From contig CM049319.1 of NCBI GenBank assembly GCA_026874595.1, positions 3,068,601 through 3,132,600 of the forward strand: a stretch of 64,000 nt of DNA, written 5' to 3'. Under the pieces are notes generated by a model. It made no database searches, had not been told where the DNA came from, and was given only the letters and a program-made list of their open reading frames with translations. Of this stretch, positions 1 to 64,000 are shown in pieces (position 1 is the first letter of the stretch; each line of letters starts with the position of its first letter). A program made the translations under genes and the position numbers. The DNA is from Sipunculus nudus. Taxonomy: Eukaryota > Annelida > Sipuncula > Golfingiida > Sipunculidae.

Positions 1-19
1 GCTTAATCATACCATCCTT

Positions 20-700
20 TTTTCGCAGGGTTTGATGGCTGTGTCCTCGTCAATGCAACTGCTAGTATCGCTGCTTCAAGAGGTCCTGATGAAGGTTTTG
101 TCAATTAACCACAGCGTAATATACAGAACAAGAACATTGATCGGAGATATTAACATAGCTTCCATATTAGCGTGGTGCAATGTGTTATAGCGGATGGATG
201 ACAGAACCCGATATGTGTTCCCAACATTACCGACAGGGGGCGGTAGACGTTTTGTCCTTTGAGTTAGCCTCCTGGAGGGTTATAATAAATAGTTTCTGTT
301 ATGACATAAACACAGATTTGAGGCTGTGACAGTTCGAAAGTGGCCTTCAATATCAATTTAGTGTGTCATTTGCCTGACAGTCTAGCCACCACAAAATGTA
401 CATAACAAAATTTTTAAGGTTTACTTTTTGAGTGTTCAGGTGCACAGAAGTGGAGGACGACAGTAGACCTAGTGTTGTCTATTGCTAAAACCATGCTAAT
501 TTGTACAGAATTTTAACACAATACATACACGTTCACTTTAAATTCTCAACACAAATTCTGGGATATTCAAAGAACTTTTATTCATATTCCTTTTCACTTT
601 GTAGAATGAGCTAATGTTACAATGAGTGGCTAGTTAATACTTAAGGAATAGGTTTGGATTATCACAATTTATTGATTCCTAGGAACAAAGGTGTAAAATA
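20..700. repeat. Diverged duplicated module, copy A
   Basis: This stretch resembles 5,395-5,960 over several hundred bases: GCAGGGTTTGATGG, CCTGATGAAG, ATACAGAACAAGAA, CGATATGTGTTCC, ACGTTTTGTCCTTTGAGTTAGCC and GTGGAGGACGACAG-type blocks occur in the same order in both. A shorter third copy of the first block lies near 6,934-7,030. The copies are heavily diverged with indels, so this is an old duplication. I see no coding potential, LTR or terminal inverted repeat. Confidence 0.6.
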
Positions 701-719
701 TCATTCATTACCGTAATAC

Positions 720-2120
720 ATTATTCGCTCAATACCGCCACCTGGTGTCCATAATCAAATTTGTTACGGCTTTGTATAATAATATTCAGCTTCAAAGTTG
801 TATGTTTATTACTCGCTAAATAGGCCAGATTCACGGCAGCCTTCATGTAATCACGGAAGTAAAGGCCAAGCTGGATGTACGATGGACTCCGGCTCCAATC
901 AACATTACTCTGCAGGCTAGATGGTTGCAAGGATAGACTTTATAATATCGCCTGAATAAGGCTATGTGGGTTATTTTGATGGACTTAATATGTGCTTGGT
1001 ACAAGGCTATGTCGGTTACGGTGGCGCCTCCATAAACGCTTCGCAGTAAGGACATTTAAGACCTCATATAGCCTCCATGGTAGCCCATTGGGAACAGGCT
1101 GTTTTATATTGGTTATTATAGGATCACAACAGCTAACTACTACCACCACTACTGACAAGAACTATGTAAATAAGTTTGATAATTAAAAATAATGATTTTA
1201 TTATTATAGATAAATGTGTTGTGTAATTGTGCCAGATTTTGTTATTTTTCCTCAACAAATTCATTTGAGGTGGGTGATGTATGTTTGTGTTTGTTCTTGT
1301 TTTTTTAGCGACACCTACCGATAGAAACAGTCTCAAACAGTACCCTGCGCTGTAACCACGAGTAATTTCTATGTATAAAACCAAGGGTACGAAGTCTTCA
1401 GGTTTAAGTTTTAATTTTAACCTCAAATGGATAATTTGCACAATATAACGATATTCATTTGGAATCAATAATTTTTTTTATATAAAAGTAATATAAGACC
1501 TAAATTCATGTCATTTTGACAGTTAATATATGTAAAAATATATAAAAATTGATGATTGTGCATAAATATTTCACAATAAATGGGATTAAATTTGAACTAA
1601 GACCCGCATTTAATTCTTTTAAACAAAAGCCTAAAATATTTATAATTAAACATAGATAAACGTTTTTGCAAATCAGGAGTTTGGTGGCTACATTTGCTTG
1701 ACTGTAAAATTATTTTAATGCCAAGCTTTGACAAACCTGTCCCTGAAATGCAGAAAGGAGGGGGGGGGGGGGAGGGGGGGCTGGAAGTTGTGACACCAAC
1801 CTCCCTATCCTCTAACACCAATTTATGTTAAAAACTACTAACTAGTACAGGGAAACCGACCCTGCGAAAGAAAATCCAGACATTGCTCGTCAAATATTTA
1901 AAGACTCAGTCATTATTTTAGTCCTATAGCAATCTCAAAGTTTAGAAAATAAAAATCCTCAAATGGTACCGAAATATTCCTAATTATTAAAATGTAGATT
2001 ATGGACTCCACTTTGTACCAATATGAATCAAAGTCATACGGCAGACTCAGTGTCAGAATCGAATCAATGTATTTACTTTAATAATTCTGGACTCTGGACT
2101 ACACAACACCTCACTTCTTT
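720..2120. other. Non-genic stretch with hairpin units and a poly-G tract
   Basis: No supportable gene. 940-1,080 contains AGGCTATGT and TAGCCTCC blocks of the hairpin-unit family described in later entries. A G-rich tract lies at 1,758-1,780. The short open frames on both strands lack conserved domains and splice support. Confidence 0.5.
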
Positions 2121-2139
2121 CACCAACAGGGAGCAACAC

Positions 2140-2851
2140 ATGTGTGTTAACTTGCAGTCAGCCTCACATGGGTTGTCCCGTGTGTTAAATTGCAGTTAGC
2201 CTCACGTGGGTTGTCCCGTGTGTTAACTTGCAGTTAGTCTCACATGGGTTGTCCCGTGGGTTAACTTGCAGTTAGCCTCACATGGGTTGTCCCGTGTGTT
2301 AACTTGCAGTTAGCCTCACATGGGTTGTCCCGTGTGTTAACTTGCAGTTAGCCTCACATGGGTTGTCCCGTGTGTTAACTTGCAGTTAGCCTCACATGGG
2401 TTGTCCCGTGTGTTAACTTGCAGTCAGCCTCACATGGGTTGTCCCGTGTGTTAACTTGCAGTCAGCCTCACATGGGTTGTCCCGTGTGTTAACTTGCAGT
2501 CAGCCTCACATGGGTTGTCCCGTGTGTTAACTTGCAGTCAGCCTCACATGGGTTGTCCCGTGTGTTAACTTGCAGTCAGCCTCACATGGGTTGTCCCGTG
2601 TGTTAACTTGCAGTCAGCCTCACATGGGTTGTCCCGTGTGTTAACTTGCAGTCAGCCTCACATGGGTTGTCCCGTGTGTTAACTTGCAGTCAGCCTCACA
2701 TGGGTTGTCCCGTGTGTTAACTTGCAGTCAGCCTCACATGGGTTGTCCCGTGTGTTAACTTGCAGTCAGCCTCACATGGGTTGTCCCATGTGTTAACTTG
2801 CAGTTAGCCTCACATGGGTTGTCCCGTGTGTTAACTTGCAATTAGCCTCCA
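2140..2851. repeat. 38-bp minisatellite, about 18 tandem copies
   Basis: A 38-bp unit containing AGCCTCACATGGGTTGTCCC and GTGTGTTAACTTGCAGT is repeated head to tail about 18 times with few differences. The main variants are GTTAGCC versus GTCAGCC, clustered toward the two ends and the centre respectively. The unit resembles single-copy sequence at about 230-290, 5,665-5,700 and 6,046-6,100 (TTGTCC...GAGTTAGCC), so it probably expanded locally from one of the duplicated modules. Confidence 0.95.
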
Positions 2852-2879
2852 GGTGAATCATAGAGTCGTGGATCCGTTA

Positions 2880-3065
2880 GTACACACAAACTGACTGTGA
2901 GGTTGTAAAGTAGCCTTCAGTATTGCCTGAGTAACAAAGGCTATGATCCGTAAACCTTGCGTACCCGTCCAACAGTCTCAGAATATATAAAACATGAACT
3001 GAGTTCGTGTCCAAGTTAGCCTCCATATAAGCAAAAGGGGAGGCAAAGTCCACATAAGGCATATA
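2880..3065. repeat. Hairpin-unit cluster (tAGCCTTC...GAAGGCTat family)
   Basis: Contains GTAGCCTTCAGTATTGCC followed by AACAAAGGCTATG, and GTTAGCCTCCATATAAGC followed by GGAGGCAAAGTCC. Each pair can fold into an imperfect stem. A related arrangement occurs at 6,120-6,245, as part of the same duplicated module. Confidence 0.6.
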
Positions 3066-3097
3066 ATTGATTATTAATTACACTCCTCCTTACGGGA

Positions 3098-3240
3098 CTA
3101 TGTTTGCTAGTGGAAGATATCTATAAAGATCTTATGTTATCATTTGACATACTGCGATGATTTTCACTGAATTACTTGTTTTACAAAACACATCTTTTTC
3201 AGCACAGGGAATTATCAGCATATCGTTTCATTAATAATTC
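3098..3240. repeat. Diverged duplicated module (partner near 6,310-6,430)
   Basis: CTATGTTTGC, GATGATTTT, TTGTTTTACAAAACA and AATTATCAGC blocks occur in the same order here and at 6,310-6,430. This supports a duplication of several kilobases covering the 2.1-3.3 kb and 6.0-6.5 kb regions. No gene is evident. Confidence 0.55.
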
Positions 3241-3529
3241 AGTATTAAATCTTGAATATTTAAAAGGCCACTTAAAGTGGAATCAAACGTTTAAATTAAG
3301 GGTTGCTTTAATTCACTTTAACAGGGTAGTGTTTTACTTAGTATTATTTCATATAAGTCATGGTACTTTGTGTGTGCCTCTCTTATGCACCAGTTTTTAC
3401 ATTCATGACATCCTAAATCAACCCAGCCGTTCAAATTACAAGGTCTGATGTTAATAAGTCTCCGTTAATCCGACCTCTGGCATCTCTGCTTGAATACGGC
3501 ATGTAACCGGCGTAGTCATGTTCAATGGA

Positions 3530-3910
3530 AGTTAGCCTCTCTTTCATGAGCCAATAGCCTCCATATCAGCATTGCGAGGAAGGCTATGTCACATCTAACT
3601 TCGCCTACATATCAGCACGGCAGTGAGGCTATGTCAGGTGCAAGATACACTTGAAACAAGCTCATTACAGGGTTATGTCAGATAAAAGGTGGCCTTCGTG
3701 TTAGCATTGCAGTGAAGGCCAAGTCGTTTGTCAGAGGGACTCCAAACAAGCTCGGTACGAAGGCCAAATCGGGTAGAAGATTACCTTCATACAACCGCTG
3801 CGATAAGGCTATATCGGTTGTGAGATGAACTTTACAATGTCTGGGCACAGACCGCATGTCCGAGGTGAGGTGGCATAAAAAAGCGTACGGTACCAAGGAC
3901 ATTCCAAATC
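3530..3910. repeat. Dense hairpin-unit array
   Basis: At least five successive degenerate units of about 55-65 bp. Examples: TAGCCTCCATATCAGCATTG followed by GAGGAAGGCTATGTC; CATATCAGCACGGCAGTGAG followed by GCTATGTCAGG; and GGCCTTCG...GTGAAGGCC near 3,693-3,722. The arms pair as AGCCTTC/GAAGGCT, so each unit can form a short stem-loop. No coding frame is preserved between units. Confidence 0.7.
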
Positions 3911-4002
3911 TAAGATAGTCTCTATGTTAAGACATTCACACATACCGTATTGGCAAGCAGAGTTCGTTCTTGATAGGATTATTTTCTCACCAAAGCAACA
4001 AT

Positions 4003-4033
4003 AATAATATTAATAATAATAATAATAATAATT
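4003..4033. repeat. (AAT)n microsatellite
   Basis: A run of AAT/ATA triplets with one interruption. Confidence 0.9.
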
Positions 4034-4189
4034 TAAAGGTTTAAAAAGTCGTAAAAGGACAAAAAATATGCAGTAACACAACGACGAAATCACCTTTAAA
4101 ATAAGATGACTCAGTTGAGGAAAGGTATACTGCCTTAAACAATAGAAAAATGTTGCTTTTTTGATGTTTTCGATTTTGCCACAAGTAGA

Positions 4190-4403
4190 ATTAATGACTC
4201 ACACACGGTTTTGAGGTCGCTAGCGGCGGCCTTACGCAGATGGCACTTAATCCGGTACCCATTTGTATTGCTGGGTAGACATAAGCACACTTGTGGCTGA
4301 GACCTTGCTTAAGGGTATTTTCAAGAAGTGAGAGACTACGGGATTAGAACCTGTGACCGCCTGATCACGAGTCCGGTATTTTTGCCTTTACACCACTCGC
4401 TCC
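4190..4403 (-). mobile_element. tRNA-derived SINE (minus strand)
   Basis: Read on the minus strand from 4,403, the sequence has an A-box-like GAGTGGTGTAAAGG block and, about 40 nt later, a B-box-like GGTTCTAATCC. This is the layout of an RNA polymerase III promoter from a tRNA. The acceptor stem does not pair at the end of the tRNA-like part and the sequence continues with an unrelated body, so this is a SINE rather than a functional tRNA gene. The 3' boundary is uncertain. Confidence 0.6.
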
Positions 4404-4726
4404 AAAATGATTGTTTTCATGATACAACTATTATTGAAATGAAAGTTCGAGATGCAGGAAAAATCATATTTATTAGGTAATCATGCTATCCAGATCTGTG
4501 AACATTTAGCACCGTATGAAATATAAGACAGGCACACCTATTAAATCCAATGCACATCATTATCATTTAATAACATCTGTTTATTGAGTGCCCTAAAACA
4601 CCGACTGAGGGTTGGCTAACTTGTCATTTTTCATGTTTTCAGTCTTGGAAATACAATACACCATACTAAATAAACAAACTAAAACTCAAATTGTGTCGTC
4701 TATGATTTGACAATATCCAAGTCTGG

Positions 4727-4777
<51 letters not shown>
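4727..4777. repeat. (AT)n microsatellite
   Basis: Nearly pure AT dinucleotide run interrupted by GT twice. Confidence 0.95.
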
Positions 4778-5394
4778 ATGATTCGATATTTTCTAGGACT
4801 ATTTGTAATTTATAATTCATATATTTTAATTGTTTAAAATAAAACGGATTGTTTAAAATAATAACGTGCCTGTATACATATTATAATTTGTAACAGCGTG
4901 AACACAAACACATAGGTTTAAATGAGTGGCTAGAGGATGGTCAGATCTGGCATATCACAATTCGTTGATTACGGGGAATAATGAATCTTCTTCAGATTAT
5001 GGCGCATCATGTTCAAAATCTGCTAGATTTCGGACTCTGGTTACGATATATAAAGATTTTTCACAAATGAGTATATTATAAACTTGCATAAAAACACACG
5101 GAATACTAATGTTGGCCCTATAACCTGTGGTCTGATTCAAAATATAGGTTCGCCTTACAAATGTCTTGATAAGACCTGTTGCAGAGACCTAATATATAGT
5201 GTTTTAATCAAACTTCGCATTGTTAAAATTAAATATTTAAACAAATTAACAAATAGTCCTATATGCAACCGAAAAATTTCTGTTACCGGAGCACGTTCGT
5301 GGTTTAACGCTGTATAATTTATGGTGTATTAAGTATGGGCATTCTGTACACCATCTATCACATAAACAAACGCTTTACCAAACCACCCTTCTAT

Positions 5395-5960
5395 GGCAGG
5401 GTTTGATAGATGTGTCTGATCAATCAAACTGCGGGTATTTCCGTTCGAAGACTACATGTTACGCGTCTTAGGGGTTTCCTGATGAAGACCGTGTCAATTT
5501 ACCACCACATAAAATACAGAACAAGAATATTAAGATAGCCTCCATATTCTGTCCACATGGAGAGCTAAAGTGCACACACGATAGCTTTCATCTTAGCCTG
5601 GTGTAACTTGGTCTTGCGGATGCAGTGCAGAGACCGATATGTGTTCCTAGGATTACCGACAGGGAGCAGTGGACGTTTTGTCCTTTGAGTTAGCCCCCTG
5701 CAGAGTCATGAGAACTATAATATAATATAATAACATAAAAAAACAGGCTAAAAACCTGTGATAACTGAAACGTGGCCTTCAATCAACATAGTGTGTCATA
5801 TGCCTGGTCGTCTAGCCACTATAACAATGTACAGAACAAGATCTTTAAGGTTTTATGTTCTTGTATTCAAATGTATACGAGATAGCCTGCATATTGGCCT
5901 TGTGAATGAGGCTATGTTTCTGTGTGGAGGACGACAGCAGATTCTATGTTTCCTACGGAA
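5395..5960. repeat. Diverged duplicated module, copy B
   Basis: Partner of 20-700. It also contains hairpin-unit motifs (AGATAGCCTCCATATT, CGATAGCTTTCATCTTAGCC, GATAGCCTGCATATTGGCC followed by GAGGCTATG). The open frame across 5,758-6,018 has no recognisable domain and lies wholly within the repeat, so I do not call it a gene. Confidence 0.6.
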
Positions 5961-6241
5961 ATTCATTCGGAATATGCCATTTAAAACAATACATACTCAG
6001 CACATCTTAATGGACTGAATACATTTTCATACTATTTTAACAACAGGGGGTAGCACACGGTTTGTCCCGTGAGTTGGCCTACAGTTAGCCTCCGGTTTGA
6101 TCAGTAAACACAGGCCGGTAAAAGTTTGCCTTCGGTATCGACTAAGTGACAAAGGCTACCTTCCTCCCTGGACTTCCCTACAGCCATCGCAAGATATACA
6201 AAGAATTAACCTCCATATTTGTAAATGGTGATGCAAAGTCC

Positions 6242-6244
<3 letters not shown>

Positions 6245-6301
<57 letters not shown>
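6245..6301. repeat. (AT)n microsatellite
   Basis: Pure AT run of nearly 60 bp. Confidence 0.97.
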
Positions 6302-6303
<2 letters not shown>

Positions 6304-6429
6304 ACTACACGGCTATGTTTGCCTATAGAAGTTACCTATAGACCTTGTGATATCAGTTTGATGATTTTACAAAATAAATTGTTTTACAAAACATATCTTA
6401 ATTAACAGAAAATTATCAGCGCATCATTT

Positions 6430-7640
6430 TCGTCTTGTCCAATATTTTTATGTAAAATATGTGGCTTATTGAAAGAAAAGTTTCATGTATTTAGATTAAA
6501 TTTTTTAACAGTGTGAAAACATACACAAATGAGTAGCTAGTGAAAGTTCAGATCTTAAATATCACTATTCGTTGATCCCGAGGGATAATGTATATGCCAA
6601 TGACATCTTGTGTACAAATTCTGTTATGCTTTCAGATTCTGGAAACGGCGTTGTATTTACACAAAACTTCTACAGATTGTTATGTTTACAACTAGCAAGA
6701 AAACACTGAATAATTAGCTAACGTGTCTTATACACAATTAGTTTACCTGTTGCAACGTCTTAATTAATTTACATAATTATATACCAGTGTCATAATCAAG
6801 ACTCACATTCTTATAATATGTTAGTAAAAATTCATCTATACAATTGTTTTAAAAGGTTAGTTTTCTTTTCACTCACACGCGTTTGTGGGGTTCCCGGTCG
6901 GTTATCTTATTTTCAACTATGAGCATTTATACACTATGGCTGGGTGTGATGGCTTTGTCTGCGTCAATCCCTGTTGAAGACTGAAAGTAGCTGGCGTCTT
7001 GTGTAGGCGTTGATGACGGCCATGGTTTCTAAAAACGGTAAATTGCTATGTTGAGTGTGACTTAGACTCTCTTTATTGAGCCACATAGCTTCCACATTGG
7101 CATCGTAAGGAGGCTATGTCGAATCCACAGTGGTTGTCATATGAACACGGTAGATCCAAGATGAAACGCTAAGGGTCAGACTGGCGGATTATTTCCACTA
7201 TATATTATCATTGTAAATAAAGGTGAATTGCATGCATACCTGCCCACCTATTGACAGTTCCGGCACATTGGTCTGAGGGACCAAACTGAACTCTGTTTAC
7301 AACTGTGGAGAAAGTGGCGTCTAATGTGACTCGTTTGAGAACTATGAGCCTAGTTCTGTCTCAGTCTGAAGATTGCAGCACCTCCTGGAACAACCTGTGG
7401 AAAAGGCACACCTGTCACAGCATCTTGTGTCAATTTTTTTTTCTCTGCAAATAAAAAAAAAATATCTTTGCATGATTAAAAAGCTAAAATCCTATGTTAT
7501 CCAATAATAGAAGCCACATATTGATGGCCCCTCTATTAGTTTGAGGGTGACAACCTTCAGCCCGGCCCTGTCATATTACATTTAGTCCGGTGGACCTACA
7601 CAAAATTGCCATCTGCTCTAATTGTCGCTCACACCTAAGC
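6430..7640. other. Non-genic stretch
   Basis: AT-rich sequence with a third partial copy of the module found at 20 and 5,395 (near 6,934-7,030) and one hairpin unit near 7,085. A block at 6,507-6,590 resembles 4,893-4,985 (AACAG.GTGAA.ACA, GAGT.GCTAG, CAGATCT..., TTCGTTGAT). No gene is supported. Confidence 0.5.
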
Positions 7641-7985
7641 ATTGGTCTTTGTCAGATACAAGGTAGCCTTCATGATAGTACCGCCATTCGATTGCAAAAT
7701 CAAAACAAGCTTAGAATAAAGGCCATGTCAGATGCAAGATAGCCTTCATAAACCACTTGAATGAGGCCATTTTGGTTGACAGAGGGACATCAGACTGGCC
7801 TTTGCACGGAACCATGTAGGAAGGCCATTATAAGAGCACAACAGCAATGAGATTTCAGATATATGATAGCTTTCATCTTAGGTCATTTGCCGATCAAGAT
7901 TGACCTGCAAACACCTTCGAGTAGGGCTATGTCAAATGCAAGGTAGCCTTCATATAACCACGAAAGTGTGTAAAGCAATCTTGCG
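7640..7985. repeat. Hairpin-unit array
   Basis: Repeated TCAGAT.CAAGATAGCCTTCAT and GGCCATGTCAGATGC blocks at irregular spacing, members of the same family as 3,530-3,910 and 10,570-11,060. No coding sequence. Confidence 0.65.
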
Positions 7986-8177
7986 GACAGTGTGTGGTGG
8001 GTCTTCCACCCCATGCAAGTCATCTAGGCCCTTGCGGCTTCCGAGCACCATCGTAGGATTGTTATTTATATCCGACCAATGAGAGCGCCGCCGATCTGTT
8101 GACAATCCGAAGATGGTGCTCGGAAGCCGCTCGGGCCTCGATTACTTGCATGGAGCACCAGACCGCTACACACTGTC
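7986..8177. mobile_element. Foldback (MITE-like) element with ~78-bp inverted arms
   Basis: The left arm (7,986-8,063) and right arm (8,101-8,177) are inverted copies of each other. Shared blocks include GACAGTGTGT, CCATGCAAGT, CGGCTTCCGAGCACCATC and GGATTGT. Mismatches are scattered, and a 37-bp spacer containing CCAAT separates the arms. The structure is that of a foldback or MITE-type element; I did not find a convincing target duplication. The open frames here are by-products of the palindrome. Confidence 0.75.
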
Positions 8178-9720
8178 AGCTCAGCCTGGTTAAACAGCTA
8201 ATTGTACGCGGCCGGAACCGTCACCCGAGATTGTTTTGTGTCAGACGAAACCATTTGGTTCAATTTTATGTGCATGCAAGAGATAAGTTCGTGCCATTTT
8301 GTCGGTAGGTTAGAAATGTATAGTTTATACAGCAGGTCACTCGGTATAGTTTCATACCTTGTGGCTTTATATTACTACATGTCGCATAAGGCTAAATAGG
8401 GGTAATTTAAACAAGTTTTAATGGTGATTTCAAGGGGCTGTCCCCTTTGATACGAAGCACCGGGGCGACGGCCATTTTGTCGTCATTACTGTTTGTATTT
8501 TGAGCGGCCACAGCACAACAAGTCATATAGCACAACCTGAACAGAAACCTCATGGTGACCGCGAACACTGGAGCCCTCTGACAACTTGAGATGTTTAACA
8601 GCTCTTAGAATCAAATTCTGTTGCCCTTGTGGTATCTTTGAGTTCAGATTATCCTGCTAAAGCAGGGTTAGGGCTCCTTATAAATCGAAGCCATCTTTCC
8701 GTAAGGTCTTTCACGTTTCTGCCGATATTTTACTTGATTGCGCTCCCTCTTCAAGCTCAGAAGATTGGTCTGTTGAATTCCTGGACTGGGGAACATTGGT
8801 ATTCATATATTGCAAGGGTTCGGCAAAATTGACAATATAAGCTGCACGCTGTGTGCACAAGTGCGCTGTCACACAACCAACTGACGAGACCAAGATTACG
8901 TGGTTAATGAAGCGTTGCCAGACTTGCTTTGACCGGCTGACTTTAAACCGCCCTCATTCCGAAATTAAAACCCCAATAAGGTTACTTTGCTTTTGCATAA
9001 GTTAAAATTATGATAACACAAAAGGTCGATAAAGATGCGAGTCAATGGCTTAAAATGGCTTAATTTATAGAATTGAAAAGAGACGTATTGAATATATTGA
9101 CTCAATGACACAACGAGTGTATTCCGGAAAGGGTTAATTTATATTGCTTATCTGGAGTATCACTCGTGTCCATAGATATTGCAAAATTAGTGTTATCATT
9201 TGCAGAACCATATAAGTACCATAGGAACTACAGTAAAATGAATGGTAACCCGATTTTTTTTTTTTTTTCTTCAGTTTAAACTTTGTTTGATCTTTTAACA
9301 TTGTTTTCAGGAATCAACACAATGTGAAAATAGGCCTCTGCAGTTGATATTTTAACCTAATTTTTTCCTCGTATTTACCTCCTCTTACATGCGGCTTTAA
9401 GTAAAGAATATAATATATTATTCTTAAAATATTATCATACCGAATTAAAATTAGAAATGCCCTGTAAATATTGTATAACATCCTCAGAATGTTTAAATCT
9501 GTTTTGAACGTTGTATTGTTGCAAATTATATTTAATGTCTATCATGCGGTTTTTTTAACGTTAAACTTATTGGTACCAAATATCATAACATTGGGTCTCT
9601 AATCAAAAAGCTAGATGATATTAGTTCTTTTTCTTTTCATTATTATTATTATTATCATCATCATCATTTTATTATACCGCAAAAACATGCTAATGCCAAT
9701 GGTCTCCCCTTAGAAACACA
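8178..9720. other. Non-genic stretch
   Basis: No gene is supported. The open frames between 8,099 and 8,893 have no domain, no paired splice sites and no conserved composition. A poly-T tract lies near 9,255-9,269 and a TTA/TCA microsatellite near 9,639-9,668. Confidence 0.5.
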
Positions 9721-9724
9721 GCCT

Positions 9725-10340
9725 GTGTAAATGGCCTTAAATATCATTGCGCCCCTGCTTTTCATAAAGGCTATCTCGCATGCTACGCATTTCTGGAACC
9801 AGCTAGTCTCACGTCCTTCAGACAACCAATGTGGCCTTGTATGAAGGCTATCTTGCTTCTCACACGGCGTCCCTTCTGATCTCGTTTTGAGGCCTTCATT
9901 GTCGTAATTTACATGAAGGCCATCATGTATCTGACATTACCCTGTGGTGAGGTTGTTACAAGTCTATCTTACACCTGATATAGCCTCTCTACTGTGTTGG
10001 ATGTGACATAGCCTTCTCACGATGCAGATCTGGAGGCTGCTGAATGAGAGGCTGAGTGCCACTGAAAATGACCGTTTTCATTTCCGATCAATAGCTCTAT
10101 TGTGATGAAATAGCTGCAACAATGTGACAGAATTCTTTGAATTATACTGATGTTATATATCAGGGCTTTCAGGAACGCGGGGGTTATCGTCCCTGAGGCA
10201 CGAAATCTCTTACAGACGCTCGGTTCCGAGTGTCTATGACTCGCGAATTTCTGGATTAGCACGAAGTCATGAAGTCATGAACGCCATCTTGTATCTGACA
10301 TAGCCCTGTGAAGGCTAAGATTAGCTTGTTACAAGTCTGT
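9725..10340. repeat. Hairpin-unit array
   Basis: Contains many GAAGGCTAT, AAGGCCATC, ATAGCCT and ACATAGCC blocks in mixed orientations, continuing the family seen at 3.5 kb and 7.7 kb. The open frame on the minus strand at 10,017-10,262 has no recognisable domain. Confidence 0.6.
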
Positions 10341-10481
10341 CTTACACTACCGCCTGACGAAGAAGCCTGTGCGCTCCGAAAGCTCGTGTGATAATAAACA
10401 AGTTTGTCTATCTAAAGGCGTCACTCTTTCTCTGTACCTACTTCCACTACAGACTACCTCTGCTATACCACTTATTATATA

Positions 10482-10502
10482 TATGTGTGTGTGTGTGTGT
10501 GT
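10482..10502. repeat. (TG)n microsatellite
   Basis: Short run of TG dinucleotides after ATATATA. Confidence 0.9.
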
Positions 10503-10569
10503 TCAAATGATGTTACTTCATCAGTCAAAATACTGCTCTTTCAATATACTCTGAGGCTTCTTTATGTCT

Positions 10570-11060
10570 TGCGTGTGGCTATGTTATCAAAACTATGATA
10601 GTGGAAAAGGTCATGTTCAATGGGATTCATTCCTCAGCCAAATGGCCTCCAGATCGATATGTCACATCCAAAATAATTGCCATTTCATCACTGCATTGAG
10701 GCCATGACAGATATAAGATAGATTGGGAACAAACTTTATCCATGTCAGATGCGAGGCAGCCTTCATGTCAGCACCACAGTGAAGGCCAAGTTGGCGCGGT
10801 GAGAAGGTTATGTCACACCAAAAGTGGCCTCCAAATCAGCACGGTACTGAAGGCAAGTAATGCCGGACGAAATACAGCCTTCATTCAATAACTTCAATAA
10901 TGGCACGATTGTCGTTGGACTGACTTCAGACCAGACTTGCACAGATCACCGTCGGATACGGGATGGCCTTCATAAAAGCACAACAACAAGGACATTTTTA
11001 ATGATAGCCTTCAGGTCAGGTCATATTTGCACGGATGATGTTGGTGAGGAGGGATCGTTC
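10570..11060. repeat. Hairpin-unit array
   Basis: Several units, the cleanest near 10,755-10,785, where GCCTTCATGTCAGCACCACA is followed by GTGAAGGCC, giving a GCCTTCA/TGAAGGC stem. The open frame at 10,860-11,081 runs through these units and has no domain. Confidence 0.7.
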
Positions 11061-11078
11061 TTGTTGCTTTTTTTGCGT

Positions 11079-11098
11079 TAATAATAATAAAAATAATG

Positions 11099-11140
<42 letters not shown>

Positions 11141-11141
11141 G
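11079..11141. repeat. (AAT)n microsatellite
   Basis: About 60 bp of AAT repeats with a single early interruption. Confidence 0.95.
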
Positions 11142-12990
11142 CAATTAATATCATCTTGTTGCATAATTAGATGCCCACGTTTTGATATGTGATACAGATA
11201 ATTTTCCTCTTTTTGAACCTTTTAAGTCGTCGCACATAAACCTTGTATATTCTATTTGAACTTCAAGTAAAATATACAATATTATTAAAATAAAGTATTC
11301 ATTTTGAAGGAGGATTGACGTGTTTATTCTTTTTTTTTTATTCGTGTTTAAGGTTAATGGCTCATCTGAATATCAAAACTACATGGTGTTCATACTAAAA
11401 ACAAAATGTTTACACATTTCTCGATAAGATCCGCCAGTTCCCGTACTTGGTACAATAGTTCCTACGATGCGTTTGTCCCCCAGCAATCATTCAAAAAGGG
11501 ATGACACATGCTGTTCCCAAGATTATTTCGTTTTGAACCCAATGATATGTTAATTTTGTATCATTACAAATAAAGATATAAATAAAATTGATCATTTCTA
11601 TTGTCATACCAAAAATGAACATATTTTATAGCCACTTGCATCTGCTAACCTTATAGTGAAAGTTTTCAAACAGTTAAAATTTACATTTGAATATATGAAA
11701 TTTGATTTGTATATACACCTCGGACAGCTACACGGTAAGGCACTGTTATTTGGCACCGAGGTTTAATTTTACACATAAAAAACATGAGTCTGTAAAGCAC
11801 CTGATGAACTGAGAATTATCCTCTAGTCCAAGCTTAGGCGTGTATTGTAAATGACTGAACTAAAACAAAATAAATCTATATACATTTGTACTTTAAAATA
11901 AAATATGTATAGTAATTTGCCGGCATAAAAACATGCTAAACGGTTATATTTTAAATACTTTTAAATCTGAGAGGAATGAATTAAGCATACACCGGCATTG
12001 GAATATAGGCAAGATTATCTCCGCACATTTATTTTACCGAAGTTGATTGATATATTTACTTATTATTAATAAATTATTTTGTATTAAGATCCTAAGAATG
12101 CATGAGTTACAGGTTCATTTAGACTGGCCCAGTCCATGAAATAGTTATGACTTAATTGTTGCTTCTAACAGAGAAATCAAAACGTTCCCGCGTTGTATCG
12201 CACTTAGTATCGGTACCGCCATCTTGCGGCAATTCATATAACTAATTCCCACTATCTGACCCTCTTATTTCATGTTTAGTGATAAGAGCTGGCACTGAGT
12301 TAAGTCTTTCGGTACATGGAATCACGTTTTATTTTAAGCATTTTATGAGTACATGCAAATACTAAAGCCCAGGCAGGGTTAGGTTCATTTCGCACAAAAG
12401 AAAATGATAACTTGGCCTTTTGTTCACTTCTGTTCATTATATATGCAAATTTATTCCTTATATATTCAGTTTACACCTACCCAGAAGACTATCTATTCAC
12501 ACGTTAATATGTGTTATCAATATAGCATCCATGTTTATTTCAAAAAGTGTCACTTTTCATATTGAACAAATACATCTAAATGCCCAAATTAATTGAAAGA
12601 TTTTTATTGAAAATTATTGCAGATACATATAATACATAGCAAGAGCAAGTTAGTTTAAACATTAATACTTTCTTTTGTATGATATCTTTATAAAAATAAA
12701 TAAACATTCATATAAATACTACAGTAAATATAAGTATTTGCCTCATTAACGAATACTTCTTCGCCTGCATATTCAAGCTATCATTAAAAACGAATTTATA
12801 TAACCAAATATATGTAATACATTTGATGAAATTTGAATATTACGGATCCTATATATAGACATGCCTTGTCTCGCTACAGCTAGTAAACCAACAATTTTCT
12901 TTTAATGTATCAATATGTTTTCTAAACTTTATTCAGGAATGCATTGGCGTCAATTTATCCCCAAGAGTTGGGGGATGACATTAAGAACCC
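11142..12990. other. AT-rich stretch with nothing recognised
   Basis: No open frame with a domain, no structured RNA and no repeat beyond short A/T runs. It may be old intergenic or intronic sequence. Confidence 0.5.
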
Positions 12991-13007
12991 CCCTGTTAAA
13001 TAGTGTG

Positions 13008-13092
13008 TATATACCCCCCCCCCCCACCCCACATAGTGTGTGTAAATACCACCCCCCCCCCCCCCCCACCACCACCACCACACACACATATA
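13008..13092. repeat. Poly-C / (ACC)n / (CA)n low-complexity tract
   Basis: Two runs of C, an ACC repeat and a CA repeat following TAGTGTGTATATACC and TAGTGTGTGTAAATACC, which are themselves a short tandem duplication. Open frames here encode only Pro/Thr or Gly/Val runs. Confidence 0.9.
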
Positions 13093-13224
13093 TAAACGCC
13101 CCTGCGGGTATGCAAATTAACTCACTAAACAGAAATATATGTAAACACATCATGCTGAATTGAATTCTTAAGGAATAATTGCCCCAAGTTCACCTCGAAG
13201 GAGTATGGTAGTGACGATTATAAA

Positions 13225-13530
13225 GTTGTCCTTCATGATAGCCTTCGCTACAAGGCTGCCTGATAGGAAGGCTATCCTGATATGAAGGCTATATCTTCTG
13301 AACGCCTCTCTTCCTGAAATCTTCACTGTTATCCAATATCATAGGTTATAGGCCTCTGATCATAATATCAGGTTTGTGACTGGAAAGAACAGCAAGATCC
13401 ATGTAAAATTGTCATTTTCTGTTTGTCATTTAGTCGATATAGTTAGTCAGTTACTGAATGCTACACTGAAGGCTATCCTGTCTTTGCAGAGCCGATCTCA
13501 GGCTAATTAACATAGCATTTGACATAGCGA
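13225..13530. repeat. Hairpin-unit cluster
   Basis: GATAGCCTTCGCTACAAGGC, GATAGGAAGGCTATCCTGAT and ATGAAGGCTATATC follow one another, and GAAGGCTATCCTG recurs near 13,470. This is the last cluster of the family before the LTR retrotransposon. Confidence 0.6.
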
Positions 13531-13818
13531 CTCGCACTAAATAAAGTCATCTGCTGCCACCTCCCGGTAATGTCATGAACAAGTATGGTTATTTGGTGGC
13601 AAGGGTTTGTTAAAGCAACAACAAAATATTGACGACTTTTCCGTCCCGGTCCTCTGTGTTCAACGGTATTTCATCGATTTTATATTCGAAAACTGGACTG
13701 CTGCCAAAATGTGGACTTCATTAATTTTAGAATATTAATATTGCATTATTCATAAAGGCGCGTTTTCTTACACTGTTTAAAATACAGTTCTTCTTTAATA
13801 AATACTTCTGCTCCCACA

Positions 13819-13841
13819 TATTATTATTATTATTTTAAGTA

Positions 13842-13887
<46 letters not shown>

Positions 13888-13906
13888 TATTATTATGATT
13901 ATTATC
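13819..13906. repeat. (ATT)n microsatellite
   Basis: Interrupted TTA/ATT triplet run. Confidence 0.93.
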
Positions 13907-14323
13907 ACATAACTAAAATGAAATTCTAGCAATGCACATCACTATGCCATTTCAGATCACTTCGCTAATAGGACGACTAAGTACTTAAGTATATCTAATT
14001 TAATACTTATAAAAGGAATTCGGTTCACCTTTGTTCGCAACGTTCTCTAAAACCACGTTGTGGACGATAGGCCTGCGTGTATTATACTGTGCGATGCCTC
14101 ACTTTAAAGGTTATTGTTCCGCAGTGCCCTCGCTGATATGAGATTAAATAATTTTTAATGTAAACATCATTCGGAGTGATTTTTGCATATTTTTATGATC
14201 TGAGGTTTCCAGCGAAATTAGCTGAACTGCCTTCGGGAAAGACAGGATTGCCTGTGCAATCCAATTGCCTGTGCGGTCCAATGCAGCACACGATTAATGA
14301 CAATATTGTGCAAATAAATACTA

Positions 14324-14327
14324 AAGT
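14324..14327. other. Target-site duplication (left) of the TatD element
   Basis: AAGT, matching 25,427-25,430. If the terminal A of the LTR is counted as flank, the duplication reads AAAGT (5 bp). Confidence 0.85.
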
Positions 14328-14563
14328 TGTGGTAGAGCGTATCTTACTCTACTATAACACTTACTCCTGAGAATGTCGGGTAAGTATCCTCAGCGTGGGA
14401 AGAAGTAGTTGTCAGTACTTCCGTGGGTACGATCCAATCAAGCCATGGGGTCTTCTTCTTCCGAGGGGTCAAGGTCGGGGTCGTCTCCACCAAAACCCGG
14501 AGGTAGCTCTCGATCATCCCGGAGACTGCTATCTACTGAGGCAGTCAACCAAAATCTACCACA
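14328..14563 (-). repeat. 3' LTR of the TatD element
   Basis: 236 bp, differing from the other LTR only at 14,448 (G here, C at 25,311). Both ends carry the inverted TGTGGTAGA/TCTACCACA. The short open frames on the plus strand are present in both LTRs and are not genes. Confidence 0.95.
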
Positions 14564-14578
14564 CTCTTCCCCCTTTTC
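14564..14578 (-). promoter_or_regulatory. Polypurine tract of the TatD element
   Basis: Read on the minus strand the tract is GAAAAGGGGGAAGAG, directly against the 3' LTR, as expected for priming of plus-strand DNA. Confidence 0.88.
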
Positions 14579-14984
14579 TGAAATGCGTCTTACTGTAGCA
14601 GAAACTTGAAAACAGACTATTTATGAGAAAACACGTAAGGGGAACAAATATTTATGATAATGGTAGGAGACATTCTATAAACGGTGCATTCCAACTGCTG
14701 GCACCTCAAGTTTCATCATTATGACAACAGCAAATAAATTAAACAGTGACACGTTGACACAACTGAACGTTAACTTAAGGCTATGAAATAGGAACTGCAT
14801 CAACAATAGTATAACAGGCTGAACAGGCCACTTGCTTAAATATCAAGCAGAAAGCTCTTGCAAAAAACAAAAACTACAGAATCCAATGATGACATAGGGA
14901 TAGCCTTCTTAGCCGCCAACTATGTCAATTGGAATAAAAGACCTTATATAGTATAAAAAGAACTGCTAATAAGTAATCACCCTT
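14579..14984 (-). other. 3' untranslated part of the TatD element
   Basis: About 400 bp between the TatD stop codon and the polypurine tract, AT-rich and without an open frame of note. There is no trace of an envelope-like ORF. Confidence 0.7.
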
Positions 14985-15555
14985 TCAAAAATGGCCATAC
15001 AGACTTGAGGCATTGCTGTTGCACTGTGCGATAAGCTCTGAGACTGAACATGAGCGAAGTGAGGCAACCTTAGAAGCTGTTGGTGAGATGTCCCAAGGAG
15101 ATGCTGCCAGATAAGGGCAGTCCGATTCGAGCAGGATTCGGTTCTCCGGTAAATGCATAACCGCCGATTGTGTAGACTGCTTCCTGAAAATTGTCCCCGT
15201 AAAACCAAAATAGCAATTTGGCAAGGCTCTTGCCCACTCTTGTAATTCTAACTCATCCCCCGAAAAGCAATGGCGGTGAATTTTGGCACTAGCTAGTTCC
15301 TTGTCCTTGATGAGCTGCAGTGTGCGTCCTGCAGCCATCCCTGTCCCTGGGTCACGACAATGCAGGATCAATACGGGCACGTTATGGTGTTGTTTAAATA
15401 GGTGAAACGCCTTTCCCAAGAATTCTGTTTGTGCTGTTTGGGACTCTTTGCTGGTTTTAGTGTGCTCTAATCCGAGCTCCCCAAATGCAATACATTCTGG
15501 TGTTGCTTGCAACTCGTCCAATTCCCTGATTCTCACATCAACTTCGGATACCTTT
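14985..15555 (-). pseudogene. C-terminal half of the retroelement-borne TatD nuclease
   Basis: About 190 codons on the minus strand encode the C-terminal two thirds of a TatD-family metal-dependent hydrolase. In order it shows GELGLE (metal-ligand Glu), ILHCRD (His), HRHCFSG (His), a GFTG block and LLESDCPYL (Asp), then a stop after SSLYGHF. The HRHCF-G and GFT blocks resemble animal TATDN2 more than TATDN1/3. The first residues visible in the open frame come from the inserted LTR. The true upstream part lies at 19,704-19,915, and the frame is continuous across the insertion once the insert and one CCTTT copy are discounted. Catalytic residues look intact, but the insertion must inactivate this copy. 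Family members act as 3'-5' exonucleases or AP-type nucleases; activity here is inferred. Confidence 0.9.
15551..15555. other. Target-site duplication (left) of the nested element
   Basis: CCTTT, identical to 19,704-19,708. Confidence 0.95.
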
Positions 15556-15740
15556 TGTTGTGACCTGTATGAACTCATTTCTATGCAGTCATTGTAGTTT
15601 TTTGTTTCTTGTGCATGTGTAGTAGTAGTAGTTTTTGTTTCTTTCTTTGTAGGTCATATGTTCAGTTTTCTGATGATTAAAGCCTACACTAGGGTTCAAG
15701 AGTGAATTTGAGCTATCCTTGTTACTTCTCAATCACCACA
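15556..15740 (+). repeat. 5' LTR of the nested element
   Basis: 185 bp. It contains TTTCTGATGATTAAA (15,667-15,681), the exact reverse complement of the segment just past the LTR end. A (TAG)n run lies near 15,618-15,630. Confidence 0.97.
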
Positions 15741-15756
15741 ATTTAATCATCAGAAA
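15667..15756 (+). promoter_or_regulatory. Putative self-priming pair (LTR segment and primer-binding segment)
   Basis: TTTCTGATGATTAAA at 15,667-15,681 pairs perfectly over 15 nt with TTTAATCATCAGAAA at 15,742-15,756, which begins one base after the LTR and runs into the ATG. In Tf1/sushi-type elements the mRNA 5' end folds back onto such a site and is cut to prime minus-strand synthesis. By analogy the transcript would start near 15,667, giving U3 of about 111 bp and a leader of about 90 nt. The base pairing is seen; the mechanism is inferred. Confidence 0.75.
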
Positions 15757-18700
15757 TGGAACGCCTGCTACGTCCTCAAGTGTTTGAAATCGACCCGTCT
15801 CACCCAGAAGCAGCCAAACGATGGACCCACTTTTACAGAACTTTTGAAAACTTTATTGGGGTCATTAAACCCGAAAAGGGGACAGACATCGAAATCATAA
15901 AACTCAAAACTCTTATAAACTATATATCTGCTGACGTGTTCGATTTTATTGCTGAGGCTGAAACATATACTGCCGCAATAAAAATGCTCAACACCCTATA
16001 CGTGAAACCTAAAAATGAGGTATTTGCACGTCATGTTCTTGCCACTAGACGCCAGGAGGCTACTGAAAGCCTTGATGCATATATGCAAGTTCTGAAGTCA
16101 CTGAGTAAAGAATGTAATTTTCAGGCCGTTGATGCAGATCAAAACCGGAATGACTACATTCGTGATGCCTTCATTAATGGACTACAGTCTAATTCCATAC
16201 GCCAAAGGCTTCTAGAGAACACAACTCTGACACTGCAGACTGCTTTTGATCAAGCCAGATCACTTGAGAGTGCTCAAAAACAAAGTGCAACTTATCACTC
16301 GTCCTCTTACATGCTGAATGCCGCCACAAACAAACCACTTAGCACAGGCAAGAAAAGTTCTTTGTTTCCAGATGAATGTGATCCCCGTCCTAGTGATAAT
16401 CTAATGGCAGCGGCCTCATACAAATCTAGCTGTTTTTTCTGTGGAAACCCACGGCATCCTCGGAGTAGGTGCCCAGCTCGAGATGAGGTATGCCATCGAT
16501 GTCAAAAGAAGGGGCATTTCTCAAAAGTTTGCAGGTCTGCACCAAGTAAGAATGCGTCAGCTATTGTCCCTTCTACACTTGCAACAGTCACTGCTACAAC
16601 TGGAACAAGTAATTTACAGAGAACACTGGTTAAGTGCAAACTAAACGGTCAGTACGAAACTGTTGTTTTGCTAGATACAGGAAGCTCTGACAGCTATATA
16701 GACACTGAGCTGGTGAAACAACTGAACATTGACTTAATACCTTGCCTCAGCAAAGTGAAAATGGCTGACTCCTCACTCAATGTAGATATTGAAGGATACT
16801 GCTATGTTACCGTTAGTTTGCTAGGGCAGGAGTATACTCAAGTAAAGCTCCTAGTTCTTAAATCTCTCTGCGCTCCAGTGCTGCTAGGCCATGACTTTCT
16901 TGGACAACACTCCTCCTTAGAAGTTGCGTTCGGAGGATCAAGGCCCCCACTCAGGTTGAACTCTGTCACCCCTGCTTCTGTGAGTGCAACAACACTTTTT
17001 AAACACCTCACAGCTGACTGCCACCCAATAGCTGTGAAGTCTAGACCCTTCTCAGAGGAGGACCGCAACTTCATCCGTCAGGAAGTAAATAGGTTGCTAG
17101 AACACAAAATCATTGAACACAGTGAGTCACCCTGGAGAGCCCAAGTTTTGGTTACCAAGGATGAGAGACACAAAAAAAGGATGGTGGTTGATTATTCCCA
17201 GACTATCAATCGTTTCACTCAACTTGACGCATACCCCCTTCCGAGAATCGATGAAATGATTGAAAATATCGCTCAGTTCCGCATCTTCACTACCCTGGAC
17301 TTGAAGAGCGCCTACCACCAAGTACCTATCCTTGAACAAGAGAAACATTTCACTGGTTTTGAAGCCGACGGGAAACTCTATCAGTTCACTTGCATTCCTT
17401 TTGGTGTGACAAACGGTGTGGCTGCGTTTCAGCGGACAATAGATAATATAATCGCAGAAAAAAGGCTATGCGGAACCTACGCTTATGTTGACAATGTAAC
17501 TGTTTGTGGCATGAATCAGCAAGAACATGACGACAATCTCCAGAAATTCTTGCAAGTAGCAAATCAAAAGAAGCTAGAATTCAATGAAACAAAGACTGTA
17601 TATTCTACAGAAACACCGAACATCCTAGGCTACACAGTCTCACATGGCAGTTACAGACCTGACCCAGAACGTTTAAGACCATTGCTTGAGCTTCCTCTTC
17701 CCCAAACAAAAAAGGAACTTGAGAGAGTATTGGGTATGTTCTCTTACTATGCTCAGTGGATCCAAAACTTCTCCACTAAAGTGCATCCACTGGTCTCATT
17801 TCAGTCATTCCCTCTAGCCAAGGAAGCTGTTGAAGCATTCAGAGCCCTGAAACAGGACATAAGCTCAGCAGTAGTAGTAACAGTTGAGAGGAATGTTCCC
17901 TTAGTCGTAGAGACAGATGCCTCTGAGTTTGCGATTGCTGCTACTCTCAATCAAAATGGTAGACCTGTTGCCTTTTTCTCACGAACACTGAATGCCTCTG
18001 AACGCCGCCATCCAGCTGTAGAAAAGGAGGCATACGCTATCGTGGAAGCACTGAGAAAGTGGAAACACTACCTGCTTGGAAATCATTTCCAATTAGTGAC
18101 TGATCAGAGATCTGTCAGTTTTATGTTTGACAAACAGAACAGAGGAAAGATCAAGAATGAAAAGCTCCAAAGGTGGCGCATTGAACTCGCAAGCTACAGT
18201 TATGACATTGTGTACAGATCAGGAGAGAAGAATGTAGCACCTGATACTTTCTCTCGCATTCAGTGCTCCATGGTTACAAGTGATGAGAAAACATTGAAAC
18301 ATCTCCACGAATCTCTGTGTCATCCAGGAGTGACTAGAATGATTCATTTTGTGAAATGCCGTAACCTCCCCTACTCAGTTGATGACATTCGCAAGTTGTG
18401 TAGTTCTTGCCCTGTTTGTGCTGAGCTTAAACCTCGATATCAGAAGTTTCAAGGCAAACTGGTAAAGGCCACCCAACCACTGGAGCGACTCAACATAGAC
18501 TTCAAGGGCCCTTTGCCCTCCAGCACAAAAAACCGCTATCTGTTAGTAGTCATTGATGAGTACTCACGTTTTCCTTGGGCCTATCCATGTCCTAATGTTG
18601 ATGCTGACTCTGTTATTAAGTGTCTTACATCTCTCTTTTCCACTTTTGGATTGCCAGCATATATTCACTCTGACAGAGGAACTGCATTCATGTCATCAGA

Positions 18701-19370
18701 ACTAACAAACTTCCTGCATAGTCGAGGTGTGGCCACTAGCCGTACAACTGCTTACAATCCGCAGGGAAATGGGCAGACTGAAAGGTACAATGGTGTTATC
18801 TGGAAAGCTGTCAATCTTGCTCTCAGGTCCCATGACCTTCCTGTCGCAGCTTGGGAACATATGCTTCCAGATGTCTTACATTCTCTGAGATCCCTGCTGT
18901 GTACCGCAACCAATGCAACTCCACATGAGAGAATGTTCGGGCATCAAAGCCGTTCAGTAAGTGGTTCTTCTGTTCCGACCTGGCTGACCAAACCTGGGAA
19001 GGTGCTACTACGTCGTCATGTTCGGGCTAGCAAATATGAACCTCTAGTAGAAGAGGTTGACCTACTGCAGGCTGCTAATCCAGCTTACGCCCATGTTCGT
19101 TTACCTGATGGGCGTGAAACTACCGTTTCTGTGAGACACCTGGCACCTAGGGGCGACCCGAGTCCATCCACTGTTGGAAATGAAGAATCTGCTCTTCCTG
19201 ATGTAACAGACAGGGACCATGAATCTGCAAACAAAGATGCTGTCACACCATGTGCCCCTGTTACAGCTCAGCCAGAGACACTCACTCCTTTTCTACAGAC
19301 CGAGCAATCTGTAACCTTCCCTGCGGACTCTGTCCCTGCCAGATGCACGCGCTCTGGACGAGAATACTAA
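15756..19370 (+). CDS. Gag-pol polyprotein of the nested Ty3-type element
   Basis: 1,204 residues in one frame, no frameshift or stop. Order: capsid-like region (about 1-210); two CCHC knuckles (CFFCGNPRHPRSRC and CHRCQKKGHFSKVC, about 226-260); retropepsin with LLDTGSS near 306 and VLLGHDFL near 375; RT near 430-620 with FTTLDLKSAYHQVP; RNase H with VETDASEF, EKEAYAI and VTDQRS; integrase with an HHCC finger (HESLCH...CPVC) and a D,D(35)E core (NIDFKG, HSDRG, GQTERYNG). The tail carries an R-x-L-APRG-like end typical of integrase C-termini. The start ATG overlaps the last base of the proposed primer site. Oddity: the RT catalytic box reads YVDN (residues 577-580), not YxDD, so one conserved metal-binding Asp is Asn. 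All other catalytic residues are present. Confidence 0.97.
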   Translation: MERLLRPQVFEIDPSHPEAAKRWTHFYRTFENFIGVIKPEKGTDIEIIKLKTLINYISADVFDFIAEAETYTAAIKMLNTLYVKPKNEVFARHVLATRRQEATESLDAYMQVLKSLSKECNFQAVDADQNRNDYIRDAFINGLQSNSIRQRLLENTTLTLQTAFDQARSLESAQKQSATYHSSSYMLNAATNKPLSTGKKSSLFPDECDPRPSDNLMAAASYKSSCFFCGNPRHPRSRCPARDEVCHRCQKKGHFSKVCRSAPSKNASAIVPSTLATVTATTGTSNLQRTLVKCKLNGQYETVVLLDTGSSDSYIDTELVKQLNIDLIPCLSKVKMADSSLNVDIEGYCYVTVSLLGQEYTQVKLLVLKSLCAPVLLGHDFLGQHSSLEVAFGGSRPPLRLNSVTPASVSATTLFKHLTADCHPIAVKSRPFSEEDRNFIRQEVNRLLEHKIIEHSESPWRAQVLVTKDERHKKRMVVDYSQTINRFTQLDAYPLPRIDEMIENIAQFRIFTTLDLKSAYHQVPILEQEKHFTGFEADGKLYQFTCIPFGVTNGVAAFQRTIDNIIAEKRLCGTYAYVDNVTVCGMNQQEHDDNLQKFLQVANQKKLEFNETKTVYSTETPNILGYTVSHGSYRPDPERLRPLLELPLPQTKKELERVLGMFSYYAQWIQNFSTKVHPLVSFQSFPLAKEAVEAFRALKQDISSAVVVTVERNVPLVVETDASEFAIAATLNQNGRPVAFFSRTLNASERRHPAVEKEAYAIVEALRKWKHYLLGNHFQLVTDQRSVSFMFDKQNRGKIKNEKLQRWRIELASYSYDIVYRSGEKNVAPDTFSRIQCSMVTSDEKTLKHLHESLCHPGVTRMIHFVKCRNLPYSVDDIRKLCSSCPVCAELKPRYQKFQGKLVKATQPLERLNIDFKGPLPSSTKNRYLLVVIDEYSRFPWAYPCPNVDADSVIKCLTSLFSTFGLPAYIHSDRGTAFMSSELTNFLHSRGVATSRTTAYNPQGNGQTERYNGVIWKAVNLALRSHDLPVAAWEHMLPDVLHSLRSLLCTATNATPHERMFGHQSRSVSGSSVPTWLTKPGKVLLRRHVRASKYEPLVEEVDLLQAANPAYAHVRLPDGRETTVSVRHLAPRGDPSPSTVGNEESALPDVTDRDHESANKDAVTPCAPVTAQPETLTPFLQTEQSVTFPADSVPARCTRSGREY

Positions 19371-19506
19371 ATCTTACCCTACCAGTGCATTGCTCCGGCC
19401 CAGAATCTTAAAGATTAACTTTTAAGAATGTCCCTTACTGAACAGATTCTCATTTGTCTTCAAGAAGTTAATTTTAAATAACACGATCTGTGACCTTTTT
19501 CCACCC

Positions 19507-19518
19507 AGAGGGGGAAAA
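19507..19518 (+). promoter_or_regulatory. Polypurine tract of the nested element
   Basis: AGAGGGGGAAAA directly upstream of the 3' LTR. Confidence 0.92.
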
Positions 19519-19703
19519 TGTTGTGACCTGTATGAACTCATTTCTATGCAGTCATTGTAGTTTTTTGTTTCTTGTGCATGTGTAGTAGTAGTAGTTTTTG
19601 TTTCTTTCTTTGTAGGTCATATGTTCAGTTTTCTGATGATTAAAGCCTACACTAGGGTTCAAGAGTGAATTTGAGCTATCCTTGTTACTTCTCAATCACC
19701 ACA
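19519..19703 (+). repeat. 3' LTR of the nested element
   Basis: 185 bp, no difference seen from the 5' LTR; followed by the CCTTT duplication at 19,704-19,708. Confidence 0.97.
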
Positions 19704-22199
19704 CCTTTCTTATGCAACGCGGATGTAATCCAAATGCGACTTTGACCCTTGGGTCCTGGGCGACTTGCCGGTAACGTGCCCAATGACTGAGATATACAAA
19801 ATTTGCCTCAGCACCCAGCAACTTTATATGTGAGGACTTGGGTATGTATTCGGACAGTGAATTGAGCCTTTCGTGTTTGAAGAGCTTATCAAGGTGGCAA
19901 TGGAAGTCAATCAATGCCAAGTCTTTATTGAGCAAGCAAACCTGTTGCTGAACTGACTCTGGTAAATCCCTCAGATCTTGGACCCATTTGTCGGGCGTGA
20001 CACGTTGGGTAACCTGTTTGGCTGTCCCCATCACTAAGTCTGCTGGTAATATGACCTCGTGCCCTAACATGATTTCATTGGGTGTGTAACCGGTGGTCCT
20101 ATTAACCGTAGAATGGAGAGCCATGGTCAGCAGAGGTAAGTCCCTATCCCACGTGCGAATGTCATTCTCCAGGTAGCAACGGATCATCTGCAGGACTGTC
20201 CGATTCTGACGTTCGACCTGCCCATTAGAAGCAGGATGATACGGCGTTGTCCTGGTTTTAGCTATCCCCAGAACCTGACACAAGGTAGAGAACAAGTTGG
20301 ACTCGAAGTTTTGTCCTTGGTCAGAGTGGATTTCTATCGGACATCCAAAGGTAGTGAAAAATCCCATCACAAGCCTTTCTGCAACAACACCAGCTGATTG
20401 TTCCGGGATAGCAAAACATTCTAGCCACTTCGAAAACTGGTCAAAGACCATGAGTATATATCTGTTTCCATTTGTACTCTCTGTGAATGGCCCGAGGATG
20501 TCTATATGGATTCTCTCCATTGGGAATCCGGCTTGATACATCCCCAGTCCTGCCTTTGCTTTCTTTGGTGGTTTTTTGTTCCTACTACAAGTGTCACAAG
20601 TCTTGACGTATGATTCAGCATCTCTGGCCATATGATACCAGTGGAAAGAGCTCTGGAGACGATGGAGAGTTTTGTCCCGTCCTAAATGCCCAGATACCTT
20701 CAAGTCATGACAATATTCTAATACCTCTCTTCGGAGTACAGCCGGCACAACTAGGCATATACGGAATGCAGGGTCTGTCTCCTTGGCTTCCTTGAGATAC
20801 AACACTTCATCTTTAATCTCCAGAGGTGTCCTCCTCATACGTTGGCGTATGGGTGACGAGTCGTCTGTATTGATATTTTGTGTGATCTCTGATAAGCACC
20901 CAAGATCTAGGTCGTGTTGTGTGAACACGTCCTGGTATTCAAACAGCAACTGATGCACTTGTGTCATGTGTTCATCAGGGTTATCTCTGCTTGTTCTCAC
21001 ATGTAGGTCTTTCAAGTGGTCAGGTAAGTTGGAAGAACCCGTAACTGAGGTTTGTGCCGATGGAAGCACACAGGCCGCCTCAGCATTCCCCTCTGCCGGG
21101 CCCAGTCCAACTGACCTGACACAAAGTGGCTCTGGTGGGATGATTTCTACCAACTCCACTGCTGACCCAATCGGCTGGTCGCGTCTAACTGATATGTTTC
21201 TGTTGGTGTCATTTATGGCTTCCAAATATCCAAGCTGATTGGTCACAGTGTTTGCAAGCAGTAAGCCATTCACATCACCCTTGGCTTCTATAACGTACGG
21301 TGTATCCTTAGATCCAATGACACAGATTGGTAGCAACGACCTTGTGTTTGGTGGAAAAACTGCTGATTTCTCTGCAACAACCGTAGACACTGCACAAGAC
21401 ATGTCCTTTGAATTCTTTCTCAAGGAACCCGTGATGCAGTCATCAAGTATATCTATTTTGCAATTTGCAAAATCAACGACGCACCTATTGTCAATCAGAA
21501 TGTCCAAACCAAGCAGGATTGGGTAGGTTACCTTGGCTACATAGGCGTCACATGAATAGATGTTCGAACCCAGTTTCATATTTAGTCGTGAAACCTTCTG
21601 GGCAGGTATGCATGCATCCGGTCCGCCTATCCCGCGAAGTACAGCAGTACCGACTACTTCAATTTCTCCTGGTAGGGAATCTCGTAATACCTCACTAATG
21701 ACTGTGACCTGTGCTGCACTGTCCACTATGGCATTCGTCGCTATACCATTAATTTGCACTGGGACAGCAAAACTTAGACCTTCAGCCTTTCGGATGAGAG
21801 CTTCTTGTTCAGAATGCTTGACATTAACATTCTCACCTTCTGTTAACTCTCTATCTTGGGAATCCGTACCTATGAGCTCAACAAGCTTCTTAAGAGTATC
21901 CCCACCAAATTCCTTTGTCGACTGGCCCGTTTCATATGAAATGGCATCTGCATAACTAACCTCCGTGATGGAATGTGGTGTAGCTCTTGAGGATATGGGC
22001 ACTGAGGCTGATGAACCAATGTCAGATGTTAAAGTATATCCATGAGTGCTATCTTTGACCGAGTCATTAATCCTTTGCACTTGTTGTTGTTGATTTATTG
22101 TTAATGGTGTTGTTGTTAATGGTGGACCCCCCTCGGGTTTAGGTTGGCCTCGATCAGTAAACGGGGTGGACCTGTGGCCTGCAGAGTCACCCCTTATTC
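19704..22199 (-). pseudogene. Pol of the TatD element: retropepsin, integrase and N-terminal TatD (RT/RNase H missing)
   Basis: Open minus-strand frame of about 830 codons, entered by -1 frameshift from gag; the first in-frame ATG is at 22,080. In order: a linker; retropepsin with IVDSAAQ as active site and ILLGLDIL; a region ending PIRQRMRRTP that normally precedes RT; then directly the pre-integrase segment; an HHCC finger (CHDLKVSGHLG...CDTC); an integrase core with HIDILG, HSDQG and GQVERQN spaced D,D(35)E; and finally LIDFHCHLD, the HxH start of a TatD domain with GLHPRCIRK just before the nested insertion. Around 500 residues of RT and RNase H expected between linker and integrase are absent although the frame is unbroken. 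Integrase and TatD are joined near 19,925-19,945 after ESVQQQV, without the usual integrase C-terminus. Domain order is seen; function is inferred. Confidence 0.9.
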
Positions 22200-22206
22200 T
22201 TTTAAA
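22163..22206 (-). promoter_or_regulatory. -1 programmed ribosomal frameshift signal at the gag-pol junction
   Basis: On the minus strand the last gag codons read TCT TTA AAA GAA TAA, containing the heptamer T TTA AAA (22,206-22,200) in the correct phase for -1 slippage. Six bases later GGGGTG (22,193-22,188) can pair with CACCCC (22,168-22,163), leaving a 19-nt loop. The pol frame is -1 relative to gag, closed by a stop just upstream and open from the heptamer onward. Slippery site, spacer and stem match the standard retroviral arrangement; use in vivo is inferred. Confidence 0.8.
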
Positions 22207-22995
22207 GAATCACCTTCTGACGAATCTGGCTTTTTTGTGCCAAGAGGGCAATCTCTCTGGAAGTGCTCTTTCTGGTGACACCGGAAACATGATAAGCCTT
22301 GAGGAGATCTGGGCGGTGTACCTGGGGACTTTGATCTCGGAGGCGTTCTAGACCTCAAGAGCTGTCTCATCATAATTTCCAGGTCTTCCATCCTCTGACT
22401 TATCTCTTTTTGGATGTTTCGTTGTGTTGCCGACTCCATGGCCACTGCTGATGACCTTACCTGATAATCAGACTCACCTTCCGGGTGGAGATCAGCATTG
22501 GCGAAACTGAGCTTTTTTATAGTGGCGTTACCTTGAAGTTTTCCATAAATTGCATTCCGATTATTGATTGCATTTGTAACATAACTAATGGATTTGTAGA
22601 GTCTTTTGGGTTTTTTGTCCATTGCCACCGCCGCTGCGCGCTTGTTCGCACATCCCTTCAGAAAGTGTTCAACACTTATTTGCTCAACCGTTTCCTCAAG
22701 AGCTCCTGGGAAACCATCCATTACTAAGAAATTGATTCTCTGTCCAAATTCTTCCAGGGACTCACTGGCTTCCTGCTTTACATAGGGGAGACTCCGCCGT
22801 ACGGTTATTGGCGCATCCTTCACTCCAAACCTCCTAGAGAGCTTTTCCTTAAGTATTTCATAATCGTTCCCTATGTGGAGTCCTCTCACATACTCAAGGG
22901 CCTTTCCGCTCAATGAATCTAGTAGCCTCTCGGCTGTCTTATGACTTGACCATCCATATCGACCAGCATAGCGTTCCAGCTGATAATAAAATCAT
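22194..22995 (-). CDS. Gag of the TatD element, C-terminal part (capsid and zinc knuckle)
   Basis: Minus-strand frame from about 22,995 to the stop at 22,194. It begins with a capsid-type block (QLERYAGRYGW, then ERLLDSLSGKALEYV), contains the coiled MRQLL region and ends with an SR/SP-rich stretch and one CCHC knuckle, CFRCHQKEHFQRDC. Then follow the frameshift heptamer and stop. The first ATG in this frame is at 22,913, inside the conserved capsid block, which shows that this is not a separate gene but the continuation of the upstream gag frame after a 1-nt indel. Confidence 0.85.
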
Positions 22996-24118
22996 GCCAA
23001 GACTTATCACCCGAAAATATCGGCAGTTTTGGTGGTGGGGGGCTTCTGCACCTAGACTGTCGTCCTCGATGGTACCTTTCCGGTGATGAAGAGCGGTCAC
23101 TATCAGAACCACTGAAACTTTGTCTTTTATTGTAGCTCTGTCTGCTAGTCTGTCGTCCTCTCGAAGGGCTACGAGAGACTGAACCTGTCCCCCGGTGCCT
23201 CCTACTCTTTCTGTATTTATGTTCCAAGTCATCATCAGCGAGGAAACCATGTATGTGATCATCTCTAAATATATCCCTCCGAGGGCCTGTAACTGTGGAG
23301 TGAGATCCCCTTTCTTCACTTCGACAAGGTTGTCCATATTTCACATGACTAGGCTTGTCAAATCTTTCTGGTGAACTGGAGTAGGGGGAGCCACACCGGT
23401 TTCTGGTTTGATTATAACCTGGGGCAAAATACTGGTACTCTGGTGTGATAGGCTTCCTTTCATAGCTGCCATATGGAGGTCGCCTGAGGTGATCACGTTC
23501 CCGAGAATATGGTCTGTGAAATATTTCACTGACGGATCTATGTGGCTTAATGGGTTCAAAAGCAGATTGGAATTGATGACAATTTCTGTTTTCAGCAGTT
23601 GGCCCAGCTCGCTCTGCGACAAACAGAGTCTGATTCTGCCTGTCATGTACATTTCCTATAGCTTGATTAGCTTGTGCTGGCTCATCCGACCTCTGTTGGT
23701 AAATGCTGCTTTTTGGCAAAGCAGACATAATTTGATCAATTTTGTCATCAGGGTTGGGTTTTGTCATTTGACTGGCAGTCACAGTGCTGCCCCTATCCCA
23801 TATACCAGCAGCATAAGAGTGCATACCATTTGATCCAGAGCCATTATCTTGGTACAGATTGGGTTGAAAGACAGAGCTCTCTGACTGAAGACCTCTATGT
23901 CCTGGAGTAGGCACAGGATTTATAATGATGGAACCATCATGTATCAATTTTGCCCAGTCAGAAGCAGGGTAGTTGGTAACCTTCTCCAGGTCATGAATGC
24001 CAAAATCAGGTTTGACTTTGCGTATTGTAACAATTGCTTGTGCAGAGCCACAGGTAAGCACAAATGGCAGCCAAGAAACAAGTTCTGGGACAGTTGCAGT
24101 GCACAAGTTCAATGCCAT
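22982..24118 (-). CDS. Gag of the TatD element, N-terminal part
   Basis: Minus-strand frame starting ATG at 24,118. The N-terminus is hydrophobic and I do not recognise it. The middle is low-complexity and rich in Arg, Ser, Pro, Tyr, with SRSPSRGRQ and SDSDRSSSP tracts. It ends with PPPPKLPIFSGDKSWHDFI, the usual lead-in to a Ty3-type capsid. The frame continues out of register to a stop at 22,919, but homology switches to the next frame at about 22,982-22,993 (an A/T run), so one base has been lost there or two gained. No slippery heptamer fits that point, so I read it as mutation (or assembly error) rather than a second programmed shift. Confidence 0.82.
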
Positions 24119-25170
24119 GATGGGTGAATAAATTATCTGATATACTACTGATAATTAGAAAAAGAGAGTTTGAAATCACAAGCTGTTAAGCCGCAAGCAA
24201 TGGGTAAAGTAATTTCAAAAAGTATAATAAACTGCAAATACTAATTTTTCACAGTTATCAATTGGATTGACTACACAATTAACAATGTAGTTATCAATTG
24301 CAGTGAACAAACAATGCAAATCTGGACCACAATTATAATGTAGGAGATGTTAAAAATACTGTAAGTGTAGTCAGAGTTGCCTATGGTCACAAAGTAAAAC
24401 TTTAAATAGACATCAGGGGCATGTGCATACACTTGCACATACACAGATATAATGATAATACACTAAGAAAACTAGTGCATGAAGTCCTAAGCAACAACAA
24501 ATTTTATGCTGTTACTTATCTTGTCTCTCTCTCTCTTTCTTTTTTTTTTTTGTTTTATTTAATGTTAATTTTATGTGCCCACAAGATCATAAATGGAAAC
24601 TTGTGTGGCTTATTTACAACATGTCAAAATCTATGTATTAAAGGATGTTCCCATATACAAGAGGGAAGATGAACAAAATAGTCAATAAGCAGGGTACTAT
24701 AAGCCAGCAAAATAGTCCTTGGTAGGAATTATACAAAGAAATTTGATTTCACTGAATGATGGATAACGCAAGAGAGACTGAGACCTTATAAATTATAGAA
24801 TAAAAGGACTGTTGTGAGGTAGGCCGAATTGAGTATGGACGAATTTATCAGTAATCAAAGTCGTCACGGCTACAGCACGCCACGATTGACGTCAGATTCA
24901 ATCGTGACCTACTACAATTTGAATAGGGCTAACTGACTCAGGTAAATTACTGACAACCTGCCAAGAATATATACAGGCTACCGGAAAAATAACACAGAAG
25001 AACCTGTGTCCGCTGCTGCAGCAATAATTTGCAACAGACACCGCGGACTACCTAGGGTAGGCCGAGATATAAAGTATGTTGCGAGCTGGTTACCGGCCGG
25101 ATTCGGCCAGTACGAACGAAATTGACAACCAAATGTTTATCGACCTCGTTTATAAAATTTAAGCCCGCCC
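24119..25170 (-). other. Untranslated leader of the TatD element
   Basis: About 1.05 kb between primer site and gag ATG, without a convincing ORF. It holds a (CT)n/poly-T tract near 24,525-24,551, two GTTATCAATTG blocks near 24,254 and 24,290, and a strong hairpin at 24,881-24,906. A long leader would fit packaging or internal-ribosome roles, but nothing shows this directly. Confidence 0.7.
24881..24906 (-). promoter_or_regulatory. Perfect 9-bp hairpin in the leader
   Basis: CACGATTGA (24,881-24,889) and TCAATCGTG (24,898-24,906) pair around an 8-nt loop. It lies within 300 nt of the primer binding site, where dimerisation or packaging elements often sit. Function unknown. Confidence 0.6.
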
Positions 25171-25188
25171 CATCTAGACTCGTCACCA
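25171..25188 (-). promoter_or_regulatory. Primer binding site of the TatD element
   Basis: On the minus strand TGGTGACGAGTCTAGATG begins two bases inside the 5' LTR, as expected for complementarity to a tRNA ending in CCA. The first 11 bases differ at two positions from what I expect for a common animal tRNA-Ser 3' end (TGGCGACGAGG); I cannot assign the tRNA firmly. Confidence 0.7.
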
Positions 25189-25190
25189 GA

Positions 25191-25426
25191 TGTGGTAGAG
25201 CGTATCTTACTCTACTATAACACTTACTCCTGAGAATGTCGGGTAAGTATCCTCAGCGTGGGAAGAAGTAGTTGTCAGTACTTCCGTGGGTACGATCCAA
25301 TCAAGCCATGCGGTCTTCTTCTTCCGAGGGGTCAAGGTCGGGGTCGTCTCCACCAAAACCCGGAGGTAGCTCTCGATCATCCCGGAGACTGCTATCTACT
25401 GAGGCAGTCAACCAAAATCTACCACA
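25191..25426 (-). repeat. 5' LTR of the TatD element
   Basis: 236 bp; one base different from 14,328-14,563. Followed by AAGT. Confidence 0.95.
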
Positions 25427-25430
25427 AAGT

Positions 25431-26080
25431 TTTCAGTGAGGGATTTAAGCATGTTTGGCCTGCCATTTGACACAGGTTCTGACCCACGTGCATGGTCAGT
25501 TAACGTGAAAAACATGCACATAACTCTCGCTTCATAAAAAGGAGGGTTTTAACCTAGGGGGATAAATGACAAGACCTAATTAATTCAAGGTCCCCATTTC
25601 CGGAAAAGGGGTGGGGGTGGCGTCGGGTCGGACGTGTGGGGTTTCCAGGGCTCAAAAATTGTCTGATACGATTAATAAACAGTTCCGACTTCAAAGCTTT
25701 GTTCCGCTTCTGCTACTAACGAGGTATGTGTATTTCCGTATCTTCCTTCAGGAATAGTTTCCTTCCATTAAACGTACATAAAATTCATCTTTCATGTCTT
25801 CCTCACATCAACCTATTCTTTATACGTCCAACAATAGTAACCAGTAAAAGATCATCGAAAACCTGAATGCCCCCGCGTCCCATTCCGGTTCGCAAATGTA
25901 AACATCATCATGCACTCGCCAGGTCTTCAAGGTAAACCTAGGTACATAATTTATTATGACAGTATCCCACTGAAAATCTATATTTTCTTTTTACTTTTAG
26001 AATAAAAAGAACTGAGCCAGCATTCCTGATATTAGTTAATTCATATCCCCAGCCCTGGTAAAAAGCCAAGTGTACCCGGT
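25431..26080. other. Non-genic stretch
   Basis: No open frame, repeat or RNA recognised. Confidence 0.5.
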
Positions 26081-26084
26081 TTAT

Positions 26085-26345
26085 CAGCTCCCAGTCAACA
26101 TTGTGGTACTGGCCCAATACAGGGCCAATTCATTCAGAAGAATTGGCCCAGTTGAGTTTGCCTGTATTGGCCCAGTACAATTTTGCACATTGGGGTTGAA
26201 TTGGCCCAGTACCGTAAGCCGGTACTCAACCAATACTAGCCAGTAACGGCCCAGTAATGGCCCAGCAGTATTATATTTAACCCAGCCTTAACTGGTTCTG
26301 GCCCAGTAATGGCCCGGCGGTAGTAAACTGAACCCAGCCTGTACT
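26085..26345. repeat. Degenerate TTGGCCCAGTA-type repeat cluster
   Basis: The motif GGCCCAGTA or close variants occurs about ten times, mostly on one strand, with spacing of about 20-40 bp. A similar cluster lies at 32,447-32,640. No coding frame. Confidence 0.65.
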
Positions 26346-27600
26346 CAAATTTAAATATTGTTACAAAAATTTTTGGTTTTAATTATTAGGTTTTAGAATA
26401 ATTAATAAGCAGGCGCAGATCCAGTATTTTTTGCAGGGTGTTTCAACACCTAGTGTAGATAAACATTTGGTAATTATTCCAAGCAATTAACCTGTCATTG
26501 TTTAAAACTGGTCTAAAAAATATTGGTGAGCATAGGTGGTCCCCCCCCCCCCGGATCAGCACCTGAAAAAGATACCTTAAAGATAACAGAATATGTAAAA
26601 AAAGTTAAGGGAACCATAGGTCACAGTGCTCAGCTGAAGTTGACCTTGAAGGTAGAAATCTAAAATAATATCAAATGAAGAGAAGTCTGAGACGAAAAGG
26701 TAATATAGGCCATGGTTGGTTGATATAGTATTGGTTTGTGTTGATGAGTAAGAAATTGTTGCAAATAATATTTTGTGACCAAGCCATGCATTTCCTAATG
26801 TTGAAACTAAAGCACGTGAGCAGTTTTTTATAAGATCTAAATATATTTACCATTATCATTGGTTGGCTTTTTAGTAAGTTCAGCAATTTACACATTTGTT
26901 CAATTAAATAAATTTTTAAAAATATATTATTAAATATTTTTATTTTTCAAATGTATACAGTTGCAATATAATTACTGTCTCCAGTCCACAGGTGCAAAGA
27001 CTTGGTGGGGGGGGGGGGGTGATGGGAGTTAGAACATCTCTGTATATATACAATCAGGATATTCACTTAATTCAACGATGCTTACAAGATAAAAAAAATT
27101 CATTCACCATTACTGAATATTTAAAAATGGGCGGACAGACTTGTAGGTAAACAAAGCTGATCACTATCTCCCATTCTGCTGAGGCAGAAAAATAATATAT
27201 GAAGTTTCAATTAGCTCAGACATATTTTATTTTTAACATTTCAGACTTAAATAGCTTAAATCCATATATGCATACAGGATATGAGTGTTATTTCAAAACT
27301 GCTTGTAGGAAAAAAGATCAAAATTGATATATATTAAATGTTAATAAGAGATGATGGACAGACAGAGCTGATCACCAATCTCGAGAGGCAAGAATATGTT
27401 TAAATTAGATTTTTCTAATACTATTTTTTTTTAATTAAATAAACTTTACTTTTGTTTGCAATGAAACTAATGTCCCAGTGCACAGGTGCAAGTAATCAAT
27501 GATAGGGGAGGGGGAATGGTGGAATTACAACACCTCTGCATATACACATGACAACCAAGTCTGTAGCTTCAAAAATTATCATGTTAAGTGAGTAAATATT
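26346..27600. other. AT-rich stretch with homopolymers
   Basis: No gene. C tract near 26,540-26,552 and G tract near 27,004-27,019. Confidence 0.5.
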
Positions 27601-27985
27601 TTTCCTGATTTTTTACAATGTACATATGTTTAAACCCATAACTTCAAGAAATCACACGATACGGACTTATTTTCTGGCATATATAGAGGAAATATATAAA
27701 AAAATATTTATGGTAAATATTTAGAAAAACAGATTAGTGGTTTTGATATTAAGCAGTCCTGAAGTGTGATAATGGTTTTTAATGGAAACGCAAGGGTTTT
27801 TCTTAATTTTTTGTCGCAGTGACCAAGGTTTCGGTTTGGTAGGAGATTATTGGAACATCTAGTAGTTCGCAGAAATTTGGATTTGCAGGTCTAACGTTTT
27901 CAAAACGTGCCAGTCTAACGGCCGGACAACGGACAATGGACCATAACTATAGCTCAGATGACTTATAGTCAGCTGAGCTAAAAAC
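27600..27985 (-). repeat. Dispersed repeat with AGCTCAG hairpin head (minus strand)
   Basis: The right end carries AGCTCAGATGACTTATAGTC followed by AGCTGAGCT, a hairpin, next to GACAATGGACCATAACTATA. On the minus strand this reads like the start of the 430-bp repeats at 47,469, 47,899 and 48,329 (AGCTCAGCTGAC...GTCATCTGAGCT, then GGTCCATTGTC). The inner part also resembles them in its short TATATAGAGGAA and CATAACTT blocks. An inverted, diverged copy of that family. Confidence 0.7.
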
Positions 27986-28134
27986 GTTGCAAAACTGGAT
28001 ATCTTGCATACACCTACATTCTTAAATCACAATTTGCACTCGCACACACAAACACATAAAAAAAGTCTATTAGATATTAAATGAATATTTTACTGTACAA
28101 GGTTTAGCCAACATGTAATACATACATGTATGCA

Positions 28135-28157
28135 GTATATATATATATATAAATAAA

Positions 28158-28186
<29 letters not shown>
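28135..28186. repeat. (AT)n/(AAAT)n microsatellite
   Basis: AT run interrupted by an AAATAAATAAAT block. Confidence 0.93.
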
Positions 28187-28191
<5 letters not shown>

Positions 28192-28682
28192 TGCAATATT
28201 CATGGGTATATCCTCAACACTTCTTTAAAAGGGAGAGAGCTGTAACAATAAAAAGTTCAATATCAAAATATGTATTAAAATACTTATCTTTAAAAGAAAT
28301 TTGCTCAAATATATTCTGAATGTTAATTCTTTACATTTGAGCCCTGTGGCATTTTGGGCCCTTTCATGTATTTGAAATTTCATCAATATTGTTCAAAATG
28401 ATTTAAGTAGTACTTAAAACATTGTCCATAAAAATGTAATTATATATCTTTTGTTCAACCTTCCAGCCCCTTCTGTGTCTTCTCCGTCTGATGTATTTTC
28501 TCTTTCCATTATTATTATTATTATTATTATTTCCTCATATATATTTACCTTGTGGAAAATATTAATAAAAAGGCACCTTTAGCATAAGATTATGGAGATT
28601 CCTCGGTGTTATGACCTAGCAGAACATGATAACTGAAAGACTCCCTCTCTTCTTGATAAAACGAGAGATTTTACAGCTCAAG

Positions 28683-28863
28683 CGGGGGGGGGGGGGGGGC
28701 TTCTGGATCCGTCACTGGCACTTGCAACACAAGCACTGTAACGTTCCTTGGGTCCTGTTTCCTGTGTTATCTTATTAGGCCTATGGCATGAAACTCTTTG
28801 CAGATCTTGGTGCACATGCACAACAGCATTACTGTAGCCTCGGGGGGGGGGGGGGGGGGGGGG
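28683..28863. repeat. Two long poly-G tracts
   Basis: G runs at about 28,684-28,699 and 28,842-28,862, the second about 20 G. Confidence 0.9.
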
Positions 28864-31855
28864 TTAGCCCCCCTGTGAAAACTGAGCGTTCTTAGGCAAA
28901 AACAATAGAGCTTATATTATTGAAATTATCCTATGTAAATTATTATTATATTATTAATTATTATAAAATTATTATTATAAAAATTAGTGCATATAGTATT
29001 AGAAAAAAATACTCACAGAAATGCCAATTTATAGCATGTAATTTAAAAATTATCTATACTTTGGGAAGGCCCCCCCCCCCTACCCAACATTTTTGGCAAA
29101 AAGGTGGAGGTCAATGTGACCTTTCTTTGCAAAATGACGTAAATTCCATGAATCTGAATTTTTCTTCTAAGTCTACATGCCACACTTGAAAACAATTGTG
29201 ACTTCATCTCTTAACTGAGTGTGTTCAGTAATATAGGCCATTATTTATTATTCCCTTACCTGTAAAAATTACACAATACTTAATTGTGTAATTTCTACTG
29301 ATAAAGAAATTAAATATGATGCAATTCATTTGAGTGAGAACAGTTGGAAATATAGGCCTACTTGTATGAGTAATATTTAAACTCGTAACTCTAATCATCG
29401 TCAAAAATCATGAAAATTACATTTTTCTGAAAAAACATCTGGTTTTATAGATGTTTGCTATATCTATCTTTTCACAAAAACACGTTCCTGGGGTTATATT
29501 GTATCAATTAGAAAAATAAGTATTTTAATTCAGATGTCAACCCCACGTGGGGTGCAAACAGGACCAACTGTCAGCTCGGCGAGAGTTAGCAGCGTGTAAG
29601 TTGCTTATTGGTTAACCATGCGCTCGCGGTATTAGGCAAATGGTTGATTGACAGGCGTGGGGAAGCCGCGGTCAGTCAGCGGGGAAAGAGCTTATCTTTA
29701 TTACCGGCACCTACTAATTGGCACTAAATAATACAAACACGTCCCCCCCCCTATACGCCTAACCCAGAAGTAAACTGTACATCGTACTTCTCCAGTCGCC
29801 GAATAATGTCTATGTCACTGCCCTGAAATATGTTAGTGTCACCAAATAAGGGTCCTGGCACCAAGAATATACCCATAAATATGAATTTACCGATTGTTAT
29901 TTCTGTAATATTGACCCTGTTATAAAATATAACATTTTCTCCGAGGGTCCATCATTACATCGCCAAAACCATTACCGAATACATCGTTCCTTCTTCTATA
30001 ATATACACTATCTTCAAACTGAACGTCATGGGTCGAAGAAAATAGAGTAGAATGAGCGAAGATAAAATTCGATATTTGAACGAGAGACAGTCACATACTG
30101 CTGATCACAAGGTTCCCGTGTCGTTAGTGGAGGATGTAGATTAACGCCGAGGGTGGTGCAGCAATATGAGACTGCGTTGCACGAATGAATTTTGTGAGAG
30201 GAACGCGGCACCAAGGTACACAACCACGTCGCCTGCTAACAAATTTTGCGAAGTGAACCGCGATGGAGTCTTAGCTATGAGAGCGATCGGTACATAGGAA
30301 GAGCGGCCGCAGCACGATTTAGCGCGTATATATGACTGGTGTAAATAAATCTAATGAGAGGGAGAGAGAGAGAGATGTGTGTTGCTGCTAGCTATGTAGT
30401 GTCTCATATATAATTGTGAGAGGGAGAGACAAGCTGTTAATTGGATTAGGGTATATGGTGGTCTAAATGGGAGCGCAGAGTAAACAAAGTGATCGTTCTT
30501 ATCAGTCACTTCACACCTGACGCGTGCCCCGGCGCGGTAGCCCATGACCTGATTACCGATGACCGACCCCTTGGACCAGTAAGCTCCGCCTACTTTAGTT
30601 TGACAGTTCTCCAGTTGTCATGATGCCTAATAAAATCCTTTTTTTTAACATTGATAAACCATTAAATTTTATAATTTATATATTGAAACCGATTCTCATC
30701 CGAACATTTAGTGAAAATATACAACTGTCACTTGCGCTTATATCCCTGTTTTCCACTCAAAACGAAATTTCTCTTCCCAAACAGTTTTTGGCCGTTTTCT
30801 CAAAACAGTATTTCAGGAGACTGTACGGTCTTCAGAGCGATATTTCTCAAAAACCATCGAATATTGAGTCTTCAAATTTTGCATATAGGTAAATCAACAA
30901 GTATTCTAAAATGTGTTTTTTTTTATTTTTCCGATATCGTTTTTAGTGTAGTAGAAATACGTTATTTAAAAGAAATAAGTATTGTTAACATCACATATTT
31001 TTTTTTAAATTTAAAATTCATTATGAAAAAAAGACAATAAATATATAACAAAAAAAAAAAGCCTGGAGATATTTGTATGTAGTTTCAAATGATACTGTTT
31101 CCACATACATACCCTATGCCAATTTTGAGATATATCCAATTAAAAAAAAATAATTTTAAATCATTTTAAGTTTTCAATTTTCAAAGTGGACACTGTTACA
31201 CTTTTTAAATAAATCTCATCTGATAGAGAATATTGTAAGGATTCTAAATATATATACATCACTGTGTCTAAAATTATTATTAATATGAATTCTAAAGCTA
31301 AATTAAACCAAGGTTGTTTGACGATGATTAGACCTTAAACTCGTAACCTTATAGAGAGGTCTGCTTTAGAATATAACAATTTTTTTTTTGTATTTATCAA
31401 TGTGTAATCATATATGGCCGACATCAGGTCAGTTTTCTGTAAATTAATTGTTCATGGTAATATTTATGATTACAACTTAAAACCATGCAAGTCTGAATAT
31501 GATATATCCTTTGCCTCTCAGTAGGCCTAAATTTGTTTGGTGCTTCATACCATTGACGCCTATGGTTTTGAGTAAAATCAAAAACCCAGTTACGGTTCTG
31601 AAGTTCTATTAAGATTTGAAGAAGGCTTTATAAGGGTATAAATATTATCAATTTGGCACACATGATTCTGTAAATTCAATATTTAATCAAAATTGGCCAA
31701 AATAGTGCACTGAAAATGCATATATTATGTTTTATTTTTCAATATTCCAATGGGTGTGAGGAGATACCACCTGCCACACCCACCCAGACCCCCTTTCAGC
31801 CTTCAGGTACTTACATTTGCAGAATATGCCCCACACTTTTAAAGACAAAACTATA

Positions 31856-31887
<32 letters not shown>

Positions 31888-32440
31888 GTACCCCCCCCCC
31901 CCCAGAATGCACTCCCACATTTTAGAAACCATAAATGAATGCATTCACTGCCCCCCCCCGCCCCCCAGTGGCTTGCTTTATAAAGACACTGCCAACGGTC
32001 TCTCAATGCAATACACTTACATGTTACATATATATAAACACATATCTCTTCACACACGTAGGCCTACATTGCTTTTTAAACTAAATAAATGATTTTGATT
32101 TCTAAAATAATTTAATACATGTATATGGTGAGAAAAAATCAGGGCTAGCTTGCCTCACAATTATACTAAATTCAACCTGTGTATTCTAAGTTACACCTAT
32201 TATCACCCATTCATTTTTTTGTGACATAGTTACAGTAGATAAACTTGGCAAGTGATGCTGCTGCCTGATAAATGTGATTATACATGTCCATACTGACCAT
32301 ATATACTTATTTAATTCTCATGCAAATATAATAAACTTTGTGAAAAACCCAAACAGGTACTTACCTAATACTTCAGCTCTTTGGCGGTTAATTTTGGCAT
32401 TTGAAATGTATCCAACAGATGGCGCATTGGCCATGTGCAA
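28864..32440. other. Non-genic stretch
   Basis: No gene is supported. There are C tracts near 29,071, 29,743 and 31,890; a GA run near 30,355-30,375; an AT run near 31,857-31,887. Short blocks near 29,390 and 31,322 (TAATCATCGTCAAA) are inverted copies of each other. The open frames in 30,620-31,040 and 31,732-32,092 are low-complexity or lack domains. A more GC-rich, CpG-containing patch at 29,530-29,760 could be a decayed promoter, but there is no adjacent exon I can defend. Confidence 0.45.
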
Positions 32441-32446
32441 AATGGC

Positions 32447-32700
32447 GTCTATTGAGGCCGCGCCAGTACTGGCCCAGAAGTGGCCCAGTACCGGACTAAA
32501 TTGGCAACCATGCCTATAATTTATACCATATATATGCACACTTCTGTTCTTGTACTGGTTCTGTTCCGGCAGTACCGTTACCGGTATTGCCGGTATATAC
32601 CAGTATCAAACCAGCATTGGCCCAATTCTGGATCTGCCTTGGGACATAGCGCAGCTCTCTCTCTCTCTCACCCTTTCTCTCTCTCTCTCTCTCTCTCAAA
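32447..32700. repeat. Degenerate GGCCCAGTACCGG cluster followed by (CT)n
   Basis: Several TGGCCCAGTACCGG-like motifs and a CAGTACCGTTACCGGTATTG stretch, then a CT run at 32,658-32,698. Similar to 26,085-26,345. Confidence 0.6.
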
Positions 32701-33766
32701 CATGCAAGCAAATAAAATACAAAAAAAATATTTACCCAGATCTATAACTTTATTTTAACACACATGTATGGGTTTACTTTCATTGATCTCTCTTTCATTC
32801 ACTCATAAAAATTAAAATATTATTGCTCAAAAATTACTTATGAAATACTTCGTATTTATTCATATTTATTCATATTTATTGTTTTATGAGAGAGGCAGCA
32901 AACAGAAATGAGAATTAATTATGTTGGTTAATATTTCTTACATCTGTGGTATTTTATAAATGAGATAACATATATTTAACATATACGAATTTATAAAAGT
33001 AGGCTAACCATCAAGTGAAAATTATCTAGTAATATTTAATATGATGGTAAATTAGTTGTATATCATTACAAATAGCCTACAATGTTTGTATAGCAGGCGT
33101 TTAGGTGTTCACATTTAATTTTAGCCTGTATGTTAATTATGTTTTCATAAAAGTTTAATAAACTGCGAAGCCCCCAACATGGCAATCAACGCGGTGTTAG
33201 ATTTAACTGACCGTGACTGGATTATTCTGATAACTGAGTGTCCGTTTACGCGATTCTTGTCACAACACAGGACCTCATTACGTCAAGTGCTTGATTTCCT
33301 GCTCACGAAACCCGCTTCTCGGGATACCTAACCTAGGACGGCCACCGGAGACATGGAAACCACCATCTTTATTACCTATATATTACTGACCACAAGTGTC
33401 CAGCACTTTCATTCTGCTACTGACCCTGCTTCAACTGACTTCAACGAATTATCCAACTGCACCAGAGAATCGATGTGTTTCTTTGTCGATGGAATTATTA
33501 ATAATATATATGAATATCTTAATAAGCAGTCCACAACTTAGGATTCAATCTTATAACGTAAAGAGCCCTTATGAAGTTGAAATAATGAATAAACTAATGT
33601 ACATATAAATGGTCAATTAATCTAGCCATAGTGAAACAGCTTTAGTGCTCGTTACCGTAAACGATAATGTATAAAGATTTCCCCGTATGTTGGCCTATAC
33701 GACATCTATAATATATTTAGACGTGTGTGCATATTTAATTCAATTTTTTTATTATTATTACAGACA

Positions 33767-34395
33767 ATGAGGCTGCGGCCAAAATGTGTAAACCATCCGT
33801 GCACTGCCTGTGCTCGGCCTGTCCGCTTGTCACAAGAGGGGCTACAATGCGATGGGGGCCAACGCTGGCAGCACAGAACATGTGGAACCGGAATCCAGTA
33901 TAGGTCAGCAGTGAACTCCGGTTCAGAAATCGACTGGAAATGCCTTCAATGCAAGCCGCAAAGTGACCACGTAAGGCCTCCTATTCTATCATGATCTGCA
34001 ACGTTAAAAATTTCTAAATTATGTCTCAAATGTTTGCACGGATGTAACACATGTATTAATTGTTGTAGTATAATCCGTAAAACGTTGGTATTACAAATAC
34101 ATTGGACAAAATGTTGGATATAAACGGTATATCAAGCATTTACATATATGTGTAGGCCTTTGCGACGTATGCGTGAATTCATGAAAAACATACATGAAAA
34201 AATCTGCAAGCGAATGAGTTTACATTTTACAAAATCGATTTTTAAAAATAGTAGTAAACTTAAGACGAGTAAATATATCGTCTTGCATATCTTGCTAACA
34301 ATTGCATTTTTATACAGTCATCAGCCGACAGTTCTGTGGGCCACGCCTGGAGTGAAGAAGACCAAAACCTGGCACTCTTCAACATGTCCTACGAG
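33767..34395 (+). CDS. PHD-like zinc-finger protein, two exons (partial)
   Basis: Exon 33,764-33,970 is preceded by a T-rich tract and TTACAG and ends at CAC|GTAAGG. Exon 34,318-34,395 follows TATACAG and ends at GAG|GTAATA. Both introns are phase 0 and the frames join without a stop. The possible start ATG is at 33,767, directly after the acceptor. Residues 7-62 have C-x2-C (12, 15), C28, H36-x2-C39, W57 and C59-x2-C62, the pattern of a PHD finger. The fourth expected Cys is Gly (CDGG instead of CDGC). The second exon adds an acidic segment (WSEEDQNLALF). Downstream exons were not found. PHD fingers bind histone tails; here the gene could be host or transposon-derived. The open frame at 33,353-33,541 might be an upstream exon but is unsupported. 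Confidence 0.5.
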
Positions 34396-35089
34396 GTAAT
34401 ATTTCTTGTTACTTATCCTTTACGAATTTAGTTACTTCTGTAAATGTGAATATAACATATGTAACATGAATAAGTCATGACAATATATCAAAGGTTGTCT
34501 TAATAATATGCAAACAGTATAAAGTGTTTAATACCGTTATGGTGTGATATCAACACCAAGAAATATTTTTTATTAAGGATTATGCAATACAATGAATCCA
34601 TTATATTTATACTAGATAAGATATGGGTAAAGAACAATCATCATAGAGGGATCAATCTGCATTTTGTATTTTGTACATGTACATCTCGTGACATTGTGTG
34701 CCAAATACCATATATACCTGCAGAGGTATTAAATATTGATTCCAATCTCAATATTAAGAATACTAAACAAACTGAATGTTTTAGAATAGATGGTAAGATA
34801 ATATGTAAATAATCCAAATCGGTAAAGTTAAGATAAATCCCATTGGAATGTCCAAATTTAGATGAGGAAAAAATATCATTTTTCAAACTTTTAAAGTAGT
34901 CGATTATAATCGTTATATCCAACGTTATATCCAACAAACTGCCCATTTCATGATGTGGGCAATTTCACGTTTGGAGTGTATTATATACATCATATTTCCT
35001 TTTAAAATCGATTTCACAATTTTGTTTTTCTACTTCTGGAGAAAATACCATCAAATAAAATCTGAAATGACATTGAAATGCACGAACTC

Positions 35090-37330
35090 ATTCAATGCTG
35101 TCACTGTGAGCTCACAGTGTGAATTAACTGCGGTGTCATTTCATCCTATGATATAACCGTGAACTCACTGTTGTAAAACATACATTAGCTCACTGCTTAA
35201 ACTATCGCTATTAGCCTACGGCCATGAATTCACCGCGGTGTCACATTTTGACGTCATACTGAGATATCACTCTGAACTAACTGTTGTGTAACCAGTAACA
35301 GACATGATCTCATGCGATGCTATCACTGTGAACTCACAGTTGTGAATTCATTTTGGTGTCACATTTTTTACGTCATCCTATGATAACATTGTGAACTCAC
35401 TGTTTGTTGTATAACATACATGAGCTCACAGCTATGAGCTCACGGCCGTGAATTCACTGCGGTGTCACATTTTGTCGTAATCCTGAGATACCAGTCTGAA
35501 ATAACTGTTGTACAATAGACATGACCTTGTAGCTGCTTATTTATTCTTGGAGGAAATTAGGCTTGGGCAACGTGCACTCGGAGATGAAATAACACTACTG
35601 GAATAAAATTTAGAGCCTAAACCTTCAAAATATCAGGACTGCATATTATTATCTAGACTTATAAATGAAACAGAAAGATACTTACCAGGCTTGATAAAAG
35701 GACTGCTCTTCGGTAGTGGGTGGCTCTTTACCTGGGTAGCCGACACTGTCGTAAAACCAACCCCAAGGTGAAAAAGAACCCATATACCCTCTGCCTGCCA
35801 CAGAGGGCAGGCATAGGGGTCCACTGCTCGATGAACCAAGAGAGGGCGAATCGCCAGGGCAAGAGAGTTTTATCCTAGAGGGGCAGAGGGCGAAGCCCTT
35901 AGCTGCCTGTGATTGGCTATGGGGCATCTCTATATTGACTGTCAATCAGTGTTGATGCACCACCCCTTACAAGGTCAAAGGGCAAGAATGTTACAACCTC
36001 ATGTCATGCTATCACTGTGACATCACAGTAGTGAGTTCGCTGTGGTGTCACATTTTCACGTCATCTTTAATATCATTGTGAACTCACTGTTGTAAAACAT
36101 ACATGAGCTCATTGCTATGCTATCACTGTGAGCTCACAGTTGTGAATTCACTGTGATGTCACATTTTTTACGTCATCCTTTTAAATCACAACTGAGAATT
36201 CACTGTTGTAAAACATACATGAGCTCATTGCTATGCTATCACTGTGAGCTCACAGTTGAGAATTCACCGTGGTGTCACAGTTTCACGTCATCCTGTGATA
36301 TCATTGTGAACTCACTGTTGTAAAAACATACATGAGCCCACTGCTATGCTGTCACTTTGAGCTCACGGTTATGAATTCACCGCGGTGTCACATTTTGACG
36401 TCATCCTGTGATATAACCGTGAACTCACTGTTGTGTAACCTTCATGATCTCACTGCTTAATACTATCACAATTAGCTCACGGCCGTGAATTCACCATGGT
36501 GTCACATTTTGACGTCATCCTGAGATATCACTCTGAACTAACTGTTGTGAAACAGACAAGACCTCCCAGTCATGTCATGCTTTCAATGTGTGCTCACAGT
36601 TGTGAATTCATTGTGGTGTCACATTTTTTACGTCATCCTGTGATAACACTGTGAACTCACTATTGTGTAACAGAAAGGAACTCATGCCATCATCACACAC
36701 TGAATTCCCCGAGGTGTCGCATTATGACGTCATTCTCTGCTATCACTGTAAACACACTCTTGTGTAACGGACATCAACCCAAGCAATGCCATCACTGTGA
36801 ACTCACGGTTGTAATTTCATCACGGTGTCACAATTTTAACGTCATCTAATGACGTCATCCTGATATACCATTATGGACTCACTATTGTGAAACATACATG
36901 AACTCCATACCATGCCATCACTGTGAGCTCACGGTTGTGAATTCAAGATGATGGCACATTTTTTATATCATCCTGTGATATCACTGTGAATTCACAATTG
37001 TGTAAAAGACATGAACTCATGCCATGATATCACTGTGAGCTCACGGTTGTGAATTCAAGATGATTGTAAATTTTTTATGTCATCCTATGATATCACGTAC
37101 TGTAAACTCACTGTTGTGTAAAAGACATGAACTCATGCCATGATATCACTGTGAGCTCACGGTTGTGAATTCACTGTGGTGTCACATTTTTGAAGTCACC
37201 CACTTGATATCACTGTGAACTCAATGTTGTGTAACAGACATGAACTCACTGCAGTGACCTAACCATGAGTTCACAGCTGGTTCATAGTTATGAACTCACA
37301 TCCGTGACTCTCTAATGATATCACAGTGAA
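35090..37330. repeat. ~113-bp satellite array rich in palindromes, about 16 units
   Basis: Diverged units repeat the series CATGAACTCA, ATATCACTGTGAGCTCAC, GTTGTGAATTCACTGTGGTG, TCACATTTTGACGTCATCCT and GTGAACTCACTGTTGTGTAA. Markers ACGTCAT fall near 35,251, 35,371, 36,059, 36,171, 36,285, 36,398, 36,512, 36,631, 36,726 and 36,839, mostly 111-119 bp apart. GTGAGCTCAC, GTGAATTCAC and TGACGTCA are self-complementary. A solo LTR interrupts the array at 35,528-35,995. Confidence 0.9.
35528..35995 (-). mobile_element. Solo LTR inside the satellite
   Basis: 468 bp beginning TGTAGCTGC and ending AATGTTACA, flanked by a 4-bp ACCT duplication (35,524-35,527 and 35,996-35,999). The satellite unit is continuous across it. 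Orientation is inferred as minus: there AATAAA lies near the 3' end, CCAAT and TATA-like blocks lie upstream, and a consensus splice donor CTG|GTAAGTATC is present. The open frames inside are not recognisable. It is unrelated in sequence to the two LTR families at 14-25 kb. Confidence 0.85.
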
Positions 37331-37617
37331 CTCGAGGTTAGCTCACGTCTTGACTGGGAAATTCAAGGAAGGCTCTTCAGCCTCTGGGACAGGTATGATG
37401 AAGGAACTGTCTCAGTCTCTTCATTCTCGTGGGAGGCTGGACGGATTTACAGCCCACGGATACCGTACTCAGTGCCAGAGGAAGCCTAAGTGCTTAGGTC
37501 AGGAACATTGTGATAATTGATTGAGTGAAAGAAAGAGCGCAAGTATATACAGGTATACCCAAACATATGTGTTAAAATAAAGTTATAGACCTGGGTAAAT
37601 ATTTTGTGCATTTTATT

Positions 37618-37735
37618 TGCGAGAGAGAGAGAGAAAAAGAGCTGTGAGAGAGAGAGGCAAAATAAAAAAAAAACTTCTTCTACAACTGAGTAAAAGAGAG
37701 ACACGTACAGCGAGAGAGAGAGAGACAGCTAAAGT
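37618..37735. repeat. (GA)n low-complexity tract
   Basis: Three AG/GAGA runs with A-rich spacers. Confidence 0.9.
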
Positions 37736-37834
37736 AAAAAAAAATTAAATCTCCATTAATTAATACCTATTCATATATGTGAAGGGAGAAAGATGAACAA
37801 ATACATACATACATATATATCAGGCAAAACCTAG

Positions 37835-37985
37835 GGCCGGGCCGGGTTGGTTAATTTCACGGGCCTGGTTGGTAATTTGGTTGGGCCGGGTTCGCAAGTA
37901 CGGGCCGAGTTGGTACGGTCCGGGACGGGCCGAGTTCGAAATTGGCCGAATTCACCTGTGCCCGTGATTTGCAGTCCGGCCGGTG
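37835..37985. repeat. Degenerate GGGCCGGGTTGG repeats
   Basis: Short GC-rich motif GGGCC(G)GGTTGG and variants repeated about ten times. GC content is much higher than the surroundings. Not coding. Confidence 0.7.
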
Positions 37986-38394
37986 GAAATTATTGAAAAG
38001 GTCCATATATAATGTCCAAAGCTCTAGCTTATAATCAGCCAGGTGGAATGTGAAAACCAGGTAACCTTAACCTCTGTATTAATGAAGTTTAAACAGCATG
38101 ACTTTCCTGCTATATTGAGATAAGTCAAGTTACATGTCTGCATGGGCGATATTAAGGGTTACACAGGAGGGATTTACAGAGGGAGATTCACTGTGACACG
38201 GCCGCCAACAGCAAAGAATGGAAGGGCCAACTCCAACACCCAATATATTGGCATGTGGAGCCACTATAGAACGCGGGCTTCGCTTCTTTTGAGGAACATA
38301 TAAATAAAATTGTCTCCTCTCATTCCCTATTTTAACTCCTACTTTTCCCTGTAGATGTCCCTACACTCAATTCTTCTAACATGAACAACAACTA

Positions 38395-38472
38395 AGCATC
38401 AGAAGTCGCCTGAATCGGGAATCGAACCTACGATCTCTGGACTAGGAGCCCTACACGCTACTAAGTGAGCCG
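38395..38472 (-). mobile_element. tRNA-derived SINE head (minus strand)
   Basis: On the minus strand: GGCTCACTTAGTAGCGTGTAG (A-box-like), then GTAGGTTCGATTCCCGATTC containing the exact B box GGTTCGATTCC. The ends do not form an acceptor stem, so this is not called a tRNA gene. The SINE body probably continues toward 38,250; its end is not clear. Confidence 0.6.
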
Positions 38473-40740
38473 TGAAGACGAGATACCAGCTGGAGCAAGT
38501 TTTGTTCATTCATATCTGCGATTGAAGAGGCATCTATCGCGAAAATGGGAAACCATTTACTATTTTAACAGGAAAATTAAGCTTAAGGTGGGGGCTCCGC
38601 CCCCACATCCCCGTTCAGACGGGGAACCCAGGTTCCCCGGACCCCTCCTCCTCTAATATAATAAACTCCAGCTATGAGCAAAATTAAATACGGGAATTCT
38701 GAGGAAAATGATATGTATCGGCCTTTTCCAGGAAACAATTTACTATGCGACACCCGTTGTACCGGCGGCAGGCTGAAGCCCGGTTTCTATAGTTCTGCCT
38801 GTAATACGTATATATTGTTGAGACCAGAAACATATTTTACAGCAGAAATTAAACTCGAATGACTGAATTCTTATTCCTGTAATCAGTAGGCTAGTCCTAA
38901 ACTTACTCCACCAGAACTTCCCATATATATACTCTGGGTACAACTTTGTTATGGGTTCATAACTGAAATGAGATTTCAGTTATGGGGATCCTCTTATGGA
39001 AAAGCGTAGCAAGGGTATATTGGGATATTTGCAAAATAAACAGAGAAAATAGAGGCAATTAAGCATATTTCTTACCAACAATGGCTAATAAACTGTTCTG
39101 GAGCAAAAATAAATTATGTAGAAGTGCTCTTATGAGGAAATTGTTAAGATTTCAACTCCGGTTGTTTTTTTTTAGCCTGCCATGCTGTCATGTTTATGTT
39201 TGGGACATGACCCTGTCCTTGACCTTATTGATATGAGAAAAGTTGTCCTCTGATTATTGTCCCAAATAAATTATAGTAAATATTGTTTCCATAACTTCCA
39301 TATGCAAATTTGTCAAAACCTTAAAAGATCTAGCAATAAACTTATAAAGGAATTATTGTAGCCATATATTTTCATTTACTCATAAGTATTATTCATGAAA
39401 TAAGATTTTTTTAATAGACATATTAGCAATAAATTAGTCTGGTACACCAGAGGTCAGGTCACAGGTCAGGTCATGGGTGACCAGAGTTCCTGCCTCAGCA
39501 ACATGGCTGTGTCAGTGATGGTCTTCTGCTCTTCTCTTCATGATAAAATGCTGTTATATCATATATAACAAACAGGAGACTCCACATGTATGGAAACTGA
39601 TATATAAAGGCTATATAGGTAGAGTGAGCATAGTTTAAGCTGCATCTTCTTCTTAATTATTATTTTATTCTTTCCTTCTGATAAATCAGAAGGACCCCTA
39701 CGATATTTCGTAAGAACATATTCAAGGCTGAGTATGGAGCCCAGGTCAACTGGTGTGTAATTCTCAGCCTTGCACCAAGGCAAGGTACAACTGCACAACG
39801 CCTCACACGCTTCAGTCTTCAGCCGTTGTCTTGCACCCTTCAGGTGTTTGTACTGGTATGTACATAGATCATGGCTGTCCCATGAATATTTGGTGTATCA
39901 TAGTTTCAAGGGTTAGGGTTTGCAAATAAACTAGCTGCCGACGTCAACGCAACAGGTTATAGGTTTCTGTTGCGTCGCCGGCCCACCAAAGGGCTAACTG
40001 GCGTTATAGCACGATCGATCTGTTACTCTAGGAAAGAAAATTAAATTAAAATATTTCCTATGGTTTTAGCAAACCAATGTTCATACAATGTTGTATGTCG
40101 AAAGACCTGTAATAACAAATAATTGTTCTGGAAAGCATGAAGCACCTGTGACATCAACAATTGACAGTATTTGTCCAGAGAGAACTGAAGCATTAACAGC
40201 CCGGTAGACATCTTGCATTTGGTGGCAGTCCTGTATAAGGCTTTAGACCTGTGTACTATTATGTTCATATTTTAACTTCCTCTGTGCAAAATAGGGCTGA
40301 GAACAGAACAGTAATGTTTTCTAGTAGTCAAATATACAATACACATAGATGTACTGAACATTAATCAATGGATATATGTTAAATCTCACAGTTGTGTATG
40401 GAGTGTTATAATCACAGTTAACTGCAGGTGCAATCTATGGACTCAACAATTTGTCAGTCACTGGAAAAAAGCAATTGAGGAGTTCATTCTTATGGGCTAC
40501 AAATAAACCAGTGAACAACCCTGTCCACATGAAGCATGAGACAGAGCATGCACAGTGGCAGGCATTTAACAAACAGCTGAAGGTTAATTTTTTAAGCTTT
40601 TTTGACATCTGTGTGACTTTGCATATGCTTAACAAAAATTAACCCTTGTTTTAACAACTTCAACCAATTCCCATTCTCACAAACAATGGCCATGTTTTGT
40701 TATTTAGTATCCTGGTGGCAACCTGTAATGAAAAGATCAA
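38473..40740. other. Non-genic stretch
   Basis: No gene is supported. Overlapping AGGTCA half-sites occur at 39,451-39,473, and a 9-bp inverted repeat ACGCAACAG/CTGTTGCGT occurs at 39,947-39,975. Confidence 0.5.
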
Positions 40741-40748
40741 ATATTAGT

Positions 40749-42887
40749 CAGACATGGGGTCTATTACAGTTGTTCTATTACTATTACTATTACTATTACT
40801 TTCAATTTCTGATATTACTATTACTATTACTATTACCACATTTTATCTTCTATTACTATTACTATTACTATTACTATTACTGGGGTATCTATTACTATTA
40901 CTATTACTATTACATGTACTTAAACTGATGGTAGGATTCTAGACCTTGCGCAGCCATGAGTGCTATAAACTAGCACTACAATCACATGTTTAAATAATAT
41001 TAAAAGCAACTATATCATCCAGTTACCTACACAATTTTCTTATACGGTGTTATTGTCATTTACAAGAAGCCTAATAATACTGGAGATCTTTTTTATTTCA
41101 GCTTCTTTAATTCTGTTTTTTTTTTATATTTTGAAACCTCAATGATCGTTATTGGGGTGTTTCAAGTCGAAATTATAAGATAATTGTATGAACTCTTGAA
41201 TACATGTAATTAAAAGCAACCCATTGTAAAGGCCTTGGCATATGTAAAATATTGATTTATAATTATATGCATGCTTGTTCATTTTATATTATTTTCATAT
41301 ATATTTCACATAAATTTATTTTATAGTACCGGTACATACTTCTGTTTCGATTTAATCTTCGTTCTCATAGTCAATAAATAAAGATTTTCAGTGCAACTAA
41401 AAATTGTCTCCAGAGGAATTATTCGTGATTATTGCATATTATTATTTAGTATCAAAGCTGACAATTCAGTCCTTTATGTATTATCAGGAGAGGAATTTAT
41501 GAAGGGCTGTGTCCTGTTTCCAAATCCTTATAAATATATCCAATAAAAATACTGTTTACGTCAAGATTCTGGACAGAAACAAACTGGAGACAAAAGTACC
41601 CCATCTTCTCGGGTGTATATATTCATTTGGATGTGATGCCACATTTTATTCCATCACATAATACATCTCGAGAGTGACCAGAGAGGTGGTATACTTTACA
41701 ATAATGGAAGCAGGCATGGCTTTTATTTTTCAGGCATGCCCTTCTTCATTGCAGCAAAACAAGCATAGGATAATTTAGGAATGTGGAGAGCGATTTAAAC
41801 TTACATTTATTTTACAAAACAAATAAAATATTATTTAAATTTGGTATTAAACAATCTTGTAATTAAATTTTGTACATAACAGGATCTAATTATTTGATGT
41901 CAAAATTTATATATTTATATATAAATATATATATTTTTATATAAGATATTAAATAATAAAATATGAACAGTTACTTATATTCTCATATTATATAATCAAA
42001 TAAATTAATATCATGAAAAAATGGTTCATTTAATTTTCAAAATGTAAATTAACATAATTTAAGATACTGAATGAAGGTCTGCAAAATTGGTACTATGAAA
42101 TAACAGACAAGTATTAAAAGAATAGTTTTAAAAGAATATGTATATAAATTAACTAGATAATACATGTGCCTGCAGTTTGACTTTATCCAAGTGATTGTAG
42201 TACTGGTCTGAGTTTATAGCATTGTAGGCTTCAGTACATTATGGGTAGTGAAAACACCATAAGCTTATCATGAATATTTTGGGTCTGCACTGTACCTGGT
42301 TCCATATTATATTTTTCTTGAATAATGTGTTATTGCAATTTGTATGATTAAAATGCAAACTGGCTTGTGAAAACAAATCTAGGTACATTTCAGAATATGC
42401 ATATGGATTGATGGATGTGAGGTAAGATGTACATGTCACAATAATAAAACACTGTATTTATCTGTCTCTTAACATCAAACATGCCTCTGTTTATCCATGG
42501 TTTACTAATCAAAGGTGAGATTGTGCCAGGTAACTTATTTGGCTGTGACCTACTCTGTCCAGTACTCTTATGTAATTAGCACCAGTGGTCACCAGCAATG
42601 TGGCAGCTGGCCAATGCTTGCCTCAACAATAGGCACATCCTGGGCAGTTACTGGACAAGAACTGAGTCTGTTCAGCATTATTTGCTGATATGCTTAATGA
42701 TCAAGGGGCTAACAGGAAGTAATAGAAAGTAATATGTATTACTCTATTACTTTGCCTTTTGTTTCTATTACTATTACTATTACAGCTCAAATTTTTGAGT
42801 GTATTACTATTACTATTACTATTACATGGAAAAAGCTGTAATAGTCTATTACTATTACTATTACTTATTACTATTACCCCATGTCTG
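40749..42887. mobile_element. hAT-like non-autonomous DNA transposon with TATTAC arrays at both ends
   Basis: Termini CAGACATGGGGT and ACCCCATGTCTG are perfect 12-bp inverted repeats. The flanks carry an exact 8-bp duplication ATATTAGT (40,741-40,748 and 42,888-42,895). CAG-type termini with 8-bp duplications are diagnostic of the hAT superfamily. Arrays of TATTAC lie just inside each end (about 40,770-40,915 and 42,735-42,878), in the same orientation. The 1.8-kb interior has no transposase frame. Long Leu/Tyr open frames at 40,686-40,942 and 42,759-42,986 are translations of the microsatellite. Confidence 0.93.
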
Positions 42888-42904
42888 ATATTAGTACACC
42901 TAAC

Positions 42905-42990
42905 ATGCAGTTGTGAAGCTCTTCACCTGGTCTCAAACCAGAAACCTTGTGTTAAAAGGTCTTATGCGCTACAATCTGCGCCATGAAAGA
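42905..42990 (-). mobile_element. tRNA-derived SINE head (minus strand)
   Basis: Minus strand: CATGGCGCAGATTGTAGCGC (A-box-like) and GGTTTGAGACC (B-box-like) about 45 nt later. It directly adjoins the hAT element; the body is not delimited. Confidence 0.5.
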
Positions 42991-43069
42991 AGACAGTGAT
43001 TGATGAAGTAGGGATATTCAAACTTACTATTTTTCTGAAAGTTCAGCATGTTTGTGCGTGTGAGAACTG

Positions 43070-44500
43070 GTCTAGTTATTAAAATGAGGGTTAATTTTTA
43101 GCGAACCTGTGACCTTATGCGATTACGCGGCATTGTCCATCTGCTGTCCATCATCCAAGGCTGGCTGACCGCCGTCCATGGCTGTAAGTCAGAAACTTTC
43201 AGAGCTAGCAGCTCAAAATTACATGTAAGAATTAGTCACATGTGAAACTTGGTGCCCTAGAGCTTATTATTGGGTATCTGCATTAATTTAGATTTTATAG
43301 AGAAAAAGCTTAGAAACCTTTAAAAATCTTTTCTGAAACTGTCCAGCCAAATTGTCCAATATTTCACAGAAATGTTCCCTGGAACAATCTCTCTCAAATT
43401 TGTTCGAATGGTTTCTTTAAAAGTTGATTTTTGAATGAGTTACAGGAAGTTGAACTTATTCATTTGCAAGCTAAAATTACAATCATTGAAATGGCTGGGG
43501 CTATCATCATCATTTTATGTTAATGTTGGTCATTTGAGTCATATCTGAAATTGAGGTATTGGTGGCACCACCTACATTGGTCTTTTTGTACGGTGGTCAA
43601 CGGTGCCCAAAGCAAACAGAGGGCTACAAAAAAACTTCTTCTCTGAAAGCGTAAAGCCAGATTGATTAATATTGTACAGAAATGCTCCTAGGGTAGTGCT
43701 TTCTTAAGTTTGTTCAAATGGTCTCTGTTCAAACACTTTTGGTCGAGTTATGGGAAGCTGAATATAGTCAAATGTTATAGCAGCCCATTCTTGCTCAGTG
43801 GCTACAAAGATCTTCTTCTCAAAAATCACTGGGTAAAATTCTTTAATCTCACACATGAATTATCCTTAGAAGTTGATAATTCAAATTTGTTCAAATGGTT
43901 GTGGTTTAGTGATTTTCTTAGATTTTATACAGGAAAAGTTAAAAAAGATATAAAAATCTTCTCCAAAACTTTCCAGCCAAATTGTCCAATAATTTCACAG
44001 AAATGATCCCTGGAACAATCTCTCGCAAATTTGTTTGAATGGCTCCAGTTAGTTGATTTTTGGCCGAGTTTCAGGAGGTTTAAAAGCATACTAAACTTAA
44101 AATCTCAGAAACCACTGGTGCTGTCATCACCAAATTTTATGCCAATGTTTGTCACATGAGTCATCTGAAATTGAGGTGTTGGTGGCGCAACCAACATTGA
44201 CCTGTCTTTTACAAGCAAAAATATTAGTTTAGACTGTTCTAGTATAACACTGTTTTTATAAGAAACTGTTAGGCTGATTCTTTTAAACTTTACATGAATT
44301 GTTCTATGGTATTGTACTGTCAGTTTGATTAGAATAGATATGGTAAATGCAGCTTTTAAAAAAACAGTCTAGCCAATTGGAAAAGCCTTTCTTTGTTTGA
44401 AAACAGATTTGGCAGCATGGCAAATTTTAACAGGTCAATCAGTGCACTCAGGTGCAGTCCAGACATCACCATGGCAACTGACCTGGCTCTGCCTGGTGTC
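43070..44500. repeat. Internally repeated dispersed element (three diverged ~310-bp units)
   Basis: Units starting near 43,320, 43,630 and 43,950 share AAAAATCTTCTCTGAAACT, CCAGCCAAATTGTCCAATAT, TTCACAGAAATG, CTCAAATTTGTTC.AATGG and GAGTT.CAGGAAG. The left end has CATTGTCCATCTGCTGTCCA, recalling the CCATTGTCTGTCGTCC heads of the 47.5-kb repeats. No coding capacity. Confidence 0.75.
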
Positions 44501-45276
44501 CAGATACAGTCAGACCTCTTGAGATGTGTCTAGACACACTGTCTAGACGTCTAGAACCTGCCAACTGTGTCAGATTTTACAATAATTTAAGTTACACTCT
44601 GTATCTATTAATAACTTTAGAAGGCTGCCAACCATTTCAGAATTGCCAACAGGTCAAGTTTCAGTCTGTAAAAGCCAGTGGTGCAGTTACATGTGGCACA
44701 TTAGGTACCCTTGACCTGGGGGAAAGCTGAGCCTCCATTGCCAGAATGCATGAGTAGGTGTGACTCAATACCAAGGCTAAAGGAGAAACTTGTTCTTAGA
44801 TTTAAAAGGGAAAAAGCTAAAAAACATTTTAAAATGTTCTTCGCCGAAAGCATGCTGCCAAATTGTCCATTCATCTGTCCCAATATCCCTTCCTGGCAAA
44901 AAGAACATATCGGAAATATCCTGACGGATACATCCTAGTTTTAAAATGTCCTAGTCCGAAACATGCAGGTTTGAAACATCCATTTGGCTGAAATCATAAT
45001 GACTAAGGTAGATGTGCAGAACATGAGAGGATCAGTTTTAAATTTTCAAAAAATACATTCATACTCCCAAATTTTGCACAGGTTCACATTAGGCCTGTAG
45101 GCTTTGTTGTGAAGTGTATGTGATGTCTGAGTGCTTTCCAACCGGACGTCGCGAAAGCTTAAAAAAATTAACTCTCAACCTTTTTTAACTTGGTGCCTGC
45201 CACTATACACTCTGTCTCACGCTCCATGTTAACAAGGTTAATTCACTGGTTATTTGTAAACCCTAACCCTTGAAAT

Positions 45277-46320
45277 CAGGGTTGGGCGGGTTATACCCAG
45301 GCGGGTAAACCCGGGCGGGTAATATCCCTTATTACCCCGGCGAGCAATAAGCCTTAAAACTCACATGTAGGTTTTAATGGGCAATATGATTTGGGCTTTT
45401 CTTGAAGCTTTCTTTTCAATCTCAGGATCGCTGCATAAAATGCATATAATCAAATAAAGAGGAAAAACTACAGTGATTGTCCATGAAATAAGTTTAATAC
45501 CAATAGATGAGCAACATCACAGATATAAATGAAGAAGCACACAAGCAAGAAATTGTGTCATGCACCAATGCTATTATGATACAACATGCATTATGTTCAA
45601 ACTGTTTTTATACAAACTGCTACCAGTCCAGTTCAGAATGTCCACACAAGGCACAATAGCAGATCACAAGCTTTACAGCATGTTGTACTCCAAGTCAATT
45701 GCAAATCTTGTTTTGTATGTAGCCAAAATTAGAGAATTCACATTAAACAGCAGCAGACCTGCTGGCATACAGAGAAACTTGGATGCATATGACACTAGCA
45801 CTGAGGTGTCACTGTGGCTTCACCTGTGTGATATCCTTTACATGTACTGCCAATCAGTTGACACTTGGCAGCCAGTAACCATTTTGTGTCAACCAGTTAA
45901 CCAGTTTTTTTACACACCCAATAAGTAATCCATCCACTTAAAATCTTTCATTGATACAAAGTAAATTATTTCAAAATCATCAAATGATAGATTCAGATAG
46001 AAATATGATTGAAATAATGGGAGTTACAAAGTACTGTAAGTTTATACTCCATCTTAAAGACTCCTGATTTTTTAAAATTATCATTATAACTGCTATATAT
46101 CTCCAATATCAGTATATATAATATATATTTTTATATGGTTATATTTTAAAGCAAAGAGGCATCCTGATCACAGCATTTCCAAGCTGGTACAAGAAATTTT
46201 GAGTTCAGTCAGTTGCTGTTTGAGACTATATTGCCCGTAAAACCCATAAAACCCGGGTTTACCCAGTAAAACCCACTGGGCTGTGTTTTATGCTTAAAAC
46301 TCAGGTTTTGCCCAACCCTG
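45277..46320. mobile_element. hAT-like non-autonomous DNA transposon
   Basis: 1,044 bp with inverted termini CAGGGTTGGGC/GCCCAACCCTG and an exact 8-bp duplication CTTGAAAT (45,269-45,276 and 46,321-46,328). Subterminal repeats of GGCGGGTAAACCC type follow on the left, and GGGTTTTAC/GTAAACCC on the right. An open frame of 122 codons at 45,560-45,928 has no domain I recognise; it may be a remnant of transposase or chance. Confidence 0.93.
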
Positions 46321-46329
46321 CTTGAAATA

Positions 46330-47450
46330 TACCAAATAAATGTGAAATTGGCATGATCTGTGTGGGGACAAAGACAACAGTTGTGAATGACATAGACAGG
46401 ACGTGAACACGAGCAAGTGGTGTAAACAAGAATAGAGAAGAATGGTAGTGGGTACTGGCATGTTGAATCCCATGATAAAACATTAAATTGTATAATATTG
46501 CAGGCTGATAGATAAGTTAGAAGAATAAAGGATATCAGTAAAATGCAGAAAAGTAAGTTGGGTCTATTAATAGTATTATTATCATGTTTTATGTGCATCT
46601 GTTGTGTCTTGACGCGTCCTGAACAGCAGCCTTAATTCTAGACTCGTATCATCTTTCCATCAAGGAATACCCATCCAAAAAAATTGGAGAAATTCTTTCA
46701 CACAGTGTAAAACTTTAAGACAATCTGTTACTGAATTAATCAAGTAACTTTATATTAATTTATATTTTAATGCAAAATGATTGATTAGAGCAAGCAATCC
46801 AACTGACCTTCCAAAATATCTCTGATAAGTAACATTACTGTGAAGTGATATATATGTAAATAATAACAAGGGGTACTGGGGATCAGGTTGCAGATCACCA
46901 TCAAAACGGACTTAATTACTCTATTCATAAATAGAGTTCAGCCTTCTGAAACCATGCCCATCAATCATCTCCTCCCATAAATCTGTCTAGGTGCAGAAGC
47001 AATCACACTGCTAAAACAACCGGCTAATTACATATACCTGATAACATCATCTCTGGTTACAGCTAAGGACAAGGCTTGGGGGGGGGGGGGGGTAAGGGGG
47101 CATCCGGAACAAACCCTGAGTTGTGTTCAAACCATGCCTTAAGTGAATCAGATTCCAACCAAGCCATGGTATCACTCAGGCTATCATTGAATGAATCGAG
47201 GAATTAACTACACTTCAAAAAGAATACCATACATATGGTGATGAAGTGTGGTGTAGGTATCCAGGATCTCTTACAGCTGAGCAGAGGTAGAGGTTACAAG
47301 ATGTAGGGCTATGTGCCAGTGATGAAGAAGGAAACTAACTTCATTCTTAATTCAGTGTTCTCCACTAGAAATTCTGATAGGCTGGTGGTAAGCACAGTGG
47401 AACCAGGCCTGGTGCTTACCTGTTGCGCATCAAGCATTTTTTATTGTCTG
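46330..47450. other. Non-genic stretch
   Basis: No gene is supported. G tract at 47,079-47,093. Confidence 0.5.
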
Positions 47451-47451
47451 T

Positions 47452-48741
47452 ATTTAATCTGCATGGCTTTTTAGCTCAGCTGACTGTAAGTCATCTGAGC
47501 TACAGTCGTGGTCCATTGTCTGTCGTCCGTCTGTCTGTCCGGCCGGCCGTCTGTCTGGATGTCCGTCCGTAAGACTGGCACATTTCGACACCATTGGACC
47601 TACGAATCTGAAATTTGCCATACAGTTAGATGTCCCAAAAATCTCCTAACATGCCAAAAATTGGGTCAAGAGAACTTCGTTCCTTCGAGATATTAAGGAA
47701 AAACCTCAATTTTTTATTAGAAAAATAATAAAATTTTCTATTTTCACACTTCAGGACTGCCTGATATCAAAACCACTCATCTCGTTTTCTTCATATTTAC
47801 CATAAATATTCCTCTATATAGTTCCTATGTACATGCCAGAAATTAAGTCAGTATTATTTAATTTCAAAAAGTTATGGGCTCATTTAATCTGCATGGCTTT
47901 TTAGCTCAGCTGACTGTAAGTCATCTGAGCTACAGTCGTGGTCCATTGTCTGTCGTCCGTCTGTCTGTCCGGCCGGCCGTCTGTCTGGATGTCCGTCCGT
48001 AAGACTGGCACATTTTGACACCATTGGACCTACGAATCTGAAATTTGCCATACAGTTAGATGTCCCAAAAATCTCCTAACATGCCGAAAATTGGGTCAAG
48101 AGATCTTCGTTCCTTTGAGATATTAAGGAAAAACCTCAATTTTTTATTAGAAAAATAATAAAATTTTCTATTTTCACACTTCAGGACTGCCTGATATCAA
48201 AACTACTCATCTGGTTTTCTTCATATTTACCATAAATATTCCTCTATATAGTTCCTATGTACATGCCAGAAATTAAGTCAGTATTATTTAATTTCAAAAA
48301 GTTATGGGCCCATTTAATCTGCATGGCTTTTTAGCTCAGCTGACTGTAAGTCATCTGAGCTACAGTTGTGGTCCATTGTCTGTCGTCCGTCTGTCTGTCC
48401 GGCCGGCCGTCTGTCTGGATGTCCGTCCGTAAGACTGGCACATTTCGACACCATTGGACCTACGAATCTGAAATTTGCCATACAGTTAGATGTCCCAAAA
48501 ATCTCCTAACATGCCAAAAAATTGGGTCAAGAGATCTTCTTTCCTTTGAGATATTAAGGAAAAAACCTCAATTTTTTATTAGAAAAATAATAAAATTTTC
48601 TATTTTCACACTTCAGGACTGCCTGATATCAAAACCACTCATCTGGTTTTCTTCATATTAACCATAAATATTCCTCTATATAGTTCCTATGTACATGCCA
48701 GAAATTAAGTCAGTATTATTTAATTTCAAAAAGTTATGGGC
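47452..48741 (+). repeat. 430-bp tandem repeat, three nearly identical copies
   Basis: Copies start at 47,452, 47,882 and 48,312 with only scattered differences. Each begins with AGCTCAGCTGACTGTAAGTC then ATCTGAGCT, a hairpin (AGCTCAG.TGAC...GTCA.CTGAGCT), followed by GGTCCATTGTCTGTCGTCC and GTC-rich sequence. The repeated open frame starting with MVHCLSSVCLSG reflects this GTC tract and is not a gene. Confidence 0.95.
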
Positions 48742-49650
48742 CCAAACATAATGGACTTTGTAAAAAAATCAGGAAAGATATTTGGTCACTTAAGACCAAA
48801 AGTGTTAAAGGTAGGGACTTTTTTCAGTAATACAACTTTAATTGATCAAAATTTAATTGTATACCAAAAATTAGATCAAAATCTGTTTAATTTTTTTAAA
48901 TATTGGCAAAAATATAAAATTGGTACCTTAAATTTCGCCCAAGTTTGACCATGGCACTTTTTTTACTGTAAGTACTGTGGATTTAATTTTCACAGCATGT
49001 TTTTGTTAGCATTTTGTCTGTTAACAACAAAAATTTGAAACCAGTTGATCAAAAACTGTAGATTTTATTCAAGTTTTCATGCCCCATGTCACATCAAGTT
49101 TACATCAAGCTAGTGTTATGCAGTTTGCTAGAGCTCAGCTCCCCAGCTTCAGCTCTAAGTTCCTTAAATTTAGCATACAGTTAGATGTCTCCAAAATCCC
49201 CTACCATGCCAAGAATTTTATCACTAGGACTTAATTCCTTCGAAATATTAATGAAAAACTTCATTTTTCCATTAAAAACCATTGTTACACTGTAAGATTG
49301 CCTAATATCAAAACCACTGATCTGACTTTGATCATATATAATATACATATTTTTCTATACATTCACTATGCACATGCCAGAAATGATGTCAGTATTGCGT
49401 AATTGTTTTAAGTTATGGGCCCAAACATAATGCACTTTTTAAAAAGTCAAGAAATATATTTACTCCCTTAACAAGAGGATTGCTGTAGCTAGAGATTTTT
49501 TTGTCAGGGATGTAACATTATTTAATCAAGATTCAATTGAATACCAAAAATTAGTTCTGAATTTTTCAAATTTTATAAGTTATTAGTATAAATATAAAAT
49601 TAGTACCTTAAATTTTGCCCAACTTTGACCATGGCACGTTTGTTTCCTGA
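48742..49650 (+). repeat. Diverged extension of the 430-bp repeat family
   Basis: 48,742-48,960 and 49,420-49,640 are diverged copies of one another (CCAAACATAATG.ACTTT, ATACCAAAAATTAG, AATATAAAATT.GTACC, TTTGACCATGGCAC). 49,150-49,420 is a diverged copy of the latter part of the 430-bp unit. A whole family unit of about 650 bp was therefore duplicated, and its first part then amplified in tandem. Confidence 0.8.
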
Positions 49651-51600
49651 GAGCACTGTTGATATAATATTCATTTCATGCACACATAAGGATTTCATCT
49701 TTGTAGTTTAGAAAGCTGAAAGAAATTGGCAAAATTTTGTAGCTTTTATTAATGTTTATATGAGACCATGTCAGACCCAGGCTTAATCCAGCCCCTCTTC
49801 AGTCACCTGTATGTTGATCTTGTTGACCTTTCATCAGATTATGCATGCTTGAGCGAAGCATACACTGGGGCAGCCAGGCAGCTAATGCCCAGCCACAGTT
49901 GATCCAGGTGTCCAACCCAACTCATCTAGTAGTTGTTTTGAAAAACAACATAACAATAAACAATAAATTAATAATTTTGTATTGTTTTTTTTATGACAAA
50001 TTAAAGAAAAATTAATAGAAAAGGAATTTGTTAGTTGATGAGTAACAGAAAGTTAACTTGCAGTTACTGATGATGTAAGAATCTTGTATGGATGGATAGA
50101 ATGTCAATGTCAATGTTATTCCAAATAACACCATGAAGTCACTTATGGTATTTTTCAGTGAAATTTTAATGATAAAAAAATAAATCATATTATTCATTAC
50201 TAATCAATAGGGATCATATGAAGGAAATTAATGATAGACAAAGATGCAGTTGATAGTATTAATCTAGATTCCTTCTGTGTCTAGTGTGTAGATTGATGTG
50301 AAAGTAGTCCAAAGTGAATATATTACATTTATTTTTTTTTAATATAAATAAAAGCCATAAAACCAGGTACTTATGATCATTATTTAAATTTGTGAATTTT
50401 GTATATTCTGGATTCTCAACATCTTTGATTGGCTAAAACTGAATAAATACTAGACATGGTGCGAATGCTTTGCAAATGTATTTGAATACGAATATGAATA
50501 TGTGCTGTATTAAAAAATTTTATTGTATAAGAATGGGAATTCAGGTAAAAATGAAAGTATTTGAATACCAGTGCAGATACTTTCAAAATGTATTTATGAA
50601 TGCATTCATGAATATATTCTATAATATTATTCCAATAATCATTTCAGTTATATTTTATTTTAAAAATCATATGATTTTTGTATTTTTTTTTTTTTAATAA
50701 AAATTATATTGGCACAATATTTGTTAATAAATTTTAATAAATAGTTAAACTCTTTTATAATATGTGTTGCTTATAAGTTATATGGCCAAGTCAAAATCTG
50801 TGTGACAGTAGCACTCCATTTGTTAATAAAATAAATGAAATCAATCCTCTTCCCTGTCTCCAAAGATACTATTGAAATCATACATAAACTAAACACCAGC
50901 AACTCATAATAAAGCTTATAATTATTACCACACAAAACAAGCATGTGCCCTTTTTTACCAAATCATATTTTTTATCATATATAACAGCTGAGCACCGTGA
51001 CTCATGGGTCCCTTGTTTATGCATGTAAGAACATTGAGAGCAAGAGGAAGAGCATGTGTAATTTGTTTGTATGAGCTGTCATAAGAACAACAAATAGAAT
51101 GCAAATATAGAAATTTATTGTATCAGCCACACTTAAAGACCAGCTGTTATGACAGCACACAGAGTGAATATACCTTCTTAGAAGCCACATTCAGAATATG
51201 TATCAATGTTAACCAATATCCATGCCAACAGGCATTGTGTAATTAAAAAGCAGTTAGGGAACAAGGGAGTTGTGGCTTCTCTTAATCTACAACAGTGGGC
51301 TGCCTTATACCCATCCAGTAACCTGATGTAACTGACTGTGATGATAAGATCTCAGCACTGACACCAGCTTAATTACTCCAGGCTAACAATCACTCAGCAA
51401 GACCCCTTGCAGGGTCAATCTATAAGGCCAGTCCTTGTTACCCCTGACCACTGTATGTCTGGAAGGGACAGGGAAAGGGTGGCAGGGACAGATGAAAGAG
51501 TGGCGGGTAACATTAAAGGTTGGTGGTGAGAAATGAAAGGCTGGCGGTGCGCCAGGCTATATCGGCTAGTGGAGAACCCTGTAATTACTGTAAATCCTGT
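49651..51600. other. Non-genic stretch upstream of the S1-domain gene
   Basis: No gene is supported. A promoter and a non-coding first exon of the gene below should lie in or near this region, because its first coding exon begins with a splice acceptor, but I cannot point to them. Confidence 0.5.
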
Positions 51601-51654
51601 TTTTATGGCTGTATGTTTATTATAGCTGCACCCTGAGTTTATTTCATTGCAGAA

Positions 51655-54600
51655 ATGAGTTCCAGGTATGACGATGACAGGAGGTCCAGAGAAAACAGAC
51701 ACTCTAGAGATGACCATCGTTCTAGAGAAGACCGGCGGTCCCGTGATGACAGGTACCATGACGATGACAGACGTAGGCGGTCTCTAGATGACCGGGAATC
51801 GCACAGAGGAAACAGACACTCACAAGTTGACGAGGATCCACCAGAAGTCAACGCTATATTCAAGGGAGAAGTCAGTGAAGTTATTGTACATTTTGTTAAT
51901 TAAAACTTTGTGAATGAAGAAGTGTGATGTTAAAATTGCAACTTTTTTTTGTAGTATTTGAATAGGGAAAAGTGAAATTTCTGAGCATAAATTTGTCTTA
52001 TGAATTGAGGAAGGGAGAAGTCAAAGATAGCATTTACTAATATGGCTTATGAATGAAAGATTTCATGAAAAGATCTATGTTTACAAATAAAGTTCTAATC
52101 TGTCATTCTTTTCATGAATAGAAGAAGCTAGAAGTTGCTTTTTTAGCTTCAGGTCATTTATGATTTTTCAGAAAAAAATACTCCTTTTTAACTGAATTAT
52201 TGGTTACTAAATATTTTACCTGGCATTGCACAAAATAATTAATGTACTCTAATTGGACATTGGGGAAAAAAGTACAGTATACTGCTGTACAATCACACCA
52301 TATAAATTTATGCCACTGGACAAACTGATCAAATAGATTAGTGATCCTTTTCATGTAATGTGGAGTAGTTTGAACCTTCCCTTCTTTATGCCAGTAGGAC
52401 AGCAATTTTCTGTTTGGTCAGATTCTGGACAAAGTTCCATCTTACAAGATGAAACATATGGTCTTTGTCTTTACTTTTGTTTAATTGATGTTACTGCTAG
52501 AACGAGATACAAACCAGTACCTTTGGCCTGGTAATCATATTCTTGCAATCTAGGCCATATTTAATTATTCTATTTCCTTTTAAGCATTAACACCATTAGC
52601 AAATTTCATGCACAACTGGTGCTTGTTTTTAACATTGCATGATTTGTAAGTGCTGAAATCTGACTAACACTCACATGTATCAAGTGTTCAGAACTTGGAT
52701 AATGGTTGCAATTTAAAATGGTTATCCGATCTGTCTACAGGTGGCAGCAGTGCAGAAGTATGGGGTATTTGTGAAGATGCCAGGCTACAGGAAACAAGGT
52801 AAAGTGATATGCACATATTTAGATTCCTGCTATGTTATCATGCAACAAATTTACCTGTATTAGTTGAGTAATTTTCAACCATTAACTTCGACCATTAACT
52901 GGTGTATTTTCCTGTTATTTTTCCACATGCACACAAAAATCAGATATTATTTTTGTCTGAACAACCAAAGGCTTGCTGAACACTGCAGTGATGTTAGCCA
53001 CAGAAAATCTCTGTCACCAGAAATTGTAGATTGGGAAAAAATTAATTTTAATACTGTCAGTACTAGATAATCAGGAAAGAATAAAAACATGTATTGCAGT
53101 GCTAGATTAGTAATACCTGAATAATCCTTGAACTTACTTGAGCATCAGCCAGTTACATCAGGGCACACTCTGTGCATTTAGCTCAGTTCTCCACCCACAA
53201 ATAAGAAGCATGTTGTTTATGCTTAACTGACCTTAAGGATTAATTCATGAATCTCCCTACTCCATTCATAATATCTCTTGGTTGTGTGACAGCAGGAGAC
53301 ATTAATATATCAGTGATGGATAGATAGGCCACAAGTCCACATATATTAAGTCTGAGTTCACAGCTATGACTACGGGAAGGACTTATGATGAGCCAAAGTG
53401 AAATATCATAAGTGTAGGCTGAGATAATACAAAAATAGTATTGCTTAAGTCATCTATAACTAAAGCTTTAATAAAAACATGGTGTGGCAAATCCTCACAC
53501 TGAGGGTTTACATTAAATGTGCTGAATTCATTTGCACAGCTTCCTTAGGGCCAAATTACTGCACTATTTGAATAAAAGCAAATTAGCCCAATTTCATTTG
53601 AGTTAAACTTGGTAAATTCTAAATATGTTCATTAACATGTGTATTATAATTTATATAATAATTAATTTTCACTCAACTTTCAAAGTAAGGAAATCTTTAG
53701 TTCAGTTAGAAAGTTAAAAATCCATTAAGTCCATGTTCAGCTTTATAAGATAGTGTTCTTTATCATCTTTTGGAATGTTACTAGAGGAAAATGCTATACA
53801 GTAGGTATAAGGAAATCCTGTAATTTAATATATGATCTATTTTAGGTTTGGTTCATGTCTCGCAGATGGCTGATAGACGGACTGAGAATCCATCTGACGT
53901 GGCCGGTGTAGGTGACAGGGTGTATGTCAAGGTCATCTCTGTTCAGGTGAGCAGACGACTCATAAACTTTTGCTTTAGTTGTGTGTCATGTTAACGCTAA
54001 TAATGTACCATTAATGAAGGGTACCTGGGGCTTAAATTGGAAATGGATAAATTTAAAATGCTGAATCAAAATATTATTTGTCATTGGGAGCCAAGTAAAA
54101 AATTATGCCATTCACTTTTTTCACCTTCATCACTTCTAACAATATTACCATGAAGCCAGGACAACATTTTTGCAACACAATAGGAAACAAAAAATTGTGT
54201 ATTAAATCAGTCTGAAAGGTTTCAGTTAAAATTGATACTGAACAAACTTACTATATTTCCTGCACTTATGATTATATTTCTCTATGTTCAGGAGAATGGT
54301 CAGAAGATTGGACTGTCAATGAAAGCAGTGGACCAGAGAACAGGAGAGGACAGAGGGTCAGACATGTTTGATTCAGGGTGAGGATGTTAAAGCATTGTAG
54401 GATATACCTAAAACATAGAGGTCACAGCATTAAGTTGTTTTGAACATTCCACACACAGCAGTTATACACTGCAGTAGTTCCAGATCTCCTTCGTTATAAC
54501 TGCTGCTTTGTATAGCAGGATTCTCCAGGTCTCACCACCAGGGCTGGCACAGGGCAAACAATCAGACCAACAAGAGATGGTTGTTGCTGATTAAAACTTG

Positions 54601-57600
54601 GATTTGGATACACAGTGTGACACCAAACTCTCATAGGTCTGATAACTGTTGTTTGCTCTGTGCTAGCCCTGGTGGTGTAACCCGGAAAATCTTGCTATAA
54701 AAAGCAGAGGTAAAAATGAAAAAAAAAATCTGGAACAACTGAAGTGAATAACCAATGCATGATGAGCTTAGTTGTTGTGATTGACAAAACATTTTTGTGG
54801 GCTTGTAATTAATTTGAGAATGGTAAAGGTATGGGTTTATAGACTGATATCACCAACAAGGTCAGTCTAATTTGACTTTACACTTTGTCTTCCTGGTCTC
54901 TCGGGCTGTTCATTCTTGTAGCTTTTGTTGGCTCCCTAAGGAGCATACAACCCAAGCAGCCATATCAAGAGCTAGAAGGTTATTTGTTCTACATTTGCCT
55001 GCTGCCCATGACCAGTACCGATTCACTCCTGGATCTAGAGAGCCTACCCTTGTGGCAAAGACATTTAGGAGTCTTAGCACAAATGGTGGTCAGAGTTGGA
55101 CACGAACCCACAACCTTCCGGTCACAAGTCCAGAGCCCAAACCATTAAGCTGCCATGCTCCAGAATATTGACATTTTCAGACCTGGGGTCAATTCTGAAT
55201 TAAAGGGAAAATTAAATGAATTTGATTTGAATTTAAAAATATGAAAATGAATAAGAATTGAAATTGAAAAAAATTTGAATTGACCCCAGGTCTTGAGGTT
55301 TCAAAGGGATGTAATTTCATGCTTTTCATGGTCAGGGGTACATTAATTTCTGTCTATTCATTTTAATGAATAATTGCTAAAATCATACTTTAATTGTCAT
55401 TATAAGTACCATATCAGCTCTACCAATATAAAAACAGGAATTGAGTCAAGTGACATGAGCATAATGGTATTAGTTAGTATTTGAAGGATTACCATTAAGA
55501 CATCACACCTGAAAGTCTGAAACTGTGTTCAACAGTATTTTACATTATATTGATGCCCAGTGGGCACCTAGAACCACAAACACCTTTATCAATGCAGGCC
55601 ATAAGTATTGAGAGTTATTAATATTACATATACAAACTTTTTGAACATTTCTATTCTGGGATAATTCTATTCTTTCTCCTTAATACTAATAGAATTCAGA
55701 ATGGCTGAGGTAGAGGTATTTTCTGTAACAGACTGTGCTGTATGTCAGGTCTAGAGGAAGAGGGGGAGGCAGCCACGGATCCTTCTTCCGTGAAGATGAC
55801 GACGACGACAATGGTCCTGTGAGAAGCCATTTTGGTAGATCCACTGATGATGGACCACAGCTCTACACCATATTTAAAGGGGAGGTAGGCCATGTGTTCA
55901 TTTTTTAGAATGGATAACTTACAGATTTGGATAATTTGTATTTATAGGAATATACCCTTAATTTTGATATGTGACCTGTGAAATCTTGGTTTTAGTGTGT
56001 ATGTAAAATGGCAGCCCCCATGAATGATTTTTAGATTAGGAGAAATAAACATGTCGAGGTTCAATAAGAGCACAGGAATGTTACACGAAAGTACTCTGAG
56101 GACAGTATTCAGGCAAAAATCTATCTGCAGCGATAGTGTAATGGCAAGGGGACATGTACCAGTAAAGTAAAGAGCAGAATATTTCTTCTTTTTTTTTTGA
56201 CCATACCCAAATCCTCAAATTACAGAAGGGTGCATCTATTGATCAGATTGTAGTTATACTTCCATTGCTTACACATCCCAACCAGTGTTGGGTAAACCAT
56301 GAACTGCTACACAGAACACTTATTTCTACATCTTTTCATGGCTGTAACCTTAAGACACAAAGTGTTTCCCAGTAAGATATTCACACTAAAAGATAGCCTT
56401 TAATGTTTCCTCAGTAAACAATACATTTCTTACAAAGGAGATTTATTGTATCCGCCAAAACGAAGTTTTGCGGATACTATGTTTTTGACCGGGTTCCGCC
56501 GCCGCCGCCGCCGCCGCGTTCGTTTCCGGAGAACTCCTCTGAGACTACTGGACAGATTTTTCCGAAACTTACACAAATTATCGGGTCACATGTGAACTGG
56601 TGCCTAACCAAGTGACCTTGACCTCTGACCTTTCGTCTCTGCCCAGCGTCCGTTTGTGCGTCTGTTTACACACATAAACCCATATATCTCGGGAACCGTT
56701 TGACCGATCCGGAAAATTTTTTTACACAAATGTAGCCCTGGGATAGCTTTATAACATACACAACAAAAGGTGGCGCCACCTGCAACCATGTTTGCACAGT
56801 GTCCATCTGTTCATCTGCCTGGAGTTAAAATCACTCATATCTCTGCAGTGGTTTGACTAATTCACCTAAAATTTGGCATGCATATACATCCTAGATAGCT
56901 TTCTCAATTTTATGACAGGTGGCGCCACCTACATTCACGTTAACGCTCCACACATAAACCCATATATCTCGGGAACCGTTTGACCGATCCGGAAAAAAAT
57001 TTTACACAAATGTAGCCCTGGGATAGCTTTATAACATACACAACAAAAGGTGGCGCCACCTGCAACCATGTTTGCACGGTGTCCATTTGTTCATCTGCCT
57101 GGGGTTAAAATCACTCATATCTCTGCAGTGGTTTGACTAATTCACCTAAAAATCGGCATGCATATACATCCTAGATAGCTTTCTTGATTTTATGACAGGT
57201 GGCGCCACCTTCATTCACGTTAACGCTCCACACATAAACCCATATATCTCGGGAACCGTTTGACCGATCCGGAAAAAAATTTTACACAAATGTATCCCTG
57301 GGATAGCTTTATAACATACACAACAAAAGATGGCGCCACCTGCAACCATGTTTGCACAGTGTCCATTTGTTCATCTGCCTGGGGTTAAAATCACTCATAT
57401 CTCTGCAGTGGTTTGACTAATTCACCTAAAATTCGGCATGCGTATACATCCTAGATAGCTTCCTTGATTTTATGACAGGTGGCGCCACCTACATTCATGT
57501 TAACGCTGCAGACATCCAAGCTCATATCTCGGGAACCGTTTGACCGATCCGGAAAAAAATTTAACACAAATGTAGCCCTGGGATAGCTTTATAACATACA

Positions 57601-59489
57601 CAACAAAAGGTGGCGCCACCTGCAACCATGTTTGCACAGCGTCCATCTGTTTGTCTGCTGTGGGATAAAATCACTCATATCTCTGCAGTGGTTTGACTTT
57701 TCCACTTGAAATTTTGCATGTGTATATATCTTGGATAGTTTCTCGTTCAAATAACAGGTGGCGCCACCTACAATCATGTTTTTGTGGCAGAGATCCAATA
57801 CTAATATTTTACATATGTAACTTTATATCCCCTTGCCACTCAATCCATGCCTCACTTCACCCGTCCTTCTCTGATTTTGGCGGATACACGTAGTCGCTTG
57901 TCGACTACCCGTATTCTAGTTTTATCAAGAACTAAAATATGACTGAGTTTATAGTACCAGGTATTGCATAGTCACCTTTCTCACCTTATTCTGTATCTTT
58001 AATATACACAAATCCCAGGATCAAACTACATTATGATGTATGTTCTCATATTTTCATCAACTTTGTTATTGCTGATGAGGACACGGCAGTCATGAAAAGG
58101 TTATTCATGGTGAAAAGGGTTGGGCAATAAGCCATGCATTATGTATATATGGCTGGATTCAGATTATATTCAGTATGAATCACAGTATTTCATTATAGCC
58201 CCAAGAATATTTTGTCCTGGTCCAACATGTACCAAGGTTCCTTTTGTGTATTCCTAAATATAAAATGAAACCAAAGCATTTGTTAGTTTATGAAACTCCT
58301 CAAACACTGGTAATTTTTCTAAATTGTATAAATGAGTGATGGCCTTTCCAGTTTAGTTCCTTTTGAAAATGTGTAAATTTTATATTTTTTTCTTTTGAAC
58401 AGATTGTTACTCTTCATCCCTATGGTGTGTTTGTCAAGATACCAGGCTCCAAGAAACAAGGTCAGGGTTTATTTTACACTTTACTTACACCTAATGTTAT
58501 ACTGAGAGAGAGAATATTATACAGAGAGAGAAAGACTTATAAACCCATATTTGCTGTTGTAAAGATATATTATGAAGCCACAACAATTAGTGTCAATAAC
58601 CTAAATGATAGAATGTTTGATAAAAAAAAATTTTAACTACTGCTGTTGTTCAAGTGTAATTATCATATTCTGTTTTTGACAGGATTGGTTCACAAGTCAC
58701 AGATGTCAAGTACAAAGTTAGAGAACCCAGCAGACATGGCAGAGGTCGGAGACAGGGTTTACTGTAAGGTCATATCTGTACAGGTAAGAACTTTTATTCT
58801 TTGGGATGTAACCTTTTGCTTAGCTCCCTTCAATCATGCCAAGTTTTAAGCAAAGATTTTTATGTGCACAGAATATGTCATGCAGCATGCCTGTTGAGAG
58901 ATTTATATGTAACGACACAGCAGCATACATATTTAATGTGTAGCTCTGGGTTACCATGCAGAACAGGCAAAAGCATCTACAAAACCTATACATGTAGGGA
59001 TTCTTTTTGCTGGATAAGGATTTTGTATGCTGAATAGACACATATGGAATCTCACTTTACTTATTTCAATTTGTAGTCAATATCAATTCCACATGCCGAA
59101 TCCGCATTCTGTCTGTATGGGATCTTAGCTGTGTCTGACCTGCAGACTATTGGTGTGAAAAGAATTCTAGCCATTTAAGCAATGAAACTTGCATTCTGGC
59201 ATAATTCATGTTCTGAATAACCTTTCCTTGAAACCTAAAATTTCATCTTTTGGACCCTACTTTATTTTAGCAACTGGGTGAATGCAGTTTTAAGTACTTT
59301 AAATATCAAAACTGTTATTACTGTTCTAGATTTGTTGTCTGAAAAATTTACATCAAGGATATACAGTGAAATAATATCTCAACAATAATTGGTATTGTTG
59401 TAGGACGGTGGTCAGAAGATTGGTTTGTCAATGAAAGTGGTAAACCAGACTACAGGGGAGGACCAGGACCCTAACCAGGTACAGACTGC
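51655..59489 (+). CDS. ZCCHC17: ZCCHC17 (pS1D)-like protein with two S1 RNA-binding domains, 3' end not seen
   Basis: Eight coding exons: 51,655-51,870; 52,741-52,798; 53,846-53,946; 54,292-54,377; 55,749-55,884; 58,403-58,460; 58,683-58,783; 59,404-59,489. All have AG acceptors and GT donors and join without stops to about 280 residues. The first exon follows TTTCATTGCAG and encodes an Arg/Asp/Ser-rich tail, then IFKGE. Domain 1 reads YGVFVKMPGYRKQGLVH...VGDRVYVKVISVQ...IGLSMKAVDQRTGED. An RGRGGG/acidic linker follows, then domain 2 with YGVFVKIPGSKKQGLVH...LSMKVVNQTTGEDQDP. The MPG.RKQGLVH and SMKVVNQ.TG.D.DP blocks match vertebrate ZCCHC17, a nucleolar/splicing-associated protein that has one S1 domain and a C-terminal zinc knuckle; DHX8 is a weaker alternative. 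The last exon ends in phase 2, so more exons, perhaps including the knuckle, must follow. Confidence 0.82.
54503..54707. mobile_element. MITE with ~70-bp inverted arms in intron 4
   Basis: The left arm CTGCTTTGTATAGCAGGATT...CACCACCAGGGCTGGCACAG and the right arm are inverted copies (right arm on the minus strand: CTGCTTTTTATAGCAAGATT...CACCACCAGGGCTAGCACAG). The spacer is about 60 bp. No clear target duplication. Confidence 0.8.
54868..55160 (-). mobile_element. tRNA-derived SINE (minus strand) in intron 4
   Basis: Minus strand: CAGCTTAATGGTTTGGGC (A-box-like), then AGGTTGTGGGTTCGTGTCC with a B box. A body of about 230 bp extends toward 54,870. Overlapping open frames on the plus strand are antisense to the SINE and not genes. 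Confidence 0.65.
55179..55293. mobile_element. Short palindromic element in intron 4
   Basis: AGACCTGGGGTCAATTC and GAATTGACCCCAGGTCT are 17-bp perfect inverted repeats around an AT-rich 80-bp centre of GAATTTGAATT-like motifs. MITE-like; no target duplication seen. Confidence 0.75.
56448..57925. mobile_element. 1.5-kb element with four 280-bp tandem repeats in intron 5
   Basis: Starts with a hairpin GTATCCGCCAAAAC/GTTTTGCGGATAC, then (CCG)n. The right end contains TTTTGGCGGATAC, inverted relative to the left end. Between them, 280-bp units start at 56,671, 56,951, 57,231 and 57,511, marked by ATATCTCGGGAACCGTTTGA and two AGGTGGCGCCACCT palindromes per unit. No protein frame. Non-autonomous mobile repeat; class unresolved. 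Confidence 0.85.
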
Positions 59490-59493
59490 GTAA

Positions 59494-59905
59494 GTGAAAG
59501 GTGACCCTAACAAACCAAGAACAGTCAAATATAGGTAGTGACCCTAACAAACCAAGGACAGTCAAATATAGGTGGTGACCCTAACAAACCAAGGACTGTC
59601 AAATTTAGGTGGTGGCCCTAACAAACAAAGGACAGTCAAATACAGTTGGTGACCCTAACTAACCAACGACAGTCAAATATAGGTGGTGACCCTAACAAAC
59701 CAAGGACAGTCAACTAAAGGTGGTGACCCTAACAAACCAAGGACAGTCAAATAAAGGTGGTGACCCTTACAAACCAAGGACTGTCAAATTTAGATGGTGA
59801 CTCTAACAAACTGAGGACAGTCAAATATAGGTGGTGAACTTAACAAACCAAGGACAGCTGTAGTTACAATTAACCAAGTCAAATATAGGTGGTGACCCTA
59901 ACTAT
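59494..59905. repeat. 37-bp minisatellite starting at the splice donor of the last visible exon
   Basis: About 11 copies of a 37-bp unit GTGACCCTAACAAACCAAGG followed by ACAGTCAAATATAGGTG. The first unit begins within ten bases of the GTAAGT donor. Looser GGTGACCCT repeats continue to about 60,150. Confidence 0.93.
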
Positions 59906-61285
59906 CCGAAAAGGCTCCAAACAAACTAGCTACAGGTGACCCTAATATTGTAATAACAGACTATAACAGGTGACCCTGGCATTACTAACCGTTACTGATA
60001 CAAACTAGATGCAGGTAGCATTACACAAATAGCAGGTGACATGGCACTGTAATAATAAGTGACACTTTCACTATAATAACAGGTGACCCTAACACCAAAA
60101 CCAGTTGACCCATAGAGACAAGACACATGTGACCTGTTTCCTTTATAACAGGTCACCCATACCCTAACAGTAGTAACATATACCATAAACTGCATGATGA
60201 GGACCCAAATTGGGGCTGGCAATTGGCAGCTATTTTCATATTGATTATCAGCTCAGTCTTGGCAATTGATTATTTATAAATATTGATATTTATGTGGCCA
60301 AGGGTATAGTAAGGGTATAGACCTGCACAAATTATTTTGTTGTAGTTCCTGTGGCCCCAGGGCCGATAATATAGGTAGTTTAAACACTTTACTTTGTCTC
60401 ATTTTTATGTAGTGAACATGCAAAGCAGAAAGGATATTAAATATGAAGAACTTATTTTGATAGAAAATAGAGGATTTGCTGCACCCCCCGTAAGTTATAC
60501 AATAAACAAGCATGAGAATATTTAATGGTGCCTATTATATTTCACCGTTTTCAGTTTTACTCTCATGACTGTGGCTCAATTTCATGAAGACAACACAGAA
60601 AGCCCAGATTTTTACTGCATTTTATCGGTTGAATGGTCATTACCATAATCTTAAAACAATTTCAGTAGAGCACAAAAAAAGTAAATAAGAAACTTAACCA
60701 ACTTATGCTATTTCTTTTTTTAAATTGGGTACATTTCATGTCACTCATGAGATCAATTCTTGGCAGTCTCATTGATAATTGTATCGGACCACCCAAATTG
60801 ATTGATATATCAATTAATCGAGCCCTTTTACTGTATCAATAGGTGACAGACTACCCTCAAAGGGAATAGGTTAACCTTGTCATTATTAAGTGGTGAGTGG
60901 TGACCCATATAAGATAAAGTGAAGTGATCCCAATAATTTTATATTATAGTTGATGGTGGTACTGATTCATGCAACTCCTCATTGCTTGATTTTGGTCTCA
61001 CAGGGTTGTTAACAGTAGCAAGTGTGTCCTAAGGGGGTCATTTCTCGTATTTTCCTATAAATCCTGATTAATTTGAAATTACATGGCAAAATTTGAAAAG
61101 CGTCTATTGTCAATGCCATCTGTCAGAAACATTAAAGTAATAACCATGGAAAACCTTATCCAGAAGTTGAAGTCACAGGGGTTTTCCAAATCCAAAAACA
61201 GGAAATTTTCATTACGTGGACTTACATTGTTCCAGGAATGCATGGTGCTTAACCTTCTACCTCTGGGTTTTCTCTGACACGGTTA
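59906..61285. other. Non-genic stretch, probably intron
   Basis: No further S1-cassette exon or zinc-knuckle exon found. The open frame at 61,083-61,277 lacks splice support and a known domain. Confidence 0.45.
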
Positions 61286-61479
61286 ATTAGGTCGTTGCCA
61301 GGGCAACCCCTGATGCTAGGTACCCTCTAGGACACTCCACCATATTCACTTTCCACATGTTGCTCTTCCGAGATGGACTTGCTGGTTAACTGTCTGCTCA
61401 GTATACGCCAGGCCTCAGAGGGTAAGTACCCGGCCCGGTCCCCTTTTGGAATTATAGTTGGAATTGTTTACTTCCTAGT

Positions 61480-63450
61480 ATGGCTTCACCCAAGGGTGGC
61501 CTCTCTTGTAATGATTGTTCCTCCCTCTTAGCTCCATGGGACGTTCACCACCTTTGTCCCGATTGTCTAGCTAACTCAGCCAAGTGTGGAGGAGCAAGCT
61601 CCCTGTGCCTTTTGATTGACCTGGGACAGAAAAGCGTGGAAAAGATATGAGTCCCTTTGTAAGCCCTGTCCACGTCTAAAGTTCCCGCCAAGACAGGAGA
61701 GAAATCGTTCTCGCGCAGCCGGCGAAGGGGGGGGGGGGGGGGGGGGAGTAGTTCTTCGGTGACTTAACCCAAAGGGCGGACCTTTCCTTAAAGAATCCAG
61801 TTCCTTCCAAAGACTCCCCCGCAGCTACAAACATGGCTACGGTTTTGGTTACAGGCCCTCCGTCCCTGGCTCCCGTTTCAGAGGTGACCAGTCCCCCTCA
61901 GGCTATGCCACGGTTATAATTTTCAGTAGTAGTTACCCAACTGTCAACTTCAACCCGTTTAGACACTCCGGCAGAAAACGTAGAACAGTAAGGGGATCCG
62001 AAGCTAGAAGAACTATTTAAACAAACAGTTTGTTCGGTGTGAGCGGAACTAATTTTTTTTCCGTCATGTGTCATTCTGGATTAGGAGCAGACGCGGCGGA
62101 GAGAGCTATGTATGAGGAGATCACGAACTCCCTTCGAGTCGCGTAGCTACAGGTCAGACACCTAGCTCTCTATATCTCCGATCTATACAACAGACAGAGT
62201 TCCCTCCCTCTGTAGGTCAGGAGGAAGGGTCAGGCGATAGATCGGGCGCAATCCTAACGGACTCAATCACAGAACCCCTTCACACAGCTGAGTTAGAGGG
62301 GCAAGATACTCTGTCAGAGGAGGATCAAGACGAGGATTCAGATTTCTGGGCCTCAGAAAGAAAGCACCGCTTGCTATGGGCCCAAACTAAAGCAGAGTTC
62401 TTAGATCAGTGTGCTCAGTACATGGCGTCAGACCCAGCCTTCGTAAGCGATCCTCTGAGATTTCAGAGATAAATTGAGCATCCGCAGACCGCCTGAGCTC
62501 AAGCCGGACTGTTTCTGCCCTTCGGGGCTTCGTTACCGAAGGTAACATTAACATGCATGGAATTTAGAGAGCCTATGGAGGCCTTCCTAGAATTACATTC
62601 GCAAGTGCTGCAGGGAGACTTCTCTCCAGCAACAGGAAAGGAGTTGTTTCCTCCTAAACTGTGGCCGCTAGGCCACTTGTTGAGCCTGAGACACTTTAGG
62701 CAGACCTCTCTGCCTAAACTCATGCCACATCCTCCTCTCAAGTCCGTGCCTTCGACAGCGATGCAGCATGACAGGGGTGCTGATCAGCCATTTAACGACG
62801 GTCTTCCCTTTGTCAATCAAACAGTCTTAACCACAGACATCTCCATTGTGGATATAGAGACGTTCGGTAGAGAATCAGAGGGAATCGTCAGTGATACTCT
62901 GGCACTGACCAATCTTTTGACCTACGATCAGTCACCAGATACGGTCGCTAATGTGGCGAGATGCCTGATTCCCAAACTATAAGAACTTAATCTAGCGGTG
63001 TGGCGAATCACAGAAAATGCAATACTTTTGCGAAGACATGCAGTACTCAAGCACCTTTAGTCGGCTCAACCGCGTTTACTTCCTTCGGAGCTACAAGAGC
63101 TCTATGCGAAACTGTTTACAGGCACGACCCTCTTCGGGGGAAAGTTAAAGGAAGTTTATCAGAGAGCCTTGGCTCGAGCGGAACAGTCCTCAAAGACAAC
63201 GCGCTTACAGTCAGCCAAGAAGCATATCTCAGAAAGAATCCGTGAAAGATATCCTCTTGTCAAGCGGCCGTCTGAACAAACAGTCTTCAGTTCGGAGACC
63301 CAGCCCTTTCTGACCCGCAGCGCCAGAGCTCGTTACCGTTGGTCCTCCTCCAGAGGAAGTGGCTCGCATAGAGCTAAGGAAAGACGCCAGCCAAGTGAGC
63401 GGTGGTCTCAGCTCTTTTCATGCAGCCTGGGCCGATATATCATGCAACCA
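61480..63450 (+). pseudogene. DIRS ORF1 (gag-like), frameshifted
   Basis: Starts ATG at 61,480 with a Cys/His-rich segment (CNDCSSLLAPW, HHLCPDCL, then KPCPRL in a shifted frame) typical of DIRS gag N-termini. A frameshift occurs near 61,625 and a 20-base G run near 61,727. Later fragments are 62,557-62,982 (DTLALTNLLTYDQSPDTVA) and 63,000-63,400 (YQRALARAEQSSKTTRL, then ARARYRWSSSRGS), in differing frames and with stops. Not functional. Confidence 0.65.
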
Positions 63451-63945
63451 CTTCATTTTACGCACGATCGCACAAGGGTTTCGGTTTCGTTTTCAAGAAG
63501 CACTGCCTCGCACACTGTCTCCGCGATTCATCCGCACCCCTGGCTCTCCGGGAAAATGCACTGCATTAACATAAGAGATCTTAAAAATGTTAAAAAACAA
63601 TGTATCAGGGCCGAGTATATCAGTTTTGAGCCCTCCCTTTCAGCCTAAGTCCAGCATCGTGGATCTTTAAACACATCGTAGAGACCGTAGCGATACACCT
63701 ACGCTCACTAGGCATTTCAGTTATACCATACCTAGACAACTGGTTGATTCACCACCAGCAACAATCGGTTCACCTCCGTCAGCGTAGTATTGTCCTGGAG
63801 ACGGTCCAGGCTCTCGGCTTCAAAATCGATGAAGAGAGATATCAGCTAGTGCCCAGTCAAATGGTTCAGTACTTAGGGGTCAGTTTCAATCTAGCGACTG
63901 CCCGAGTGTCCTTACCATCAGAGACGGCGGAAAAAATCTTAAGCA
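63360..63945 (+). pseudogene. DIRS reverse transcriptase fragment
   Basis: Broken frames with AWADISCNHFILRTIAQGF, then ALPFSLSPASWIFKHIVE after a stop, and IPYLDNWLIHHQQ, GFKIDEERYQLVPSQM and QYLGVSFNLATARVSLP. The order WVL..I..GY, ALPFGLS.AP, YLDDWL, P.Q...FLG is characteristic of DIRS RT. The catalytic box here is YLDN, with Asn in place of the second Asp. At least one in-frame stop near 63,627. Confidence 0.75.
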
Positions 63946-64000
63946 CCCTTTCTGACCCGCAGCGCCAGAGCTCGTTCCCGTTGGTCCTCCTCCAGAGGAA

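What the first reader, a model, noticed from the sequence alone, without database searches (positions are those of the whole stretch)
14328..25426. LTR retrotransposon with a captured TatD/TATDN2-like nuclease fused behind integrase
Seen: LTRs, 4-bp duplication, PBS and PPT bracket one coding region whose pol frame runs from integrase straight into a TatD domain with HxH, Glu, His, His and Asp ligands all present. The nuclease is therefore inside the transposing unit, not a flanking gene. Known: TatD enzymes are metal-dependent nucleases; I know of no LTR element family defined by one. Inference: the domain could process cDNA ends, remove primers, act on host DNA damage intermediates, or replace a lost pol function. 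Near-identical LTRs (235/236) mean this architecture mobilised recently.
Basis: partly seen in the sequence, partly recalled or inferred. Interest (0 to 1): 0.92.

Follow-up and report, generated by a model that had tools for sequence, protein, structure and literature searches.

The report
Jumping genes with a nuclease gene
The odd element in this window is a damaged member of a group of virus-like jumping genes that carry, where retroviruses keep their envelope gene, a zinc-finger protein joined to a TatD-type nuclease.

Summary
The LTR element is real (LTRs 235/236 alike, 4-bp duplication, PPT) and TatD lies inside it. The stated architecture is not its native one: a second, complete LTR element (15556-19703) splits TatD, RT/RNase H is missing, and the integrase-TatD "fusion" is an in-frame deletion scar. 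Other copies in the same 1.43-Gb genome show the real layout: gag, pol, then a separate ORF3 (zinc finger plus TatD) in the env position. All six LTR-paired copies of the window family keep TatD sequence, though none keeps ORF3 whole. A wider search gave 90 zinc-finger-TatD matches; of the 30 returned with flanks, 29 have pol of this clade just upstream. In a second family 18 loci carry the 3' LTR with 17 distinct flanks; the one copy read end to end has identical LTRs and open gag, pol and ORF3. Integrase and ORF3 trees agree where well supported; between-family dN/dS is about 0.2 for ORF3, 0.1 for integrase. So this is an old, retained accessory gene rather than a one-off capture. It adds a new enzyme to the non-env ORF3s known from rotifer LTR elements. 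What step the nuclease serves is inferred only.

The parts
14328..25426 (-). Outer LTR element, defective copy of the ORF3 (zinc finger-TatD) clade
   Evidence: LTRs, duplication, PPT; five further LTR-paired copies in the genome
14324..14327 (.). Target-site duplication AAGT, left
25427..25430 (.). Target-site duplication AAGT, right
25191..25426 (-). 5' LTR (236 bp)
14328..14563 (-). 3' LTR (236 bp), 1 mismatch to the 5' LTR
25171..25188 (-). PBS-like site starting TGG; primer tRNA not identified
   Evidence: sequence
14564..14579 (-). Polypurine tract
   Evidence: sequence
22194..24154 (-). gag, read in two frames with the break between about 22919 and 22991
   Evidence: weak zinc knuckle below the cut-off
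19966..22209 (-). pol remnant: aspartyl protease, integrase zinc-binding domain and integrase core; RT and RNase H absent, integrase CTD absent
20807..20822 (-). Scar of the RT/RNase H deletion, shared with copy C5
19966..19969 (-). GGAT overlap where the integrase core is joined to ORF3 by a deletion of about 1.34 kb
19709..19968 (-). ORF3 remnant, first part: linker and TatD N part with HxH
14985..15550 (-). ORF3 remnant, second part: TatD C part with E, H, H, D
   Evidence: PF01026 E 1.5e-32
14580..14984 (-). 3' untranslated region, conserved in the five other copies at 96-98%
15556..19703 (+). Nested complete LTR element inside TatD: LTRs 15556-15740 and 19519-19703 identical, one gag-pol ORF 15756-19370, duplication CCTTT at 15551-15555 and 19704-19708

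Best explanation
The window holds a defective, trans-mobilised copy of a Ty3/gypsy-type LTR retrotransposon whose fuller relatives encode gag, pol (protease, RT, RNase H, integrase with CTD) and a third gene, ORF3, in the env position: a zinc-finger module joined to a TatD-family metal-dependent nuclease. Shown: the layout, its presence in several deep families of this genome, co-descent of ORF3 with integrase, purifying selection between families, and one recently moved copy with all three ORFs open. Inferred: ORF3 is an accessory nuclease that binds nucleic acid by its zinc finger and trims 3' ends of replication or integration intermediates, made from a spliced mRNA in at least some families. 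The window copy lost RT/RNase H and, by a second deletion with a 4-nt overlap, the integrase CTD and zinc finger, which created the apparent fusion; it moved with enzymes from other copies and was later hit inside TatD by a second element.
For: 6 of 6 LTR-paired copies hold TatD sequence, with 4-bp duplications at six sites, five exact and one with a mismatch. Copies C8, C11 and C17 have zinc finger plus TatD; C9, C11 and C17 have RT and RNase H. 29 of 30 zinc finger-TatD loci returned with flanks have pol of this clade within 1.5 kb upstream. C2 copy: identical 206-bp LTRs, ATAA duplication, open gag, pol and ORF3. 12 of 13 listed 505-aa rows have no stop in the match. Distance correlation r 0.974 over 11 representatives and the same five starred groups in both trees. 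Omega about 0.20 for ORF3 and TatD, 0.10 for integrase; lnL -11801.8 free against -12176.2 at omega 1 for ORF3. All six metal ligands in 27 of 32 loci. TatD fold in the model of P0121. C5 and C14 share the RT scar at different sites.
Against: No copy of the window family has a whole ORF3. Within that family the change ratio for TatD (0.67 and 0.70) resembles the protease part (0.72) and is above integrase (0.28), so selection is seen only between families. Ligands are altered or missing in 5 of 32 loci. One of 30 flanked loci (L053) has no pol upstream, and 60 of 90 matches were not examined. The splice-site-like sequence is weak or absent in 5 of 10 loci. No activity, expression or substrate was tested. 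Close pairs raise the distance correlation.
Confidence: 0.8

Rival explanations
1. One-off transduction: a host TATDN-type mRNA was captured by template switching into this element (LTR-mediated retroposition), so TatD is a passenger.
For: In the window copy the junction has a short overlap, the TatD part is truncated at its N side, and TatD relatives occur without pol in the same protein. The process is known in animals (PMC5408686 and PMC8232201, passages).
Against: The same ORF3 stands behind pol in six copies of the family and in other deep families, and both parents of the junction lie within fuller copies of the element.
Confidence: 0.03
2. ORF3 is real and retained, but serves against the host: it degrades nucleic acid of defence or sensing pathways, or acts by binding alone, not in the element's own replication.
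For: Placement apart from pol and its own start fit an auxiliary role. TATDN2 has been linked to R-loops in reviews (search listings only).
Against: No direct evidence; conserved ligands argue against binding alone.
Confidence: 0.25
3. Independent repeated captures of host TatD genes by several LTR families.
For: L055 is placed differently in the two trees, without strong support.
Against: The same zinc finger-TatD order, the same place behind pol and matching trees for five starred groups.
Confidence: 0.05
4. Assembly artefact or chimeric contig.
For: None found.
Against: The same order of genes on many contigs, with LTRs, duplications and open frames.
Confidence: 0.01

Closest known systems
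Bdelloid rotifer LTR retrotransposons (Vesta, Juno) with DEDDy exonuclease or GDSL esterase ORF3 (PMC5408684; abstract and passages seen)
   Same: LTR element of an invertebrate with gag, pol and an enzymatic, non-env ORF3; one of the enzymes is a nuclease acting on 3' ends; catalytic residues kept; role unknown
   Different: Different enzyme (TatD, a metal-dependent hydrolase of TIM-barrel type, with an N-terminal zinc finger); here the between-family dN/dS is about 0.2 and ORF3 tracks integrase, whereas the paper's passages report repeated gain and no clear departure from neutrality
Orchid Ty3/gypsy elements with an AlkB-type m6A demethylase ORF (PMC9289625; abstract seen)
   Same: Ty3/gypsy element with an added enzymatic ORF
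   Different: Different enzyme, plant host; activity was shown there in vitro and not here
Retroviruses and errantiviruses with env
   Same: Third gene behind pol; splice-acceptor-like sequence before it in some families
   Different: The product is a predicted nuclease, not a membrane glycoprotein
Animal TATDN proteins and bacterial TatD nucleases
   Same: TatD domain, ligands and fold
   Different: Zinc-finger N part, multi-copy, behind pol in an LTR element
LTR-mediated retrocopies of host genes (reviews PMC5408686, PMC8232201; passages seen)
   Same: Non-pol coding sequence between LTRs, junction with short overlap
   Different: Here the sequence is an inherited gene of the element, and the junction is an internal deletion

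Membership tests
LTR retrotransposon | Paired LTRs, target-site duplication, PPT | tested here: met
   Window copy; six pairs in the family, five exact and one imperfect duplication; C2 copy
Ty3/gypsy type | pol order protease-RT-RNase H-integrase | tested here: met
   C2 copy by Pfam; C9, C11, C17 by tblastn; the window copy itself lacks RT and RNase H
Ty3/gypsy type | RT phylogeny within a named Ty3/gypsy clade | not tested
   No reference RT set was used
TatD nuclease family | TatD domain with metal ligands HxH, E, H, H, D | tested here: met
   PF01026; 27 of 32 loci with all six; window copy has them across two separated pieces
TatD nuclease family | Nuclease activity | not testable with these tools
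   Needs purified protein
LTR elements with non-env enzymatic ORF3 (bdelloid kind) | Separate ORF behind pol encoding an enzyme, in more than one copy | tested here: met
LTR elements with non-env enzymatic ORF3 (bdelloid kind) | The enzyme is a DEDDy exonuclease or GDSL esterase | tested here: not met
   Only PF01026 in ORF3
env-type subgenomic expression | Splice acceptor before ORF3 | tested here: inconclusive
   Strong in 2, moderate in 3, weak in 3, absent in 2 of 10 loci; no RNA data
LTR-mediated retrocopy of a host gene | Foreign sequence present in one chimeric unit, parent gene elsewhere | tested here: not met

The most novel reading that the evidence does not exclude
An old clade of animal Ty3/gypsy elements carries in place of env its own zinc-finger TatD nuclease and depends on it for a late replication or integration step, such as trimming cDNA 3' ends or clearing repair intermediates; many of the multi-copy, single-exon 'TATDN2-like' genes of invertebrate genomes would then be this transposon gene.
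Probability: 0.35. Interest if true: 0.87.

Novelty: new variant of a known kind. Interest (0 to 1): 0.74.

Why it matters
It adds another enzyme class, with its own zinc finger, to those that LTR retrotransposons keep in the env position, in several deep families and with young copies whose three genes are open. That makes the open question of what enzymatic ORF3s do for such elements directly testable. It also warns that multi-copy TatD genes in animal annotations may be transposon genes, and that a striking domain fusion seen in one copy can be a deletion scar.

Tried and rejected
Host-gene capture as the main reading: held after and dropped when the genome search answered. Viral contigs: three protein scans and one LTR pattern gave no relative. 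Rfam at gathering threshold and a bacterial-code tRNA scan of the window: nothing. PBS tRNA and host species: not identified. Integrase relatives without ORF3 in the same genome: the search did not complete, so whether ORF3 marks the whole integrase clade is open. LTR copy number of the second family: not answered. Literature, open-licence papers only: TatD + retrotransposon 14 papers, none on this by title; TATDN2 + transposable element 6; TATDN2 + expan 29, 15 listed, none on this by title; TatD + integrase + gypsy 0; gypsy + LTR retrotransposon + ORF3 + nuclease domain 1, on Teratorn. Absence in print is therefore not shown.
Full report
What is in the window. The minus strand of 14328-25426 carries an LTR element: 236-bp LTRs with one mismatch, AAGT on both sides, a polypurine tract before the 3' LTR and a TGG-starting PBS-like site after the 5' LTR. 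A second, complete LTR element lies inside it on the plus strand (15556-19703; identical 185-bp LTRs, CCTTT duplication, one 1204-aa ORF with protease, RT, RNase H and integrase). It splits TatD. The frames on its two sides agree, by arithmetic on the coordinates with the duplication counted once. The outer element has protease and integrase domains but no RT or RNase H, and its gag is read in two frames.

First reading and its correction. The integrase has many relatives: 934 hits, of which the best 120 were listed, none with a precomputed TatD domain; the six read out have a C-terminal part behind the integrase core that the window lacks. The TatD C part matches nine proteins, seven of them of 445-600 aa with a zinc-finger part before TatD, best 60%; the match to P0121 begins in its linker. 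With only that, capture of a host gene looked likely. Then the genome search answered.

Copies in the same genome. The window lies in an assembly of 1.43 Gb in 153 contigs. A 301-base integrase probe gave 10 matches, six at 98-100% (one of them partial). The TatD C probe gave six, two of them partial. The LTR probe gave 15: six pairs, one single LTR and two distant ones. All six LTR-paired copies hold TatD sequence. LTR pairs differ at 1 (C14, C5), 4 (C9) and 5 (C8, C11, C17) of 236 positions. Duplications: AAGT (C14), ATAT (C5), CTAA (C8), CATG (C17), ATAC (C11), TAAT/TAAG (C9, imperfect), GTGT (single LTR). These searches report lower bounds.

True layout. C8, C11 and C17 have, behind the integrase region, a zinc-finger part and then TatD; C9, C11 and C17 have RT and RNase H; C5, C8 and C14 do not. 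pol ends in a stop and ORF3 starts at its own ATG about 135 bases later in C8 and about 70 in C2. Against these copies the window shows two deletions: RT/RNase H, with the same scar as C5, and about 1.34 kb from the integrase core into ORF3, with a 4-nt overlap GGAT. Both leave the frame open, so the copy reads as an integrase-TatD fusion. C5 and C14, at different sites, share the RT scar and have the youngest LTR pairs, so RT-less copies were moved by enzymes from elsewhere (inference). No copy of this family has a whole ORF3: C8, C11 and C17 are broken once by a stop or frame change, C5 and C9 keep only the last 85 aa, and C14 is split.

A clade rather than a copy. A search with P0121 gave 90 matches (324 candidates, 84 scored). 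Of the 30 returned with flanks, 29 have pol of this clade upstream on the same strand within 1.5 kb: 28 with integrase, one (L051) with RT-RNase H and an integrase stub; L053 has none. Three of the 30 are the window family itself. The other 60 matches were not examined. Two distant loci found through integrase (L014, L015) have the same layout. In one family 12 of 13 listed 505-aa rows have no stop in the match. Of the 18 loci of that family looked at, all carry its 3' LTR, with 17 distinct flanks. One copy of it (C2) was read end to end: identical 206-bp LTRs, ATAA duplication, open gag (689 aa between stops, zinc knuckle), pol (1472 aa, protease to integrase) and ORF3 (505 aa, PF01026 E 6e-41).

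Descent and selection. Of 32 loci 30 were kept (L051, L053 dropped for lack of integrase) and reduced to 11 representatives. Integrase and ORF3 distances correlate with r 0.974, permutation p 0.0001; close pairs help this. Each tree has five starred groups and they are the same five; L055 goes with the L034 group by integrase (87/91) and is left open by ORF3. Codon models: ORF3 omega 0.200, lnL -11801.8, against -12176.2 with omega fixed at 1; with a second model integrase 0.103, ORF3 0.215, zinc finger 0.210, TatD 0.201. Single pairs range from 0.06 to 0.80 for ORF3. Against selection in the window family: the within-family ratio for TatD (0.67, 0.70) is like the protease part (0.72) and above integrase (0.28), as expected of copies decaying after insertion. 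All six metal ligands stand in 27 of 32 loci. Zinc candidates C79, C82, H93, H98, C109, C112 (P0121 numbering) stand in 28, 29, 32, 31, 31 and 31 of 32. Proteins of the public set interleave with this genome's ORF3 lineages, at least three changes of label being forced by starred branches; that the protein comes from another species is clear for P0121 (its best match here is 55%) and assumed for the others.

Mechanism. The model of P0121 (mean pLDDT 78) matches TatD nucleases best (6l25, TM 0.83 by target; human TATDN3 0.79). TatD enzymes trim DNA 3' ends and act on related substrates (recalled, not from a call). The zinc finger suggests nucleic-acid binding (inference). I commit to this: ORF3 most likely trims or repairs the element's own nucleic acid late in replication, at about 0.45 for that step alone; action on host defence is the main rival at 0.25. 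A 3' splice-site-like sequence before ORF3 is strong in L014 and L015, moderate in L028, L055 and L057, weak in L030, L034 and L047 and absent in L053 and L054 (10 loci; scoring model from the recalled consensus). Splicing is likely for some families only.

Known kinds. Bdelloid rotifer LTR elements carry DEDDy nuclease or GDSL esterase ORF3s (PMC5408684, abstract and passages). Orchid gypsy elements carry an AlkB demethylase (PMC9289625, abstract). A TatD ORF3 did not appear in the searches listed under Tried and rejected. Hence: a new variant of a known kind.

Noticed in passing
window 15556-19703: A complete second LTR element with identical LTRs and one open gag-pol frame sits inside TatD; it inserted after the outer element.
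   Followed up: partly
G000 contigs C61, C62, C64, C65, C66, C69, C72, C74, C75, C89: Strong, stop-free TatD matches of bacterial type on contigs other than C1-C17, some almost alike, which suggests bacterial contigs in the assembly (bacterial origin inferred from score and length only).
   Followed up: no
G000:C1:109164528-109166407: TatD matches in three separate pieces over 1.9 kb, as expected of an intron-containing host TATDN gene.
   Followed up: no
protein P0130 (968 aa, public set): A TatD domain behind a gag-like zinc knuckle (E 0.0021, below the Pfam cut-off) in one protein: perhaps a second kind of TatD-carrying retroelement.
   Followed up: partly
copies C5 (L010) and C9 (L011): Both keep the same last 85 aa of TatD although C5 lacks RT and C9 has it, so copies look mosaic, perhaps by recombination during replication.
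   Followed up: no
paper PMC6962438: A figure legend lists TATDN2 among non-Hox genes inside the giant squid Hox cluster, next to transposon-like genes (passage); it may be a copy of this element gene.
   Followed up: no
window 62116-63648: Three neighbouring plus-strand ORFs of 118, 161 and 195 aa that look like remains of another mobile element (not searched).
   Followed up: no
window 2142-2849, 47452-48744, 56669-57780, 59500-59857: Tandem arrays with units of 38, 430, 280 and 37 bases at 87-98% match.
   Followed up: no
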